Assembly: GCA_031285625.1 (NCBI GenBank)
Contig: JAITVV010000067.1
Span: forward strand, 1 to 64,000
Length of the DNA: 64,000 nucleotides
Source of the DNA: Prevotella sp.
GTDB lineage: Bacteria > Bacteroidota > Bacteroidia > Bacteroidales > Dysgonomonadaceae
Reading direction: 5' to 3'
In this document: in pieces, positions 1 to 64,000 of the stretch
Position numbering within the stretch: position 1 is the stretch's first letter
How the letters are laid out: each line of letters begins with the position of its first letter
The notes under the pieces: model-generated
What the model saw: only the letters and a program-made list of their open reading frames with translations
Database searches by the model: none
What the model was told of the DNA's origin: nothing
Program-made: the position numbers and the translations under genes

Positions 1-285
1 GAACAGATAACATTTGTCTATGCCAACGAAGCCGACTTGCTGAATGTTGCTCTCTTTGGAAAAACGGCTAAACAGTGGCGTGATGAAAACCCGAATGACA
101 AAGGAAATATCCGCGATTACGCCACGCTGGAACAGTTGGTTGTGCTGTCGAATCTGGAAAGTATTAATGCCTTGCTCATTCGTCAAGGTCTTCCACAAGG
201 GGAACGCCTTGTGCAACTTAACAACACAGCGATTACACAAATGCGCTCACTGACAAGCAATAAAAACTTGAAACGATTACAATAA
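1..285 (+). CDS. KilA-N domain protein, C-terminal part (5' end outside window)
   Basis: The frame is open from the first base to the TAA at 283-285, so only the last 94 residues are seen. The visible text (FVYANEADLLNVALFG, then KTAKQWRDENP, KGNIRDYATLEQLVVLSNLE and ERLVQLN) matches my memory of the C-terminal half of KilA-N/phage-antirepressor-like proteins common in Bacteroidota, which usually continue about 100-150 residues upstream. KilA-N proteins are predicted DNA-binding proteins of phage or mobile-element origin; their cellular role is not established. An internal TTG at 37 is not a credible start because the family homology extends to its left. Nothing downstream looks co-transcribed with it. 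Confidence 0.7.
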   Translation, partial: EQITFVYANEADLLNVALFGKTAKQWRDENPNDKGNIRDYATLEQLVVLSNLESINALLIRQGLPQGERLVQLNNTAITQMRSLTSNKNLKRLQ

Positions 286-719
286 TCTTAAAATTTGAAG
301 GCAATAAACCTTTCTTTATCCGAACACAAAGGTATGTTCCAAGAACGAAACGTCAAGGCTAAAATGAATTTTATCAAAAATCTTCCATTCTCATACCTCG
401 AAAGAGTATTTCCAATAAAAGCCTTGCCTTATTCATTCTTTCCACAGGAGGAGTGTTTATCGGAAAAAGAAAGGGAAAAAATATGTGTTGGTTCAAAAAT
501 AATGCGTACTTTTGGCGTGAGTTATTTGACAGTATAGCACCGCAAAACGCTGAAATACGCACGGTTACTAACTCGTTACCTCTGAAATCTGAAAAATTTA
601 CTAAAAGTTTATTTCTCAATCGGTTATATCAAACTGGTGAAAATCTAAAATAGATATCCTTTTGTCATCCTGAGGCACGAAGGATCTTGACTCTCAAAAG
701 AATTTAATAAAATAAACCA
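286..719. other. gene-free stretch with one half repeat
   Basis: About 430 bases without a credible gene. Short open frames on both strands (for example 295-537 plus and 374-619 minus) overlap each other, have no recognisable domain and lack family-like composition. The only structure I see is a single left arm of the dispersed palindromic repeat at 657-692. It could be decayed coding DNA left at the edge of a mobile region next to the KilA-N gene, but no residual homology was recognised. Confidence 0.5.
657..692 (+). repeat. half copy of dispersed palindromic repeat
   Basis: TTTTGTCATCCTGAGGCACG followed by AAGGATCTTGACTC resembles the left arm of the fuller copies at 2194-2280 and 17793-17871 (TTTGTCAT, then CTGA or TTGA, then a CGAAG core and ATCT). 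No right arm is visible here, so this looks like a solo arm. It lies 28 bases before the metallophosphoesterase start. Confidence 0.5.
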
Positions 720-2174
720 ATGAAAAAACATATACTGATAGCTGTAACCCTCTTTTGCGCAACAACGTTATTTGCCCAAAAGAATAATATCCAGCTTAAA
801 TTCAACAAAGATGGATATTTCAAAATTGCCCAGTTTACAGATTTGCACTGGAGTAATAATTCGCCTAATTGTAGTAAAACGATAGAAGTTATTAAGTCCG
901 TTATTGCCACAGAGAAACCTGATATGGCCATACTGACGGGGGACGTTGTCACCGATACCCCTGCTAAAGAAGGATGGCTCAGAATTGCCAAAATTTTTGA
1001 GGAAGTAAAAATTCCTTGGGCTGTAACATTAGGTAATCATGATGAAGAGGCCGGTATTACAAGAGATGGCGTTTTCGACCTTCTCAGTAATCTCCCGTAT
1101 TTCGTTGGAGAAAAAGGGCCGGAACTGACAGGCAGTGGTAATTATGTATTGCCTGTTCAGGCGCATAGTGGGACTAAAACCGCAGCTTTATTATATTGTA
1201 TCGATTCGCACAACAAACCATCTGCTTATAAATACGGGCATTACAACTGGATACATTTCAACCAGATTGACTGGTACCGCAAAACCAGTGATAAATATAC
1301 GGCGCAGAATAATGACACACCGCTTCCTGCATTGATGTTTTTCCATATACCCGTTTTGGAATTCAATAATATTGTCGGAAAAGAAAAAACAATCGGTAAT
1401 AAAGAAGAAGGTGTAGCTTCTCCGGAAATAAATTCAGGTATGTTTTGTTCCATAGTGGAGAAGAAAGATGTAATGGGTGTATTTGTAGGACATGATCATA
1501 ATAATGACTATATAGGTATCGATCAGGGAATAGCGCTGGCATTCGGACGTACTACCGGAGTAGATGCTTATGGTAAACTGGAAAGAGGCGGACGAATCAT
1601 AAAAATGTATGAAGATAAAAACCAGTTCGATACATGGATACGAACCCCTAAAGGCATAGAGTTGGAATATTACTATCCTTCGGGATTATCCTTATCCGAC
1701 GAAGAAACAATGGAATACCTGCCTGCTAAGAAACTTGAGGTTGTACGTCAGGGCGTGGCATACAAATACTATGAGGCTGATCATAAGCTGATACACACTG
1801 ATATGATCGCTTCCGCTAAATTTATAAAAGAGGGGATACTTAATAATTTCTCTATTGCTCCGGCTACAGCTATGGACTCTATGGCTCTTGAATTTAAGGC
1901 ATATATAAAAATACCGGAAAGAGGGGTTTACCAGTTCTATACATTTTCTGATGATGGTTCCAAACTTTTTATTGACGGTAAGGTGGTTGTAGATAATGAC
2001 GGTTCGCACAGCCTGAAACGTGCTGATGGGAAAATCGCCCTCGAAGCAGGATATCATGAGCTGAAACTTCTGTATTTTGAAAATTATATGGGAGAATTTC
2101 TTGAAGTAGGTATATCGAGCCGCAATATAAGGGAAGATGTTATTCCGGATAATATGCTTTATATTGGTAAATAA
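720..2174 (+). CDS. secreted metallophosphoesterase with C-terminal PA14 domain
   Basis: A 484-residue protein with a signal peptide (MKKHILIAVTLFCATTLFAQ). Residues about 25-300 form a calcineurin-like phosphoesterase with the usual metal-binding blocks: FTDLHW, LTGDVV, LGNHDE and VGHDHNND. This is the layout of the purple-acid-phosphatase-like/DcrA family, which hydrolyses phosphomonoesters or diesters with two metal ions. The last ~125 residues (FYTFSDDGSKLFIDG, then GYHELKLLYFEN) are a PA14 beta-barrel, a module linked with carbohydrate binding, so the enzyme probably acts on a glycan-associated phosphate at the cell surface or in the periplasm. The gene stands alone between two palindromic repeats and no promoter was identified. 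Exact substrate unknown. Confidence 0.85.
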   Translation: MKKHILIAVTLFCATTLFAQKNNIQLKFNKDGYFKIAQFTDLHWSNNSPNCSKTIEVIKSVIATEKPDMAILTGDVVTDTPAKEGWLRIAKIFEEVKIPWAVTLGNHDEEAGITRDGVFDLLSNLPYFVGEKGPELTGSGNYVLPVQAHSGTKTAALLYCIDSHNKPSAYKYGHYNWIHFNQIDWYRKTSDKYTAQNNDTPLPALMFFHIPVLEFNNIVGKEKTIGNKEEGVASPEINSGMFCSIVEKKDVMGVFVGHDHNNDYIGIDQGIALAFGRTTGVDAYGKLERGGRIIKMYEDKNQFDTWIRTPKGIELEYYYPSGLSLSDEETMEYLPAKKLEVVRQGVAYKYYEADHKLIHTDMIASAKFIKEGILNNFSIAPATAMDSMALEFKAYIKIPERGVYQFYTFSDDGSKLFIDGKVVVDNDGSHSLKRADGKIALEAGYHELKLLYFENYMGEFLEVGISSRNIREDVIPDNMLYIGK

Positions 2175-2193
2175 TTATCTAATATAAGATAAC

Positions 2194-2280
2194 TTTTGTC
2201 ATGCTGACGAAGGAAGCATCTCGACCCATTTATCAAAGAAAGAAGAGACGGGATTCTTCATTACATTCAGAATGACAATA
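2194..2280. repeat. dispersed palindromic repeat, full copy
   Basis: The left arm TTTTGTCATGCTGACGAAGG (continuing AAGCATCTCGAC) faces a right arm GATTCTTCATTACATTCAGA ending in ATGACAATA. The right arm read backwards starts TTGTCATTCTGAATGTAATG. The two arms form an imperfect inverted repeat around a short spacer. The same right-arm string recurs at 17841-17871. It is a REP-like intergenic element placed downstream of the phosphoesterase, where it could fold in the 3' transcript. Confidence 0.75.
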
Positions 2281-2312
2281 AACAGTCAAACAGGTAACAG
2301 AAAAAACATAGC

Positions 2313-2338
2313 AAAAAGTGTCACTTTTGTCACCTTTT
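2313..2338 (+). promoter_or_regulatory. 9-bp tandem TGTCACYTT element upstream of GH63-like gene
   Basis: Two direct copies, TGTCACTTT and TGTCACCTT, follow AAAAAG, and the first half reads as a palindrome (AAAAGTG, one base, CACTTTT). A closely related element occurs in the same orientation relative to the GH95 gene at 17927-17952. It lies 53 bases before the ATG at 2392. It may be a regulator site or a small intergenic repeat; the sequence does not decide. Confidence 0.4.
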
Positions 2339-2391
2339 GCAAATAAAATATTGAAAATAAATAGTTTACAAAAAGTAACAAATACCATAAA

Positions 2392-3996
2392 ATGAAAAGA
2401 ATTTTAAGTATTATTGTTCTGACTTTAGTCTCATTCAACTTATTCTCACAAGAGAATGACGAGACACCTCCTAAATATAATCTTCCTTACAAAAACACAT
2501 ATGTAAAGGAAGCATTGGTAACCGAGAATGAATTTCGCATAACCAGACCGGAAGAGATCATCCCTAAGAGCTTTGAGGAAGCTAAGAATATACTGCCTGC
2601 CCCTATCTGGGAAGGACATGCAAAGGAGATTGAAATGTATTGGAGAGCATGGGAGATAGCAGTAGGTAATATCCGTCAGCCACAGAAGGGTTCGGGCTTT
2701 GTTTCCAGTTATCTCGATACAGCCTATAACGGCAACATATTCATGTGGGATTCTTCCTTTATGATGATGTTTGCCCGCTATGGATACCGTTTCTTTCCAT
2801 TCCAACATACATTGGATAATTTTTATGCAAAACAACATCCTGATGGTTTTATCTGTCGTGAAATTAAAGCTGATGGAGCAGACTGTTTCGAACGTTACGA
2901 TCCCACAAGTACCGGACCTAACCTGTTGCCGTGGAGCGAGATATTATATTATAAACAGTATGGTGATAACGAACGACTTGAAAAGATATTCCCTGCGTTA
3001 TGTGCTTACTATAAGTGGCTAAAACTAAACCGTACATGGCCTAATGGAACCTACTGGTCGAGCGGCTGGGGTACAGGTATGGATAATATGCCCCGGGTAC
3101 AGCCTCAGTATAATATGATCTATAGCCACGGTCATATGGTATGGCTGGATGCATGTCTGCAACAAATACTGATGGCAAATGTGCTTCTCGAAATCGGTTT
3201 CTACCTGGAACGCTGGCAGGAGATCGAAGAGTTTGAAGACGAAATAAAAATGCTTACCAAATATGTACATGATAATCTTTGGGATGAGAAAACCGGATTC
3301 CTATACGATCAGTATGCAGACGGAAGCCTGAGTACAACAATGGGAATGCCTGCTTTCTGGGCTTTGCATACCGATGTGCTGGATACCAGGCAACTGGACA
3401 GAATGGTTAAACATCTGGACAACCCTAAGACATTTAATCGTCCACACAGAGTTCCATCCCTATCTGCCGATAATCCAAAATACAATCCGAAAGGACGTTA
3501 CTGGCAGGGCGGAGTATGGCCGGGCACGAACTATATGGTGATAACAGGTCTTGATAAAAAAGGATATACAAAACAAGCTAAAGAAATAGCTGCCAATCAT
3601 TATAAGAATGTATTTGAAGTATATAAAAACACAGGTACATTCTGGGAATATTATGCACCGGAAGCCGCCGAACCTGGATTCATGGCTCGTAAAGAGTTCG
3701 TTGGATGGACAGGTCTTCCTCCTATCGCTGTATTTATAGAATATATACTGGGTGTACGTTCCGATTTTGCAAACAACTCTGTTGTATGGGATATAACCCA
3801 AACTGAAGCACATGGTATAGAAAGATATCCTTATGGTCCTGACGGATTAGTTACATTCAAAGTAAACAAACGCGGCTCTGCAGACGAAACTCCATCTGTA
3901 ACCGTAGAATCAAACAGAGCTTTTGAACTAACAATAAGCTGGGGAAAAGATAAGAGTAAGAAAGTGAGTATAAAAGAAGGGAAGCAAATCATCTAA
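2392..3996 (+). CDS. GH63-like (alpha/alpha)6-barrel glycosidase, secreted
   Basis: A 534-residue protein with signal peptide MKRILSIIVLTLVSFNLFSQ. The fold is that of the GH63/mannosylglycerate-hydrolase-like (MGH1) branch of six-hairpin glycosidases. Supporting blocks are FMWDSSFMMMF, WGTGMDNMPR (the aspartate is the likely general acid), YWQGGVWPGTNYMV and TFWEYYAPE (the glutamate is the likely base). GH63-type enzymes are inverting alpha-glycosidases acting on alpha-glucosides or related alpha-linked sugars. Length fits the shorter bacterial members. It stands alone, with a 9-bp tandem element just upstream. The substrate cannot be read from sequence; an alpha-glucoside or alpha-mannosylglycerate-like linkage is the family expectation. 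Confidence 0.75.
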   Translation: MKRILSIIVLTLVSFNLFSQENDETPPKYNLPYKNTYVKEALVTENEFRITRPEEIIPKSFEEAKNILPAPIWEGHAKEIEMYWRAWEIAVGNIRQPQKGSGFVSSYLDTAYNGNIFMWDSSFMMMFARYGYRFFPFQHTLDNFYAKQHPDGFICREIKADGADCFERYDPTSTGPNLLPWSEILYYKQYGDNERLEKIFPALCAYYKWLKLNRTWPNGTYWSSGWGTGMDNMPRVQPQYNMIYSHGHMVWLDACLQQILMANVLLEIGFYLERWQEIEEFEDEIKMLTKYVHDNLWDEKTGFLYDQYADGSLSTTMGMPAFWALHTDVLDTRQLDRMVKHLDNPKTFNRPHRVPSLSADNPKYNPKGRYWQGGVWPGTNYMVITGLDKKGYTKQAKEIAANHYKNVFEVYKNTGTFWEYYAPEAAEPGFMARKEFVGWTGLPPIAVFIEYILGVRSDFANNSVVWDITQTEAHGIERYPYGPDGLVTFKVNKRGSADETPSVTVESNRAFELTISWGKDKSKKVSIKEGKQII

Positions 3997-4081
3997 AGAT
4001 AAGGGTTACTCTGCAATGAAAAAGAACACCTGAATAATGAGTACAATAGGATATTATATGTCACTTCTTCATAAAGTATCA

Positions 4082-4098
4082 TAACCTAAATTAGGTTA
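4082..4098. promoter_or_regulatory. 17-bp perfect palindrome before GH109-like remnant
   Basis: TAACCTAA, one A, then TTAGGTTA: eight-base arms with a single central base, ending two bases before the ATG at 4101. The spacing is too tight for an RNA hairpin with a full stem, so a dimeric repressor site is possible. Chance occurrence in AT-rich DNA is also possible. Confidence 0.35.
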
Positions 4099-4100
4099 CC

Positions 4101-4393
4101 ATGAAGAAAATTACATTTATCTTATTCTACCTCATTTTTCTAGGAACATTGACTTTATCTGCCCAGAGTATTATTAAAACTCCGGCACCTCCCCGACCAG
4201 CCGGACAAACAGATGTATTAGGTTTACGTTGTGACCCGATTCCGACTGTTCGCGTTGGCTTTATTGGTATAGGACAACATGTCTGGTAAAATTAACAGAG
4301 AAATCAGTCGAAAACAATGGTGCACCTGTAGAAATTCCTGATTTCACGCGTGGAGCATGGAATAAACTAAAAGGTCTCAAATTTGCCGAATAA
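4101..4393 (+). pseudogene. GH109/Gfo-Idh-MocA gene remnant, internally deleted
   Basis: The first frame starts at 4101 with a signal peptide (MKKITFILFYLIFLGTLTLSAQ), then DPIPTVRVGFIGIG, the N-terminal nucleotide-binding start of secreted GH109-type NAD-dependent alpha-N-acetylgalactosaminidases (Gfo/Idh/MocA family, normally about 450 residues). The frame then hits TAA at 4287-4289. From about 4292 a different frame reads LTEKSVENNGAPVEIPDFTR then GAWNKLKGLKFAE and stops at 4391-4393, which looks like the normal C-terminus of the same family. About 380 central residues are missing and the two ends are joined out of frame. A hairpin terminator follows at once, so the original 3' end is retained. 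Confidence 0.7.
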
Positions 4394-4400
4394 TTATATA

Positions 4401-4445
4401 AAAGGAGGCTCAGGCTGATAAAATATTAGTCTGAGCCTCTTTTTT
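4401..4445 (+). terminator. rho-independent terminator after GH109 remnant
   Basis: Arms AGGCTCAGGCT (4406-4416) and AGTCTGAGCCT (4428-4438) pair with one mismatch and are flanked by AAAAG on the left and a run of six T on the right. It ends the transcript of the remnant and separates it from the ECF sigma promoter. Confidence 0.8.
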
Positions 4446-4464
4446 ATAGAAATCTTCCAAAAAA

Positions 4465-4496
4465 GTTTTCATAGATACACAAAATCCTTATTTTTG
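4465..4496 (+). promoter_or_regulatory. Bacteroidota-type promoter for ECF sigma gene
   Basis: TATTTTTG at 4489-4496 fits the Bacteroidota -7 consensus TAnnTTTG. A weak TTTTC at about 4466-4470 sits at roughly -33 distance. Transcription would start near 4503, leaving about 20 bases before the TTG start at 4523, which supports that unusual start codon. Confidence 0.5.
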
Positions 4497-4522
4497 TATA
4501 AAGAATTCTAAAATAAAGTTAA

Positions 4523-5095
4523 TTGGATTTTACTCAGATTTGGAATGATTTCAGGGAAGGTGATGATCAGGCCTTTTCTATACTTTTTGAAACATATTTA
4601 GACCCGCTCTATAGATACGGGATGAAATTTGTTTCCGACGAGGACATTGTAAAAGATTGCATTCAAGATTTATTTGTGAAAATACATACTAATCGTGCTA
4701 CATTGTCTGCAACTCAGAATCCTAAATTCTATCTGCTGCTTTCTCTTAAAAACTTAATCATAGATACAATAACCAGAAATAAACGTTTGACATACGTCTC
4801 CCCTGAAAACCTACCTTTTATCGCAACTTATCAATACGGAGAAGATGAAGATCAGGAAGAGATTAATGAAGAGACTAAAGAGAAATTCGAAAAAGTTCTA
4901 GGCTTATTAAATCCAAGACAAAAAGAAGCGATCTATCTACGATTTCAAATGGAACTTTCATATGAAGAGATTTCTCAGCTGCTAGATATCAATTATCAAT
5001 CTGCTCGTAATTTAATCCATCGGTCAATTACGAAGATAAGGGAGAATATAGATTTTTCAGTCTTTATTCTTCTTTTCCTAAAAACTTTCAGTTAA
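4523..5095 (+). CDS. ECF-type RNA polymerase sigma factor
   Basis: A 190-residue sigma-70 family protein of the Bacteroidetes PUL type. Region 2 (about 10-80) contains FREGDDQAFSILFETYLDPL and IVKDCIQDLFVKI. Region 4 (about 128-180) has LNPRQKEAIYLRF, LSYEEISQLLDI and ARNLIHRSI. The start is TTG at 4523: the preceding in-frame codon is TAA at 4520-4522, and the next ATG (4621) would cut into region 2. It is held by the FecR anti-sigma factor encoded 109 bases downstream and should activate the SusC/SusD operon when the STN domain of SusC signals that ligand is bound. The C-terminal tail (SVFILLFLKTFS) is hydrophobic, which is frequent in this subgroup. Confidence 0.9.
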   Translation: MDFTQIWNDFREGDDQAFSILFETYLDPLYRYGMKFVSDEDIVKDCIQDLFVKIHTNRATLSATQNPKFYLLLSLKNLIIDTITRNKRLTYVSPENLPFIATYQYGEDEDQEEINEETKEKFEKVLGLLNPRQKEAIYLRFQMELSYEEISQLLDINYQSARNLIHRSITKIRENIDFSVFILLFLKTFS

Positions 5096-5204
5096 TCGAT
5101 TTCGAAACTCCTCCTGAAAGATTTTTCATTTACTGTAATATTTTTATAATGATTGAGTACATGCCCAATGTATTAATCGTTTCCTTTTTAAATACACTTA
5201 ATTT

Positions 5205-6398
5205 ATGTCTGCAAATCATTCTGACAATATCATATTCTCTCTATTAGATGATGATCTATTCATACGATGGGTTCTATATCCGACACCAGAACTCAATCTA
5301 TACTGGCAAGAGCAAATAAATAAGAATGAGGAGTTAAAATCAAACATCTACACATTGAAAGATATTATAAACAAGCTCAAAATAAAAGAGCCGACACTAT
5401 CACAAGATGACAGAATGGCAATTTGGAGCAAAATTGAGCAAAACACACTTCATAAAACAAAGAAGCAACCAGCTAGAAGAGTTTGGCTGCAAGTAGCTTC
5501 TATAGCTGCTGTAATAGCTCTGTTAGTTGGCGGATACTGGGTATTTGTGCAAAATCAGGGAACATTAACGGAAACTGATTATACTTCTATCATTGTAAAA
5601 GATGAGCAATTTATCCGTTCAGATGATGTAGTACTAACACTCCCTGATAACAAGAAGGTTGCTGTTGACAGTTCAAACATTATCTATAACAAAGAAGGGA
5701 TATCTAACATACACTCAGAACAAGCAAAGGCTGAAACTGACAAGCTACAACTAAATCAATTGACTGTTCCTTATGGGAAAACAATATCCCTAACATTGAG
5801 TGATGGTACCAAAATGTGGGTAAATTCGGGAAGTAGAGTCATCTACCCTTCGGTTTTTGGTAAAGACAAACGGGAAATATTTGTTTCGGGAGAAATATAT
5901 CTGGATGTAGTAAAAAATCCAGATCTACCTTTCATTGTAAAAACAAACCATATAAATGTAAATGTGCTGGGTACAAAGTTTAATGTCTCTGCATACGATA
6001 ATGAATCTACTCAATCTGTCGTTTTGGTTTCAGGTGCAGTAGGAGTAAAAAGTAACGAACTGAAAGGGAACTACAATATTCTACCTAATCAGAAATTTTC
6101 TTATCAGGCCTCATCTAAAGAAGTAAATATCCAAAAAGTAGATGTAAATAATTATATATCCTGGATACAAGGGTATCTTCTCTTAAACAGTGAAAATCTG
6201 GACAGTGTATTACAAAAACTGGAAAGGCACTATAATATTTCATTCTCTTATGATTCAAATAAATTAAAAGATATACGCGTAAGTGGAAAATTAGACTTAC
6301 ATGGCGGAATCGAAGGTGTATTAAAATATATAGCGATCACCGTACCTATAAATTATAGCATAAATGGCAAAACCATAAAAATCGAATTAAAATCTTAA
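5205..6398 (+). CDS. FecR-family anti-sigma factor
   Basis: A 397-residue inner-membrane protein. A cytoplasmic N-terminal segment (1-92) binds the sigma factor, one membrane helix spans about 93-115 (VWLQVASIAAVIALLVGGYW), and a periplasmic FecR domain runs about 180-285 (LTVPYGKTISLTLSDGTKMW, NHINVNVLGTKFNV). A DUF4974-type C-terminal domain with an STN-like fold covers about 325-395 (LDSVLQKLERHYNISFSYD). It is expected to relay the outer-membrane signal from the STN domain of the adjacent SusC to the ECF sigma factor upstream, by analogy with FecA/FecR/FecI. Confidence 0.92.
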   Translation: MSANHSDNIIFSLLDDDLFIRWVLYPTPELNLYWQEQINKNEELKSNIYTLKDIINKLKIKEPTLSQDDRMAIWSKIEQNTLHKTKKQPARRVWLQVASIAAVIALLVGGYWVFVQNQGTLTETDYTSIIVKDEQFIRSDDVVLTLPDNKKVAVDSSNIIYNKEGISNIHSEQAKAETDKLQLNQLTVPYGKTISLTLSDGTKMWVNSGSRVIYPSVFGKDKREIFVSGEIYLDVVKNPDLPFIVKTNHINVNVLGTKFNVSAYDNESTQSVVLVSGAVGVKSNELKGNYNILPNQKFSYQASSKEVNIQKVDVNNYISWIQGYLLLNSENLDSVLQKLERHYNISFSYDSNKLKDIRVSGKLDLHGGIEGVLKYIAITVPINYSINGKTIKIELKS

Positions 6399-6435
6399 AT
6401 ATAAAATGCTTATGAAAGGATAAGTGCTCAATTAT

Positions 6436-6452
6436 CAGGTAGTTTTTACCTG
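6436..6452 (+). other. short hairpin in leader before susC-type gene
   Basis: CAGGTA (6436-6441), loop GTTTT, TACCTG (6447-6452): a perfect six-base stem in the 114-base gap between the anti-sigma gene and the SusC gene. It is not followed by a T run, so it is not a terminator. A role in the SusC mRNA leader is only a possibility. Confidence 0.3.
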
Positions 6453-6512
6453 CAAATAGTTAACCAGTTCAAAAAGAATAAAAATTTATTAACTTTAATC
6501 TAATGGAATTCT

Positions 6513-9500
6513 ATGAAACAATTCATTAAAAAGGACAATCCATGTAAATTTAAAAAATGCTTTCGGATGATGAAAATAAGTATTTTTTTAATGTTTCTTA
6601 GCATCGGAGTGGCTTCTGCAAGTTCCACATATAGTCAGAATGCCATGTTATCATTGAAAGTTCAGAACAAGACACTGAAAGATGTTTTCCGTGACATAGA
6701 AAGTCAAAGTGAATATATCTTCTTTTACAATGATGAAGCAGTAAATGTAAATAAGCGAGTAGACGTATCTGTTAACGAAGCTACTATCTATGAAGTACTG
6801 GATCAGGTACTTGACAAGAAACAGTCTAGTTACAAAGTGGTAGACAGACAAGTTATTTTATTTAAAAATGTTGTAGCTCCTAATCCCGAAAGTGAGGTTG
6901 TAAAGGAAGAGCAACAGACATATACCACAACAGGTGTGGTAAAAAGTAATACTGGTGAACCGCTTATCGGAGTCAGTGTTATCGAGAAAGGAACAACAAA
7001 TGGTGTTCTCACCGATATTGATGGTACTTTTACAATTAAGACAGCAAGTAATAATGTGACCCTTGTTTTCAGTTATATCGGTTTCGAATCTACTGAGATA
7101 CAAACAAACGGAAGACAGAAAATAGATGTAATCCTTCAGGAAAAAGCATCTGACCTGGACGAAGTGATCGTGGTTGCATACGGTACACAAAAGAAAAGCT
7201 CTGTGACTGGTGCAATCTCAGTAGTAAATGCTGATAAATTAAAAACGGTGACTACCCCGAATGTAAATGCCATGCTACAAGGGAAAGTAGCCGGAGTACA
7301 GGTACTAAACAAAAGTGGTAAACCAGGCGAGGCCGCTGATATAAAGATCAGGGGTAAAGGCACACTTAATGCAAATACTAATCCTCTATGGGTAATTGAT
7401 GGTGTAGTATCCGGTACAGGTGCATCACTTAACCCGAATGAGATAGAAACGATCAGCGTACTAAAAGATGGTGCAGCCACAGCATTATACGGTTCCAGAG
7501 CTACAAATGGTGTTATACTTGTAACCACTAAAAGCGGACGTATGGGTGAAAACAAAGTAGATGTTTCTGTTAAGCTTGGAATTAATAATCATAATCTGGG
7601 TAAATTTAAGTTAATGAATGGCCAAGAGTTATATAACTATGCAAACTCAATGCCTGGAATAAAAAATGTTTTCCCTAAATTCTCCGAAGATCTTTTAAAA
7701 CATGATACAGATTGGTATGACCTTGCCACTCAGACTGGGTTTACTCAGAACTATACCGTTTCGTATACAGGAGGTGGGGATAAAGTCAGATCTTTTGTTT
7801 CTGCAGATTACTATGGAGAAGAAGGCGCTGTAAAAGGTTATAAATATGACCGCTTCAATGTAAGAAGCAATAATGATTATAAAATTTCCGACAAATTAAC
7901 CCTGAAAACAAAAATAGCCGGAAGTTACTCTACAGTCGATGATAAGATACATAGTGTTCAGAGTGCTATGAATTATCTTCCTTGGGATTATCCTTACAAT
8001 GAAGATGGCAGTATCCGTACCGGAAAAGAAGCTGACTGGTATGGCAGGGATAAATCAAATTATTTATATAATCGAAAACTAGACTGGGGTAAATCAAAAA
8101 CACTAGGCGTTACAGCCACAATAGGTGCTGAATATAGAATAACCGATTACCTGACATTCGAATCCACTAATAATATCGGATATACTTACAAACGAACAAC
8201 AAATTATGGAGACCCCCGTTCTATCGGTGCATCAGAATATAGTGGCTCTATTAACAGTATAAACGAGTTTACAACAACCAGATATACGAATCAACTTTTA
8301 CGTTTCAATCATATATTCAACGATATACATGCTGTAAGTGCATTTCTGGGATATGAGTATAGTGATTATCAGTACGAAAAAGATGATGTAACTGCCAGAG
8401 GAATACCTCCGGGAGGAGAAGTATTGGGTGTAGCTGCAAATCCATATGCAACTAAAGGTGAAAAAAGAGAAACAGCAATGCAATCTGTTTACTTTAACGC
8501 CAATTATACATATAACGACAAATATATGGGGCAGTTTTCATATAGGCTTGACGGTTCTTCCCAATTTGGTAGTGATAATCGCTACGGAAGCTTCTTTACT
8601 TTTGGAGGAGCATGGTCTATACATAATGAGAATTTTATGAAAGATATAGAGTTTATAAATCAGTTAAAACTCAGGGCAAGTTACGGATCAGTTGGCAACA
8701 ATCCTGCCAGCAGCTACGATTACATGTCATTATACTCTTTATCAACCCATTACAACGGAATTCCGGCTGCTTTTCCTGAAGTACTTGGTAATTCTGATTT
8801 ATCATGGGAAAAATGTTATGAAACAAACATAGCATTGGATACACGTTTATTCGACCGGGTTAATTTCAGCATCGATTATTATTATAAAAATACTTCAGAC
8901 TTATTATATGCTGTTCCTTTAACTAATATCACAGGATATTCAAGCCAATGGCAGAATATTGGTGCTGTTAAAAATGAAGGCGTCGAAATCACATTAAGCC
9001 CCGAGATAATAAAGACTAAAGACTTCACTTGGGATATGGATTTCAACATCGGAATTAACAAAAGTAAGATCAAAGAATTATATGAAGGCAAGCGCCAGAT
9101 TGATGGAAACAAGGTCAGGGAAGAAGGTGATGCTATGGATACATGGTTTATGTATGAGTGGGCTGGTGTAGACAGATACTCAGGCGCACCTCTATGGTAT
9201 ATGCAGAATGAAGATGGAACAAAAACATTAACAACAGATTATGCTAAAGCATCCCGTGAAAAAATGGGCAGTTCAAATCCGGATTTCACAGGAGGTATAA
9301 TGACAAGACTTTCATATAAAGGACTCTCTTTATCTGCAGCATTCTCTTTTGTTTCGGGAAGTAAAATCTATCATTATGCACGTGAGTTTTACGATAATGA
9401 CGGATACTATGTTACATATAATTCTATGAAACTGAATGATGGTTGGTCCAGATGGGAGAATCCGGGTGATATTGCAACACATCCTCAAGCTATAGCCGGA

Positions 9501-9782
9501 GGTAATAATAATTCTAATAAGCCTTCTTCCAGATACTTGGAAGATGCCAGCTTCTTCCGTATGAATAACCTAACTCTTTCTTATAGCATACCTGAAAAAG
9601 CAATACGTAAATTCGGTCTGAAATATGCAAATATATCTTTAAGTGGAGAAAACTTATTCTGTATTACAAACTTCTCGGGAGTAGACCCTGAACTTGGAAC
9701 AGGAAATGCCAACAGTACAGCAAACCCTGACGTATACCCCATGGCTCGCAGATTCTCTTTAGGAATTAACCTTACTTTCTAA
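6513..9782 (+). CDS. SusC/RagA TonB-dependent outer-membrane transporter with STN domain
   Basis: A 1,089-residue TonB-dependent transporter. Domain order: signal peptide (to about 42), STN domain about 45-112 (LKVQNKTLKDVFRDIESQSE), CarboxypepD_reg-like domain about 138-220 (TGVVKSNTGEPLIGVSVIEK), plug about 228-345 (SSVTGAISVVNADKL, VWVIDG-type and ATALYGSRATNGVILVTTK blocks), then the beta-barrel ending in SLGINLTF. The STN domain marks it as a transducer that talks to the FecR protein encoded just upstream. With the SusD protein that follows it imports an oligosaccharide. The start at 6513 adds a 17-residue basic stretch before MMKISIFLMF; a start at 6567 (the MMK methionine) is also possible. 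Confidence 0.95.
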   Translation: MKQFIKKDNPCKFKKCFRMMKISIFLMFLSIGVASASSTYSQNAMLSLKVQNKTLKDVFRDIESQSEYIFFYNDEAVNVNKRVDVSVNEATIYEVLDQVLDKKQSSYKVVDRQVILFKNVVAPNPESEVVKEEQQTYTTTGVVKSNTGEPLIGVSVIEKGTTNGVLTDIDGTFTIKTASNNVTLVFSYIGFESTEIQTNGRQKIDVILQEKASDLDEVIVVAYGTQKKSSVTGAISVVNADKLKTVTTPNVNAMLQGKVAGVQVLNKSGKPGEAADIKIRGKGTLNANTNPLWVIDGVVSGTGASLNPNEIETISVLKDGAATALYGSRATNGVILVTTKSGRMGENKVDVSVKLGINNHNLGKFKLMNGQELYNYANSMPGIKNVFPKFSEDLLKHDTDWYDLATQTGFTQNYTVSYTGGGDKVRSFVSADYYGEEGAVKGYKYDRFNVRSNNDYKISDKLTLKTKIAGSYSTVDDKIHSVQSAMNYLPWDYPYNEDGSIRTGKEADWYGRDKSNYLYNRKLDWGKSKTLGVTATIGAEYRITDYLTFESTNNIGYTYKRTTNYGDPRSIGASEYSGSINSINEFTTTRYTNQLLRFNHIFNDIHAVSAFLGYEYSDYQYEKDDVTARGIPPGGEVLGVAANPYATKGEKRETAMQSVYFNANYTYNDKYMGQFSYRLDGSSQFGSDNRYGSFFTFGGAWSIHNENFMKDIEFINQLKLRASYGSVGNNPASSYDYMSLYSLSTHYNGIPAAFPEVLGNSDLSWEKCYETNIALDTRLFDRVNFSIDYYYKNTSDLLYAVPLTNITGYSSQWQNIGAVKNEGVEITLSPEIIKTKDFTWDMDFNIGINKSKIKELYEGKRQIDGNKVREEGDAMDTWFMYEWAGVDRYSGAPLWYMQNEDGTKTLTTDYAKASREKMGSSNPDFTGGIMTRLSYKGLSLSAAFSFVSGSKIYHYAREFYDNDGYYVTYNSMKLNDGWSRWENPGDIATHPQAIAGGNNNSNKPSSRYLEDASFFRMNNLTLSYSIPEKAIRKFGLKYANISLSGENLFCITNFSGVDPELGTGNANSTANPDVYPMARRFSLGINLTF

Positions 9783-9800
9783 AAATAAACAGATTCAGAT

Positions 9801-11474
9801 ATGAAAACATCAATGAAATTAATTATAGTATTCATCATAGCAATTTTGGCTAGTAGCTGCGATTTGGAACGGTTACCATATGACAAAATTACAAATGAAG
9901 GAATGGATGAGAACAGTGTTACCACAATAACACTTGGTACATATGCCAAAATGAAAGAAGAGTATTATTACAAATCAACCCATTACGTAAATGAGTATGG
10001 AGGCGATAATGTATCTCTGGCAAGTGGTACTTCCGATGCTTTTGCTTATATGTATAAATATCAACGGCTAACCAATAATTATTATCCTGCAAGAGTATGG
10101 AAATTCACCTATCAGATGATTGTGAATACCAATACTATGATAGAAAAAATACCGGAAGGGCAGTCTGTTGAAATGGATCAGTTATTAGGAGAAAATTATT
10201 TCCTGCGTGGATATTTATATTTTACATTAAATAATCTTTTTGGGCGGCCATATGTACAAAGCCCTGAGTCAAATCCGGGCATACCACTTAAACTGACTTC
10301 CGACATTAACGATTTCCCATCGAGAAACTCAGTAAAAGAAGTATATGATCAGGTAGTGAAAGATCTAGAAAAAGGCGCTTCGTTAATGGCTAGCGAAAAA
10401 TCCAGTATTTACGCTTCTAAAGAGGTAGCTTATGCTATGTTGTCACGCGTATATCTGTATATGGAAAACTGGGCTAAGGCAAAAGAATATGCTGATCTGG
10501 TGATTAACTCCGGACGTTATACCCTTATTACAGGCGATGCTTACAAAACGTATCCACAGGTTGTTCCGGAAAATAATACTGAAACAATATTTGCCATCCG
10601 TATGGTAAAAGATACTGATTATGAAAAATACTATATGGCCAGTTATTCGGTAGGTAGTGTATATGCTAAAATAAATGATCAGGGATGGGGTGAAATGTAC
10701 CCGTCAGAATCATATCTGCAACTTATAAACCAAAATGAAAGCGATCTTCGCCGTGCATTTATAGTTGAACAACCTATCGGGGACAACTCTCTATGGCTTA
10801 GATATGTATATAGTGATGCACCTACAAAAACATACCAATATGTAACAAATACGGTCGTTCAACAGGGCGATAACTATGTAATAACACAAAATCCGGGAAT
10901 GTACACAAGCCCAACAGTACAAAAAGAAACTGTTAATGGTAAGACACGCTATTATGTGGTAAGATCCGATAACAGTATCAAGTACTATGTTGATATAGAA
11001 AAGGCTTTGGAAGATCTGAACGGCTATCCTAAACGTTTCATATATAAATGTTCATTGCAAGAAGGACAAGCCCATTTATGGTCTCCTGTACTAATACGCC
11101 TTGCTGAAGTATACTTGAACAGAGCTGAAGCCAATTTCTATCTGGGAGATTCAGATGCCGCTCTTGCAGATGTAAATGTAATCCGCACACGTGCACAAAT
11201 ACCTACCAGAGTAAAAGCAAATCTCCCTACTGGGGTTAGCGTACTCGACTGGGTACTTGAAGAGCGTCGCCTTGAAATGGCATTTGAAGGACACCGTAAA
11301 CTTGATATATTCAGAAAAGGACAAACGCTGGATAGAAGATATCCTGGAATGCATCTTACCGGAGCATTCAATACAATATATACTACTATCGAGCCAAATG
11401 ATAATAAGATCGTGGAATATATTCCTCAAAGTGAATTAGATGCATATCCTATTGAGTTAGTCCAAAATCCTTAA
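9801..11474 (+). CDS. SusD/RagB glycan-binding outer-membrane lipoprotein
   Basis: A 557-residue lipoprotein with lipobox LASSC (Cys20) followed by acidic DLE, compatible with surface export. SusD-family blocks include LLGENYFLRGYLYFTLNNLF (TPR-like helices), KEVAYAMLSRVYLYMENW and the C-terminal VLEERRLEMAFEGHRKLDIF. It starts 18 bases after the SusC stop and caps the SusC barrel as a glycan-binding lid. Its ligand is unknown, but ECF/FecR-controlled PULs are often directed at host-type or complex glycans. Confidence 0.95.
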   Translation: MKTSMKLIIVFIIAILASSCDLERLPYDKITNEGMDENSVTTITLGTYAKMKEEYYYKSTHYVNEYGGDNVSLASGTSDAFAYMYKYQRLTNNYYPARVWKFTYQMIVNTNTMIEKIPEGQSVEMDQLLGENYFLRGYLYFTLNNLFGRPYVQSPESNPGIPLKLTSDINDFPSRNSVKEVYDQVVKDLEKGASLMASEKSSIYASKEVAYAMLSRVYLYMENWAKAKEYADLVINSGRYTLITGDAYKTYPQVVPENNTETIFAIRMVKDTDYEKYYMASYSVGSVYAKINDQGWGEMYPSESYLQLINQNESDLRRAFIVEQPIGDNSLWLRYVYSDAPTKTYQYVTNTVVQQGDNYVITQNPGMYTSPTVQKETVNGKTRYYVVRSDNSIKYYVDIEKALEDLNGYPKRFIYKCSLQEGQAHLWSPVLIRLAEVYLNRAEANFYLGDSDAALADVNVIRTRAQIPTRVKANLPTGVSVLDWVLEERRLEMAFEGHRKLDIFRKGQTLDRRYPGMHLTGAFNTIYTTIEPNDNKIVEYIPQSELDAYPIELVQNP

Positions 11475-11493
11475 ACATTAAACAAAAATTCAT

Positions 11494-12249
11494 ATGAAAA
11501 AGATATTATTATTAATGTTGGTTTCTATAGTCTTCTTTTCTTGTAAGGATGATGATATACTGACTCCTACATCTTTAGCTTTCGAAGAAGAAAACCCTAT
11601 ATTAGAAGCCGGTGAAACATCCAAAAATGTTCCATTCAAGACAACATCTCCTACTATATCCGTGGCTTTAGAAGATGAGACTGTTACCTGGTGTACAGTT
11701 ACTATAGAGGGCGAGAACCTCGTCATAAAAACAGAAACGAATGAGTCATATGCTGCCAGGGAAACGAATGTGAAAGTTATTGCATCGGATAGAGAAACCT
11801 CATTGACTATTAAACAAAATGGCAGGCAATCCGTAAAGATGACTATATTAAGTGCAACAGCATCTAGTTTCCAGGAAGGAGAGGAAATAGAAAAATCTTT
11901 TGATGGAAATGTTGAAACATATTATCACTCAAATTGGAGTGAGAAAAAAGATACCTATGAGTTGATATATAAACTTCAGGAAGATGCTCCATCACTAGAC
12001 TTGATTTCATATTATCCACGCACAAATGCCGGAAACGGGACTTTCGGGGAAATAGAAATATATGCTTCTACAAAGGCTAATAGCAATTTTGTAAAAGTCG
12101 CTGAATATGATTGCAAAATGGTAGGTACTCCTTCACATATTGCATTATCAACTTCGGTGATAAATCCTGTTGCTGTTAAAATCGTAGTAAAAACAGGAAA
12201 AGGAGGTTTTGCTTCATGTTGCGAAATGGAATTCTATGCTAAAAAATGA
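11494..12249 (+). CDS. surface lipoprotein with BACON-like and discoidin-like domains
   Basis: A 251-residue lipoprotein: Cys17 after MKKILLLMLVSIVFFS, followed by KDDD, which suits surface display. Residues about 25-110 look like a BACON-type beta-sandwich (WCTVTIEGENLVIKTETN, ARETNVKVIASDRETSLTI). Residues about 113-250 look like an F5/8 type C (discoidin) domain: ASSFQEGEEIEKSFDGNVET, SYYPRT, FGEIEIYAST and PVAVKIVVKTG. It sits 19 bases after SusD in the position of a SusE/F-like surface glycan-binding protein. No catalytic motif was seen. The assignment rests on pattern, not on a database match. Confidence 0.7.
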   Translation: MKKILLLMLVSIVFFSCKDDDILTPTSLAFEEENPILEAGETSKNVPFKTTSPTISVALEDETVTWCTVTIEGENLVIKTETNESYAARETNVKVIASDRETSLTIKQNGRQSVKMTILSATASSFQEGEEIEKSFDGNVETYYHSNWSEKKDTYELIYKLQEDAPSLDLISYYPRTNAGNGTFGEIEIYASTKANSNFVKVAEYDCKMVGTPSHIALSTSVINPVAVKIVVKTGKGGFASCCEMEFYAKK

Positions 12250-12299
12250 TAAGGTGTTTGGCTAATCATTATTCTGAGAAGAATTTTGATAGTACTTTT

Positions 12300-12329
12300 A
12301 TACAGAGGATAAGAAATTATCCTCTGTAT
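12300..12329 (+). other. intercistronic hairpin, 13-bp perfect stem with GAAA loop
   Basis: ATACAGAGGATAA (12300-12312), loop GAAA, TTATCCTCTGTAT (12317-12329). The stem ends 14 bases before the ATG at 12344. A short TTTAATAAAT follows instead of a clean T run, so it may be a partial terminator, an mRNA-stabilising hairpin or an attenuator that lowers expression of the last gene. Confidence 0.7.
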
Positions 12330-12343
12330 TTAATAAATAAAAG

Positions 12344-13663
12344 ATGAAACAAATGAATATAAAGAAATCGTTATACATATTATATGCCCTGCTGATACTT
12401 GTTTCTTGTAATGATAAGAATACTTCCGATACTTCACAGGTACCTACAGGTAATGAAATAGAAATACCATTAGGCGGGAATTCTTATATTACACAACAAG
12501 GAAAAACTGAAAAAGTTATAGACGAAGGCTTTTCAGCATGGTCCAGTCCCGAAGCTGTATTCAGCACCTATTTTAAAGTAAATAAAGAAGGAAACTTAAA
12601 GCTTTATCTGAAATACAAAACTGACTCAGAGAATAATGTAATAGAAGTCAGATGCAAGGATAAAACATTTACTGTAACATTAACCAAACCAAAAGTGAAT
12701 GCCGATACAGCTATCTATATTGGCACAATAGATAAATGTGAAGCCGGATATGTCAAGGTCGATTTCCAAGGTAAGACTTTAAACGGAAGTACTTATGCAA
12801 CAGTATCATCTTTACTTGTTGATGGAGAGGCTACAAAAGATATGAATTTTGTAGGAGATTTCTCTTACTATTGGGGGCGCAGAGGTCCTTCTGTGCATAT
12901 GGGATACACCATACCCGAAGGTAAAACTGCAGAATGGTTCTATAATGAAGTAACTGTTCCCGAAGGACAAGATCCTATAGGAAGCTACTTTATGTCGAAC
13001 GGATTCGGAGAAGGCTATTTTGGTATTCAGGTAAATTCTGCAACAGAAAGAAGGGTGTTATTTTCGGTGTGGAGCCCTTTTGAAACGGATGATCCAAACG
13101 AGATTCCGGACGAACATAAAATTATACTTGTAAAAAAAGGGGAAGGTGTAACAACCGGAGAATTTGGCAATGAGGGTTCCGGTGGCCAAAGCTATTATGT
13201 ATACAACTGGAAAGCAGGAAGTACGTATAAATTCCTAACTCATATAAAACCAGCCTCAAAAGGATATACAGAATATACCTCATACTTTTTTGCACCCGAA
13301 ACCGGAAAATGGAAACTGATCGCACAGTTCCTGCGTCCGTCTACTACTACATATTATACCAGACCCCATTCGTTCCTCGAAAACTTCCATACAGAGACAG
13401 GATACATTGGACGCAAAGCCAATTATAACAACCAATGGATATATACAAAAGAAGGAGAATGGATAGAACTCACCAGTGGCAAATTTACGGCAGATAATAC
13501 TGCCCATAACAAGGCCAGAATGGACTATAAAGGAGGAGTAGAGCAAGCTGGGTTCTTCCTTCAGAATTGTGGATTTTTCAATGACAATACAACTATTAAC
13601 AGCACATTCGAAAGAACTCCTACAGGCAATAAGCCTGATATAAAATGGGAGGAATTAGAATGA
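12344..13663 (+). CDS. DUF5077/DUF3472 lipoprotein
   Basis: A 439-residue lipoprotein (lipobox LVSC, Cys22). The N-terminal ~130 residues (about 37-165) resemble DUF5077, a carbohydrate-binding-like beta-sandwich. The remainder resembles DUF3472: FSYYWGRRGPSVHMGYTIPE, FGEGYFGIQVNS, RRVLFSVWSPF and GFFLQNCGFF. DUF3472 proteins occur repeatedly in Bacteroidota PULs next to SusC/D but have no proven activity known to me. This is the last gene of the ECF/FecR PUL and probably acts at the cell surface with the preceding lipoproteins. A bidirectional terminator follows. Confidence 0.8.
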   Translation: MKQMNIKKSLYILYALLILVSCNDKNTSDTSQVPTGNEIEIPLGGNSYITQQGKTEKVIDEGFSAWSSPEAVFSTYFKVNKEGNLKLYLKYKTDSENNVIEVRCKDKTFTVTLTKPKVNADTAIYIGTIDKCEAGYVKVDFQGKTLNGSTYATVSSLLVDGEATKDMNFVGDFSYYWGRRGPSVHMGYTIPEGKTAEWFYNEVTVPEGQDPIGSYFMSNGFGEGYFGIQVNSATERRVLFSVWSPFETDDPNEIPDEHKIILVKKGEGVTTGEFGNEGSGGQSYYVYNWKAGSTYKFLTHIKPASKGYTEYTSYFFAPETGKWKLIAQFLRPSTTTYYTRPHSFLENFHTETGYIGRKANYNNQWIYTKEGEWIELTSGKFTADNTAHNKARMDYKGGVEQAGFFLQNCGFFNDNTTINSTFERTPTGNKPDIKWEELE

Positions 13664-13667
13664 CCTT

Positions 13668-13704
13668 TCAAAAAAGCACCTATGTTATCGTAGGTGCTTT
13701 TTAT
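13668..13704. terminator. bidirectional terminator between the two convergent PULs
   Basis: AAAAAGCACCTA (13671-13682), loop TGTTATCG, TAGGTGCTTTTT (13691-13702). The stem is perfect and flanked by A on one side and T on the other, so it can stop transcription from the DUF3472 gene on the plus strand and from the GH27 gene on the minus strand. Confidence 0.9.
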
Positions 13705-13720
13705 TTAAATTATCTAAATC

Positions 13721-15214
13721 CTATTTCTTCAAGACATATACTTTACATTCATATGGAGATAAACTAACATCCAGCCCTTCCGCTTTTGCTTTAATATTTG
13801 CATGCTCCCATACATCACGAATATCTCCTGTAATATTCAACTCTGGCAAGACATTCTTATCCAACTTAATATCAATTATATTCCCTATCTTATTCAAACA
13901 AGCAACAGCACTGGAGCCATCTGTTAACGGTTTTATCCAGACTTGATATCCATCTTTATCCACTTTACGTTCAGCCTGCTTGCCTAACATATCCTGATTG
14001 ATTGCTATAATCTCCGGATTGGTCAATGTGGCTATAGTTACAGAATCCATATTACGAACATCGTTTCCTGATAATAATGGCGAAGCCATCATCGCCCACA
14101 TACTCATATGGCTACGGTATTGCTCAGGAGTACATCCTATAGCATGTTCTTCATTCGCATTCATACTTTGACTTTTCCCTGAGATGCCTACAACCAACAT
14201 ATCGGGATCGTTCCATGCTCCTGGTCCTGCGTATTGGGCCAGTGGTGCATTCAGGTCAATAATATTTAATACACCATTGTCTGAATGTGAATATTGATCT
14301 GTATACCAACGATCACGTATATCGAAAGTCGTACGCCAATAATGCCCTCCGGCCTCCTTGGCCCATGTCCATGGTTCTAACTGTCCCCATTCACAAACGC
14401 TAAATACAATAGAGCGATTGGTACTACGCAAAGCCTTGCCCATTGTGGTATACCGTTCTATAGCAACTTGTTTATCCTGAGGTGCATTACAATAGTCATA
14501 TTTAAGTAAGTCTACCCCCCACTCGGCAAAATCCTTCGCATCTGTTTCTTCAAATCCATAACTACCACAAACACCTCCACAAGTACGATCCGCAGCGTCA
14601 GAATATATTCCTAACTTAAATCCCCGTTCGTGCAGATAATCTGCTACATACTTTATCCCTCTGGGGAACTTTTCTTCATTTATCTGAATATGTCCGTCTT
14701 TCCCACGTTCAGCCAATTGCCAGAAATCATCGATATTTATATAGGTATATCCTAAATCGCGCATACCGTTTTTTATCATAGCTTCAGCTGTTTCCAGAAC
14801 TAAGGCTTCAGTAAGGTTTTTACCAAAAGTATTCCAGCTGTTCCAGCCCATCGGAGGAGTTAGCAGAAGATTATCACCTATTGATATTGTCAATTTCTCC
14901 ATTGCCTTACCATGCTTATTATCAGCAGTAAGAACTACAACATAATTACCTGCCTTTTCAATCTTACCTTTGATTATACCGGCTTCACTATCCAGTGTTA
15001 ATCCTTCTGGCAGCCCTTCTGCAGACCAAACAACAGGACGTTCCCCTGATGTAGGAATATAAAACAGGAAAGGAGATTCAGGGTAATTTCCTGTAATATA
15101 AGGAGGGTTGATACGGGGCTTACCTTCATATACTCCCAGAAAAGTTTTTTCCGGGGAAGAGCAACCGACTAAAAATACAATAAAGAACAAGATAACAGAT
15201 ACCGGATATTTCAT
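13721..15214 (-). CDS. GH27 alpha-galactosidase lipoprotein
   Basis: A 497-residue lipoprotein (LVGCSS, Cys18). A putative Ig-like domain covers about 45-110 (GLPEGLTLDSEAGIIKG). The GH27 TIM barrel starts at TPPMGWNSWNTFG and continues with YINIDDFW, LGIYSD and DLLKYDYCNAP. The aspartate of KYDYC is the expected nucleophile, and WRTTFDIRDRW carries the expected acid/base aspartate. WNDPDMLVVG is the typical late-barrel block. GH27 enzymes release terminal alpha-linked galactose with retention. It is the last gene of the minus-strand glycosidase run, 123 bases after the GH95 gene, and probably shares a transcript with it. Confidence 0.92.
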   Translation of the reverse strand: MKYPVSVILFFIVFLVGCSSPEKTFLGVYEGKPRINPPYITGNYPESPFLFYIPTSGERPVVWSAEGLPEGLTLDSEAGIIKGKIEKAGNYVVVLTADNKHGKAMEKLTISIGDNLLLTPPMGWNSWNTFGKNLTEALVLETAEAMIKNGMRDLGYTYINIDDFWQLAERGKDGHIQINEEKFPRGIKYVADYLHERGFKLGIYSDAADRTCGGVCGSYGFEETDAKDFAEWGVDLLKYDYCNAPQDKQVAIERYTTMGKALRSTNRSIVFSVCEWGQLEPWTWAKEAGGHYWRTTFDIRDRWYTDQYSHSDNGVLNIIDLNAPLAQYAGPGAWNDPDMLVVGISGKSQSMNANEEHAIGCTPEQYRSHMSMWAMMASPLLSGNDVRNMDSVTIATLTNPEIIAINQDMLGKQAERKVDKDGYQVWIKPLTDGSSAVACLNKIGNIIDIKLDKNVLPELNITGDIRDVWEHANIKAKAEGLDVSLSPYECKVYVLKK

Positions 15215-15337
15215 TTCTATATAGGTATTTATGATATTATAAATATAGTATTTTTAAGTGAAAGAAAGTATTTAATGATACATTATTCAATCTAACTAAT
15301 TGTTGCTGTTGCAGATAAAAAAAACAGGTCTGAGACC

Positions 15338-17749
15338 TTAATTATATCTCAACTCAATAATCTCTCCCTTTTTCAAATCGAGATGAACTTGCTCTCCGTT
15401 TTGTTGTAGCGTAACAGCTTTTCCGTTTTTTGAAAAGCGAGGAGTATTCCCTTCCGGCAACTTTATAGCAAAGGAATTATCCACTGATGCCTTTATCACA
15501 GCTTTCTCCACTTTTCCTTCTTTCCAACTCAAGTCAATCTCTGCTCCTCCTCTCACACACAATCCTTTGAAATATCCTGTGTTCCATTGCTGCGGTAAAG
15601 CGGGCAGGAATTCTATATATCCTTCATGGCTCTGGATAAGCATTTCCGCAATACCTGCACCTCCGGCTTCGTTACCATCATATATAAATATATCGTAAGG
15701 AGCTCCGGCAATACCTTCAGGCGAAATAGTCAGAAGATTTTCACGTGCAAATTCGCGTTGCAACTGCACTACACTCTCATATGCTTTATCGGCATCAAAC
15801 AGGCGTGCATATAGGCAAATCATATTGGCACGGCTCCATTCCACATCTTCCCAGCCGGATGCAGTCAGCCTGTATTCTATTGTTTTGCGGGCAGCAGCAG
15901 CTAATTCGGGAGTCTTTACAGGTGAAATCTGAGAGAAAGGATACAATGCCAGTAAATGAGTAGTATGACGGTGATTCGGCTGCGCTTCTTCAAAGTCTTC
16001 AAACCATTCCTGTATACCTCCGTTCTTCCCAATCATAATAGGAGGCAGTTTCGCTAATGCGGCTTTCATTTCTTCCCGGAATGGTTCGTCCAAACCGAGT
16101 ATTTCCGAAGCGGCAATACACGAAGTAAACGCTTCGTAAGCTAGTTGCCTGTCGCAAGCCGGCATCATGGATATTGATAATTCATCCCCCTTATATCTGA
16201 AAGAGTTTTCGGGTGAAGTACTGGGCCCTGTCATCAGATAGCCTGTTTTGGGGTCTTGTACCATATAGTCAATCAGAAATTCGGCGTTACTTTTCAAAAT
16301 AGGGTATGCCTTATCTCTCAGGAAATCTTTATCCAACGTATAATTATAGTGCGTCCACAGGTGGGAAGCTATCCATGTGCCTGCAAGCGGGAACAATCCC
16401 CAATTGACTCCCTGTCCCGATGAAGTATACCCCCATACATTAGCTATTGTATTTGCAAGCCATCCTCTGGCACCATAGGTGTTCTTTGCTGTTTTTTGCC
16501 CATAAACAGAAAGGTTTTTGATGTAATCGAACAAAGGGATATTCGTTTCATGCAGGTTACCAATATTGGATAACCAATAATTCTGCTGGGTATTGATATC
16601 GAGATGATAATCGTTTGTCCATCCCATATTGCAGGCAAGGTTATCGTTCCATAAGCCCTGCAAGTTCGCCGGTAACGGAGAATTTTCACGGGAGGCGGCA
16701 ATCTGCAAATAACGGGCATACTGGAAGAATAAAGCATCCAGGCCGATATCATTGCTTCCTGCTTTTACTCGTTCCCATCTTTTATCTGTGGGAAGATTAT
16801 CAAATTCGCTCTTTCCCAAAAACAGGTCAACCCTTTTGTAGAGATTGGAGTAATCTTTTACATGCTTATTTTTTAGTACAGTATAGTCCTGAGCCAGAAC
16901 TTTATTTACTGTTTTCACACAATCTTCTTTATATTGCGAATTACTGTAATCAGTCCTTATATCTACTACAATAGTTACAGAAGTTGCACCATCCACACTA
17001 ATTTTGTCTTTTGATGCAGAGACCTTTCCATCTTTGATATTCACTCCTACCTTACCTAAAAAGTTTACACCTCCGGGACCTTGCTTTGGAAAGGAAACCT
17101 GCCCTGAGAACTCGATACTGTTATTTGTAGTGTTAAATACAGACTCACGCAGCATATCCAATGATAAATCAAATGTCAAGGCTTTAGCCTTACTGGCTGT
17201 CAGTCGGATAATAAGCGCATCGTCCGGATTACTGCAAAAGTATTCCCTGGTATACGTCACATTCCCTACTTTGTAGGTCACAATATTTATTGCATTGTCG
17301 AGATTTAGCTCTCTCTTATAACCGGAAACACTTCCTGCAGGGTGCTGAAACTTAATTTTTAAATCTCCTGCCGGAACATGTGAACCGAAGGAATGCGGTA
17401 CACCTGCCATAAATTCAGAGACAATGCGGTTTCCTTCTGCATATTTTCCATCAAAGAAAAGCTGCCGTATATCGTTTAACATCTCTTTACCTAATGGCCG
17501 CTCCTGAAATTTATCAGGTTGTCCCGACCACATTGTCACCTCATTCAAAGCAACAGTCTCGGTTTCGACTCCGCCAAATATCATAGCTCCGATACGTCCA
17601 TTACCTAACGGAACAGATTTCATCCATTCGTCAGCAGGTTGCTCATACCATAGTTTATATAGTTGATGGTTTTGAGACAGAATGTTCTGAATATTCGCTA
17701 TGGATAAAGCGGTAATCAAAAAGATTAATAAAGAATATTTGTTTTTCAT
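15338..17749 (-). CDS. GH95 alpha-L-fucosidase / alpha-L-galactosidase
   Basis: An 803-residue protein with an N-terminal signal peptide. The N-terminal beta domain shows YEQPADEWMKSVPLGNGRIG and ALNEVTMWSGQP, typical of GH95. The (alpha/alpha)6 barrel has LQGLWNDN, the WTNDYHLDINTQQNYW block (the two catalytic-site asparagines of the AfcA model fall here) and GGIQEWFEDFEE (the catalytic glutamate). Family activities are alpha-1,2-L-fucosidase and alpha-L-galactosidase. In a locus this rich in galactosidases either is plausible. It is separated from the upstream clan GH-D gene by 302 bases holding a palindromic repeat and a 9-bp tandem element, so GH95-GH27 may have its own promoter. Confidence 0.9.
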   Translation of the reverse strand: MKNKYSLLIFLITALSIANIQNILSQNHQLYKLWYEQPADEWMKSVPLGNGRIGAMIFGGVETETVALNEVTMWSGQPDKFQERPLGKEMLNDIRQLFFDGKYAEGNRIVSEFMAGVPHSFGSHVPAGDLKIKFQHPAGSVSGYKRELNLDNAINIVTYKVGNVTYTREYFCSNPDDALIIRLTASKAKALTFDLSLDMLRESVFNTTNNSIEFSGQVSFPKQGPGGVNFLGKVGVNIKDGKVSASKDKISVDGATSVTIVVDIRTDYSNSQYKEDCVKTVNKVLAQDYTVLKNKHVKDYSNLYKRVDLFLGKSEFDNLPTDKRWERVKAGSNDIGLDALFFQYARYLQIAASRENSPLPANLQGLWNDNLACNMGWTNDYHLDINTQQNYWLSNIGNLHETNIPLFDYIKNLSVYGQKTAKNTYGARGWLANTIANVWGYTSSGQGVNWGLFPLAGTWIASHLWTHYNYTLDKDFLRDKAYPILKSNAEFLIDYMVQDPKTGYLMTGPSTSPENSFRYKGDELSISMMPACDRQLAYEAFTSCIAASEILGLDEPFREEMKAALAKLPPIMIGKNGGIQEWFEDFEEAQPNHRHTTHLLALYPFSQISPVKTPELAAAARKTIEYRLTASGWEDVEWSRANMICLYARLFDADKAYESVVQLQREFARENLLTISPEGIAGAPYDIFIYDGNEAGGAGIAEMLIQSHEGYIEFLPALPQQWNTGYFKGLCVRGGAEIDLSWKEGKVEKAVIKASVDNSFAIKLPEGNTPRFSKNGKAVTLQQNGEQVHLDLKKGEIIELRYN

Positions 17750-17792
17750 GTGCTATATACTATTATTTTATGTTCAATTATTAAAAGATACT

Positions 17793-17871
17793 CTCTTTGT
17801 CATATTGAACGAAGTGAAATATCTCGTGTCCGGAGGTCGAGATTCTTCATTACATTCAGAATGACAAAGAG
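17793..17871. repeat. dispersed palindromic repeat, full copy
   Basis: Outer arms CTCTTTGTCAT and ATGACAAAGAG are perfect. Inside them ATTGAACGAAGTGAAATATC pairs imperfectly with GATTCTTCATTACATTCAG. The right arm shares GATTCTTCATTACATTCAGA with the copy at 2251-2270. It lies 44 bases upstream of the GH95 start, so the leader RNA could fold into a long hairpin. Confidence 0.8.
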
Positions 17872-17926
17872 AAAGTGAAAATTACTTTGAATATAGTTTC
17901 TATTAGCTTCCATTACTTATTTTGTT

Positions 17927-17952
17927 AAAAGGTGACAAAGGTGACACCTTTT
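17927..17952 (-). promoter_or_regulatory. 9-bp tandem TGTCACCTT element upstream of GH95
   Basis: Read on the minus strand: AAAAGG, then TGTCACCTT twice, ending in TT. The first part is an odd palindrome AAAGGTG, one base, CACCTTT. Compared with 2313-2338, both arms changed together (GG/CC here, AG/CT there), so symmetry was kept. It lies about 180 bases upstream of GH95. Confidence 0.4.
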
Positions 17953-18051
17953 CGCTATAATTATATTGTTACTTTTTTTTTAGCTAATGGCTAAAAGCTA
18001 TCCGCTAATAACTCTATATATAGATAAATTTTAAAGAATGTGATAATTCTT

Positions 18052-20052
18052 TCACTGACTTTTGACTTCTAATATTTTAATTAATACAACATCCTTAGCT
18101 GGAATGGTAAGGGACGATTTTAAATCGATATTATCTCCACGCCACAACTCTTTAGCCGCATAGCCAACTTTTGTATCTAATCCTATGCGTTCGAAAGGTA
18201 TATTCATTGTAATATTTTCTTCCGAATAATTAAAAATAACATAATATAAATTACCATCCGCATCTTTACGCATAAACTGATTCTCCGACTTAGCTCCATT
18301 CCCCTCTACCGGACGAAAAGAACGGCCTGTAGCTATTGCATTTACCTCAGCATTAGTCAGATACTTTATTGCTTTTTCTTTACCTTCCTTCGAACCGCCA
18401 TTACTAAAGTCATCTCCTGCAATATACAGTCCGGTAATAACTGCAGAAGTTACCCTTGCCCGATTTTCACCATCAGTAGCTTCCTGCAATACAATGTGGT
18501 CAGCGTCATTATACTGATATACATTATCTATCCACCAGCCATACGAAACAGCATTCATGGTATATTCAGTATCCTTTATTTTGTTCCACGCATCACAGGC
18601 TATACGGCGCGATTGTGCATGGTGAGAAGGAAATGTAGGAGAAATAGAAAGGTTAAGGTACATATCGCCAAAATATTTATTTAATAATTCCATACCATAA
18701 TTGTATGCCTGTACGCCTGTCTGTATATCTTTTTTATACCATGCGTCCGCTTCCATAGCACCGTGTGTCATAAAGTCCATTTTCACATATTCGAATCCAC
18801 AACGGCGAAACAACTCAGACTTCACCTTCATTTGGTCCTCTATAGCCGGATGCGTAGGGTCTACAGCATATGCACCATCCAGTTGCTGAGGTTTTGCGTT
18901 TGCATATAGATATAAGTCCTTGTATTTATATTCTGGAACATCTTCTACTGTGCGCTCCGGATTTTTACCCCAATCGGTAAAAGGTGTCCAGTATATTCCG
19001 GCTACCTGTCCGTTGTCCTTACATTTCTGTACAAAAGCTTTTAGTTCTTCTTCTGTAAACTTATTCCATCCGGAATCAAGTCCAACGAAAACCGTTTTAT
19101 CTGAATTTATAAAATTATTGTTTTGCAGGTTCTCTTTGAAATAATCGGATACTTCAAGGGCTTTGGTGTATGTCAAATGGAACTGGAGTACACCCCAGCT
19201 ATTCCAACCAAAAGGTATGGCTTTGTCCCATGCCTTTGGAGGTGCTGTTATGGCATTGGCCCGTCCGTATTCTTCGAGTCCATCTCTCCAGTCATTAAAA
19301 TATCCGATAAGGATTTTAGGTGATTTAATCATTTTACCAATGAGCGCCCCATGTTGTTTTGAGTCACGGGTCAAAGAATCTGCAACACCACCGAAACAGG
19401 TTAATGAGCCGATATTATCTTTGGTACTTTTACCGATATCTATCCCTGTCTTCCAGTTGTCATGTTCTATTGAACCAATAACCAGACCATTGCGGCTGTC
19501 ATTGTTAAATATCGATGTAACTTCATAACTCCTGAGATTATCAAAAGCGAGTGGATGCGATTGATATCTTACCCAACAGTCATTGTCGAAAGGGATAAAT
19601 AATGCGCGATTGTCACCATCACCTAATATCCGACCTGTATTATCTATATTTACAGGAGCCATATAATCCGATGAAATTTCCGCTGAACTTTCCAATGTAA
19701 ATTCTGTCAGAATATAATCCTTATCAGGGTATATATAAAAAGACTGAACCAATGTTGGCAAATCGTTGTCTGAATATGTTATCTGCAATACAGATGCTTT
19801 TCCGAACTTATCGGAGAGATTGTTAACCTTAACAGTGTTGTCAGCATAATCTTTTGTTGTTATCAGCTTGTCTCCCAACCTGTAAGAAGCATATATATTA
19901 TTGAAAACCAAATTGGCGTCTTTTTCAATATTTACTCCTTTTCCTTCCGGGTAATAACCGGCTTTCCATTTACCTGTAGAAATTGATGAATCGCCACAAG
20001 AAAAGAAAACGATTGCCAATAATACTACCAAACTTAAATTAAATACCTTCAT
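18052..20052 (-). CDS. clan GH-D-like alpha-galactosidase family lipoprotein (paralogue 1)
   Basis: A 666-residue lipoprotein (FFSC, Cys19). After an N-terminal beta-sandwich region (about 25-270) comes a TIM barrel: IPFGWNSWGVLQF, FVGLDSGWNKF, AGIYWTPFTDWG, AVDPTHPAIEDQ and FEYVKMDFMTHG. The aspartate of KMDF is the likely nucleophile, and IACDAWNKI the likely acid/base region. The pattern is that of GH27/GH36 relatives, though I could not fix the CAZy family. It shares architecture and many blocks with the 702-residue protein at 28749-30857, so the two are paralogues. It starts 12 bases after the GH2 stop, in the same run. The expected reaction is removal of alpha-galactosyl or a similar alpha-linked sugar. 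Confidence 0.75.
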   Translation of the reverse strand: MKVFNLSLVVLLAIVFFSCGDSSISTGKWKAGYYPEGKGVNIEKDANLVFNNIYASYRLGDKLITTKDYADNTVKVNNLSDKFGKASVLQITYSDNDLPTLVQSFYIYPDKDYILTEFTLESSAEISSDYMAPVNIDNTGRILGDGDNRALFIPFDNDCWVRYQSHPLAFDNLRSYEVTSIFNNDSRNGLVIGSIEHDNWKTGIDIGKSTKDNIGSLTCFGGVADSLTRDSKQHGALIGKMIKSPKILIGYFNDWRDGLEEYGRANAITAPPKAWDKAIPFGWNSWGVLQFHLTYTKALEVSDYFKENLQNNNFINSDKTVFVGLDSGWNKFTEEELKAFVQKCKDNGQVAGIYWTPFTDWGKNPERTVEDVPEYKYKDLYLYANAKPQQLDGAYAVDPTHPAIEDQMKVKSELFRRCGFEYVKMDFMTHGAMEADAWYKKDIQTGVQAYNYGMELLNKYFGDMYLNLSISPTFPSHHAQSRRIACDAWNKIKDTEYTMNAVSYGWWIDNVYQYNDADHIVLQEATDGENRARVTSAVITGLYIAGDDFSNGGSKEGKEKAIKYLTNAEVNAIATGRSFRPVEGNGAKSENQFMRKDADGNLYYVIFNYSEENITMNIPFERIGLDTKVGYAAKELWRGDNIDLKSSLTIPAKDVVLIKILEVKSQ

Positions 20053-20064
20053 AACCTATATTTT

Positions 20065-22659
20065 TTAATATCCGTCTCTCAATGATACGACTTTCAGTTG
20101 TTTCTCGAATTCTGATTGCGACAGAGAAGTGGTTACTTTTACCGTAACTGTTTTCCCGGGAAGAATATCGAAATAGTTATTCTCAAAGAAATTATCGATT
20201 CCTTCGATAGACATAAATGCTGCCCGGGCAAAATTGTCTGTAGTCAGAGATACTTCATAACCTCCGTTTACAGCCTTTACACTCTTACGAATATTCGCTT
20301 TCGGGAAGTTGATATGCTTCTGCGATAAGAGGAAATAATTATTTGTATATATTTTCCCTGCATTATCGGTTAGTTCCACATATACTACAACATCGCCTTT
20401 AGCCGTTCCTTTCAGTAGTGTATTCACCGATGCAGAAAATACATTTTTACTTGTATTGGCAGGTATTGCCACATTCAGTTTTTTCTCATCTACAACAGTG
20501 CCGTCCAGTTTCAATACTTTCAGATTTAAAGATGCTTTTGATTCAGTAAGCCTGTCGGACACAATATAGATATCCAGTTTATCATCTTTAGCTATAGGCG
20601 ATACCAGTACATCCTTATAAGCTTCGCGCGTAAAATAGTGTTGCGCTTTCCAGCGTCCGTAATAATCGCGGCTGGCCCATGATGCTACCGGCCAGCAATC
20701 GTTATGCTGCCAGAAGAGAGTACCCATACAGTAAGGCATATCCCTGCGGTGCGCTTCCATGGCTATTTTGATTGCATCACCCTGCAATACCTGGTTCATA
20801 TAAAGGAAAGATTCAAAATCTTTTGGTTTCTGATATTCATTCAACAGGTATTCTTCTATCAGATTGTTGGCATATGTACCTGCACGCTGATGATCCATCA
20901 TCACCTCCGATGTTATTACCCAGTCTTCTTTTTTAGGTGCATATATCTTTACCGATTCAAATTCGGGGAACGACTGGAAGCCATATTCACTGAAGAAACG
21001 GCTGCGCTCTATATTGTAATCTGTGATAGGCTTACGTCCATGCCATACACCCCAATAGTGACGATCTCCGTGCTTAGGGTCGTCCGCTTCACCGGGATAT
21101 CCATATGGAGACGATGGACGATAGAATGATTCAGGATGATATTCTTCAACCATTTCAGGTAAAAGTTTATGGAAGAGGTCTGTATATTGTCGCCATATCA
21201 CCTGAGCATATTCGGGATTCTGGCTTGCATAATTCTTTTTTAAATCCCAATTATACCAGAAATAATACGCTTCGTTATTTCCACACCAAACAGCGATGGA
21301 AGGATGATTGCGGAGACGCTTGATATTATCTATGGCTTCGTATTTTATCGATTCCAGGAATTTGCCTTCCGAAGGATAGAGGCTGCATGCGAACATAAAG
21401 TCCTGCCATACAAGAATGCCATATTTATCGCAGAATTCATAGAAGTTGTCATCTTCATAGATACCGCCTCCCCATACACGCAGCATATTCATATTGGCAT
21501 CTACTGCATCCAGAACGGTTTTCTCATATTTTTCCCTTGTAACCCTCGGCAGGAAGTTGTCTCCCGGAACAAGATTCGCCCCTTTGGCAAATATACGCAC
21601 TCCATTCAGTTCTAAATAGAGGGGTGAACCATCCTTATCGGGTTCGGTAATGACTTTTATCGAGCGTAATCCTGTTTTTACATCATGGCTGTCGAGTGTT
21701 TTTGAGTTAGCAGTCACTTCTGTATGAAAATCATACAGATGAGCTTCACCCAGTCCGTTAGACCACCATAGTTTAGGATTATTGATGGTGAAGTCGACAG
21801 CAATTTTATTTATTCCTTTGGTCAGGTCTGCGGTTGCAGTACCATAAGTTGTACCTGTTTGTTTGTCTTTTACAGTAACCTTTGCTCCACGTATATCTTT
21901 ATCAGCCAAAACTTCGGTCTCGAATGAAAGGACAGCTTTTTGTTTTGTAATATCTTTCTGGCGGACAAATACATTTTCGATACGGGCATCGTCCCATGCT
22001 TCGAGGTAAACAGGGCGCCAGATACCCGATGTAACTAACCGCGGCCCCCAGTCCCATCCATAGTGGTACCCGGCTTTACGGGCAAAAGGACTCACCGTTT
22101 TTTCAAATATCCCTCCTTGCTGAGACTGGTCAGGCCCTGTCTGATAACGGTATGGATACGAATCGAATTTAGGAATATCTTCTTTGATTGGCGAACGGAA
22201 AAAGACTTCAAGTTTGTTATCTTTTTCTTTCAGTTTATCTTTTATATCCACTTTCCATTCACGGAACATATTATCTCCTTCGAGAATACTTTCTCCATTC
22301 AGATAAACATGCACATAGGTATCGAGCCCCATAAAATGCAGGCGGATATTTTCTTTGCTGAATGTTTTTCCATCCACATCGAAATGAGTTTCATACATCC
22401 AGTCTTCCTTATCTACCCATTGCACACTTCTCTCGTTCAACCTGTAGAATGGGTCTTCAATAATTCCGTTTGCCATCAGGTCGGTATGTATTACACCCGG
22501 TACAGTAGCAGGATACCAGTTATTCAGTCGCCATTGACGAAATTTCCAGCCTGAGTTGAGTTCTTTCTTAATCGGTACTGCTGATATTGATTCACAAAGC
22601 AGTAAAGCAAATATCAGTAATACGAATTTGACACAATAATTTCTTAATAGACTTAGCAT
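20065..22659 (-). CDS. GH2 beta-mannosidase
   Basis: An 864-residue protein with an N-terminal hydrophobic signal (KFVLLIFALLLCESISAVP). The opening GWKFRQWRLNNWYPATVPG and HTDLMANGIIEDPFYRLNE is characteristic of beta-mannosidases in GH2. VWCGNNEAYYFW carries the acid/base glutamate and FFSEYGFQSFPEF the nucleophile glutamate. Length matches secreted bacterial and eukaryotic beta-mannosidases (about 850-900). It removes terminal beta-linked mannose from the non-reducing end. Together with alpha-galactosidases this suggests galactomannan or a mannose-containing oligosaccharide, although no endo-mannanase (GH26/GH5) is seen in the window. Confidence 0.9.
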   Translation of the reverse strand: MLSLLRNYCVKFVLLIFALLLCESISAVPIKKELNSGWKFRQWRLNNWYPATVPGVIHTDLMANGIIEDPFYRLNERSVQWVDKEDWMYETHFDVDGKTFSKENIRLHFMGLDTYVHVYLNGESILEGDNMFREWKVDIKDKLKEKDNKLEVFFRSPIKEDIPKFDSYPYRYQTGPDQSQQGGIFEKTVSPFARKAGYHYGWDWGPRLVTSGIWRPVYLEAWDDARIENVFVRQKDITKQKAVLSFETEVLADKDIRGAKVTVKDKQTGTTYGTATADLTKGINKIAVDFTINNPKLWWSNGLGEAHLYDFHTEVTANSKTLDSHDVKTGLRSIKVITEPDKDGSPLYLELNGVRIFAKGANLVPGDNFLPRVTREKYEKTVLDAVDANMNMLRVWGGGIYEDDNFYEFCDKYGILVWQDFMFACSLYPSEGKFLESIKYEAIDNIKRLRNHPSIAVWCGNNEAYYFWYNWDLKKNYASQNPEYAQVIWRQYTDLFHKLLPEMVEEYHPESFYRPSSPYGYPGEADDPKHGDRHYWGVWHGRKPITDYNIERSRFFSEYGFQSFPEFESVKIYAPKKEDWVITSEVMMDHQRAGTYANNLIEEYLLNEYQKPKDFESFLYMNQVLQGDAIKIAMEAHRRDMPYCMGTLFWQHNDCWPVASWASRDYYGRWKAQHYFTREAYKDVLVSPIAKDDKLDIYIVSDRLTESKASLNLKVLKLDGTVVDEKKLNVAIPANTSKNVFSASVNTLLKGTAKGDVVVYVELTDNAGKIYTNNYFLLSQKHINFPKANIRKSVKAVNGGYEVSLTTDNFARAAFMSIEGIDNFFENNYFDILPGKTVTVKVTTSLSQSEFEKQLKVVSLRDGY

Positions 22660-22684
22660 TTTTTAATTGTTTGTTGATTAATTA

Positions 22685-24271
22685 TCATTTACTATATAGT
22701 CCAGGCCCATCAAACTTATACCTGAACCAATTAAAGTCTGCATTTCCTCCATCTGCTACCGTATTATACGAATACAGTCCTACACGCGCACCTTTCCAGT
22801 CACTGGACTGTAAGGCATACGGAGATTCGCATGCAATAAAATTTGAATTGTCGAAGCTATAGAAAAGCTGATGCTGATTTGTATTTGCATTTAATGATAC
22901 TTTCAGATATATCTTTTCTGTTGTGATAGGAGTTATTTTTTTACTCTTTCCATCACTTTCATAATAGATATAGTTTTTTCCGTTCTCATGTAGTACGCCT
23001 ATTGCATTATAGAGGTTACTGGCACACAAAAGTCCTGCCCGTTGTCCGTTAATCAGATTACTACAATCAATCTCTATAGATGCTTCACCCTCATATCCCA
23101 TAATCTTTTGGGTAAGCATATTTTTAGAATCTCTTAGGTTATCGGCTTTTAAGGCTTTAATACGGAAATAGCCGGGGCGTTCGGATAACGACCAATTTTT
23201 ATTTACAGGATTATGATTGAATTGCCATTGCAGATTAAGTTTATCTGTGGAAAATTCATCAGAGCCTTGCGGCGCAACAATCTGAACTTTTTTCCCTGTT
23301 TTTGGCTTTATCCATTCTTTCACTGGCTCTCCTATACCGTTTATATCATAGTCTACACCTATTTGCGGCCATCCGTCTACCCAATTCACAGGTTGCAAAT
23401 GAACAATACGTCCCAGCGGGTCTTTCGACTGAAAATGGTAGAACCACCATTCACCATCCGGTGTATCAACCAATGCTCCCTGATGAGGTCCGTTTACCTT
23501 TGTAACACCTGGTTCGAGAACAATTTTTCTTTCATAAGGGCCATAGATATTTTTTGAGCGTAACACGGTTTGCCATCCGGTAGCAACTCCGCCTTCGGGA
23601 ATACTCATATAGTAATATCCGTTCATCTTATGGATTTTTGTTCCTTCGGCAACAGGTCCTTCGTATACAGTTACACCATCATCCAGGAGTCTGGTTCCAT
23701 CGGGACTCATTTTGTGCAGAATAATAGGCCCTGCACCTAACTGACTGCGGCCAACGTATGCCTGTCCGTCCTCATCCCAGAATGGACAAGGGTCTTCCCA
23801 GCCTTCGATATGCTTTACATTCACCAACGGAGCCCATGGCCCTGCCGGATTGGTTGCATTCGACATAAATAACCCTTCATGCGGTGTACAAAAGAAAACC
23901 CAAAACTTTCCATCATGATAACGGATAGCCGGAGCCCATGAGCCGCCACCATAGCGTTCATTGGTTTCCCACTCGGGGAAGTCGAATTTATCGTAAACCT
24001 GACTTATAATTGTCCAGTTCACCATATCATCGGATTCAAGTACAGGTATTCCAATGAAATGAAAATCGGAGCAAACCATGTAATACTTATCTCCTACTCT
24101 GATTACATCCGGGTCGGAATAATCGGCATTGAGTATCGGGTTTACATATTTACCATTGCCCTGGTCACCCCAGCGGTTATCAGTGTTGATATCTTCCTGG
24201 GCCGAAAGACTCAACATTTGGAACAATAGGAAAACCAACAAAGCTGCTCTTTGTAGTAAAATATAATTCAT
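22685..24271 (-). CDS. GH43 glycosidase, secreted
   Basis: About 528 residues from the preferred ATG at 24271 (MNYILLQRAALLVFLLFQML, a good signal peptide). The open frame extends upstream to 24343, but the extra 24 residues lie before the signal and across a hairpin, so I reject that start. GH43 five-blade propeller blocks: NPILNADYSDPDVIRVGDKY (catalytic Asp), IEGWEDPCPFWDEDGQAY and PVAEGTKIHKMNGYYY (general-acid Glu), then VNGPHQGALVDTPDGEWWFY. A C-terminal beta-sandwich follows (about 330-528: RPGYFRIKAL, ASIEIDCSNLING). Family activities are beta-xylosidase, alpha-L-arabinofuranosidase and exo-galactanase; the subfamily was not determined. Lies between GH36 and GH2 in the same run. Confidence 0.88.
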   Translation of the reverse strand: MNYILLQRAALLVFLLFQMLSLSAQEDINTDNRWGDQGNGKYVNPILNADYSDPDVIRVGDKYYMVCSDFHFIGIPVLESDDMVNWTIISQVYDKFDFPEWETNERYGGGSWAPAIRYHDGKFWVFFCTPHEGLFMSNATNPAGPWAPLVNVKHIEGWEDPCPFWDEDGQAYVGRSQLGAGPIILHKMSPDGTRLLDDGVTVYEGPVAEGTKIHKMNGYYYMSIPEGGVATGWQTVLRSKNIYGPYERKIVLEPGVTKVNGPHQGALVDTPDGEWWFYHFQSKDPLGRIVHLQPVNWVDGWPQIGVDYDINGIGEPVKEWIKPKTGKKVQIVAPQGSDEFSTDKLNLQWQFNHNPVNKNWSLSERPGYFRIKALKADNLRDSKNMLTQKIMGYEGEASIEIDCSNLINGQRAGLLCASNLYNAIGVLHENGKNYIYYESDGKSKKITPITTEKIYLKVSLNANTNQHQLFYSFDNSNFIACESPYALQSSDWKGARVGLYSYNTVADGGNADFNWFRYKFDGPGLYSK

Positions 24272-24300
24272 GATGTAAGATTGAAAAGGTTTATTAGAGA

Positions 24301-24325
24301 CCGTTCCCGCACAAGACGGGAATGG
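24301..24325 (-). other. stem-loop in GH36-GH43 intercistronic gap
   Basis: CCGTTCCCG (24301-24309) and CGGGAATGG (24317-24325) pair across a 7-base loop with one G-T type mismatch. No T run follows on the minus strand, so it is not a classical terminator. It lies 30 bases upstream of the preferred GH43 start and could be an mRNA-processing or stability hairpin, or a GC-rich dispersed repeat. Confidence 0.5.
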
Positions 24326-24384
24326 CCCTAAGGAAGTATGCAACCTGTTACCCTAAATCAAAATAACAGGACAAGGATTTTATT

Positions 24385-26589
24385 TTATTCTTCTGAAATA
24401 AGCAACACTGTGCTATCAAACGGATTCCCTATATTCAGGTTGATCCCTGCTTTCATCAGATAATCACCAGAGAACGTTTGTCCGTTTCCATAAAAAGAAC
24501 CCTGACCTGGTTTTACATTCAACTCCGTAATTTTATAATTCTTATCCGGATCGAGTCCTTTTAGTTTCGTTTCAAAATAAGTAGTACGTCCGTGATATTT
24601 AAGGCTGTATGCAAAGAATACGGACTGCTTCTTATCCTTCGAAACATACATGTGAGACGTCCAGGCATTTTTATCATAAGGAGAGATAAGCCTATATAAA
24701 TCACCAAATTGTACTATCGGTCTGATTAGCTTATAATCTTTAACTGCATTTGCAGCAAATTCATATTCATCCCCTTGTATATCCTTTGGTTGTAATTCCA
24801 TACCCAGGCGACCGGACATAGCTACATCAAATCGAAACTTAAGAGGTGCCATCATGCCTGTTTGATGATTGGGGCTGGTGGATACATGTGAGCCTGTAGC
24901 AATAGCCGGGAAAAACAGATTGGTACCATATTGAATGAAAATCCTATCGAAGGCATTCGTATTATCACTTGCCCAGAATTCGTCATGATATTTCAACGCG
25001 CCGAATTCTACCCGACCTCCACCGGAAGAGCATAGCTGTATCTGGATATCCGGATATTTGGCTCTGATTCTTTCATATACTTTATATAATCCTTTTACAT
25101 ATTCATACCAGAAATGAGTTTGTTCTCCGGCAGGCAGGTAATCCGAACCGACATTGTCGACATGGCGATTCGCATCCCATTTGATATAACTAATATTAGG
25201 AGACATGGAAACCACATCGTCAAACGTTTTGAAAACAAAGTCCTGAACAGCGGGATTAGTCAAATCCAACAACCATTGATTACGCATTGGGAGAATATCA
25301 CGCTTACCACTTTTCACAATCCATTCAGGATGTTTTTTTGCCAGTTCACTGTCAGGATTTACCATTTCAGGCTCAATCCAAATACCAAATTTAAGACCTT
25401 TATTAACAGCGTAATCTGCAAGATATGGAATACCTCTTGGTAATTTCTTCTTGTTTGTCTGCCAGTCTCCAAGCCCTGCATTATCGCTGTTACGTGGATA
25501 CTTATTACCAAACCAGCCATCATCCAGAACGAACATTTCCACTCCAAACTTCGCAGCATTATCCATCATATCGGTAATTGTTTTTTCATCGAAAGTGAAA
25601 TATGCACCTTCCCAGCTATTCAGAATAATCGGATGTAATTGATCTCCATGAGCCATTGCATATTTACGCGCCCAGTCATGGTAATTTCTTGATATTTGCC
25701 CGATACCGTTGGCACTGTATGTTAAAACCATTTCAGGAGCTTCCAGTTTTTGATCAGGCTTCAGATAGAAAGTAGAAGCAAAAGGATTCATCCCTGATGT
25801 AATACCCAGTTTACCTGTTTCGTCCAGTTCGAAAGAAAGTTTATAATTACCCGACCAAGCCAAAGAACCGGCATATACTTCCCCTGAGTCTTCTCTCGAC
25901 GGAGCATTCAGGGAGAGAATAAACGAAGGATTTTCAGATTGGGTTGCTCTAACACCTTTCTTCGATTCCACTACTTTTATACCGTGAGTCAACTCTTCTT
26001 CCTCCACTTGCATCTCTGCGGCCCATGTACCATTAAAATGAGTCAGATAATATGATTCGGCATGTAACGGGATATAAGAAGATGCAAAGTTCTCCACTTT
26101 GACTGTATTTTTTTCGTTGTGGTAGATAGTTGCTGACTGAGTTATTATATTTTCCTTTTGATAAGCTACAAAACGAATATCCACATATACAGGATATAGC
26201 TTATCCTTTAAACTAATCACAGTTTCTGTTTTATTACTATCCAGTACTTTCGACTGACTATTCACATATACCAGCTCAGTAGTAAGGACTCCATCAGCAT
26301 GTGTCAGTTTCAATGCAGGATTAAGGTAGTAACGTCCTCCGTATGCAGGATACATTTGTGATGCAAAATCATCATTTGTATCAGGTTGGCCCTTAATCTT
26401 TTTATCAAGGAAAGAAGAGACACCATTCAACTTGTTACCCCAATATTGAAAGATAACTTTTTCGTTCTGAGTAGCAGTGAAGACCATTGTCAGATCATCA
26501 GTCTCAACTTGTATGACTTTCTTATCCTGCCCATGAGCACTAACAAGAGTCAGAAAGAGGAAGAGAATACTAAATACTAACGTTTTCAT
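24385..26589 (-). CDS. GH36 alpha-galactosidase (paralogue 1), secreted
   Basis: A 734-residue protein with signal peptide MKTLVFSILFLFLTLVSAHG. N-terminal beta-supersandwich, then a TIM barrel with FVLDDGWFGNKYPRN, GLKFGIWIEPEMVNPDSEL, DLTNPAVQDFV and YIKWDANRHV (nucleophile Asp), QLCSSGGGRVE and FWASDNTNAFDR (acid/base Asp), plus SHVSTSPNHQTG. This is a textbook GH36 alpha-galactosidase, about the usual 720-740 residues. Retaining hydrolysis of alpha-1,6 and similar galactosides. It ends 113 bases before the GH43 start and begins 2 bases after the six-hairpin gene stops, so they are translationally close. A second GH36 (42870-45041) lies in the sugar-transport operon. Confidence 0.95.
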   Translation of the reverse strand: MKTLVFSILFLFLTLVSAHGQDKKVIQVETDDLTMVFTATQNEKVIFQYWGNKLNGVSSFLDKKIKGQPDTNDDFASQMYPAYGGRYYLNPALKLTHADGVLTTELVYVNSQSKVLDSNKTETVISLKDKLYPVYVDIRFVAYQKENIITQSATIYHNEKNTVKVENFASSYIPLHAESYYLTHFNGTWAAEMQVEEEELTHGIKVVESKKGVRATQSENPSFILSLNAPSREDSGEVYAGSLAWSGNYKLSFELDETGKLGITSGMNPFASTFYLKPDQKLEAPEMVLTYSANGIGQISRNYHDWARKYAMAHGDQLHPIILNSWEGAYFTFDEKTITDMMDNAAKFGVEMFVLDDGWFGNKYPRNSDNAGLGDWQTNKKKLPRGIPYLADYAVNKGLKFGIWIEPEMVNPDSELAKKHPEWIVKSGKRDILPMRNQWLLDLTNPAVQDFVFKTFDDVVSMSPNISYIKWDANRHVDNVGSDYLPAGEQTHFWYEYVKGLYKVYERIRAKYPDIQIQLCSSGGGRVEFGALKYHDEFWASDNTNAFDRIFIQYGTNLFFPAIATGSHVSTSPNHQTGMMAPLKFRFDVAMSGRLGMELQPKDIQGDEYEFAANAVKDYKLIRPIVQFGDLYRLISPYDKNAWTSHMYVSKDKKQSVFFAYSLKYHGRTTYFETKLKGLDPDKNYKITELNVKPGQGSFYGNGQTFSGDYLMKAGINLNIGNPFDSTVLLISEE

Positions 26590-26591
26590 AA

Positions 26592-28625
26592 TTATAATTT
26601 TATTTCTATATTTTCACCATATTTCAGATCGAAAGACCTGAATACTTTTTCATTTTTTATTAATTGAACTTTCATCTCACCTCCATTTTTCAGTACTTGA
26701 ATGGAGAATGGGCTATCCATGAATGCCATTATATTATTCAACTCCATCCGATCCCAATTGTCAGGCAACTGTGGGGCTAAGGTAAATGAACGAAAACCTG
26801 TAGGACGTATTCCAAATAACCCCTCTGTGATAATACGGCAATACAAGCCACTTTCTGCAGACAGATGGCGTTGATTTCCTTCCGGCCATGCTTCAATCGG
26901 ATAAGGGACGTGATCACCCAGCAATCGCTCGTTGGAATATCGTTTCATATATTCTGTTGCTTTCTCTTTAACTCCGGCACTGTATACTCCACGCAAAGCG
27001 TACAGAGTGGAACGATCCCAAAAGGTTTCAGTACCTGCCTGAGTCAACAATCCATTCTTTGTCCATAAACGAGGAGAGAATAAAGCTTCGATTGTGCCCT
27101 CTTTTCTATCGAATATATTTACAGTTAATGGTATAGCAATCCATGAACGTAATATGTCATTACCTTCGTAATACTGGTAGGTATCATATCCTTCAACAGT
27201 TCTGCCAAAATATTTATTGATAGCTTCTTTTAAAGCCTCAGCCTCTTTTATATATTTCTTAGAAACCTGTGAAGGCTTATTTATTTCGTTAGCTAAATAA
27301 CTACTTGAGATCAAAGCATCGTAATACAAACTTGATGTGCACAGGTTTGCTTCACCTGCAGGAAAACGGCCTTCCAGTTCATCGTTATCGGACATTACGA
27401 CACCCTCTTTATTTAATTTGCGTTTGCAAAATTCCAGGCACCATTCGATCAAAGGCCATAACTGTATTGCCTCTTCTCTGTCAGCTCTGGCAAGGGCATA
27501 TCTTGCAGCGCCATATGCTATCATCGCTGCATCGCCTCTGTCTCCTGCCCCATTCCATATATCTAAGCCCTCTGCTATAATAGAACTGGGAATAGGATTA
27601 TATTCAGGATTCATAAATCGGGCAAAGTGCATAAATGAATTAAAAACCGACTCGTTTCCAATTTTGTATCCCAGAAACGGGAAGAAAGGATTAACATATT
27701 CAGCCTGATCATTAGCCCAAATAGCGGCATAGTATGATTCTCCCCCAGGGCCATGCATATAGCCGCCTTTTGTTTTAAATATACTTTCTGATGTCCTTAT
27801 TTTAGCAAAAGCAAAAGCTCTGTTTATTACTGGATCAGGACATTTGAACTCTAGATTATTCCATATTTCGTTTATGAATTCCTTCCTTGCCTCTTCTTCC
27901 TGAGATATATCCGGTATTATTTCATTTTCTGATTCTCTGTATGCTTCAATATATGCTCCAAACTCAATTTGTTCACCTGCATTCAGATGATAAAGACCGT
28001 CATTGAGCAGTGAAACCGACAAATTGTAACTACCACCCACCCCTTTTTGAGCATCGGTCTTATATAAGTTTTTTACTTTTGGGACAATTAATGTCAACGG
28101 CTTATCCGATATATTTTTTAATATGTACTTTTCACAAAGTAGCGGTTTATCCTTAGAAGGGAAATATAAATGTGACAGTTCAACAACAGGTTCTGGTTTT
28201 GAAGCCCTAGATTGAGCGATATTATGCCTTTCTATACTGAAATCACTCACGACCGTAAGAAACCCATCTAAACGGATATATTTCACTTTCTCATTATTGA
28301 GGGACATACCATTTACCATCAGTAAAGAAGGAAAGTCTACTGCAAAACGTTGCATCAGACTACCATGGGTATTGTTTGGTATAGTCCTCAGCAAGGGCCA
28401 TATTACCGAGCGTTCCATAGAGAATGATCCATCCGTATTCACCCCATATCTGAAAACTGTAGAGATCTGCTCCCCACTCATTTCTATATGATCGTTATGA
28501 GGGATATTATCTGCTATATTCCACTGAATAGCTCCATCCTGTTGTATAACCCAACGATCTTGAGCATAAATAGTGAGACCAGATATAAACTGAATAAATA
28601 GAAATAGTTTTAGAGCCTTCATCAT
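26592..28625 (-). CDS. six-hairpin glycosidase-fold protein, family unassigned
   Basis: A 677-residue secreted protein (signal MMKALKLFLFIQFISGLTIYAQ). It has an N-terminal beta-sandwich (about 30-235) and a C-terminal (alpha/alpha)6-barrel-like region, about 265-600: GGYMHGPGGESYYAAIWAND, YNPIPSSIIAEGLDIWNGAG, VMSDNDELEGRFPAGEANLC and LLTQAGTETFWDRSTLYALR. The end returns to a beta region. The layout resembles GH78/GH95/GH127-like six-hairpin enzymes, but I do not recognise the CAZy family. Acidic residues in NDQAE, NDELE and GTETFWD are candidate catalytic positions. Its place between a clan GH-D enzyme and GH36 suggests removal of another side-chain sugar from the same glycan. Confidence 0.55.
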   Translation of the reverse strand: MMKALKLFLFIQFISGLTIYAQDRWVIQQDGAIQWNIADNIPHNDHIEMSGEQISTVFRYGVNTDGSFSMERSVIWPLLRTIPNNTHGSLMQRFAVDFPSLLMVNGMSLNNEKVKYIRLDGFLTVVSDFSIERHNIAQSRASKPEPVVELSHLYFPSKDKPLLCEKYILKNISDKPLTLIVPKVKNLYKTDAQKGVGGSYNLSVSLLNDGLYHLNAGEQIEFGAYIEAYRESENEIIPDISQEEEARKEFINEIWNNLEFKCPDPVINRAFAFAKIRTSESIFKTKGGYMHGPGGESYYAAIWANDQAEYVNPFFPFLGYKIGNESVFNSFMHFARFMNPEYNPIPSSIIAEGLDIWNGAGDRGDAAMIAYGAARYALARADREEAIQLWPLIEWCLEFCKRKLNKEGVVMSDNDELEGRFPAGEANLCTSSLYYDALISSSYLANEINKPSQVSKKYIKEAEALKEAINKYFGRTVEGYDTYQYYEGNDILRSWIAIPLTVNIFDRKEGTIEALFSPRLWTKNGLLTQAGTETFWDRSTLYALRGVYSAGVKEKATEYMKRYSNERLLGDHVPYPIEAWPEGNQRHLSAESGLYCRIITEGLFGIRPTGFRSFTLAPQLPDNWDRMELNNIMAFMDSPFSIQVLKNGGEMKVQLIKNEKVFRSFDLKYGENIEIKL

Positions 28626-28682
28626 AATATTATTTATTACTTATCTCAAAAATAAGAATAAATATAATCCATAATTGCGGTA

Positions 28683-28728
28683 GAGGTTACATATATACCC
28701 CGATATTGAGGTATATATGTTGAGCCTC
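28683..28728 (-). other. intercistronic inverted repeat, 11-bp perfect arms
   Basis: ACATATATACC (28689-28699) and GGTATATATGT (28710-28720) pair perfectly across ten bases. Outer GAGG (28683-28686) and CCTC (28725-28728) can extend the stem past a small internal loop. It sits 21 bases after the upstream clan GH-D stop and about 60 bases before the six-hairpin start. No T run follows, so it may be a regulator site or an mRNA hairpin. Confidence 0.6.
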
Positions 28729-28748
28729 ACAAATAACCAAACTTAAAA

Positions 28749-30857
28749 TCATCTGGCTAGCTTATATACTCTTACATCCTGAGACGGTACAGAGTATTTC
28801 AGCACACCATTTTCTACAAGGACTTCTGAAGATGTCCACAACTCCTTGCAATCTACCTTATTATTATCGACCAATCCGATTCTATCGAGATTTATACTAC
28901 CTTCTTTAGCAGCCGTCTTATCAAAATTAAATACAGCTACATATACCCCATCTTTGGTTTCGAGCATATATGCCGGTTCAGCTTTCCCCGGATCAGCAGC
29001 TGTATAGCCTTCCACCGGATAAAAAGATTTACCTATTCGGGCTATATCATTAATTTCTTTATTTGTAGCAACCTTTATTGCTTTTTCTCTTGCAGCAATG
29101 TCTCCCGGGATCTTACCTTTCAGACTGAAATTATCACCCAACATATATATTCCAGTAATTACTGCAGAGGTAATACGCGCTCTGTTAGCTCCTTCTTTAT
29201 AATCATCAGCTTCCTGTGGTTTATAAAGAAGTATGTGATCCGAATCATTGAAAGGATACACGCGATCAAGCCACCAACCAAATGAAAGACTGTTGAGCAT
29301 ATAACCTGTTGTTCCCCATTCTCCTTCGGTCATAGCACCCCATGCATCACAACTGATACGCTTTGAAGTTCCGTATTGAGAAGGGAAGGTAGGAGCAATA
29401 GACAGTGCCATAAACATATCTTCGCCACATAAATCAGAGAGGTATTTCATCCCTTCGTTATAAGCCTGTACACCGGTAGTAACTGCCGGATTGTAAAATG
29501 AGTCGGCTTCTAACGTACCATTATTAATAAAGTCAAGTTTTACATATGTATATCCCAGCTTCTTAAACTTATTGATGTAATGATCCATTCGTTGCTTCGT
29601 TCCCGGATGGGTAGGATCTACAGCTAAGGATTCCACTTTGCGCGGTTTTCCGTCTGCATATATATATATGTCTTTATATTTATAAGCGTTATTAGTCCCT
29701 TCTACAAAGGCTTCCGCATTCCCATGCCAGTCAGAAAACGGACACCAGTAAATACCGGCCTTTTGTCCATTGGCTTTACAATGCTCAACAAATTGCTTTA
29801 GTTGATCTTCAGTAAAGTTGTCCCAAAAAGAATCTAATCCGATATAAGTGATATTGTCATTTTCAAAGCTATTAGGCTGCAACTCTTTCTTGATAAAATC
29901 AGCTACATCGATAGCTCCTTCATAGTTTACCTTTTCGGCCATAGCAGCCCAACTGTTCCAACCAAAAGGTGTACCACCATTCCATTTGCGAGGAGGTGCA
30001 ACTATAGCATTTGCTTCTCCAAAGATCTCTAGACCTCTGCGCCAGTCATTGAATATTCCAAAGAAGATTTTAGGAGATTTCAGGCTCTTACCTTTAATAC
30101 TTCCATGTCCTTTAATCGAAGGCCTATCTGGCTTTTGGCTGATATCTCTGGTCAGCTCGTGAACAACGCCGCCGTAGCATTCCAGTTCTGTAATATATTG
30201 ATTTTCTTCTCCTTTGTAACGAATGCCTGTTTTCCATGTATCATGCTCTACCGAACCTATAACCAAACCATTACGTTCTTTTCCATTAAAGATAGACGTT
30301 ACCTCGAAAGATATATCTTCACCGGATAAAGGAGATGACAGATAATGAACAAATGCATCATTATCGAACGGTACACGTAAGGCACGATTACTTTCGTCTG
30401 CAGACAGAAAAGAGTTCTTAGTCGCAGTATATATTGGAGCAATATAATTGCTTGAAATATCTGTTTCGGATTCTAAATATACATCAGTAAGGAAATATTC
30501 CTTATCTGAATAGAAATAATATACCTGTTTGATGTCAGGTTTGCCTGCCAGCCCTGTATAACTAACTGTAAATTTTTCGCCATTTCCGAAAGCATCGGAA
30601 AGAGATTCTTTGTTGATTTTTACTTCCGGATAAGCGGTACTCTCTATAGGGTCGTTTCCGGATTTTGCCTTTACAAACACTCCTGATAATATTGCTTTAC
30701 CATTGTGAATGTAATCCAGTGTTTTTGTATTTTCGTCATAAACAATTGACCACTGTTTATACTCTATCTTATTACCTGCAAGAGGTGCACATGCCCAGAG
30801 GCATATGCAGCTCTTGCAAATAAGAATTATAAGACTATTTATTGTCCTGTAAGTCAT
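28749..30857 (-). CDS. clan GH-D-like alpha-galactosidase family lipoprotein (paralogue 2)
   Basis: A 702-residue probable lipoprotein (hydrophobic N-terminus ending in LWAC, Cys23). It has the same architecture as the protein at 18052-20052: N-terminal beta region (RALRVPFDNDAFVHY), then a barrel with TPFGWNSWAAMAEKV, YIGLDSFWDNF, AGIYWCPFSDWHG, AVDPTHPGTKQRMD and YTYVKLDFINNGTLEAD (likely nucleophile Asp), and RISCDAWGAM (likely acid/base region). It follows SusD by 11 bases, so it is the first enzyme translated in the PUL operon and is likely surface-exposed and active on imported-size chains. The family is a GH27/GH36 relative; exact specificity unknown. Confidence 0.75.
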   Translation of the reverse strand: MTYRTINSLIILICKSCICLWACAPLAGNKIEYKQWSIVYDENTKTLDYIHNGKAILSGVFVKAKSGNDPIESTAYPEVKINKESLSDAFGNGEKFTVSYTGLAGKPDIKQVYYFYSDKEYFLTDVYLESETDISSNYIAPIYTATKNSFLSADESNRALRVPFDNDAFVHYLSSPLSGEDISFEVTSIFNGKERNGLVIGSVEHDTWKTGIRYKGEENQYITELECYGGVVHELTRDISQKPDRPSIKGHGSIKGKSLKSPKIFFGIFNDWRRGLEIFGEANAIVAPPRKWNGGTPFGWNSWAAMAEKVNYEGAIDVADFIKKELQPNSFENDNITYIGLDSFWDNFTEDQLKQFVEHCKANGQKAGIYWCPFSDWHGNAEAFVEGTNNAYKYKDIYIYADGKPRKVESLAVDPTHPGTKQRMDHYINKFKKLGYTYVKLDFINNGTLEADSFYNPAVTTGVQAYNEGMKYLSDLCGEDMFMALSIAPTFPSQYGTSKRISCDAWGAMTEGEWGTTGYMLNSLSFGWWLDRVYPFNDSDHILLYKPQEADDYKEGANRARITSAVITGIYMLGDNFSLKGKIPGDIAAREKAIKVATNKEINDIARIGKSFYPVEGYTAADPGKAEPAYMLETKDGVYVAVFNFDKTAAKEGSINLDRIGLVDNNKVDCKELWTSSEVLVENGVLKYSVPSQDVRVYKLAR

Positions 30858-30868
30858 CTTATCTTTAT

Positions 30869-32437
30869 TTAATTATATCCAGGGTTTTGATCTTCAGGAG
30901 TCATATCCTCATTGTTCTTTATTTCAGTATCAGGAATAGGATAGCGCATATGGAAGTCCTGTATTGTACCTGATTCTTTAGCCCATTTATTACGCTCTTT
31001 GATAAGTTTCACGAAGTTACCTGTACGTATCAGGTCATAACGGCGCCAACCTTCAAAACAAAGTTCGCGGATACGTTCATCCATGATTTTTTCACGGAAC
31101 TGATCCTGACTCATTGTTCCCCATTTCTTATCTGCCGGAAGTGTTCCACCCCATGCACGGGTACGAATCTTATCATTCACCTGTGCTACAGCAGCGGATG
31201 TCTGACCTAATTCATTCAAACATTCGGCATACAGTAATATAATATCGCCTAGACGTACAAGAGCAAAATTTTTTCCTGAATTCCACATATTTGCAATATT
31301 TCCATTGTTTTTATCTGTACGCGGATCTTCAAATTTCTTGATATGCGGATCCAATTCGTCTGTGATCCAAGCTGTTTTTGAATCATCAGGAGTTATACCA
31401 TCATATGTAAAGTCGTAACGTATGCTTACGTCTTTACGCAAATCACCGTCTTCCCATACTCCGCCTTCGGCTACAGTGCTGTATCCGTATTTAGTTGGCA
31501 ATACTATATCATATCCTGAAAAATGACAGCCCTGTGAAAACCAAGTATCTATAACTCTCGATCCCAGATCAAATTGCCAATAGTTACAGTCGGGCCATAC
31601 ATTATTAAACTGTAGTTCAAATACAGATTCTGAAGAGAATGGCTTATCGTAAGCAAACAGATCTCCAAAATTATCCACTAATTTATAGCGGCTCATCATT
31701 TTTTCAAACGCCTCTTTTGCCAAAGAAAAATCCCTAAGACCTGTTTCTTCCGGTGCACTCATATAGGCCTTTCCTAACATTGCTAATGCAGCGCCCGATG
31801 TTATCTTTTTAGGATCATCCGTCCATTTTTCAGGAAGATTATTGGCTGCAAGTTTAAAGTCATTGATTATATACTCCCACACATCTTTGAGTGGCTGACG
31901 CCTATAACCTAATTCACTTTCACGTTTTTTGTCCCAGATAGGAATTTCTCCCCAAAGCATACTTAGTTCATACATCAGCATTCCACGGAAAAAACTGGCT
32001 TCACCTAATAATGTTTTCACCTTATCCGGATCTTCTGTATTTGCTTCAAGACCTGCAATAGCCAGACCTGTAGTATATACAGGAGTACACTTATTGTCCC
32101 ACAACGAAGCTATTTCGCCTGCAGTAGATGATAACAATCCGTTATAGTAATCCAATCCCGGCTGTGTTGGCGCTTCTTTAATTTGCCATGTCCCCTGCTG
32201 GCTTTCATCCGTACCGAAGGCAGACGTTGTAATTCCGTTCCGTCCCTGCTTTGTATTACGGTATTTTACATACATACCTTTAACTAACAATTCAAGGCGG
32301 CCGAGGTCGGCCATCACTTCTTCTTCAGACATGTCCCCCTTTGATACCTGATCCAAATTGTCGGAACAGGAAGTAAAGTTCAGTGCGAGAGCAAATATTG
32401 TGATATATGCTACAATTTTATATTTTATATTTTTCAT
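30869..32437 (-). CDS. SusD/RagB glycan-binding outer-membrane lipoprotein
   Basis: A 522-residue lipoprotein (FTSCSDNLDQ, Cys24, followed by an acidic stretch fitting surface export). SusD blocks: LLGEASFFRGMLMYELSMLW, SGAALAMLGKAYMSAP, FALVRLGDIILLYAECLNEL and IMDERIRELCFEGWRRYDLI, ending in PEDQNPGYN. It follows SusC by 36 bases on the minus strand. It should bind the oligosaccharide that the SusC partner transports into the periplasm, where the encoded glycosidases work. Confidence 0.95.
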   Translation of the reverse strand: MKNIKYKIVAYITIFALALNFTSCSDNLDQVSKGDMSEEEVMADLGRLELLVKGMYVKYRNTKQGRNGITTSAFGTDESQQGTWQIKEAPTQPGLDYYNGLLSSTAGEIASLWDNKCTPVYTTGLAIAGLEANTEDPDKVKTLLGEASFFRGMLMYELSMLWGEIPIWDKKRESELGYRRQPLKDVWEYIINDFKLAANNLPEKWTDDPKKITSGAALAMLGKAYMSAPEETGLRDFSLAKEAFEKMMSRYKLVDNFGDLFAYDKPFSSESVFELQFNNVWPDCNYWQFDLGSRVIDTWFSQGCHFSGYDIVLPTKYGYSTVAEGGVWEDGDLRKDVSIRYDFTYDGITPDDSKTAWITDELDPHIKKFEDPRTDKNNGNIANMWNSGKNFALVRLGDIILLYAECLNELGQTSAAVAQVNDKIRTRAWGGTLPADKKWGTMSQDQFREKIMDERIRELCFEGWRRYDLIRTGNFVKLIKERNKWAKESGTIQDFHMRYPIPDTEIKNNEDMTPEDQNPGYN

Positions 32438-32473
32438 TGTGATTGTTTTAAATAATTAATATTAACCTATAAG

Positions 32474-35400
32474 TTAGAAGCTTACATTTAATCCAAATAC
32501 ATACATCCTTGTTGGTGGATACCAGTCACCAGTTTCAGGGTCATAGCCTTTATAACTAGTCGCACAGAAAAGGTTAGATCCGGTTGCATATACACGCAGA
32601 TTACTTAATTTCAATCTGCTCGCAAGATTGCTAGGAAAGTTATAGGCTAATGTTAATGTAGATAATCTAAGATAAGAAGCATTCTGCACTGCAAAATCCG
32701 TATGACCAACATTAAACCTATTATATTGAGCATCGGCTATCGGACGAGGGAGCTTTGCATTTGTATTCGTTTCTGACCATCTATCAAGAAGATCCATTGA
32801 AGCTATGCTTGATCCTGTACTTGAGATCAGACCTTCGTAATAAGGGCTTAACTTTTTAGCACCATATGAGTAGCTGAATACTGCATTTAATGAAATACCT
32901 TTCCAGCTGAAGTCTGTAGCGAATCCTCCGTAGAACTTCGGATCGGTAGAACCTACAACTACACGGTCATCCTCATCTATCACCTTATCTCCATTGGCAT
33001 CTACCGGATATAGATCGCCCGGATTTACCTGACGCCCATTCCAGTTCATTCCCATTTGATTAAATAGCGCTACATCTTCTGCTGTAGCAATACCCCCGTT
33101 CTTCCATACATAAATTGTATTTCTGGATTCACCTACAAAAAGGTTTCCTTCTTTTGCAGTATTGTTTCCATCCTTCTTATAAATTACAGTATTACCATCC
33201 ATCAGTTTGGTCACTTCATTTTTATCGAAAGATAAGTTTGCTGATACATTCCATGCAAAATCCTTAGTTTCAATAATGTTTGCACCCAAAGAGAATTCCA
33301 TACCTTTGTTTTCGATAGCGCCAATATTTACAAATGCTTCTTTAAATCCTGATGAAGTAGACAAAGGACGTTTCATCAACAAGTCTTTATTCTTGATAAT
33401 AAATCCATCAACCGAAAAACGAATTTTATTATTCAGGAATGCCATATCAATACCGGCATTAAATTGCTTTTGTTTTTCCCATTTTATATCCTTCGTACCA
33501 CGACGGTCAGGAGCAACAATAGAGCCTTCTCCATTATTCACACTTGATGTATAAAGACTAAGGAAAGCATAATCATCGATATTCTGATTACCTGCAATAC
33601 CATACCCAAGACGCAATTTTAACTGATCAAATATTCTTTGATCTTTCATAAATGACTCCTGATTGACATTCCATGCTCCCGAAAATGAAGGGAAAAGCCC
33701 CCAACGGTGTCCATCTGCAAATCTTGAAGAACCATCGTAACGTGCAGTTGCTGTCAGATAATATCTGTTATCATAGTTATAATTAGCACGTGCAATATAA
33801 GACATCATTGCTGATGTAACAAAGCCCGACCCCATTTCACGTTCATCTTTCTTATATGATGCACCAATATTATGATAATGATAGAAATCATCGGCAAAGC
33901 CTTTAGCAGTCAGTTCAGTCCAGTTACGGTCGGTACGTGTGCTACTTGTTCCTAATAGTCCGTTAATATTATGCTTTCCTATAGAAGTTTCGTAAGAAAC
34001 AGTGTTATCCCATTGCCATACAGTACGTGAATCGCGTTTATGTTTTGCCTCACCATCCTGAGAATAACGGATCGATTCATAGATATCTTTCGGAGTATAC
34101 TTAAATTCTTTTTCTTCTACATAATCGACAGATAATGATGTACGGATATTCAAACCTTTGATAGGATTGATATTCAAATAATTACTTGTCAACACCCTAT
34201 TTCTTGTGCGATTTTGGTCCACCTTTAGTGAACGGATAGGATTGAAATTATTCTGATCAAATACTCCTTTATAGTCTAGTGTTGGAACTTCTTTATCAAT
34301 CGGGAACATTACATTTGCATTACGTGCTCTGTTCAATACCCCATCGTCCACTATCTGGTCTTTTATCCGTGTAAAAGAAGTATTAGTACCTACTTTCAAC
34401 CATGATTTGATCTGTTGTTCAGCGTTTATGCGTCCCGAATATTTTTTCTGGCCAGATGTTTTCATCAAACCTTTCAGATCAGAATAATTAAAGCTCATAT
34501 AATATGAGTTCTTATCAGAACCACCTGTGAAGCTTAAAGTATGATTTTGTTGAGTTCCTGTTCTTGTAACTTCATCCAACCAATTATAACTCTGATTGTT
34601 ATTATAAGCATCGAACTCATAATCAGCAAAGGCCAGATTTGAGCCCATAACCTTATTCTTATAAAAAGCATCTATATCAGACTGAGTTGCATTAGGGTTA
34701 TCAGCCTTATAGCCATTCATATAAGAATCCCGTCTAAGTTCAAACAAGTCTTTAGTCTTCATAGTCTTTGGTACTTTAGCAAATTCCTGTACACCAAACC
34801 ATCCATCATAAGTCACACGGCCTTCTCCAGCCTTTCCTTTTTTGGTAGTGATCAACACAACACCATTCGCACCACGCGAACCATATAGTGCTGTAGCTGA
34901 TGCATCTTTCAATATTTCGATAGATGCTACATCATTCAAGTTAATAGAGTTAAAACCTGAAGCGAAGTTATCCATAACCAAACCATCAACTACATAAATT
35001 GGATCGGAAGATGTATTAATGGTATTCGTTCCACGGATCTTGATTGTCGCATCGTCACCTGGGCGCGTTCCATTAGAGATGAATACCCCTGCAACACGTC
35101 CCTGTATAGCCTGGTTGATGGTAGTTACTGGTTTTTCTTCCAGTACCTTTCCGCTCACACTACCTACTGCTCCTGTCAAATCACTTTTCTTGAAAGCTGC
35201 TCCGACTACCACAATTTCATCAAATTGGAAGTCTTGTGAAACCATAGTAAAGTTGAGAACTTCATTAGTTACAGTAATTTCTTTAGATTCATATCCTAAA
35301 AAAGAAGCTGTTAAAACAGCATTCCGGGAAGCAGGTATGGAATATCTACCATTCTCGTCGGAGAATGTTCCTGTTGTTGTGCCTTTCACAGCTACTGATA

Positions 35401-35545
35401 CACCAATTATAGGTTCTTTTGTCTGGGAATCTGTTATAACCCCTGAAACGGTTATATTCTGGGCAAAAACCCCTCCAGACACAATAAACAGCATTAATAT
35501 AAATGCCATTTTCAGCTTGGAATTAATGTTAATACGCATGGTCAT
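32474..35545 (-). CDS. SusC/RagA TonB-dependent outer-membrane transporter
   Basis: A 1,023-residue TonB-dependent transporter without an STN domain, as expected for a PUL run by a hybrid two-component regulator. Signal peptide ends at VSGGVFAQ. A CarboxypepD_reg-like domain spans about 31-115 (VSGVITDSQTKEPIIGVSVA), then the plug (SDLTGAVGSVSGKVLEEKPV, IYVVDG, ATALYGSRGANGVVLITTKK) and barrel, ending VFGLNVSF. Translation may begin at the second methionine (MRININSKL), two codons in. It opens the long minus-strand operon and is preceded by a 407-base regulatory region shared with the divergent regulator gene. Confidence 0.95.
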   Translation of the reverse strand: MTMRININSKLKMAFILMLFIVSGGVFAQNITVSGVITDSQTKEPIIGVSVAVKGTTTGTFSDENGRYSIPASRNAVLTASFLGYESKEITVTNEVLNFTMVSQDFQFDEIVVVGAAFKKSDLTGAVGSVSGKVLEEKPVTTINQAIQGRVAGVFISNGTRPGDDATIKIRGTNTINTSSDPIYVVDGLVMDNFASGFNSINLNDVASIEILKDASATALYGSRGANGVVLITTKKGKAGEGRVTYDGWFGVQEFAKVPKTMKTKDLFELRRDSYMNGYKADNPNATQSDIDAFYKNKVMGSNLAFADYEFDAYNNNQSYNWLDEVTRTGTQQNHTLSFTGGSDKNSYYMSFNYSDLKGLMKTSGQKKYSGRINAEQQIKSWLKVGTNTSFTRIKDQIVDDGVLNRARNANVMFPIDKEVPTLDYKGVFDQNNFNPIRSLKVDQNRTRNRVLTSNYLNINPIKGLNIRTSLSVDYVEEKEFKYTPKDIYESIRYSQDGEAKHKRDSRTVWQWDNTVSYETSIGKHNINGLLGTSSTRTDRNWTELTAKGFADDFYHYHNIGASYKKDEREMGSGFVTSAMMSYIARANYNYDNRYYLTATARYDGSSRFADGHRWGLFPSFSGAWNVNQESFMKDQRIFDQLKLRLGYGIAGNQNIDDYAFLSLYTSSVNNGEGSIVAPDRRGTKDIKWEKQKQFNAGIDMAFLNNKIRFSVDGFIIKNKDLLMKRPLSTSSGFKEAFVNIGAIENKGMEFSLGANIIETKDFAWNVSANLSFDKNEVTKLMDGNTVIYKKDGNNTAKEGNLFVGESRNTIYVWKNGGIATAEDVALFNQMGMNWNGRQVNPGDLYPVDANGDKVIDEDDRVVVGSTDPKFYGGFATDFSWKGISLNAVFSYSYGAKKLSPYYEGLISSTGSSIASMDLLDRWSETNTNAKLPRPIADAQYNRFNVGHTDFAVQNASYLRLSTLTLAYNFPSNLASRLKLSNLRVYATGSNLFCATSYKGYDPETGDWYPPTRMYVFGLNVSF

Positions 35546-35952
35546 AAATTAGTTTTTAAGATTAAAGATTTATGGTAATTGATTGTCTGTCTACAAAATC
35601 TCAATTCAAAGACTATTTCGCTTTTTTATGTGAGTTGTATTCTTATTGCATTAGATATCATAGATGATTCGAATGTAAAATTAGATTTTTGATATTCATA
35701 AAAGATGTAAGTTTCTTTTGAAAAAATGTAAAATATTACTATTTATAATTTTATGCTTTCCAGAGTCTAGCAACCACGAAAGTAGCTTTATTCTTTAAAA
35801 CAAAGACCCTACACTCTCTCAAAAAATAAAATATATGTAGTATATATGTATTATTCGATAGATTTAGGACATTTGTTTTATTTATTGCGACGGTTGTGAT
35901 TTTCATTTTATGTATATTTGTTATCACACTATCTTATTTTATTAAAGCATAT
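35546..35952. promoter_or_regulatory. divergent regulatory region between susC and hybrid two-component regulator
   Basis: About 400 AT-rich bases with no gene. ATGTAA boxes on the plus strand occur at 35673, 35705 and 35726, 32 and 21 bases apart, that is roughly three and two helical turns, as expected for AraC-type half-sites. TATATTTG at 35913-35920 fits the -7 consensus for the regulator gene and lies inside the GTG-extended reading frame, favouring the ATG at 35953 as start. Confidence 0.5.
35670..35712 (-). promoter_or_regulatory. candidate operator-promoter block of susC (shared with MFS operon)
   Basis: On the minus strand: ACTTACAT, 24 bases, then TTTTACATTCG. TACATTCG differs by one base from the -7 consensus TAnnTTTG, with ACTTACAT 32 bases upstream. 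The block at 49826-49868 has the identical 43-base layout. Counted by eye, about 31 of 43 positions agree, including all eight of ACTTACAT. A third box at 35726 extends the array. Transcription would start near 35663, giving a leader of about 117 bases. Confidence 0.5.
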
Positions 35953-38900
35953 ATGAATCGCACAATTTTAATTATTTTTATCATATGCCTTATCTCCTTT
36001 GATATCTCAGCTGATAATTATTATTTCTCAAAAATTGATGGAAATTTAGGATTATCTCAAAATAATGTCAAGTCCATCTATCAGGATAGCTACGGATTTA
36101 TGTGGTTCGGGACACGCAACAGGCTGAATCGTTACGATGGAGCATCTCTTAAAGTTTTTGACTGCTATGATTACAATGCACAAAAGGGTAATAACAACAT
36201 TAGTGCAATATTTGAAAGTCCTGATAAGAAGTTATGGCTGGGAACAGACAAAGGTATCTTTATATTTGACCCTATTACCGAAAAATTTAATTCATTTGAT
36301 ATAAAAACAATACATGGAACAACCATAGTAGAGTGGGTTGCTGATATTCAACAAGATCAGAATAATATATGGATTGTTGTACCCAACCAGGGAGTATTCA
36401 GATATGATATGGTTGCTAATAAACTACATATGTATACGGTAGTAAAAGATTTACGCCCCAGTATCAGTAATCCGCAATGTATTGCCATTGAGAAAAACGG
36501 ACGTGTATGGATCGGTTCAAACGGATCTGGTATATTCTTATATAATAGTTCTAATGACACTTTCACTCAATATTTGGGCAATACCGATGGTAAACTCTCC
36601 CTGGAAGGAAAAAATATTTACACAATATGTCATGATAATGACTATCTATTAGTTGGTATACACGAAGAAAAGTTACTCAAACTGGACAAAAGGCGTAATA
36701 TCCTGAAAGATATGAATACGCCACAGATAGAAAACAAAATTATCAGGCATATCACAAAGCTTAATGACAGCGAGGTATGGGTAGCGACTCAATCGGGGCT
36801 ATATATTATTAACGAAGAGCTTCAAACAATAGACCATGTAAAGGAAGACCCTCTAAATACCCACTCTTTGTCTGACAATTTCATTGAAAAGATATATCAG
36901 GACAAAGAAGGTGGAATATGGATAGGGACAAACTTTAGCGGAGTAAATTATCTTCCGAACAGAAATAACAAATTTGAAAAGTATTTTCCTGTGAGTGAAA
37001 AAGGCTCTATCAATTCGAAACGAATCAGGGAAATGAAAGAAGATAAAAATGGTAATATATGGATAGGGACGGAAGATGCAGGAATATCTGTTTATAATCC
37101 CGTGTCACATAATTTTAATGCAATAAACAACTCCTTTTACAGACAAACTCTGGCATTACTGATACAAGATTCGAAAATATGGGTAGGTTATTTTAAAAAC
37201 GGACTGGATATAATACAGTCTCCTTCAAATACAGTCCGACACTACTCTGCCTCGGAAATGGGATTGAATGAAGAAAGTATATTTGCATTATGCGAAGACC
37301 GCTATGGGAAAATATGGCTGGGAAACGCATGGGGAGTATTTGTAGCTGAAAAAGATATGATAAAATTTAAACGTCTCGATATATTTGGCCTTTCTTACAT
37401 ATATGATATAATAGAAGATTCTGAAGGATACATATGGGTAGCTACAATGGGCAACGGAGTATTTCAGTATGACCAGAAACAGGATATCCTTACTCATCAT
37501 ACTGCTGAAGGAGGAAACAGCTTAAGTTCGAATGCTGTAAGTAGCATAACAGAAGACCACCTGGGGCAAATATGGTTCTCTACAGATCGCGGGGGAATAT
37601 GTGTATACAATAAGAAACTAAAGAAGTTTGAAAGTTTCTCTATAAAAGATGGCTTACCAGACGATGTAGCCTACAAGATACTGGAAGATAAAGAGCATAA
37701 TCTATGGTTTGGAACGAATCAGGGATTAGTGAAGTTTAACCCCGAGAACAAACAAGTAAGAGTTTTCACCCAGAATGAAGGGCTCCTATCAAACCAGTTT
37801 AACTATAAATCAGGACTTATTACCAGTTCAGGGAAGCTTTACTTTGGATGCATGGAAGGTATGATAGCTTTTAAACCTGAGGAATTTAAAGAAAATAAGT
37901 TCATGCCTCCTGTATACATTACAAAACTTTCCATTTTTAATAAAGAAATAAGCCCTAATACTGCGGATTCACCAATAAAGAAAAGCATAGAACATACTGA
38001 TAAAATTACACTGCCTCATTATCAATCAAATATTACTCTCGACTTTATCTCCCTCAGCTATACTGCACCACAAGCAAACATGTATGCTTACAAAATGGAC
38101 AATATAGATATGGATTGGATATACACACAAAACAATCATAGTGCTTCTTATTCAAAGCTTCCTCCCGGAAAATATATTTTCAGGGTAAAAGGTACAAATA
38201 ATGATGGGCTATGGAATGAGAACGGAGCATCTCTGGAAATAATTATACTACCCCCATGGTGGGCATCTAATTCTGCATATCTCATTTATTTCGCTGTGTT
38301 CTTCACCATATTATACTATTCCCTACGGGTTTCATTAAAGAAGTATAAAAAACGCAATGAAGAACAACAGAAATTATTTGAAATAGAAAAAGAACGGGAA
38401 CTTTATGAAGCTAAAGTTGATTTCTTCACTGACATTGCACATGAGATACGAACACCCGTAACTCTCATCAGCGGACCTCTGGAATCAATCATAGAAATGG
38501 ACCTTCCGAATGAAAATGTAAAACGAAATTTATCATTTATAAAACAAAATACAAATAGCTTACTTGAACTAATAAATCAATTACTTGACTTCAGAAAAGT
38601 AGATAGCCACAAATTCTTGTTAAGTTTCAGAAGTACTGATATAAACTTATTGCTAAAGGAGATAATTGACAGATTTCAGCCACAGGCAAATGCTTCTAAG
38701 AAAATATTGAAATTACAATTCCTCAATGAAGAATCTACCTCTGCAATTGTTGATAGGGAAGGTATACTCAAAATAGTAACCAATTTATTATCAAATGCAA
38801 TAAAATATTCCAAGCATGAAATAGAAGTATCACTTATCCACGATGAAACATATTTCACTATACAAGTTTCGAATGACGGAGAATCAATACCAGACGAATT

Positions 38901-39921
38901 GAAAGAAAAAATATTCGAACCTTTTTTTCAGGTAAAGGCATTAAACAGGGAAACAACCGGTTCGGGTATAGGTTTATCTTTGGCTCGCTCCTTAGCAGAA
39001 CTTCACGAAGGATATTTATTTTATACATCTACATCAGATAAAAATAATTTCATTCTAAAAATTCCGTTATCTCAGGAATCTATAAATAAACAGGAGGAGA
39101 TTCCTTCTACATCCGACTATATAGTGGAGCAAGAAGAAACATTAACAAGAAAACGACAAAACGAATCGGTATTAGTAGTGGAAGACAACCCTGATATGCT
39201 AAGTTTTATTGCTGGCAAGCTAGATGAAACATATACTGTAGAGCGAGCAAAAAATGGTATTGAAGCACAGAAAATACTCCAATTGAAAAGTATTGACATT
39301 GTGGTGAGTGATATTATGATGCCTGAAATGGATGGATTCGAATTATGTGAATTTATAAAGTCTGATATAGAATACAGTCATATAATCGTAATCTTACTAA
39401 CGGCAAAAAATGATTTGAACAGCAAAATCAAAGGGCTAGAAATAGGAGCAGATGCATATGTAGAAAAGCCTTTCTCTTTCCAGTATCTACAGACTCTCTT
39501 AACTTCGCTAATGAATAACAGAAGGCGGGAAATAGAACTATTCTTAAGAAAGCCATTTTTGCCTATTCAACAATCGAATATGAATAAGGCAGATGAACAG
39601 TTCTTGAATAAAATAATAGAAATAATAAACGAAAATATTACTGATTCTAATTTTAATGTAGAAAGTTTAGCGGATCTAATACATATGAGCCGTTCAAGTC
39701 TTCACCGTAAGCTAAAGTCAACAATAGACACCACACCTACCGATTTCATAAGGCTGGTGCGTTTACAAGAAGCAGCAAAATTGATACAGGAAGGAAAATA
39801 CAGGATAAATGAAATCTGCTATTTGGTAGGAATTAATTCACCATCCTATTTTATTAAGTTATTCCAGAGCCAGTATGGAATGACACCTAAAGAATTTGAA
39901 AAGCAACAGAAAGGAAAATAA
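35953..39921 (+). CDS. hybrid two-component system sensor/regulator (HTCS)
   Basis: About 1,322 residues from ATG 35953 (MNRTILIIFIICLISFDISA, a good signal peptide); the GTG at 35896 would add 19 residues and run through a promoter box. Periplasmic sensor: two Reg_prop beta-propellers (repeated WIGT/WFGT blocks such as GFMWFGTRN and GGIWIGTNF), then a Y_Y_Y domain (YAYKMDNIDMDWIYT). One membrane helix lies at about 773-795. Cytoplasmic part: HisKA (DIAHEIRTP, His830), HATPase (NLLSNAIKYSK, GSGIGLSLA), receiver (SDIMMPEMDG, phospho-Asp about 1120) and a C-terminal AraC-type helix-turn-helix (about 1215-1320: VESLADLIHMSRSSLHRKLK). It senses an oligosaccharide and should activate the divergent susC operon and probably the MFS operon. 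Confidence 0.95.
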   Translation: MNRTILIIFIICLISFDISADNYYFSKIDGNLGLSQNNVKSIYQDSYGFMWFGTRNRLNRYDGASLKVFDCYDYNAQKGNNNISAIFESPDKKLWLGTDKGIFIFDPITEKFNSFDIKTIHGTTIVEWVADIQQDQNNIWIVVPNQGVFRYDMVANKLHMYTVVKDLRPSISNPQCIAIEKNGRVWIGSNGSGIFLYNSSNDTFTQYLGNTDGKLSLEGKNIYTICHDNDYLLVGIHEEKLLKLDKRRNILKDMNTPQIENKIIRHITKLNDSEVWVATQSGLYIINEELQTIDHVKEDPLNTHSLSDNFIEKIYQDKEGGIWIGTNFSGVNYLPNRNNKFEKYFPVSEKGSINSKRIREMKEDKNGNIWIGTEDAGISVYNPVSHNFNAINNSFYRQTLALLIQDSKIWVGYFKNGLDIIQSPSNTVRHYSASEMGLNEESIFALCEDRYGKIWLGNAWGVFVAEKDMIKFKRLDIFGLSYIYDIIEDSEGYIWVATMGNGVFQYDQKQDILTHHTAEGGNSLSSNAVSSITEDHLGQIWFSTDRGGICVYNKKLKKFESFSIKDGLPDDVAYKILEDKEHNLWFGTNQGLVKFNPENKQVRVFTQNEGLLSNQFNYKSGLITSSGKLYFGCMEGMIAFKPEEFKENKFMPPVYITKLSIFNKEISPNTADSPIKKSIEHTDKITLPHYQSNITLDFISLSYTAPQANMYAYKMDNIDMDWIYTQNNHSASYSKLPPGKYIFRVKGTNNDGLWNENGASLEIIILPPWWASNSAYLIYFAVFFTILYYSLRVSLKKYKKRNEEQQKLFEIEKERELYEAKVDFFTDIAHEIRTPVTLISGPLESIIEMDLPNENVKRNLSFIKQNTNSLLELINQLLDFRKVDSHKFLLSFRSTDINLLLKEIIDRFQPQANASKKILKLQFLNEESTSAIVDREGILKIVTNLLSNAIKYSKHEIEVSLIHDETYFTIQVSNDGESIPDELKEKIFEPFFQVKALNRETTGSGIGLSLARSLAELHEGYLFYTSTSDKNNFILKIPLSQESINKQEEIPSTSDYIVEQEETLTRKRQNESVLVVEDNPDMLSFIAGKLDETYTVERAKNGIEAQKILQLKSIDIVVSDIMMPEMDGFELCEFIKSDIEYSHIIVILLTAKNDLNSKIKGLEIGADAYVEKPFSFQYLQTLLTSLMNNRRREIELFLRKPFLPIQQSNMNKADEQFLNKIIEIINENITDSNFNVESLADLIHMSRSSLHRKLKSTIDTTPTDFIRLVRLQEAAKLIQEGKYRINEICYLVGINSPSYFIKLFQSQYGMTPKEFEKQQKGK

Positions 39922-40917
39922 CTATCGGAAAGAATAGGTAATTACATCCGTTTTCTCCTCTTTGGGCTCGAGTATATTTGATGCGAAATCAGTATGATTC
40001 ATAGCATCAGGATAATATTGAGCTTCCAGGCATAGCCCTTGGAAAGGTAGAAATTGTCCGGTTAAGAAATCTCCGGTATAAAACAGGATGCCAGGCATAG
40101 TAGAATAAACATCCAATACTCTGCCAGAAGTAATATCTTTTACCGAACCAAGAACCTCCTTATTATCTTGTCTGATAAAATAAGCATTATATCCTTCCAG
40201 ATTATCTTTTTTCAGCAATGACATCTCATTTACTGTTCTATAATCACTAAAATCAAAAGCAGTGTTCTTTATATAGAGTATGCGCCCTGTAGGTAAAAAT
40301 TCATTATCAGTTTCCAGATACTTTTCAGCATTTACTTTCAGTTGATTATCAAGAATAGTATTTTTCGTACTGGAAAGATTAAAATAAGCATGATTTGTGA
40401 AATTAACAGATGTTCTCTTATCTGATAAGGCTTTATATTCAATCTGTAAATCATTAGTATCGGAAAAAGAGTAGGTTACCCGGAGTTTCAAGTTTCCGGG
40501 GAACCCACCTTCTCCATCCGGACTTTCGGTGTAGAAAGTCACACTTTCATTGTTGATATAGTAGTTGAATATTTTCTTATTTAGTCCATTAAATCCTCCA
40601 TGATTGGAGTTCTTACCGTCGTTTTTATCCAAATGATATACTATGCTATCCATTGAGAAACAGGCATTGGATATACGGTTAGAAACTCGTCCAATAGTAG
40701 CACCCAGATAAAAAGTATCTGAAAGATAGTCTTCTAATTTATTATATCGTAAAACAACATTAGAAAGCACTCCTTTCTTATCAGGAACAACAATAGATAC
40801 AACACTCGCACCTATATTTGTGACCTCAGCATATGCACCCGAAGAATTAGAAATGCGGAATAATGCAATCTCTTGTCCTCCGCGAAAAATGCTTTCCTGT
40901 TTTACTATATTTACCAT
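39922..40917 (-). CDS. galM: aldose 1-epimerase (mutarotase)
   Basis: A 331-residue GalM-family protein without signal peptide, therefore cytoplasmic. Motifs: GATIGRVSNRIS, KNSNHGGFNGLN (substrate His), FTNHAYFNLSS (catalytic His) and CLEAQYYPDAMNH (catalytic Glu). It interconverts alpha and beta anomers of galactose or glucose, feeding freed galactose into the Leloir pathway. Its start codon abuts the stop of GH97 with no gap, so the two are translationally coupled. Its stop directly abuts that of the convergent regulator gene, leaving no room for a terminator. Confidence 0.93.
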   Translation of the reverse strand: MVNIVKQESIFRGGQEIALFRISNSSGAYAEVTNIGASVVSIVVPDKKGVLSNVVLRYNKLEDYLSDTFYLGATIGRVSNRISNACFSMDSIVYHLDKNDGKNSNHGGFNGLNKKIFNYYINNESVTFYTESPDGEGGFPGNLKLRVTYSFSDTNDLQIEYKALSDKRTSVNFTNHAYFNLSSTKNTILDNQLKVNAEKYLETDNEFLPTGRILYIKNTAFDFSDYRTVNEMSLLKKDNLEGYNAYFIRQDNKEVLGSVKDITSGRVLDVYSTMPGILFYTGDFLTGQFLPFQGLCLEAQYYPDAMNHTDFASNILEPKEEKTDVITYSFR

Positions 40918-42873
40918 TTATTGAAGGTATATTCTCATTGCAAGACCTCCGCCCTGAGCCAGAGGAATTGTCATCTTACTGTCAGAATTTATGGATTGAG
41001 TTTCGAATGTATAATGAGTAGCCCACAGTCCGGCATCGTCTCCATCCTTGTAGATATCTACCTGATACTGTTTGTCTTTATCTAGGAATGAAAAATCAAC
41101 AGTGAGATTCCGTGCTGTCCAATCTGTCATACCGCCAATATACCAATTATCACCTTTTTGCTTTGCAGTAAGTACATATTCACCAACTTTGGCATCGAGT
41201 ACCACTGTATTATCAAATGTTACAGGTACGTCTGATAAAAACTTCATTACCTTGGCGTCTTTCCGGTATTCAGATGGTGAATCACATAACATAGCCAGAT
41301 ATTGGTCATAAATAACAAACATAGCCAGTTCATGGCATCGTGTACCCTGTGCAAAAGGCAGCCCCGGGTCGAGTGGCTTGAACAACTGAGGCGAACAATT
41401 ACGCATTGCCCCCGGAGTATAGTCGAGCGTACCGCCCAGCATACGGGTAAACGGAAAAGTAACATGATGCTTCGGATTGGCTGTCAAGTCCCATTTAGAA
41501 CATTCTGCACCCCGCACGGCTTCATAATTCACTATATTCGGGTACATACGTTGCATTCCTGTTGGCTTGCTACAGCCATGGAAATTAACCATCAACTTAT
41601 TCTCTGCTGCTTTACGTGCAATTGTTTCATACCAATCCATTGCCAGTTGATCATCCCTGTCAAAAAAATCGACCTTGATACCCACTGCTCCCCAGTCGTG
41701 CATCATTTTCAGATATTCATCAGCTTTATCTGTAAGAGCCATGGCTACACACCAGAGAAATACGCCTACATTCTTGGATTTACCATAATTGATTATTTCT
41801 TTTATATCCACTTTAGGGTTCACCTGCGTCAAATCGAAGATATGTGACCAGCCTGCATCAATCATCAGGTATTCCATATTATTTTCGGCAGCAAAGTCTA
41901 TATAGTGTTTGTATAGGGCTGTATTTCTGTTCGCCATGCCCGATGGAATATCGGCTCCCGGAAGCATAGCATCGTGCCACCATTCCCAGGCAGCTTTGCC
42001 GGGTTTAATCCATGATACATCCGTTAATACCTGAGGTGTTGCCAGTTTGTAAACCAGCTCATTTGTAAGAAGTTCTTTATCATCGTCTGTTGCAATAATC
42101 ACACGCCATGGAAATTCCCTGTCGCCATTCGTTTCGGCAATGTAATCCCTTGTGCGTTGTACAACAGATACAAATCCCCAACTACCGAGAGCCGTACTAT
42201 CGGGGTATTGCGCAAAATCACCTTTAAAGCCAGTTCCTTCTTTCTCAAGATACATACCGGGGTAATCCCTTACATCTGATTCTGCTACTACAACCTTTAC
42301 ATTATCCGGCATAGTAAACAGTACCGGAGTAATAGACCTTTTACCATCTGTAATTGCCGATGCACTACTATAATCCATATGCATTAATTCCCACGATGTA
42401 TAGTTGGATGTTTCCTGAAAGATAACAGCAGGGTCATTTGCAATATTTACATTCACTATTTCATTATTTACCATTATCTTTTCACCCAAATTAGTAATAA
42501 GCCTGTATGCTACACCTTCATTGTAAGCTCTGATAATCAATGAATAGTCTCCTTCAAAATCTATCCTTGTTTCGTTAAAATTATCTGATAATGATTTGAA
42601 TTTGCCATACAATGGTTCTATCATTTCATTTACCGACCGTGAGTGAATAGTTCTTATCTTAGGATTCACTCCCAGCATCTTACCCTCGACATTAAGCCCT
42701 ATTACCGATGGTTTTATAATTTCTTTTTCTTTAAATAAAACCTTGTAGGATAGAGAATCTTTTGTTTCAATAACTACCCTCAACTTTGAACCGGGAGAAA
42801 CAACTTCAATATTCTCTTTCCCACAAGATGTAAGAAAGAGAATACATACTAGTATGATGTTTAAATATTTCAT
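40918..42873 (-). CDS. GH97 alpha-galactosidase-type lipoprotein
   Basis: A 651-residue lipoprotein (FLTSCGK, Cys17). GH97 layout: N-terminal beta-supersandwich (about 25-275, GVAYRLITNLGEK), TIM barrel (WEWWHDAMLPGADIP, YLMIDAGWSH, NVGVFLWC) and C-terminal beta domain. GIKVDFFDRDDQ presents an aspartate where the retaining GH97 alpha-galactosidases (BT1871 type) have their nucleophile, and VNYEAVRGAE supplies the acid/base glutamate. The inverting SusB-type alpha-glucosidases lack that aspartate. This points to retaining alpha-galactosidase. It overlaps GH36 upstream by four bases (ATGA) and abuts galM downstream. Confidence 0.88.
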   Translation of the reverse strand: MKYLNIILVCILFLTSCGKENIEVVSPGSKLRVVIETKDSLSYKVLFKEKEIIKPSVIGLNVEGKMLGVNPKIRTIHSRSVNEMIEPLYGKFKSLSDNFNETRIDFEGDYSLIIRAYNEGVAYRLITNLGEKIMVNNEIVNVNIANDPAVIFQETSNYTSWELMHMDYSSASAITDGKRSITPVLFTMPDNVKVVVAESDVRDYPGMYLEKEGTGFKGDFAQYPDSTALGSWGFVSVVQRTRDYIAETNGDREFPWRVIIATDDDKELLTNELVYKLATPQVLTDVSWIKPGKAAWEWWHDAMLPGADIPSGMANRNTALYKHYIDFAAENNMEYLMIDAGWSHIFDLTQVNPKVDIKEIINYGKSKNVGVFLWCVAMALTDKADEYLKMMHDWGAVGIKVDFFDRDDQLAMDWYETIARKAAENKLMVNFHGCSKPTGMQRMYPNIVNYEAVRGAECSKWDLTANPKHHVTFPFTRMLGGTLDYTPGAMRNCSPQLFKPLDPGLPFAQGTRCHELAMFVIYDQYLAMLCDSPSEYRKDAKVMKFLSDVPVTFDNTVVLDAKVGEYVLTAKQKGDNWYIGGMTDWTARNLTVDFSFLDKDKQYQVDIYKDGDDAGLWATHYTFETQSINSDSKMTIPLAQGGGLAMRIYLQ

Positions 42874-45041
42874 CTTACACTATTAATTTGTAGAACAACA
42901 CTTTCGTACTCGTTATACATAGGGAATGTTAGCCCTACTGTCATAAGATAATCTCCGCTAAATTCCTTGCCTTCGTATGCTGAAGAGCGTGACCAGTCCG
43001 GCGAAACTTTATTGATTTCTTTTAATGTATATTTTTTATCCGGGTCGAGTCCCTGAAGGTATACTGTCTGTGTATTTGGTTTGATTTCCTTTCTTACGAG
43101 GAAATTAAATACTATAGCTTCGTTCTTGTCTTCGGATGCGTACATGAAAACAGTCCGGTTATTCTTATAAGGAGACAGTATTCTGTAAAGGTCCCCATGC
43201 AGAACCGTTCCTCTTATCTGCTTATACGTTTCTATCGCATTTCTGGAGAAAACCTTCTCGTCTTCCGTCATTTGCACCGGCTGTAAATCCATGCCCAGTT
43301 TGGCTGCCATAGCAATATCGAAACGATATTTTAGAGGAGTGCTGCGGCCTGAAATATGGTTTGGTGATACTGATACGTGGCTTGCCAGCCCAACAGTAGG
43401 GAAGAAATATTGCGCACCCCATTGTGTGAAAATCCGTTGTAGTGGGTCGTTATTATCACTAATCCAGTATTCATCGAAATTCTTCATAGATGCATAATCG
43501 ATACGTCCGCCACCACCAGAGCATAGCATAAATGTCACATCGGGATATTTCACCCTTATCTTATTCATTATTTCCAGCAAGGCATTGCTGTAATCTATCC
43601 ACAGATGCGATTGCCTGTCAGCAGGGAGATACGATGAGCCCGGATTATGTACAAACCTGTTACAATCCCATTTTACATAATCTATACCCGGATTTTGCTT
43701 CAAGATATTATCTACAGTGTTGTATACAAACTCCTGCACTTTAGGGTTGCTCAGGTCGAGTATCAACTGGTTGCGTTGTTCAGTACGTTCCCTGTGTGGC
43801 TGCGCGATTACCCAATCGGGATGCTTTTCATACAGTTCACTTTTTGGGTTTACCATTTCAGGCTCTATCCATATACCAAATTTCAGACCTCTCTTATGCG
43901 ATTCATTTATCAGATATGGAATACCATTCGGTAATTTTTTCTTATTTGTCTGCCAGTCTCCAAGTCCAGCATTATCACCATTGCGCGGATATTTATTACC
44001 GAACCAGCCATCATCCAGAAGGAATAATTCAAAGCCCATCTTAGAAGCGTCATCAATAATCTGAGTCAACTTCGGTTCGTCAAAATCGAAATAAGTTGCT
44101 TCCCAGTTATTCAGCAGGATACTTCTGTCTTTATTTCCGTTTTTAATACCATACTTGCGCGCCCAGCGATGGAAATTGCGGGTAACTTCGCCACTGCCCT
44201 CACTGCTGTATGTGTACAGCAATGCAGGAGTCTTAAATGATTTGTCTTTGTCCAAAGTATATGCTGAGGCATAAGGATTTATTCCTGACAACACACGTAG
44301 TTTCTGGTCATTATTCACCTCGAAGCAAAACTGAAAGCTTCCGGGCCATGCCAATGTACCTCCTATCACCTCGCCGTGATTTTCTTCGACAGGGTTACCC
44401 AGCGATAAAAGGAAACACGGATGTGTATATTGGTTTGACCTTACACCTAGTTTGGAATCAATCATTTTTATTCCTGCTGTTAATTCCTGCTCAGCTATAT
44501 TCATTTCTTCTGACCAGTCTCCGTGAAACTGGCTTACATAATAATTCTTGGCATAGAAAAACAAATCAGATGATGCAAAGTTTTCAAGTCTTACACTCTT
44601 ATTTTCTGCATTGCGTATCTCTGTCCATTGCTCGATAATATTTTCTTTCTGATAAGCATTGTAATGCAAATCAACATACAGTCCATAATATGCATCTTTC
44701 AACGATACTACAGTATGAATAATATTATCGCTCGGCCTGTCAGATTTTGAGGATACATAAACCAGTTCGGTAGACGTATTTCCGTCTGCATGAGTTGCCC
44801 TCAATGCTGCTTCGAATACATGGTTGGTACCAAATGTAGAATATGCACTGTAATCTTTTAGCGGAACTTTTCCCAGTTCGTCCAAGTGTTTGATTTTCTT
44901 ACCGAAATAAGTCTGTTCCAGCTTTTTCTTTTCATTTACTTTCAGCAACAGACATGTATTGTCCGTTGTTATTGTTATGTAATCATTTGCAAATACCCCA
45001 ATAGAAAACAGAAGGCATAATGTTGTAATCAGTTGTCTCAT
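42870..45041 (-). CDS. GH36 alpha-galactosidase (paralogue 2), secreted
   Basis: A 723-residue GH36 enzyme with signal peptide MRQLITTLCLLFSIGVFAN. Blocks match the first GH36 closely: FLLDDGWFGNKYPRNGDNAG, GLKFGIWIEPEMVNPKSEL, YVKWDCNRFV (nucleophile Asp), MLCSGGGGRIDY, YWISDNNDPLQR (acid/base Asp) and SHVSVSPNHISG. The receptor loops differ from paralogue 1 (for instance PLQR instead of AFDR after the acid/base), which hints at another linkage or chain-length preference. Four-base ATGA overlaps with both neighbours (DUF5107 upstream, GH97 downstream) indicate strict co-translation. Confidence 0.95.
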   Translation of the reverse strand: MRQLITTLCLLFSIGVFANDYITITTDNTCLLLKVNEKKKLEQTYFGKKIKHLDELGKVPLKDYSAYSTFGTNHVFEAALRATHADGNTSTELVYVSSKSDRPSDNIIHTVVSLKDAYYGLYVDLHYNAYQKENIIEQWTEIRNAENKSVRLENFASSDLFFYAKNYYVSQFHGDWSEEMNIAEQELTAGIKMIDSKLGVRSNQYTHPCFLLSLGNPVEENHGEVIGGTLAWPGSFQFCFEVNNDQKLRVLSGINPYASAYTLDKDKSFKTPALLYTYSSEGSGEVTRNFHRWARKYGIKNGNKDRSILLNNWEATYFDFDEPKLTQIIDDASKMGFELFLLDDGWFGNKYPRNGDNAGLGDWQTNKKKLPNGIPYLINESHKRGLKFGIWIEPEMVNPKSELYEKHPDWVIAQPHRERTEQRNQLILDLSNPKVQEFVYNTVDNILKQNPGIDYVKWDCNRFVHNPGSSYLPADRQSHLWIDYSNALLEIMNKIRVKYPDVTFMLCSGGGGRIDYASMKNFDEYWISDNNDPLQRIFTQWGAQYFFPTVGLASHVSVSPNHISGRSTPLKYRFDIAMAAKLGMDLQPVQMTEDEKVFSRNAIETYKQIRGTVLHGDLYRILSPYKNNRTVFMYASEDKNEAIVFNFLVRKEIKPNTQTVYLQGLDPDKKYTLKEINKVSPDWSRSSAYEGKEFSGDYLMTVGLTFPMYNEYESVVLQINSVR

Positions 45042-48000
45042 TTTTCAATATTGTTTAATATAAGTTGACTATCCAAATGGTTTATATCCAGTTCTTTCAC
45101 TTTTCCCAGATATTCTTTTGCTTTCTTTAGGTTGCCAAGTCCCAGATGACCGAGACCCATTACATAGTAACAGTGTATCTGGTTACGAACGCTCAAGTCA
45201 TCTTCCCATATAGCCAGATCTGGCAAAGAAACTGCAAAATAATCAATACGGCAGTTATCAAACAAATGTTTTTCACCATGGTCTACCAGTTTATTGTAGC
45301 GGCTATGAGCTTTATCGGCATTTCCCAGAGCTGCCCAGGCTAATCCCTGATAATAAATCTTATCTGGTTGCTGGTCGTTGTAGAAAAATGCCTGTTGCGG
45401 CTCTGATGAACCAACAGTGGCTTTCTGCAAGAAGAACTGAGCTTTTTGCTCATCACCCAAGCTTCTGTATGCAATACCTTTGTAGTAATCTATATCATTT
45501 TCTTCTGCATTTGCCAGTTTACCTTCTCCCAGATTGTGAGGATAAGTATCTGTCTCATGAAGAAGTTTCAATGCCTCCTCATATCGTTTATCTGCAATAG
45601 CCTGTTTCGCCAGTTCTATCCTGCAAATTGTATATTGTTTGGTAATTTTGCCTTCGCCACCTTCCCATGGATGGAATTTACGGGCATTGATAAGCTCCAT
45701 CGCTTCTTTATATCTCCCCAACTGGTTATAAAGGGTGATGCGTTCAATACAAAGGTCGTCACGCTGCTCTGTTAGTGCAGGATATTTTTCGAGTAAAGCT
45801 AATCTTTCACTATGTGAAACTCCTCTTTTTTTGTAAAGCTGGTCAAGTTCCATCAGCAGGCGTGAATCCGTAGAATCCAGTTCAAATGCTTTTTCCAGTA
45901 ATACTCTTGCTTCCTGTTTTTTGTCATATTTATTGTAATATGCCAAAGCAAGATTACGCAATACAGTAGGGAATTTATCATTCAATTCTATAGATTTTTC
46001 CCAACATGCACGGGCTTCATCATACTGACGGGCAGCATACCAGAAGTTACCAAGATAGTAAGGCGCCAGAGAATCCAAAGGGTTAACTTCTGTCGCATCT
46101 AGTAAAATATTTACTTCTTCTATACGATTTGGGAAGCACTTTTCAGGGGACATCTTAGATGCTTTTACATAATACTCTTTCGCTTTTGCAGTATTACCCG
46201 ACAGAGAAGCAAAATAGCCTAATGTATAATAAATCATTGGATAAACTTTATTCTCATCAGTAATGCAGAGTGAAAGCAGTTGACTTGCTTCTTCATACAT
46301 TCCCGCTCCGGCAAAATCGAGCGCATATTCTATATAAGGGTGTGTTGCACCTCTCATCAATGCTTTCAGTTCTTCCAGTTCTTTCGGGTCATTGGTCAAT
46401 AAGTATCTTTCATAGCGACAACCCATATTGAATTTATCAATTTTCAATGATTCTTCAATCAATGAGATAGCCTCCTCCTTTCTTCCAAGCTTCCTCAAAA
46501 TAGATGCTTTGAGCTGACGTGCCTTATGATTATGCCAGTTTCTGATTAAGCTTCTGTCTACTCTGTCCAAGGCATCTTCAAACAAACCTCTTTCTGTATC
46601 GATACGTGCCAAGGCATAATAGCCAGAATCCTGCCATGCAGCATTCCATGTCGCCTTAAAGAATGCACTGTATGCTTCATCTTTTTTACCCTGCATAGTC
46701 AGGCACCAGCCCAGATTATAATGAGGCTCACCATCATACGGATTAGGGCTGCGCTCAATCTGAGTTTCTATTGCCCTGCGTAAAAAAGATTCTGCTTTGG
46801 CGAATTGTCCTCTGCGCATCAGTAAAAGCCCCATTGCATTGTTGCAGCGGATATCACCCGGTTCACGGCTTAAGGCTTCCATATAATAATCAATAGGATT
46901 GTAGGTAGCATGGCGGTATTGTTCCAAATGAAGCCCTGTAAGATAAAGCTGTTCCATAGAAGCAATGTCCTTAGGGTCTTTTGCTGCTTTTGCAGGGTCA
47001 GGAGTTGGTTTTATTTCGGGTTTATCGGCCTGATAGGTCAATAGTTCTTTTCCATCTGATGTATATAGTTCAAATATCAGGTTCTCAGGAAGTATCTCAC
47101 CTACTGTAACTTCTTTCAGGTAAGATTCTGCTGGAGAAGTATTTGTATAATCATCAAGGAATATCTTTCCATCTGTATTTTTTAGGATAACACGTAGATT
47201 CTTAAATTCAGAAGTTGTATACAGTATGACGTTAGCCTTGCCACCCTCTATTTCGATATTTACAATAGCGTCTTTATTGGCATTTTTTACATAACCTACT
47301 TCGGCATATGGCATGAAATACTGTACCCATGATTTTTCCTCATTGGGTTGCAGCCATGTAAAGTCGGGCTGATTGTCGGTATAAACCCCTGTCATCAGTT
47401 CTATGTACGGGCCATCTTCATCTGTCAGGTTCCTGTCCCATGCTATACCGAAATCGCCATTTCCCCATGTCCATTGTTTTTTACCGGGAGAAACATTATG
47501 ATTGGCAACATGCAGCAGTCCTCCCTTTGCGTCATCTTCATAGCCGCCTACAAAGTCGAATTTTGATTCGATAGCCATATAGGAAGTAGGTACAGGGATA
47601 TTTTTATATTTAGAAATATCTACCCCTGCAGAATAATCCTGTTTGTAATATTCACCTGTGGCGATAGGAAAATTAGATACGGCACGCTTACCATGGTCAA
47701 ATACAGCATGTACATCCGGCGGAAATACCGATTTGTATCCATCATTTACCACCACGGCAGGATTTGCCCACCACAGGAATGTTTGTGGGAACGCCGTACG
47801 GTTATACACTTTCACGTTAATCTCAATATACGCTTTACCCGGATAAAGAGTAAAACCCTGCATACCTTTGGTGCGGAACATACGTTCTACTTCATTGCAC
47901 CATACTGTAACACTTCCATCCTTATTTTCTTCTATCAGGTAGTCTGTAGGCAGGAAGGTGCTTGGACGGTGATGTTGCGGCCAGTTGAACTCAATTCCCC

Positions 48001-48382
48001 CCGATATCCACGGACCGGTAAGACCAACCAATGCCGGCTTGATTACCTGATTATAATATACGAAGTGGCGTTGTTTTACTTTGTCATATGCCATTTGTAT
48101 ACGTCCCCCAAGTTCGGGCATTATCATCACTTTGATATACTCGTTCTCAATAAACAATGCCTTATATTGTTTATCTTTCTTCTCGTCAGAAACCTTTTCA
48201 ACTACCGGATAGGGATATACGACTCCTGAACTTCCCTGATAGACACGTTTCTCTAAAAATATAGGATTCTTTTCTTCCTCTCCTATTTCATATGTAGGCA
48301 GCATGATGTTCTCTTCCCATGCACGCACTACATTCTTTTCATTCACAGTGGATTGAATCAGATAATTAGTTATCTTTTCCAT
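45038..48382 (-). CDS. DUF5107-TPR protein, cytoplasmic
   Basis: A 1,114-residue protein with no signal peptide or membrane helix. Residues about 35-375 match the DUF5107 pattern, a galactose-mutarotase-like beta-supersandwich (VMIMPELGGRIQMAYDK, GPWISGGIEFNWPQHHRPST, WWANPAVVV, GGYEDDAKGGLLHVANH). The rest (about 450-1,110) is a long run of tetratricopeptide repeats (for example AKESFLRRAIE-type and LAPYYLGNFWYAARQYDEAR). Proteins of this type recur beside glycosidases and sugar porters in Bacteroidota, but I know no proven function. It lies between the MFS porter and the GH36 gene and overlaps the latter by four bases. It may bind or process an imported oligosaccharide in the cytoplasm. Confidence 0.8.
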   Translation of the reverse strand: MEKITNYLIQSTVNEKNVVRAWEENIMLPTYEIGEEEKNPIFLEKRVYQGSSGVVYPYPVVEKVSDEKKDKQYKALFIENEYIKVMIMPELGGRIQMAYDKVKQRHFVYYNQVIKPALVGLTGPWISGGIEFNWPQHHRPSTFLPTDYLIEENKDGSVTVWCNEVERMFRTKGMQGFTLYPGKAYIEINVKVYNRTAFPQTFLWWANPAVVVNDGYKSVFPPDVHAVFDHGKRAVSNFPIATGEYYKQDYSAGVDISKYKNIPVPTSYMAIESKFDFVGGYEDDAKGGLLHVANHNVSPGKKQWTWGNGDFGIAWDRNLTDEDGPYIELMTGVYTDNQPDFTWLQPNEEKSWVQYFMPYAEVGYVKNANKDAIVNIEIEGGKANVILYTTSEFKNLRVILKNTDGKIFLDDYTNTSPAESYLKEVTVGEILPENLIFELYTSDGKELLTYQADKPEIKPTPDPAKAAKDPKDIASMEQLYLTGLHLEQYRHATYNPIDYYMEALSREPGDIRCNNAMGLLLMRRGQFAKAESFLRRAIETQIERSPNPYDGEPHYNLGWCLTMQGKKDEAYSAFFKATWNAAWQDSGYYALARIDTERGLFEDALDRVDRSLIRNWHNHKARQLKASILRKLGRKEEAISLIEESLKIDKFNMGCRYERYLLTNDPKELEELKALMRGATHPYIEYALDFAGAGMYEEASQLLSLCITDENKVYPMIYYTLGYFASLSGNTAKAKEYYVKASKMSPEKCFPNRIEEVNILLDATEVNPLDSLAPYYLGNFWYAARQYDEARACWEKSIELNDKFPTVLRNLALAYYNKYDKKQEARVLLEKAFELDSTDSRLLMELDQLYKKRGVSHSERLALLEKYPALTEQRDDLCIERITLYNQLGRYKEAMELINARKFHPWEGGEGKITKQYTICRIELAKQAIADKRYEEALKLLHETDTYPHNLGEGKLANAEENDIDYYKGIAYRSLGDEQKAQFFLQKATVGSSEPQQAFFYNDQQPDKIYYQGLAWAALGNADKAHSRYNKLVDHGEKHLFDNCRIDYFAVSLPDLAIWEDDLSVRNQIHCYYVMGLGHLGLGNLKKAKEYLGKVKELDINHLDSQLILNNIEK

Positions 48383-48421
48383 TATGCTTTTGCTTTTTGA
48401 TTAAATGTTTAACAAAAAATA

Positions 48422-49798
48422 CTATTTAGTGAGCTCTTTTTCTATTTCTTCAAGAGATTTGCCTTTTGTTTCAGGAAGGTTTTTCTTCACGAAAACAAAT
48501 CCTAGCAGACAGATAATTCCATATAGCCAGAATGTGCCATATGCGCCTAATCCGTTATTTAACAGTGGGAATGTATACGTTAATACAAAACATGCTGTCC
48601 ATAAAGAGAATGTGGATACTGCCATCGCCATTCCCCTGATGCGGGTTGGGAATATTTCAGAGATAACCACCCATGTGATAGGCGCTAATGTCATCGCATA
48701 GCATGCAATTGCCAGCATAACTAATACTAGTACAGCCATACCCGATATCTGGAAATAGTAGCATGCACCGAGAATTGCATAAATACATGCCAAGCCAATT
48801 GCGCCAAACAGAAGCAATGATCTGCGTCCCAGTTTGTCAACAGCATACATACCAACAATAGTAAATATTACATTTGTTACCCCTGTTATAACTATATTGA
48901 ACAGAATATCGGAAACACCATAACCTGCTGCAGAGAATATTTCCTGTGCATAATTAAATATTACATTTATTCCGCACCATTGCTGAAATGCTGCTATTAC
49001 TATTCCAATCAGTAATATTTTAGGCATCTTTCCTTTAAATAGGAGCCTGAAGTCTACTTTTTCTGTCACTTCGGATAATGAAGCACGTAAAGCAGCCACC
49101 TCTGACTGAGCATATTCTTTACCCCCTATTTTGGTGAGGATTTTTTCAGATTTATCAAATTTTAATTGTGTACCAAGCCATTTAGGGCTTTCAGGAACAA
49201 TAAATATCATTATAAAAAAGAATACAGCCGGAACACCGCCTGCCCAGAACATCCACCGCCAACCCATCTGGCCGTTCCAAGATTGCAAAATATCTTCGCC
49301 GGGAGCAATAGGGTCTGCAATCATCCAGTTAACCAGTTGTGCAGATAAAATACCGATAACCACTGTCAGCTGATTGAGAGAAACAAATTTACCTCTCACA
49401 TTGGCTGGGGATACTTCGGCTATATACATTGGAGACAGATTTGAAGCAATACCTATGCCAATCCCTCCTAATACCCTATATACTATAAACCATGATAATG
49501 TGTCGCTGATACCTGTGCCTATGGCGGCTACAATAAATACAAGGGACGCTATTATCATTAATGGTTTTCTTCCGTAACGATCTGATAAACTACCGGATAC
49601 CATTACACCTATCAGGCATCCCAGAATAGCGCTACCCATTACCCATCCTTGCATATAGGGTGAGTCTGTAATATCAAAAAAGACTTCGTAGAATGGTTTT
49701 GCCCCGCCAACAACTACCCAATCGTATCCGAACAGTAGTCCTCCCATAGCAGAGACAAATGTAATAAGCAACAAATAAGAGCTATTCCCTTGTTTCAT
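48422..49798 (-). CDS. MFS sugar porter (proton symporter type)
   Basis: A 458-residue inner-membrane transporter with 12 expected helices. Sugar-porter signatures: GGLLFGYDWVVVGGA in helix 1, GSLSDRYGRKPLM after helix 2, YIAEVSPANVRGKFVSLNQ, VPESPKWLG before the central loop and VDKLGRRSLLL after helix 8, and PETKGKSLEEIE at the end. XylE/GalP-type relatives carry xylose, arabinose, galactose or glucose with protons; galactose or a galactoside is the likely cargo here, given GalM and the galactosidases. First gene of the operon, with a promoter-like block 28-70 bases upstream. Confidence 0.92.
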   Translation of the reverse strand: MKQGNSSYLLLITFVSAMGGLLFGYDWVVVGGAKPFYEVFFDITDSPYMQGWVMGSAILGCLIGVMVSGSLSDRYGRKPLMIIASLVFIVAAIGTGISDTLSWFIVYRVLGGIGIGIASNLSPMYIAEVSPANVRGKFVSLNQLTVVIGILSAQLVNWMIADPIAPGEDILQSWNGQMGWRWMFWAGGVPAVFFFIMIFIVPESPKWLGTQLKFDKSEKILTKIGGKEYAQSEVAALRASLSEVTEKVDFRLLFKGKMPKILLIGIVIAAFQQWCGINVIFNYAQEIFSAAGYGVSDILFNIVITGVTNVIFTIVGMYAVDKLGRRSLLLFGAIGLACIYAILGACYYFQISGMAVLVLVMLAIACYAMTLAPITWVVISEIFPTRIRGMAMAVSTFSLWTACFVLTYTFPLLNNGLGAYGTFWLYGIICLLGFVFVKKNLPETKGKSLEEIEKELTK

Positions 49799-49825
49799 CG
49801 TGATATTGATTTAATGTTAGTTTAA

Positions 49826-49868
49826 CAAATGTAAAAGTACTATCTTTATATATACTAAAAATGTAAGT
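49826..49868 (-). promoter_or_regulatory. operator-promoter block of MFS operon, matching that of susC
   Basis: Minus strand: ACTTACAT, 24 bases, TTTTACATTTG. TACATTTG (49826-49833) fits the -7 consensus exactly and would start transcription near 49819, about 20 bases before the ATG. The ACTTACAT box lies 32 bases upstream, exactly as in the susC block at 35670-35712. The same DNA is also the upstream region of the divergent AraC gene, so the boxes could instead serve that regulator. Confidence 0.55.
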
Positions 49869-49881
49869 ATTTTTCAAAAAC

Positions 49882-50841
49882 ATGGAAAATATTATTATTT
49901 TAGCAGATCATTTCCTTAACTATCTAAATGTACCAACCATGGAAAATATTGAAATTGCTGATGGTTTCAAAGGTGAGAAAGCAATCGTTACGCCCTATAA
50001 CACAAGAGAATACCAAGAAACAAATGAGATAACGAGACAGTTATTTGTAACACACATTGGCTATTATCCAGATGCAAAATATCATTTTCGCCAAAGGGTA
50101 TCTGGCGCAAATGAAAATATTCTCATTTATTGTGAAAAAGGGAAAGGTTGGGTAGAATATAAGGATGAAAAATATATACTATCAGAGAATCAGGCTTTTA
50201 TCATCCCAGCAAATGAAGCTCATGTGTATGGCGCAGATATACGTAATCCATGGAGTATATACTGGCTTCATTTTAAAGGCCAGAATACCTATATGTTCAA
50301 TTCCATTATTGGCAAATTATTGTCCATACAAGAATCAGATAACAGCAGATACAGTGACCGGATGGTTTTATTTGAGGATATGTATCAAAATCTCGAAATG
50401 GGATATAATCCTGAAAATCTGGAATATATCAGCTTTTGCCTGATGCATTTTTTAGCATCGCTCAAATATCTGACACAATTCAGGGAAATTAAGAATGTAA
50501 AAGTAGATGATGTGATACAGCAATGTATACACTACATGAAAGATAACCTGGAAAATAAAATAACACTAAAAGATATAGCAGATGCTGTAGGCTATTCAAG
50601 TTCTCATCTGACCACTTTATTTTCCCAAAGGACCTCTTTTTCGCCGATAGTGTATTATAATCAGTTGAAGATACAAAGGGCTTGCTCATTCTTGCAATTC
50701 TCAGACCTAAAAATTAAAGAGATCGCGTTCCGGCTGGGATATTACGACCCGTTTCACTTTTCCAACGCATTTATTAAGGAGATGGGAATCACGCCGAAAG
50801 AGTATCGTAAAAGATATAGGGAAGAATTACTGGAAAAATAG
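49882..50841 (+). CDS. AraC-family transcriptional regulator
   Basis: A 319-residue regulator. The N-terminal half is a cupin-like AraC ligand-binding domain (about 60-160: YHFRQRVSGANENILIYCEK, FIIPANEAHVYGADI, WSIYWLHFKGQNT). The C-terminal half carries two helix-turn-helix motifs (about 215-315: ITLKDIADAVGYSSSHLTTL and IKEIAFRLGYYDPFHFSNAF). It is divergent from the MFS operon with an 83-base gap and probably controls it in response to a monosaccharide. A second in-frame ATG at 49939 (MENIEIADGF) repeats the first residues MENI and is a possible alternative start. A terminator follows at 50860-50902. Confidence 0.9.
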   Translation: MENIIILADHFLNYLNVPTMENIEIADGFKGEKAIVTPYNTREYQETNEITRQLFVTHIGYYPDAKYHFRQRVSGANENILIYCEKGKGWVEYKDEKYILSENQAFIIPANEAHVYGADIRNPWSIYWLHFKGQNTYMFNSIIGKLLSIQESDNSRYSDRMVLFEDMYQNLEMGYNPENLEYISFCLMHFLASLKYLTQFREIKNVKVDDVIQQCIHYMKDNLENKITLKDIADAVGYSSSHLTTLFSQRTSFSPIVYYNQLKIQRACSFLQFSDLKIKEIAFRLGYYDPFHFSNAFIKEMGITPKEYRKRYREELLEK

Positions 50842-50859
50842 ATTAGTCACTTTTACAAA

Positions 50860-50902
50860 AAACAAAAGCCATATAAGTTTCGTTATATGGCTTTCGTTTT
50901 TT
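50860..50902. terminator. bidirectional terminator between AraC gene and biosynthetic operon
   Basis: AAAGCCATATAA (50865-50876), loop GTTTCG, TTATATGGCTTT (50883-50894), with an A-rich left flank and CGTTTTTT on the right. It can end both the AraC transcript and the minus-strand biosynthetic operon, whose last stop codon is at 50908. Confidence 0.88.
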
Positions 50903-50907
50903 AGTTT

Positions 50908-51783
50908 TTAATATCTGCCGATACCCTCTTCTTTAGGGTATTTATAGAATCCTTCTCCCGAAAGATAGCCGAGTTTGCCCTTTTTCAGGAAATTCTCTTT
51001 TATGTATTGCGCAAATAATCTATCTTTCAGTTCTCCATTAACAGCGATATTATATATTGTATTGAGTCCCACAATATCATACATTTCGAATGGTCCGACA
51101 GGTGATCCGGTGGCAATACGCCATGTTTTATCTATAGTTTCCACATCACTGACTCCTTTCAGATAAAGTTCAGACGCCGCGCCCATAAAAGGCATCAGCA
51201 GTGAATTCAGTATATATCCACGTTGTTCTTTTTTTACTATAATGGGTACCATACCTATTGCCTCGGCAAATTCTACCACAGTATCGAAAGATTCAACATC
51301 CGTCTTGGTGGATTTCATTATCTCGGCAATATTACAATGGAACAGTAGATTGGAGAAATGTAATGATAAGAATTTATGCGGGCGTCCTGTATACTCCATC
51401 AGATGACTTGGCAGCATGGTAGACGAATTTGTCGTGAAAATTGTTTTTTCAGGAGCAACCCTGCCCAGCTCGGTATATAGTTGCTGCTTTGTTGCCGGAT
51501 CTTCGGGTACTGCTTCGATAGTTAGGTCAGCATTCCTTACAGCTTCCGAAAGATTGAAGGAATAAGATATATTATTGAAAGCATTTTCTATATCCTCTTC
51601 AGCTGCATTTGCTTCCCTCAGATATATTGTTTTCAGTAAATCCAGATGCTCGATAACTTTACTGTACATATCTGCACTTATATCGTATATAATTACGTTG
51701 AAACCTTTATAGGCTATCTGAAAAGCGATTTGGGAACCCATATTACCACCGCCTAATACGGTTACATTGGAGATTTTTTCCAT
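50908..51783 (-). CDS. 3-hydroxyacyl-CoA dehydrogenase family protein
   Basis: A 291-residue SCHAD-type enzyme. N-terminal Rossmann domain with VTVLGGGNMGSQIAFQIA; FTTNSSTMLPSHL is the serine-containing active-site strand; LHFSNLLFHCNIAEIM holds the likely catalytic His in the usual HF-N-P region (here N-L instead of N-P). A C-terminal helical dimer domain follows (ILNSLLMPFMGAASELYLKG, GPFEMYDIVGLNTIYNI). Family reaction: NAD-dependent oxidation of 3-hydroxyacyl-CoA or reverse reduction. Last gene of the operon, 9 bases after the membrane protein. It may trim or reduce the acyl product or supply a starter. Confidence 0.9.
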   Translation of the reverse strand: MEKISNVTVLGGGNMGSQIAFQIAYKGFNVIIYDISADMYSKVIEHLDLLKTIYLREANAAEEDIENAFNNISYSFNLSEAVRNADLTIEAVPEDPATKQQLYTELGRVAPEKTIFTTNSSTMLPSHLMEYTGRPHKFLSLHFSNLLFHCNIAEIMKSTKTDVESFDTVVEFAEAIGMVPIIVKKEQRGYILNSLLMPFMGAASELYLKGVSDVETIDKTWRIATGSPVGPFEMYDIVGLNTIYNIAVNGELKDRLFAQYIKENFLKKGKLGYLSGEGFYKYPKEEGIGRY

Positions 51784-51792
51784 GGTGTATGT

Positions 51793-53400
51793 TTATTTAT
51801 TTAGTTTGTATAAGTGATGTATTTCTATACTTTTTTCGTCTATTGTATTTATAATGGTATCGGAAAGTATCAGTGTATAATTTTCTTTAAAAGCGGGAAG
51901 ACTCAGAAAATAATCCTGATTACCTATTTTACGCCTTTTCTGTACTTTGGTACTTCCGTCAAAATTGAGTAAGGATTGAGGAATAAGAACAAACTTAACT
52001 TCCTTATTCTCTATATATTTTGTCTGTTCATCACGCATTTCCGGATATGACTCATAAGTAAGATTAGGAGAAACAAAATAGCGCACATTGGGTACAATAC
52101 GGCATGTGGTAAATAAACTGTTTCCGAGTCCAAAACCGATATTGAGTAATGTAGGGTTCTCTTCTTTCATAATTTCATCATGCAATTTCTGAGTGAGTAA
52201 ACCTGGCTCCAGTTCAACTGCAGTACTAGCAATTCTATTATTCCCCAAATCACTTTGACTATAACCCAGATATACAATTGCAGTAGTTAATATTATGAGA
52301 TAGACAGGCGAAACCTGACCTTCCACTTTCACACATTTGGATATATATACGAATAGACTGAGAAGCCCTAAGCCGCTAAAAACAAGAAAAACAACAGGGT
52401 AATACATCTGAAAAACCGGGAACATGAATATAATAATATATAAGGATACCCCAGATAGCAACAATGCCCATTTACCCAAAGTATGTCCAATATGTTTTAG
52501 AGGGAACCAGAAAACTCCAATCAACGTCATAAAAAACAATGAGAATGGATCGAGAAACAGATATACGACACGGAGAAGTATCAGTTGAATAGTACTTGTG
52601 ATGGATTGCAATTCGGCATATTTGCGATTTAGTTCTATATAGACGGAATATCCTTCCTGAAGAGCATCATTTACATACAAGTATATAAGGATAGGTACTG
52701 CAATAACTAAAATTCCGCCAATATATGTAAGCGCATTTATTGCAAAATTCTTAAATTCCTTCTTTAGCAATAGATTCAAAAATATTGCAGCTAAAGGGAA
52801 AAACCAGAAAACGATTAAATTCAGTTTTATAAAAAGTACCATGGAACAAAAAAGACCATGTATAAACATTACAGATGGTTTATGGTAAGACGCATCCTTT
52901 TCTTTAAAATACCTGACAAAGTAAAAGAGGCTGATGCACTCGAAAACAAGGATAAATTCCTCTGCCGAACCTCCCGCTTTCATCATCTTAATAATAAAGA
53001 CAGGAAATATAACAGCGACTATATATGCAAATACCCTATCGAGATATAGTTTAGACAGCTTGTATATAAAGTAAACCATGACAAACCAGGCAGTCCATTG
53101 AATAAGGAACATTCCAAAGAATGAATTATTCGATATAAGATAACCAAAACCGTATATAAAAAAGATAAGTGGTCCTTTGTGATCAAATACCTCTGTATAA
53201 AGGGCTTTCCCATTAAAAATGCCCTTTGCTACATTAAAATAAATATTCACATCGGCCCACTCATTTGAATAGTATAATGGGGACATATGCGAACATATAA
53301 CTAATAGAAAAAAAAGATAAAAACCCAAGAGAGCAAGTATCTTCTTTTCGCTCAGCGTATTAAAAAATTCTTTATTCAACATATAAGTTTTTCTGATCAA
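51793..53400 (-). CDS. GT-C-type (GT39/ArnT-like) membrane glycosyltransferase
   Basis: A 535-residue integral membrane protein with about 10 to 12 hydrophobic helices followed by a soluble C-terminal ~130 residues. NVAKGIFNGKALYTEVFDHK followed by GPLIFFIYGFG resembles the first periplasmic loop of GT-C enzymes, with the acidic and D-x-K-x-P motif used by ArnT/PMT relatives to bind a polyprenyl-phosphate sugar. It would add a sugar on the periplasmic face. It sits between a GT1 gene (9 bases upstream) and the dehydrogenase (9 bases downstream), so a role in finishing or exporting the glycosylated product is likely. Family call by pattern only. Confidence 0.65.
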   Translation of the reverse strand: MIRKTYMLNKEFFNTLSEKKILALLGFYLFFLLVICSHMSPLYYSNEWADVNIYFNVAKGIFNGKALYTEVFDHKGPLIFFIYGFGYLISNNSFFGMFLIQWTAWFVMVYFIYKLSKLYLDRVFAYIVAVIFPVFIIKMMKAGGSAEEFILVFECISLFYFVRYFKEKDASYHKPSVMFIHGLFCSMVLFIKLNLIVFWFFPLAAIFLNLLLKKEFKNFAINALTYIGGILVIAVPILIYLYVNDALQEGYSVYIELNRKYAELQSITSTIQLILLRVVYLFLDPFSLFFMTLIGVFWFPLKHIGHTLGKWALLLSGVSLYIIIFMFPVFQMYYPVVFLVFSGLGLLSLFVYISKCVKVEGQVSPVYLIILTTAIVYLGYSQSDLGNNRIASTAVELEPGLLTQKLHDEIMKEENPTLLNIGFGLGNSLFTTCRIVPNVRYFVSPNLTYESYPEMRDEQTKYIENKEVKFVLIPQSLLNFDGSTKVQKRRKIGNQDYFLSLPAFKENYTLILSDTIINTIDEKSIEIHHLYKLNK

Positions 53401-53409
53401 ATTGTTTTC

Positions 53410-54594
53410 TTAAAGAGCAATCCCTTCCAGCAATTCGGCTGCTTTTCTATTACCTCCTGCTTCGATGAAAGATTGCTGTATTTCTCCGGCCGCCTTTTTA
53501 TATGCGGGATTATATAATAATTCATCTACGGCATGCTCAATATCCTTCACGCGCATACGACTATATTTGATACGAATACCACATCCATAGTTTTGAATTA
53601 ATTGTGCTGTATGTGACTGGTCGAATGCCATTGGAATTATCAGCATGGGTATACCATTCATAAAGGTGTCACAAGTTGTATTTAATCCTCCATGTCCGAT
53701 TACAACATCAATATGTTTTAATAGCTCGGATTGAGGTACATAACCTTGTACAATAAAGTTATCCGGCCATTCTTCCAAGATATTAGGGTCAGCGGCAGCA
53801 ACGACTGTTACAGGTTTATCTTTCAAAGCCTCGATCATACGGCTGAAAAATTCTTTCCGACTGTGAACCAACACTGTACCTATTGATATATATATTTTAG
53901 GTCGATCACCCATTGATTTGAGCCTTTCCCAGTCAAAAGGCGTATTATCGGGCCTTCCTGTCAAAGCCCCTATGAATTTCATATATGGAGGAACAGAAGC
54001 ATCATCGAAACCGCAAAACAATTGAGAAGTATAATACATATTCAATTGTTTAGACAATACAAATTCCTCATCCCCCTCAATACCAGCCAATCGTTGCAAC
54101 TCTATAATAGATTTATGTACCCATTCTGTAACTTTAGGTGCACTTTGCGGATCATTTAGTGCATTAGGCGTAATTGGCGTTATGGTTGCAAAAGGAATAT
54201 TTTTTAACCGAGCCGCTAATCCTCCGACAAAAGTGATGCAGTCATTTACTATTACATCAGGTTTATACCTATCCACAATCTCATTAAACTCATCTATCAT
54301 CATTTTGGCAAAAGGAATATAAGTATCCTCCAAGCCTAACTTGAGAGCTTCCAGAGCCGGCATATTTGCACCTTTATTCTGTAATAAGATTATACGTTCT
54401 ATCTCTTCCTTATTTTTACTTTCAGTCTCCTCCATATAAAAATACTTTGCCCCATCCGGAAATAATTCCATATTGAGCTGAGTCATACCTGCCCAGGCAA
54501 CATCATGACCTCTTTCTAAAAGAGTGCGGCCTACGCTTAAGGTTGGATTTATATGCCCCCAGAATGGAGGAACTACAAATAAAAATTTTGCCAT
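53410..54594 (-). CDS. GT1 (MGT-type) glycosyltransferase B
   Basis: A 394-residue GT-B fold enzyme. N-terminal acceptor domain opens with FLFVVPPFWGHINPTLSVGR. The C-terminal donor domain has IYISIGTVLVHS, VVAAADPNILEEWPDNFIVQ, GYVPQSEL and VIGHGGLNTTCDTFMNGIPM with MAFDQSHTAQLI, the nucleotide-sugar-binding signature of macrolide/UDP-glycosyltransferases. It is a paralogue of the gene just upstream (54624-55811). Such enzymes glycosylate hydroxyls of lipids, polyketides, carotenoids and macrolides in the cytoplasm. Two tandem copies suggest two successive sugars or two acceptor sites. Confidence 0.92.
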   Translation of the reverse strand: MAKFLFVVPPFWGHINPTLSVGRTLLERGHDVAWAGMTQLNMELFPDGAKYFYMEETESKNKEEIERIILLQNKGANMPALEALKLGLEDTYIPFAKMMIDEFNEIVDRYKPDVIVNDCITFVGGLAARLKNIPFATITPITPNALNDPQSAPKVTEWVHKSIIELQRLAGIEGDEEFVLSKQLNMYYTSQLFCGFDDASVPPYMKFIGALTGRPDNTPFDWERLKSMGDRPKIYISIGTVLVHSRKEFFSRMIEALKDKPVTVVAAADPNILEEWPDNFIVQGYVPQSELLKHIDVVIGHGGLNTTCDTFMNGIPMLIIPMAFDQSHTAQLIQNYGCGIRIKYSRMRVKDIEHAVDELLYNPAYKKAAGEIQQSFIEAGGNRKAAELLEGIAL

Positions 54595-54623
54595 CGGATT
54601 ATCTTTTAAGGTTATAAACCTAC

Positions 54624-55811
54624 TTATTTTACTAGTATGTTTTCCAATAATTCTACAGCTTTGGCAACACCTCCAGCCTCCTCAAAAGATTTCTGTACGG
54701 TTTTTGCGTTTTCTGTATATTTACTGTCATTAAGGACTTCGTTTACAGCATCCTGTAAATGTTGAGCCTTAAATCTGTTAAAGTTTAATCTTATGCCTGA
54801 ACCACTACTAACAACTGTGCCTGCAACATATGACTGGTCGTAAGCAATAGGTAAAACGACCAATGGTTTAGCAAATGATAATGTTTCACAGACTGTATTA
54901 TGTCCTCCATGACATACAACTGCATCCATATGAGGGATAAGTTTAAGTTGAGGAATACGTTTACAAACGATAAAATTATCTGGTATGTACTCAAATAATT
55001 CAGGATCGGAAACAATTACTACACCTATCTTTTCATTCTCAAAGGCCTCTGTCACTTTTTTAAGGAATTGTTGCTTTACACTATGGTCAAAGGTTGTACC
55101 TATAGTAACAAGTATTCTGGAGCGATCATTCATTGATTGAAATGTTTTCCAATCAAAATCATCTGGAAAGTCTCCCCTGTTAATTACCGGCCCTATAAAT
55201 TTATAATGATCCGGTAATTCAGCCTCTCCAAATAGTTTTTTAGATGTATATACAATCGTAAGCAATGAAGAACAGTCTAAACGCTTATCATCATCAACAC
55301 CTACACTCTTTTGAAATTTTATAATCTGCTCTCCTTCCCATACATGAACCATAGGTAAAGTATCATTTACCTTGATAGCCGCAGGGGCTGTAACCGATGT
55401 CACATAAGGGATTCCTTTCTGTATTGCAGCTACCGGTGCTGCAAAGATCTGATGATCGTTAATAATAATATCCGGTTTGTACGAATCTATAAGTTTCTTT
55501 ATACCATCCAGCATTCCGGCATTCATCGGGACCAGTACCTCGTCATACAAAAATTTTAAACTATCGAGACCGTAAACAGTTTTTTTACCAAGTTCCAGCA
55601 TTTCTGTCTTTATCCTCTCCTTATCTTCCTCGCTTATATCAGCTTCCAATAAGAGAAAAGTGCCTCCATCAGGTATTCTTTTCTCTAATTGGGGATCAAA
55701 ACTAATCCATGCAACTTCATGCCCTTTATTAAGCAATTCGGTTCCGAGGCCTAAGGTAGGATTAACATGCCCTGTAAGAGGTGGAACTATAAATAAAAAT
55801 CTGCTTTTCAT
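54624..55811 (-). CDS. GT1 (MGT-type) glycosyltransferase A
   Basis: A 395-residue enzyme with the same fold: FLFIVPPLTGHVNPTLGLGT at the start, ILVTIGTTFDHS, IPDNFIVCKRIPQLKLI and VVCHGGHNTVCETLSFAKPL with IAYDQSYVAG at the donor site. Its start overlaps the hydrolase stop by four bases (ATGA), and the next glycosyltransferase begins 29 bases after its stop. The pair clearly arose by duplication but has diverged (for example the DDASVPPYMKFIGAL versus EAELPDHYKFIGPV region). Expected to transfer a sugar from a UDP- or dTDP-donor to the polyketide/acyl product. Confidence 0.92.
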   Translation of the reverse strand: MKSRFLFIVPPLTGHVNPTLGLGTELLNKGHEVAWISFDPQLEKRIPDGGTFLLLEADISEEDKERIKTEMLELGKKTVYGLDSLKFLYDEVLVPMNAGMLDGIKKLIDSYKPDIIINDHQIFAAPVAAIQKGIPYVTSVTAPAAIKVNDTLPMVHVWEGEQIIKFQKSVGVDDDKRLDCSSLLTIVYTSKKLFGEAELPDHYKFIGPVINRGDFPDDFDWKTFQSMNDRSRILVTIGTTFDHSVKQQFLKKVTEAFENEKIGVVIVSDPELFEYIPDNFIVCKRIPQLKLIPHMDAVVCHGGHNTVCETLSFAKPLVVLPIAYDQSYVAGTVVSSGSGIRLNFNRFKAQHLQDAVNEVLNDSKYTENAKTVQKSFEEAGGVAKAVELLENILVK

Positions 55812-56569
55812 CTCATAAATTCTAAAAGTTTGTCACTAACCCATTGTGGTTTCTGAACAGGTAGATTGTGATCACCTTGTCCTTTCAACAGATACGAATC
55901 CGGAATAATATTTTTCAGGAAATCTCCTGCAAACGAGCAATCTGACTCAGAGCCATATAATAACAGAGTAGGCACTTTGATAGGATTGTTGGACATAATG
56001 TCAAACAAATCGTTGTCCATATCAAAATCCTCCTTTATGGAGGTATGATTGAACAAGTACTCATAAAGTTTCTTATTCTTTTCTATTTGTCTTTTACTCG
56101 GCTGCAAAGATGTTGATTCGGCATAGTTATTCAGATATTGATCAAGAAATTCATTACCGTACTTTTGAAGTATCTCCGGAGCATCTCCTTCATCCGGCTT
56201 AGGAGACTCTATTACAGTAAGTTTCTCTATTCTTTTAGGATGAAGCATTGCAGTTTTCAGAGCAATGAGCCCACCATAACTATACCCTACTAAATGTACC
56301 TTCGTCAGATCCAGTTCATTCAGCAGAGCAACCAAGTCTTCTGACATAGCCTCAAGATTATAGCCATTATCAATTCGTTCACTCATGCCATGACTTTGCA
56401 GATCATACAAAACAACATGAAAATATTTGGCCAGTTCCGGAGCTATATTAAAGTAGAATACAGACATATTGGTAAACATACCATGAATCATCACAATAGT
56501 CTGTGATGCTTCACGGTTCATTTCCAATACATGTATTTTCTTATTGTTTACCTGAATGATCGCCATCAA
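55808..56569 (-). CDS. alpha/beta hydrolase, probable thioesterase/product release
   Basis: A 253-residue alpha/beta-hydrolase. VMIHGMFTNM is the oxyanion-hole strand, LVGYSYGGLIAL the nucleophile elbow (Ser), YGSESDCSF carries the acid Asp and GQGDHNLPVQ the catalytic His. No signal peptide. It begins inside the ACP gene, overlapping its last 29 bases in another frame, and overlaps the next gene by four. In this position between the ACP and the glycosyltransferases it most likely releases the finished chain from an ACP, as type II or stand-alone thioesterases do. Confidence 0.85.
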   Translation of the reverse strand: MMAIIQVNNKKIHVLEMNREASQTIVMIHGMFTNMSVFYFNIAPELAKYFHVVLYDLQSHGMSERIDNGYNLEAMSEDLVALLNELDLTKVHLVGYSYGGLIALKTAMLHPKRIEKLTVIESPKPDEGDAPEILQKYGNEFLDQYLNNYAESTSLQPSKRQIEKNKKLYEYLFNHTSIKEDFDMDNDLFDIMSNNPIKVPTLLLYGSESDCSFAGDFLKNIIPDSYLLKGQGDHNLPVQKPQWVSDKLLEFMR

Positions 56570-56849
56570 CTATAAAGTTTACGATATCACCAATATTTAA
56601 TTTTACAATTTGGTCGAGATCCATGGCAGACAGCCATTTTGCGAAATCTATACCATCTCCATACTTTACTCTTACCTTTTCAGCAAAAGCGACCAGCTCA
56701 ATACTGTCCATTTCCAGATCTTTTGTAAAGTTGCTGTCTTGTGTTATATCAAGCTCTTCAGCTATATCTGCACCAATTATATCTGAAATAAATTGTTTTA
56801 ATACTTCAAATACCTGGTCTTTTTCGCCCTTTACCATTACTGTGTCCAT
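56541..56849 (-). CDS. discrete acyl carrier protein
   Basis: A 102-residue ACP. LEMDSIELVAFAEKV contains the phosphopantetheine-attachment serine in the D-S-I motif, with helices before (VFEVLKQFISDIIG) and after (LDQIVKLNIGDIVNFIV). Slightly longer than the 75-80-residue standard because of an insertion around GDGIDFAKWLSAMD. It differs clearly from the three tandem ACPs encoded upstream, so it probably serves another step (starter loading or transfer to the hydrolase/glycosyltransferases). It overlaps the synthase gene by 13 bases and the hydrolase gene by 29. Confidence 0.88.
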   Translation of the reverse strand: MDTVMVKGEKDQVFEVLKQFISDIIGADIAEELDITQDSNFTKDLEMDSIELVAFAEKVRVKYGDGIDFAKWLSAMDLDQIVKLNIGDIVNFIVDGDHSGKQ

Positions 56850-59800
56850 CCTATTATAAAGTTTTTATGTTTTAGTGTTTTCACTTCACAATCTTCTATG
56901 ATCAAAGTCTCTCCTTCGATTCTCTTCACTTCATATCGCTTAGGGTTTCCTTGAAGTCCAAATCCTAACATTTTACCATATGATTCTTTAGCCACCCAAA
57001 AACGAGTACTCCATTCGGCAATATCTTTGTCCTTAAGCAAATCTAGTTCGTGAGGAGTAAATGATATATCCAGAAAGTCTTTAGTACGTTCCTCTATTGT
57101 TTCAATATCAATACCTACTGGCTTGTCTGAAACTATACTTACGCTGGTAGATCCTTTATGTGCCAATGAAATTTCCATACCCTCTATTTCATCTATACCG
57201 TATACGTAAGGTTTACCATTGTCATCATATTTAATGAAATATTCGATAGGATATGTCACTTTATCTTTCTTATCCTGGACGTATGATCTTAAGCTATCTT
57301 TCAAAGCTATTCTACTGGCAAGGTAGTCTTTACGCTTATTGAGCGGGATGGTAGCATATCTTTTCTTTTCAGGCTGATTCAGATATCTTTTTCTTAAGAA
57401 TTCCAAGACAGCAGTCTTCTTATATTCACCCTCAAAGAAGAATACCCCGGGCACAATTTGTTCTGCCATCAGATTTCTTCCCGGATTCAGGGTAATTGTC
57501 CATAATCTTTGATCAAATTCGAAACGCCTGTTCTGCCATCCTTTGGCAACACTCCATAGTTTTCCGTCCCGTTTCAAAATCATTTCACATGTTGTAAAGT
57601 CTTTATCTATAGTTTTGCTCAGACAGATACATTCAAACAGCCCTTCCTGATCATGCATATCCTGATAAAATGTAATATCCTGAACCTTTACAGGGAAAGT
57701 TACATTATTTATTTTCAAAATCAAATGTAAATAAAGCCCATATGTCTGTCCCATATTATCTAATAAAGAACCTTTACCTTCCTGTTTCCGTATATAGGCT
57801 CTTATACCTTTTTCGGTTACATGCGTAACTTTTTCTATACCTTGATATTCAACTCCGTGAAACATATAATTTTCATATATATCCTCGGGAGTAGGTAAAT
57901 AGCTTATATTTTCACCCAAATCAATATAATTTTCGTAATATGGATCCGGAGTAGGCAGAGTATCTTTTAGAACAACCTCACCCGAGGCAAAATTCTTAAT
58001 ACCCAGAGAAATGAGTTCTTCAGATTTCCATACACCATTTATTTTCTGGATGAACGGGGTATGGACTTCCATCCATTGAAATACACTTATAGGGCCTATA
58101 CTTACTATTTTTTTAGATAAATCCTGCTTATGTGCAGCTTCTGCCAATAGCTCGAAAGTCATAGTCATAGGAATTACCGGATTTAAATCCTCCGGACAAT
58201 CCCAGTACGATGGTTGTTTCACTAATGAGTGTCCCATCAGTGTAGGGTATGTCTCTAATGAAACATATAGATCTTCAACAAAAGATGTCCCTGTTTTAGC
58301 CTGAGTTTTTACAACTACAGGTTCTACTTTCTCAATTACAGGCTGTATTGTATTTATCACCTGAGGCTGAGGCTGAGGTTGTGGTGCAGTTACAGGTAAT
58401 GATTTTACCACAGGTACATTTCCATTCGATTCTCCCCTTTCTTTAAATAATCTGGCCAGCTCCATTTGCATCTGGGCCATTTCTTTCATGTTTTCATTCA
58501 AGGCAGCCATTACCGGATGCGATGTATCTACTGCCAATGAACCGAAATCAACATTAGAAGTAGCTTTCGCACGTTCTTTTACATGTTGGCTTAGAATAGG
58601 GAATTCTGTCTGAACATCCATAAACATCTGCAACCTCATCCCTTTGCCGGATTTCTTTTTATTCGCCTTTTCTACATTAAGAAAAGACATGTCCACATCG
58701 CGGCCTTCGATATAAAGCAGAGCCATTACACGCCTTAATTGTTCCAATGTAGTTCTTTGACTACTAGTTTCAGATATAGCACTGTATGGCTTATTAGTAA
58801 ATATATCGTCTACAAATCCGACAAGACTTCCCCCTCCTACTTGAATAAATACACGTGCGTTCTCTTCCTCATAAAGCTTTTCAACTAACTCCCGGAATCT
58901 TACACCTTCAAGAAGATGCTTCACAGATAGGGCCTTAATATCCTGAGCTTCGGTTGGATAAGGCTCCAATGTATTGGTAGACCACATAGTTACTTCAGGG
59001 TCATTAAACTCAAGATGCTGAAATGAGTCTTCCAAAAGATCAAGCCTGTGTTTTATGAAAGGAGTATGGAATCCCGATTGATACGGTAAAACCTGAAAGA
59101 AAATCTGCTCCTGTTTAAGCCCTTCTGACAACTTCTTTACAGCATCTTCCGTACCACAAAGTAATACCTGATTTGGACAGTTATCATTAGATAAGTAAAG
59201 ATCGGGAATTGTATCCAGATACTTTTTCACTCTTTCTCTACCTATACTTACAGCGATGAAGAAAACCCCATCAATCTTGTACTGGCTTGCATCCAGACAA
59301 TTGATAAGTTTTCTGATCGACTTAGCGGATACCATACCTGATGCTTCCACCCCGAACCATTCTCCGAGGCTGTGTCCGGCATTCATATCTGATTTTAAGT
59401 TCAGCGCCTTCAGCGACATATCCATCGCCCTATTTATCCGATATAGCCTTAGTACATTATCTACCATTTCACTCTCACTCGATCTGTATTCCTCTTCAGG
59501 CAGATTAAGTTTGAAATGATTGAGCAAGCTATCTATTTCAGGATTTACAGACGGATCATATCCTGGGTATAAAAAGGCTATTTTCCCTCCGTTTTTGATA
59601 AGTGGTTTGTTAGTATACCAAATATCTTGACGACCTTTCCATACCAAATCTTTCTCTATAAATTTTATTGCTTTTTCTATCCTGTCTGGTGTCGGATTAA
59701 AGACCACCAAGCGGTAATCTCCATCCTGATTTGCAGATGATGTTTCTCCATTACGAAGGCTTTTTATCAATGCCTCTTTAGTCGGTGCTGTTAAAGCAAC

Positions 59801-61231
59801 CACTTTATCCGGGAATGGGCTTCTATCTGCAGTCAGAGATTGCTTCTCTCCATATGCCTCTAATATGACATGTGCATTAATACCGCCAAAACCAAATGCA
59901 TTCACACCCGCAATAAGAGGATATTTGTTTTCATCCCATTCCTGCAACTGTTGTACAGGTTTGAAACGTGTTTTTTCCATTCCTTTAAGGGGGCGTTCAC
60001 AATGTAGTGTCGGCGGAATTTGTCTCGTATACAAAGCTAGAACTGCTTTTATCAAACCAAGAATACCAGCCGCAGGCATTGCATGACCAACATTGGATTT
60101 TACAGAACCTAACAGAACTTCTTTATCACACTCTTCTTTTGGAAAAACCTCTGACAAAGTTTGTAATTCTGTTCTGTCTCCTACAACTGTTGCGGTTCCA
60201 TGCGCTTCCAAGTAACCAATCTTAGCTTTGTCCATCCCAGAATCTGTCCAGGCTGTCTCTATAGCAAGTTTCTGACCTTTAACAGCAGGAGCCATAACAG
60301 CTACACCCGATCCGTCACTACTTACCCCTATACCTCTGATTACGGCGTAGATACGGTCATTATCTGCAACAGCTTTATCCAGAGTTTTCAGGACAACAAA
60401 ACCTCCCCCTTCACCAATCAATAGTCCATCTGCATCTTCACTGAATGGTGTTATACTTTGCTTATGAGATAAAGCACCCAGTTGTGCAAAAATACTCCAG
60501 AACGGAGTATTGTGACCGGCATGTACACCTCCTGCAACAGCAATATCACATCTCCCGCTTTCCAATTCTTTTACACAATGTTCCAAAGCGATCAAAGAAC
60601 TGGCACAGGCAGCATCAATTACATATGAAGGTCCCTGCATGTCCAGTTTGTTGGATATAAGGGAAGCAATCAAATTTGGTATAAGTCCAGGCATAGAGTC
60701 GGCCTGATAGCGGCCCCGGGATGCCTGATATTGTTCTTTAATTTTATCTATTTCTTCGTCAGATAGATCCGGTAATGCTTTCTTTACCACTTCGGCCATC
60801 TGATGACTTACATGAACTATATCCATAGCCCGCCATACAGCAGATCCCACATACGCCCCTTTACCAATTACCAAGGCACACTTTTTCAATGATATCTTCT
60901 TGTCAAATACCGATGCATCTTCCAATGCCTGATAAACACTTTTCAGTGTTAACATGTGGGACGTATCCATTCCTTGTACCGCAAGCGGCAGAATAGAAAA
61001 CTCCATAGGATCAAATAATATATCCGGAATAAAACCTCCCCGCTTACAATAGAAACGATCTACAGCCGGCTTTCTTGTTTCATCAAAATATCGGGGATCT
61101 AACCTATCGGCCGGGGCATCCTTAATACAGTCTACCCCATTGATAAGATTATTCCAATATTCAATGTAATTACTTGCTTCAGGAGCGAAGCAAGACATTC
61201 CTACAATTGCTATATCTTTTTTATTTTCCAC
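56837..61231 (-). CDS. KS-AT-DH-phosphopantetheinyl transferase megasynthase
   Basis: 1,464 residues, GTG start at 61231 seven bases after the upstream stop. Ketosynthase about 1-460: IDAACASS (Cys209), EAHGTATVVGD (His344), SNVGHAMPAAG (His383). Acyltransferase about 545-845: GHSLGEW (Ser621), FHTPF (His722). A Pro/Gln linker follows (about 938-980, PQPQPQPQ). Dehydratase of double-hotdog type about 985-1240: GHSL (His1001) and LLDNMGQ (Asp1158, Gln1162). Sfp-type phosphopantetheinyl transferase about 1290-1464: GIDIE (Asp1375, Glu1377) and WVAKESYGK (Trp1412 to Lys1420). The order recalls enediyne PKSE and PUFA synthases, with ACP and KR moved to the upstream protein. It elongates, dehydrates and self-activates the ACPs of the system. 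Confidence 0.9.
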   Translation of the reverse strand: MENKKDIAIVGMSCFAPEASNYIEYWNNLINGVDCIKDAPADRLDPRYFDETRKPAVDRFYCKRGGFIPDILFDPMEFSILPLAVQGMDTSHMLTLKSVYQALEDASVFDKKISLKKCALVIGKGAYVGSAVWRAMDIVHVSHQMAEVVKKALPDLSDEEIDKIKEQYQASRGRYQADSMPGLIPNLIASLISNKLDMQGPSYVIDAACASSLIALEHCVKELESGRCDIAVAGGVHAGHNTPFWSIFAQLGALSHKQSITPFSEDADGLLIGEGGGFVVLKTLDKAVADNDRIYAVIRGIGVSSDGSGVAVMAPAVKGQKLAIETAWTDSGMDKAKIGYLEAHGTATVVGDRTELQTLSEVFPKEECDKEVLLGSVKSNVGHAMPAAGILGLIKAVLALYTRQIPPTLHCERPLKGMEKTRFKPVQQLQEWDENKYPLIAGVNAFGFGGINAHVILEAYGEKQSLTADRSPFPDKVVALTAPTKEALIKSLRNGETSSANQDGDYRLVVFNPTPDRIEKAIKFIEKDLVWKGRQDIWYTNKPLIKNGGKIAFLYPGYDPSVNPEIDSLLNHFKLNLPEEEYRSSESEMVDNVLRLYRINRAMDMSLKALNLKSDMNAGHSLGEWFGVEASGMVSAKSIRKLINCLDASQYKIDGVFFIAVSIGRERVKKYLDTIPDLYLSNDNCPNQVLLCGTEDAVKKLSEGLKQEQIFFQVLPYQSGFHTPFIKHRLDLLEDSFQHLEFNDPEVTMWSTNTLEPYPTEAQDIKALSVKHLLEGVRFRELVEKLYEEENARVFIQVGGGSLVGFVDDIFTNKPYSAISETSSQRTTLEQLRRVMALLYIEGRDVDMSFLNVEKANKKKSGKGMRLQMFMDVQTEFPILSQHVKERAKATSNVDFGSLAVDTSHPVMAALNENMKEMAQMQMELARLFKERGESNGNVPVVKSLPVTAPQPQPQPQVINTIQPVIEKVEPVVVKTQAKTGTSFVEDLYVSLETYPTLMGHSLVKQPSYWDCPEDLNPVIPMTMTFELLAEAAHKQDLSKKIVSIGPISVFQWMEVHTPFIQKINGVWKSEELISLGIKNFASGEVVLKDTLPTPDPYYENYIDLGENISYLPTPEDIYENYMFHGVEYQGIEKVTHVTEKGIRAYIRKQEGKGSLLDNMGQTYGLYLHLILKINNVTFPVKVQDITFYQDMHDQEGLFECICLSKTIDKDFTTCEMILKRDGKLWSVAKGWQNRRFEFDQRLWTITLNPGRNLMAEQIVPGVFFFEGEYKKTAVLEFLRKRYLNQPEKKRYATIPLNKRKDYLASRIALKDSLRSYVQDKKDKVTYPIEYFIKYDDNGKPYVYGIDEIEGMEISLAHKGSTSVSIVSDKPVGIDIETIEERTKDFLDISFTPHELDLLKDKDIAEWSTRFWVAKESYGKMLGFGLQGNPKRYEVKRIEGETLIIEDCEVKTLKHKNFIIGWTQ

Positions 61232-61238
61232 TTTCGAA

Positions 61239-64000
61239 TCAAATATTTAAAAAGCCTTTTACATCTTCTGCACCACCCATTACCAATACATGGTTCTCTT
61301 TACCATATTTGAGCTCATTTACAAAATACTCTGCTCCTTCTTTTAATGGGATCAGTGATACTCCACGTTTTTTAAATTCAGCCTCCAGCGTATCGCTAAC
61401 CATACCAGTTCCTTTCCACGGTCCCCAGTTGATGGTCAATATTCTGGCATCCATCTTTTCATTTAAGGCTGATGCGATATGATCAAATACACTGTTAGCA
61501 GAAGCATAATCCGATTGTCCTTTGTTACCATAAGATGAGGCTACACTACTGAACATCACAAATAGTTTAAGATCGGGATGTAGTTCATCCAGTAAGACAT
61601 GCAACGGAGTTACTTTTGTAGAATATACTTGTTCGAAAGAATCGAATGTTTTATGTATAAACAACTTATCGTCCAACAAACCAGCTGCATGGAAGATTCC
61701 GTCTATTCTGCCATAGGTTTCATATGTTTTCTTGATAAAGTCTCTTAATGCTTGTTCATTCTTTATATCTAAAGAAACATAAGTTACTTTTCCACCCGTC
61801 TTTTCTATTTTCGCAACATTCTCATTTATCTGATTAGCTTTGAATATCTTCTGAACTTTTTTCTCTATCTCACCAGGAGATCTCATATTCTCTTCACTGA
61901 TCAGGTATTTACGTATTTTATCTTTAGAATCCAGCGATTTATATTTATCGAATTCAGGAGTCGGTGCTTCAGATCGTCCAACCAGTATGTAATTACATGG
62001 ATATTCTTTAGACAATTCACTTACCAACTCAGGAGTAATTCCCTGAGCACCACCAAATACAACAACTACAGAATCTTTGTCCAAGGCCAAATGAGAACCT
62101 CCATTTGGAGTAAGTTCTACAGGTTTAGGATTTGTGAAATATCTTTTCTCATCCTTATATATTATTTCAATATAGGTAGCATCACGTGTGAGTAACTCGT
62201 CCACTACAATTTGAGCTAAAGATGCTTTATCGAAGACAGAATGCGATACAACAGCACGGAAGTTTATAGCAGGAAATTCATGAGCAAGGCTCTTTATCAA
62301 ACCTGGGAAACCTTGTATCTCTTTCATTTTAGATATACCTTCTGTAGCCTTAATATTTCCAAGTATATCGCTGAATGTATATACCCACTTGATCTTGGCA
62401 AGATCTACATTCTTTATCATATTAAATACTTCCTTGATGCTGTATTTACGAGGGGATGCTGATGAGTTAAGGATCACCAACCCGTCATATTGAGTAAGGT
62501 CTTCATCTCCCTTAATAAGGTCAACAGTAGCTCCATTCAGTTCCATTACTGCCTTAACACTTTCAGCATATTCACCGCCATCATCTGTTAATGCAAAATG
62601 CTTACCATCGATTAGTATTTTTTCTGAATTCAGTATTTTTTCTTCCAGTTCGAAACTCATCCTTATTAAATCGTCTGCTATAGTCTTGCTTGTTGTAACT
62701 GCAGCTTGTTGAGGCTGAGATTGGGACGGTAATTGAGCAGGAGTTTCTTCACTCTTGCTACCATTCGCCAATTCTTCGATCCAGTCTATTAGTCCGTTAA
62801 GTGTTTTTACAGAAGCTAGTTTCTCAATTGTATCTTCTGCATCTTCAATGCTTCCGGATATATTCAATTTATCCCTCAATGATCCTATTATCTCCATACG
62901 TTTAATAGAATCGATACTTAAATCGGCTTCAAGATCGAGATCTAATCCTAGCATATCGGTAGGATAACCTGTTTTCTCACTTACTGTTTCCAGAAGCAAT
63001 GCTTTAATATCTTCCATGGATACTGCTGCAGGAGCAGTAGCTACTACTGGTTGAGTTGCTACTGGCATGCTTTGTGCACTTTGCATTACCGGAGTTGTAC
63101 CCTGCTGTTGAACTGGGGCAGAAGCTTGTTCCTGACCGGCTTTAGCTAAGTCTTCGATCCATTCTATCAGTCCGTTAAGTGTTTTTACAGAAGCTAGTTT
63201 CTCAATTGTATCTTCTGCATCTTCCATACTTCCCGATATATTCAGTTTTTCCCTTAATGCACCGATAACCTCCATACGTTTAATAGAATCGATACTTAAA
63301 TCAGCTTCAAGGTCTAGTTCTAGACCTAACATCTCGATAGGATAACCTGTTTTTTCGCTGACTGTTTCCAGTAATAATGTTTTTATATCTTCCATGGATA
63401 CAGCTGCAGGAGCAGGAGTTGATGCAATCGGTGCTGCTACAGGCTGAACTGCAACCGGCATATTCACTTGCATTACCGAACCTGCGCTTTGCATTTGAGG
63501 CTGAGCCTGACTCATACTTGATTTTGCAAGATCCTCAATCCATTCGATCAGCCCGTTAAGTGTTTTTACGGAAGCCAGTTTTTCGATTGTATCTTCTGCA
63601 TCTTCCATACTTCCCGATATATTCAATTTTTCCCTCAACGCACCGATAACCTCCATACGTTTGATAGAATCGATACTTAGATCGGCTTCAAGGTCAAGTT
63701 CAAGACCTAACATATCGATAGGATAACCTGTTTTTTCGCTTACTGTTTCCAGTAATAATGCTTTTATATCTTCAATAGACACGGCAGAAGTAGCTGAAGC
63801 AACTGGTTGAAGTGCAGCTACAGGCATAACCACAGGTTGCGGTTGTGACTGTTGTACCTGTGGAGCAGGAGCTACAGGCAATACTTGTTGCACTGGGATC
63901 GTTTGTATTGGTGCCGAAATATTATTAGCAGGAGTATGACCTAAGTAACCAAGCATTACATCACGCTGGCTCTGAAGCATCATTCTCATGCTATTCAGAT
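61239..64000 (-). CDS. PfaA-like ACP-ACP-ACP-KR synthase subunit (5' end outside window)
   Basis: The frame stays open to the right edge (codons before the first ATG at 63989 read LNS), so the protein begins outside. The entry text MLQSQRDVMLGYLG resembles the segment before the ACPs in PfaA-type PUFA synthases, so a KS-AT part probably precedes. Numbered from that ATG: three near-identical ACPs (71-155, 198-283, 324-408), each with DLSIDSIKRME (Ser108, Ser235, Ser361), joined by Pro/Ala/Gln-rich linkers. Then a ketoreductase with a structural half (about 435-620) and catalytic half (about 638-860): VVVFGGAQGIT, FHAAG, MFSSVASSYGNKGQSDYAS (Ser, Tyr) and ANSVFD. It reduces 3-ketoacyl-ACP intermediates made by the ketosynthases. 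Confidence 0.9.
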   Translation of the reverse strand, partial: LNSMRMMLQSQRDVMLGYLGHTPANNISAPIQTIPVQQVLPVAPAPQVQQSQPQPVVMPVAALQPVASATSAVSIEDIKALLLETVSEKTGYPIDMLGLELDLEADLSIDSIKRMEVIGALREKLNISGSMEDAEDTIEKLASVKTLNGLIEWIEDLAKSSMSQAQPQMQSAGSVMQVNMPVAVQPVAAPIASTPAPAAVSMEDIKTLLLETVSEKTGYPIEMLGLELDLEADLSIDSIKRMEVIGALREKLNISGSMEDAEDTIEKLASVKTLNGLIEWIEDLAKAGQEQASAPVQQQGTTPVMQSAQSMPVATQPVVATAPAAVSMEDIKALLLETVSEKTGYPTDMLGLDLDLEADLSIDSIKRMEIIGSLRDKLNISGSIEDAEDTIEKLASVKTLNGLIDWIEELANGSKSEETPAQLPSQSQPQQAAVTTSKTIADDLIRMSFELEEKILNSEKILIDGKHFALTDDGGEYAESVKAVMELNGATVDLIKGDEDLTQYDGLVILNSSASPRKYSIKEVFNMIKNVDLAKIKWVYTFSDILGNIKATEGISKMKEIQGFPGLIKSLAHEFPAINFRAVVSHSVFDKASLAQIVVDELLTRDATYIEIIYKDEKRYFTNPKPVELTPNGGSHLALDKDSVVVVFGGAQGITPELVSELSKEYPCNYILVGRSEAPTPEFDKYKSLDSKDKIRKYLISEENMRSPGEIEKKVQKIFKANQINENVAKIEKTGGKVTYVSLDIKNEQALRDFIKKTYETYGRIDGIFHAAGLLDDKLFIHKTFDSFEQVYSTKVTPLHVLLDELHPDLKLFVMFSSVASSYGNKGQSDYASANSVFDHIASALNEKMDARILTINWGPWKGTGMVSDTLEAEFKKRGVSLIPLKEGAEYFVNELKYGKENHVLVMGGAEDVKGFLNI
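62766..63779 (-). repeat. three tandem ACP-coding repeats
   Basis: Units at about 63525-63779, 63141-63398 and 62766-63020, with a period of about 380 bases. Protein units are nearly identical (for example ETVSEKTGYP, LDLEADLSIDSIKR, AEDTIEKLASVKTLNGLI in each). Parts are almost identical in DNA too: GTCCGTTAAGTGTTTTTACA and neighbours recur with few changes. Units 1 and 2 are closer to each other than to unit 3. Such repeats can expand or contract by recombination. Confidence 0.9.

Follow-up and report, generated by a model that had tools for sequence, protein, structure and literature searches.

What kind of molecule is made by the eight genes at the end of the window, the 64,000-nucleotide stretch of DNA analysed here, was the question raised by this locus. 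The source genome groups with Dysgonomonas. In the first-pass annotation these had been described as close-set genes on the minus strand, which was borne out by the open reading frame coordinates, and most of its domain calls were confirmed by Pfam and NCBIfam. Extension of the contig (C69) beyond position 64000 completed the 5' gene, PKS1 (contig positions 61239-68768, with the 3' part, 61239..64000, in the window; minus strand, as are all genes below). Its start at contig position 68768 lies outside the window, and the encoded protein of 2509 aa has the order ER(NMO/FabK-like)-KS-AT-ACPx3-KR according to its open reading frame, Pfam, NCBIfam and a seven-row alignment (A2). PKS2 (56837..61231; 1464 aa) follows after a gap of 7 bases and encodes KS-AT-DH-PPTase, for which the KS, AT and Sfp-like PPTase were found by Pfam, alignment A1 was used in addition and the DH was assigned from relatives. 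A free-standing acyl carrier protein (56541..56849; 102 aa; PF00550, 22.6 bits at a cut-off of 20.8) overlaps PKS2 by 13 bases and is itself overlapped by 29 bases by an alpha/beta hydrolase (55808..56569; 253 aa; PF00561), a possible releasing thioesterase or esterase. Two GT1 glycosyltransferases were assigned to the MGT/YjiC group by Pfam and NCBIfam, namely GTa (54624..55811), which overlaps the hydrolase gene by 4 bases, and GTb (53410..54594), 29 bases further on. The operon ends with a GT-C-like polytopic membrane protein (51793..53400) and a 3-hydroxyacyl-CoA dehydrogenase (50908..51783; NF006143, 379.8 bits at a cut-off of 312), each preceded by a gap of 9 bases. Upstream of PKS1, at a distance of 155 bases, the same strand carries a gene for a MATE transporter. 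Scans for promoters and terminators, which found less than in shuffles, were set aside, and no base-composition sign of recent transfer was seen, as G+C was 0.363-0.398 in the four 4-kb bins of positions 48001-64000 and 0.345-0.410 in the rest of the window.

Architecture of the synthase

PKS1 scored 1077.4 bits against the NCBIfam model TIGR02813 (omega_3_PfaA; cut-off 1010.1). Secondary lipid (Pfa-like) synthases are recognized by a PfaA-like protein with KS, ACP and KR domains, usually with tandem ACPs, and PKS1 has this composition. Its tandem ACPs carry the DSIKR motif. A pattern count gave three ACP motifs in the window strain and two in D. mossii; each of the 28 Bacteroidota loci outside Dysgonomonas has two as well, and a single motif was counted in both Streptomyces and in the split frame of UBA10850. 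G020, where the gene was scanned only in part, was left out of this count. The ER part gave an NMO match in Pfam and a FabK match far under the cut-off in NCBIfam; no PfaD model was among the matches from the latter library, which may contain none. This ER region is kept in all seven aligned PKS1 proteins. In PKS2 the second KS (KS2) has its catalytic Cys intact, and the domain behind it is AT-like, as seen in Pfam, A1 and the KS tree. The DH region of the window PKS2 had no Pfam match even at E values up to 1. At this threshold PS-DH matches were found in six of the 11 rows of A3, an alignment of the DH-PPTase region (best 1.7e-5), the window row not being one of them, and the match in the Streptomyces ortholog was above the cut-off. 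Together with the invariant His and the DxxxQ motif in the alignment, these relatives make the DH look PKS-type. The conserved His and Asp of this region are residues 1001 and 1158. The FabA family (PF07977) was detected neither in PKS1, PKS2 or elsewhere in the operon nor, at E values up to 1, in any A3 row, and the single match of the genome is found on contig C16, away from the operon.

These features bear on the possibility that a polyunsaturated or polyene chain, either a true PUFA or a glycosylated polyene, is made and then decorated by the glycosyltransferases. Even though the PfaA match and the DSIKR-bearing tandem ACPs speak for such a chain, it is considered quite unlikely in view of the ER region, the single, PKS-like DH region, the location of the only FabA-family match and the AT-like domain that stands behind an active KS2 in place of a chain-length factor. 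Type A PUFA synthases are described in PMC4882568 as having both a PKS-DH on PfaA and a dual FabA-like DH on PfaC, so that it is the absence of the FabA-like DH, and not the presence of a PKS-type DH, that weighs against a PUFA product. Compared with PfaA-E, the cassette shares the TIGR02813 match, the tandem ACPs and the KR but differs in the fusion of a FabK/NMO-like ER to the N-terminus of PKS1, in the fusion of the PPTase to PKS2, in its conserved glycosyltransferases and in the lack of a FabA-like DH and a chain-length factor. For its architecture a canonical PUFA synthase was rejected. As the ER is retained in all aligned PKS1 proteins and the operon has no FabA-family match, a mostly saturated chain is favoured. 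The first-pass annotation had proposed a glycolipid or a glycosylated polyene; the conservation of the glycosyltransferase pair with the synthase, detailed below, supports the former, while the ER region and the missing FabA-family domains argue against the latter. Its comparison with enediyne PKSE did not hold. The enediyne PKSE carries KS-AT-ACP-KR-DH-PPTase in one polypeptide, and it was rejected as a candidate for this locus, which spreads the domains over two proteins that both contain a KS-AT pair and has an ER in addition.

Close counterparts are the secondary lipid synthases surveyed by Shulse and Allen in 2011, who distinguished Types A-T, with Type N in Chitinophaga pinensis and Chryseobacterium gleum and Type M in Actinobacteria (PMC3098273). 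Shared features are a PfaA-like megasynthase, tandem ACPs, an associated PPTase and a patchy distribution. In that survey the PPTases of the group of Types M-T are marked by the P1b' motif hShxH, and P1a is given as x(G/D)xP. The P1b' motif was present in 11 of 11 A3 rows and P0 (hRxhLS) in none, as for Type N among others. P1a was found at its site in eight of the 11, but the three Pedobacter rows differ in reading xRKP, with R in its place. The synthase of the cassette is possibly identical to a type listed in the survey, where it appears without glycosyltransferases; the main text of PMC3098273 has no word beginning with "glycosyl". It may be Type N, a type defined by the KS phylogeny and the order of domains in the clusters of C. 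pinensis (DSM 2588) and C. gleum (ATCC 35910).

In the KS phylogeny, KS1 and KS2 each clustered with their own Streptomyces counterpart (support 0.98 and 0.99), and both groups lie apart from the modular PKS, the FabF and the Persicobacter pair of a KS and a Cys-less KS in the tree. The Persicobacter locus is unannotated and labelled pfa-like from its KS arrangement alone; its PfaA-like KS was nearest to the wider KS1 group with support not above 0.8. The tree contains few references, with no experimentally verified PfaA, HglE or PKSE sequence and no flexirubin or aryl polyene KS. Clusters for flexirubins or aryl polyenes use discrete FabF-like KS/CLF enzymes. Such a cluster was rejected for this locus, as KS1 and KS2 sit in type I proteins and are separated from the FabF of the source genome in this tree, which lacks flexirubin and aryl polyene KS sequences.

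Conservation of the glycosyltransferase pair

Every one of the 31 Bacteroidota cassette loci for which reading extended far enough downstream has the order PKS1-PKS2-ACP-hydrolase-GT1-GT1, and in 23 of these the two glycosyltransferases are fused into one protein of about 800 aa. Two Streptomyces plasmids have the same core order with one glycosyltransferase and a methyltransferase. As this gene order recurs in further families and in a second phylum, it is not due to chance. GTa aligned to the N-terminal half (53% identity) and GTb to the C-terminal half (52%) of the fused enzyme of G730. Both GTa and GTb matched PF00201 above the cut-off, and the GT1 motifs GH and HGG are invariant in 14 rows. 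Against the MGT model TIGR01426 (cut-off 260) the single enzymes scored 192.3 and 197.1, below the cut-off, while the fused protein reached 378.9, a sum over two copies. Since the closest curated subfamily is thus that of macrolide glycosyltransferases, the sugars may be attached to something other than the chain. The free ACP has its D/E-S-I motif in six of six proteins compared, as does the hydrolase its GxSxG and His. At the expected acid site the hydrolase has Asp in four, including the window protein, whereas one Pedobacter and one Mucilaginibacter have Asn there, which makes its role in release unsure.

The first-pass annotation had made its reading depend on whether the glycosyltransferases are conserved with the synthase. 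This comparison was run in one genus, probably Chryseobacterium; it did not refute the reading and revealed strict co-inheritance. A PKS2 match was present in 106 of 173 genomes, and in all 106 the fused glycosyltransferase was located about 1.05 kb downstream of PKS2 (gap 1053-1073 bases); none of the other 67 genomes had a glycosyltransferase match at E <= 1e-60. The same gene set was seen in 18 + 2 loci of this genus that were read. Both the synthase and the glycosyltransferase are damaged in G923, G999 and G1035, which fits the coupling of the two; against it, PKS2 is broken in G967 and the glycosyltransferase intact. For the related synthases of G035 and G291, which have a PKS2-like protein without AT, no glycosyltransferase was found in the regions read, and the wider synthase family is therefore not always tied to glycosylation.

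Lineage-specific genes and the proposed pathway

The operon end varies between lineages. In the loci read, only Dysgonomonas has the GT-C-like gene and the dehydrogenase in the cassette; outside this genus their place is taken by PapA-like acyltransferases, which are present in most loci. The GT-C-like protein scored 25.5 bits against PMT_2 (Pfam cut-off 26.1) and has eight transmembrane segments predicted by hydropathy. Its orthologs (77-79% identical) adjoin the cassette in the other two cassette-bearing genomes of the genus; some match was found in 23 of 25 genomes, and beyond the cassette orthologs these are mostly 31-49% identical. One paralog in the source genome lies on contig C6 amid surface-glycan genes. 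Close orthologs of the dehydrogenase (78-79%) were confined to the other two cassette genomes of the genus, with other matches at 23-25% identity. All three PapA-like proteins scanned matched the Condensation family above the cut-off, and one of them also PapA_C; the score against the PapA5 model was 33.9 bits, far under its cut-off of 396. HHxxxDG was present in three of three PapA1 proteins compared, and PHxxxDG or AHxxxDG in three of three PapA2 proteins. The mycobacterial lipids made with PKS, GT1 and PapA enzymes (PGL, SL-1, PAT) are alike in combining an iterative synthase and GT1s with acyltransferases of the PapA kind and a small membrane protein; they differ in that the synthase of the cassette belongs to the PfaA family and that no AMP-binding (FAAL-like) match was found by Pfam among the operon proteins.

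Taken together, the operon probably encodes a "secondary lipid" pathway, in which a long chain with at least one hydroxyl receives two sugars in sequence. PKS1 and PKS2 would form one iterative reducing synthase (KS, AT, tandem ACPs, KR, PKS-type DH and FabK-like ER), activated by its own PPTase and presumably fed with malonyl building blocks, and its product would be a long acyl chain in which one hydroxyl or more is retained. Transport and release of this chain may be the tasks of the free ACP and the alpha/beta hydrolase, and GTa followed by GTb would each add one sugar on the cytoplasmic side. What the analysis observed directly is the gene content, the domains and motifs and, in one genus, the strict co-inheritance of the synthase with its glycosyltransferase pair; the malonyl units, the order of these steps, the structure of the chain, the identity of the sugars, the side of the membrane and a role in the envelope we infer. 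The core would then be finished differently by lineage. In Dysgonomonas one more sugar may be attached by the GT-C-like enzyme once the lipid has crossed the membrane, perhaps via the upstream MATE protein; elsewhere the PapA-like enzymes would acylate the glycolipid.

Two other readings of the product have to be weighed. It could be a specialised metabolite such as an antibiotic or a signal, glycosylated for export or self-protection, and not an envelope lipid. The similarity to macrolide glycosyltransferases (fused enzyme above and single enzymes below the cut-off) and the MATE gene upstream of the cassette in the window strain, D. mossii and G020 are consistent with this. Nevertheless, it appears rather unlikely for a cassette that is found in 106 of 173 genomes of one genus, with a constant gene set in the 18 + 2 loci read there, and a lipid ester is what the PapA-like acyltransferases point to. 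As a special case of the secondary lipid pathway, the product could resemble the actinobacterial fattiviracins, cycloviracins and glucolypsins. In such a macrocyclic or dimeric glucolipid the hydroxy acid, once released, carries a sugar, and an ester joins its carboxyl to a sugar hydroxyl on a second unit. The core order and methyltransferase of the Streptomyces plasmids can be set beside PMC4365757, according to which glucosylated trihydroxy acids build fattiviracins and cycloviracins, and cycloviracin bears methoxy groups on its non-cyclic sugars. A literature search by these three names found no gene-cluster paper, so the link is by analogy, and this special case is judged improbable.

The first-pass annotation knew of no described Bacteroidota pathway with this gene set. 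As far as searched, mostly outside subscription journals and preprints, no paper on the pathway was found and the statement stands for pathway and product; it is not wholly true of the synthase, whose class was surveyed in 2011 (PMC3098273). A wider proposal is offered tentatively and may well not hold: that the pair of ER-KS-AT-ACP-KR and KS-AT-DH-PPTase proteins, with its obligate glycosyltransferase pair, makes a hitherto uncharacterised class of acyl-diglycoside lipids that is common in the envelope of a large Bacteroidota genus, and that the genes were passed between Actinomycetota and Bacteroidota as a single cassette, with lineages exchanging the outer decoration (acylation or an extra sugar). 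Very few secondary lipids have so far been identified (PMC13291983). Here co-inheritance in the 173 genomes of one genus couples a synthase type to a fixed step of glycosylation, and the structure can therefore be sought in culturable strains by defined gene removal. The fused pair in turn provides a ready test for sequential glycosylation of a synthase-made lipid.

The same working principle is known from heterocyst glycolipid (Hgl) islands, in which a PUFA-synthase-related island is combined with the glycosyltransferase hglT for the last step (PMC11804610). The cassette differs in its gene set, with two GT1s and, in most loci, PapA-like enzymes. The nearest published report found is a Chryseobacterium genome paper (PMC10459008). 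Without a link being drawn between the two in the available text, it lists an unassigned antiSMASH region of the type "hglE-KS, T1PKS, terpene" and three glycolipids among the polar lipids.

Synthase genes and their domains

The window makes up bases 1 to 64,000 of a draft-genome contig 103,496 bases long, and ORF coordinates verified the eight tightly packed minus-strand genes reported by the first-pass annotation, including their spacing. Extension of the contig past 64000 completed the 5' gene, PKS1, whose 5' end lies at contig position 68768 and which encodes 2509 aa, adding an enoyl reductase (ER) to the (KS-AT?)-ACPx3-KR array noticed before. Pfam matches placed an NMO/FabK-like ER first, followed by KS, AT, three ACPs and KR. 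PKS1 scored 1077.4 bits against the NCBIfam PfaA model (cut-off 1010.1); for its ER part, the NCBIfam FabK match was far under the cut-off and no PfaD model appeared in the hits. A MATE transporter gene is located upstream on the same strand.

The second gene encodes PKS2, a KS-AT-DH-PPTase protein. Its KS retains the Cys, His and His residues and its AT the GHSLG serine in the alignment, and the PPTase is Sfp-like. No Pfam match was obtained for the DH region of the window protein. In an 11-row alignment of the DH-PPTase region, window protein included, a His and a DxxxQ motif were invariant in the DH region and six rows gave a PS-DH match at E up to 1; the Streptomyces ortholog scored above the PS-DH cut-off. 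The sole FabA-family match in the genome sits on another contig, which together with the ER region argues against a true PUFA or polyene.

Conservation of the glycosyltransferase pair

The cassette is real, conserved and uncharacterised in the literature searched, and consists of a secondary lipid synthase, a co-inherited glycosyltransferase pair and lineage-specific finishing enzymes; its gene content, domains, motifs and co-inheritance were observed directly. Synteny was read downstream as far as the GT position at 31 Bacteroidota loci, comprising those of Dysgonomonas (the window, D. mossii and G020), Mucilaginibacter and Pedobacter (L026, L027, L028, L029 and L031), genomes G750, G697 and G730, and 20 more, of which 19 belong to the G697 genus (probably Chryseobacterium) and one, G1093, to the G730 genus. 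AT-less variants were left out, as was L030 (Dysgonomonas sp. UBA10850), which ends within the hydrolase gene. In this MAG (L030:2-11244), PKS1 and PKS2 are each represented by two overlapping ORFs, with frameshifts that are either genomic or due to assembly.

The order PKS1, PKS2, ACP, hydrolase, GTa, GTb was found at 31 of 31 loci, verifying that the paired GT1 glycosyltransferases are syntenic with the PPTase-fused synthase; GTa and GTb are separate genes at eight loci and fused at 23. PapA-like acyltransferases follow at all 28 non-Dysgonomonas loci, in two copies at 24 and three at L026, L092, L098 and L103; the G750 contig stops inside the second. The extra copy at these four of 28 loci is a PapA1-like gene in tandem. 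Next, at 27 of 28 loci (all except G750), comes a small protein, 161-230 aa long and related to its P. foliorum counterpart, with three TM segments predicted by hydropathy in both proteins tested, and the genes beyond it vary from locus to locus. All three Dysgonomonas cassettes close with genes for a GT-C-like protein and a 3-hydroxyacyl-CoA dehydrogenase. Within the genus, a close ortholog of the dehydrogenase is confined to the three cassette-bearing genomes. The GT-C-like protein has remoter paralogs (mostly 31-49% identity) across most of the genus, one of them (G000, contig C6) amid GT2, DegT and WbqC genes, so this gene looks like a recruit from surface-glycan synthesis.

The co-occurrence of PKS2 and the fused GT in the G697 genus is the strongest single result. 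PKS2 (E <= 1e-200) was detected in 106 of 173 genomes, four with broken or partial copies only, and the fused GT (E <= 1e-60) in exactly those 106, on the same strand and separated by 1053-1073 bases; the earlier caveat that the glycosyltransferases might not be conserved with the synthase did not hold in this genus. Both genes are damaged in G923, G999 and G1035, PKS2 is broken beside an intact GT in G967, the GT halves are separate ORFs beside an intact PKS2 in G891, and the match in G974 has one stop. What weighs against a general link between synthase and GT is a pair of more distant relatives, G035 and G291, whose KS-DH-PPTase proteins lack the AT and near which no GTa or GTb relatives were seen (G291 covered to its contig end). 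The G035 neighbours are thioesterase, MacB/FtsX and outer-membrane efflux genes. At both loci (L034:1465-18801 and L036:4146-18513, respectively), an additional KS-AT protein is encoded upstream, and the PKS1-like protein has a KS without a recognisable catalytic Cys motif.

Using protein or profile queries on overlapping genome sets with differing E limits, PKS2 was found in 3 of 25 genomes of its own genus (as the full protein), in 5 of 101 of the family (E <= 1e-120, AT-less G035 counted), 3 of 393 of the order sample (AT-less G291 counted), 4 of 395 of the phylum sample (E <= 1e-150, own genome counted) and 2 of 199 sampled from the G730 genus. The remaining matches in its own genus are short stretches in frames of ~420-440 aa, read as FabF. 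A genome_contigs scan gave seven PKS2 loci in Dysgonomonas, Pedobacter and Mucilaginibacter.

Relatives outside Bacteroidota

On two Streptomyces plasmids the genes for PKS1, PKS2, ACP and hydrolase are likewise arranged in the cassette order; a single GT comes next and then a methyltransferase. Identities are 40.7% across residues 5-1744 of PKS1, and 32.7% and 32.3% over 98% of PKS2. The one Streptomyces GT compared is closer to GTa (34%) than to GTb (28-29%), which would fit an origin of GTb by duplication. In a midpoint-rooted FastTree phylogeny of 36 KS domains, with few references and none experimentally verified, the PKS1 and PKS2 domains each grouped with their Streptomyces counterparts (support 0.98 for PKS1 and 0.99 for PKS2). 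Both clades were distinct from FabF, from modular PKS and from a KS/Cys-less KS pair of Persicobacter. A Persicobacter PfaA-like KS was nearest to the wider PKS1 group, with no support above 0.8. Plasmid clusters of Beijerinckia indica (pBIND02, L055) and Methylosinus sp. C49 (pMSC49a, L106) combine a PKS1-like protein and KAS III-like genes with a DH-PPTase protein akin to the PKS2 C-terminus, a nearby glycosyltransferase and an ABC exporter.

Proposed working and published clusters

In the most likely working, for which we infer the step order, the length of the chain, where its hydroxyls sit, the sugars and the location, PKS1 and PKS2 would make up a single iterative reducing synthase that includes its own PPTase. 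The chain would ride on the ACPs, perhaps be passed on to the free ACP, and may be released by the hydrolase, in which Ser and His are kept in six of six proteins compared and the expected Asp is replaced by Asn in the Pedobacter and Mucilaginibacter proteins. GTa and GTb, whose GT1 motifs are intact, would attach two sugars one after the other. The final step may be acylation by the PapA-like enzymes (HHxxxDG in 3/3 PapA1; PHxxxDG or AHxxxDG in 3/3 PapA2) or an extra sugar from the GT-C-like enzyme.

No published account of the pathway was found in the literature searched. Shulse and Allen (2011) distinguished 20 secondary lipid synthase types, among them Type N of C. pinensis and C. gleum, listed without product; the main text contains no word beginning with "glycosyl" (PMC3098273). 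A survey of hybrid clusters published in 2026 states that no more than a handful of these lipids have been identified, and it holds no word beginning with "bacteroid" (PMC13291983). The same survey describes an Ottowia thiooxydans cluster with a PfaD-PfaA fusion, a PfaBC without KS-CLF and a glycosyltransferase, joined there to PKS-NRPS genes, so parts of the cassette architecture are already in print. In a Chryseobacterium genome report, one hglE-KS/T1PKS/terpene region is left unassigned and three glycolipids are listed (PMC10459008).

Elsewhere on the contig, positions 6513-45041 of the window hold polysaccharide-utilisation genes, namely two SusC/SusD-type pairs at 6513-11474 and at 30869-35545, a gene for a hybrid two-component regulator at 35896-39921, and two GH36 alpha-galactosidases at 24385-26589 and at 42870-45041. 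Past the window, two minus-strand copies of FopS (RF04319), a Bacteroidetes sRNA family, lie at L005:14314-14386 and 14585-14657.
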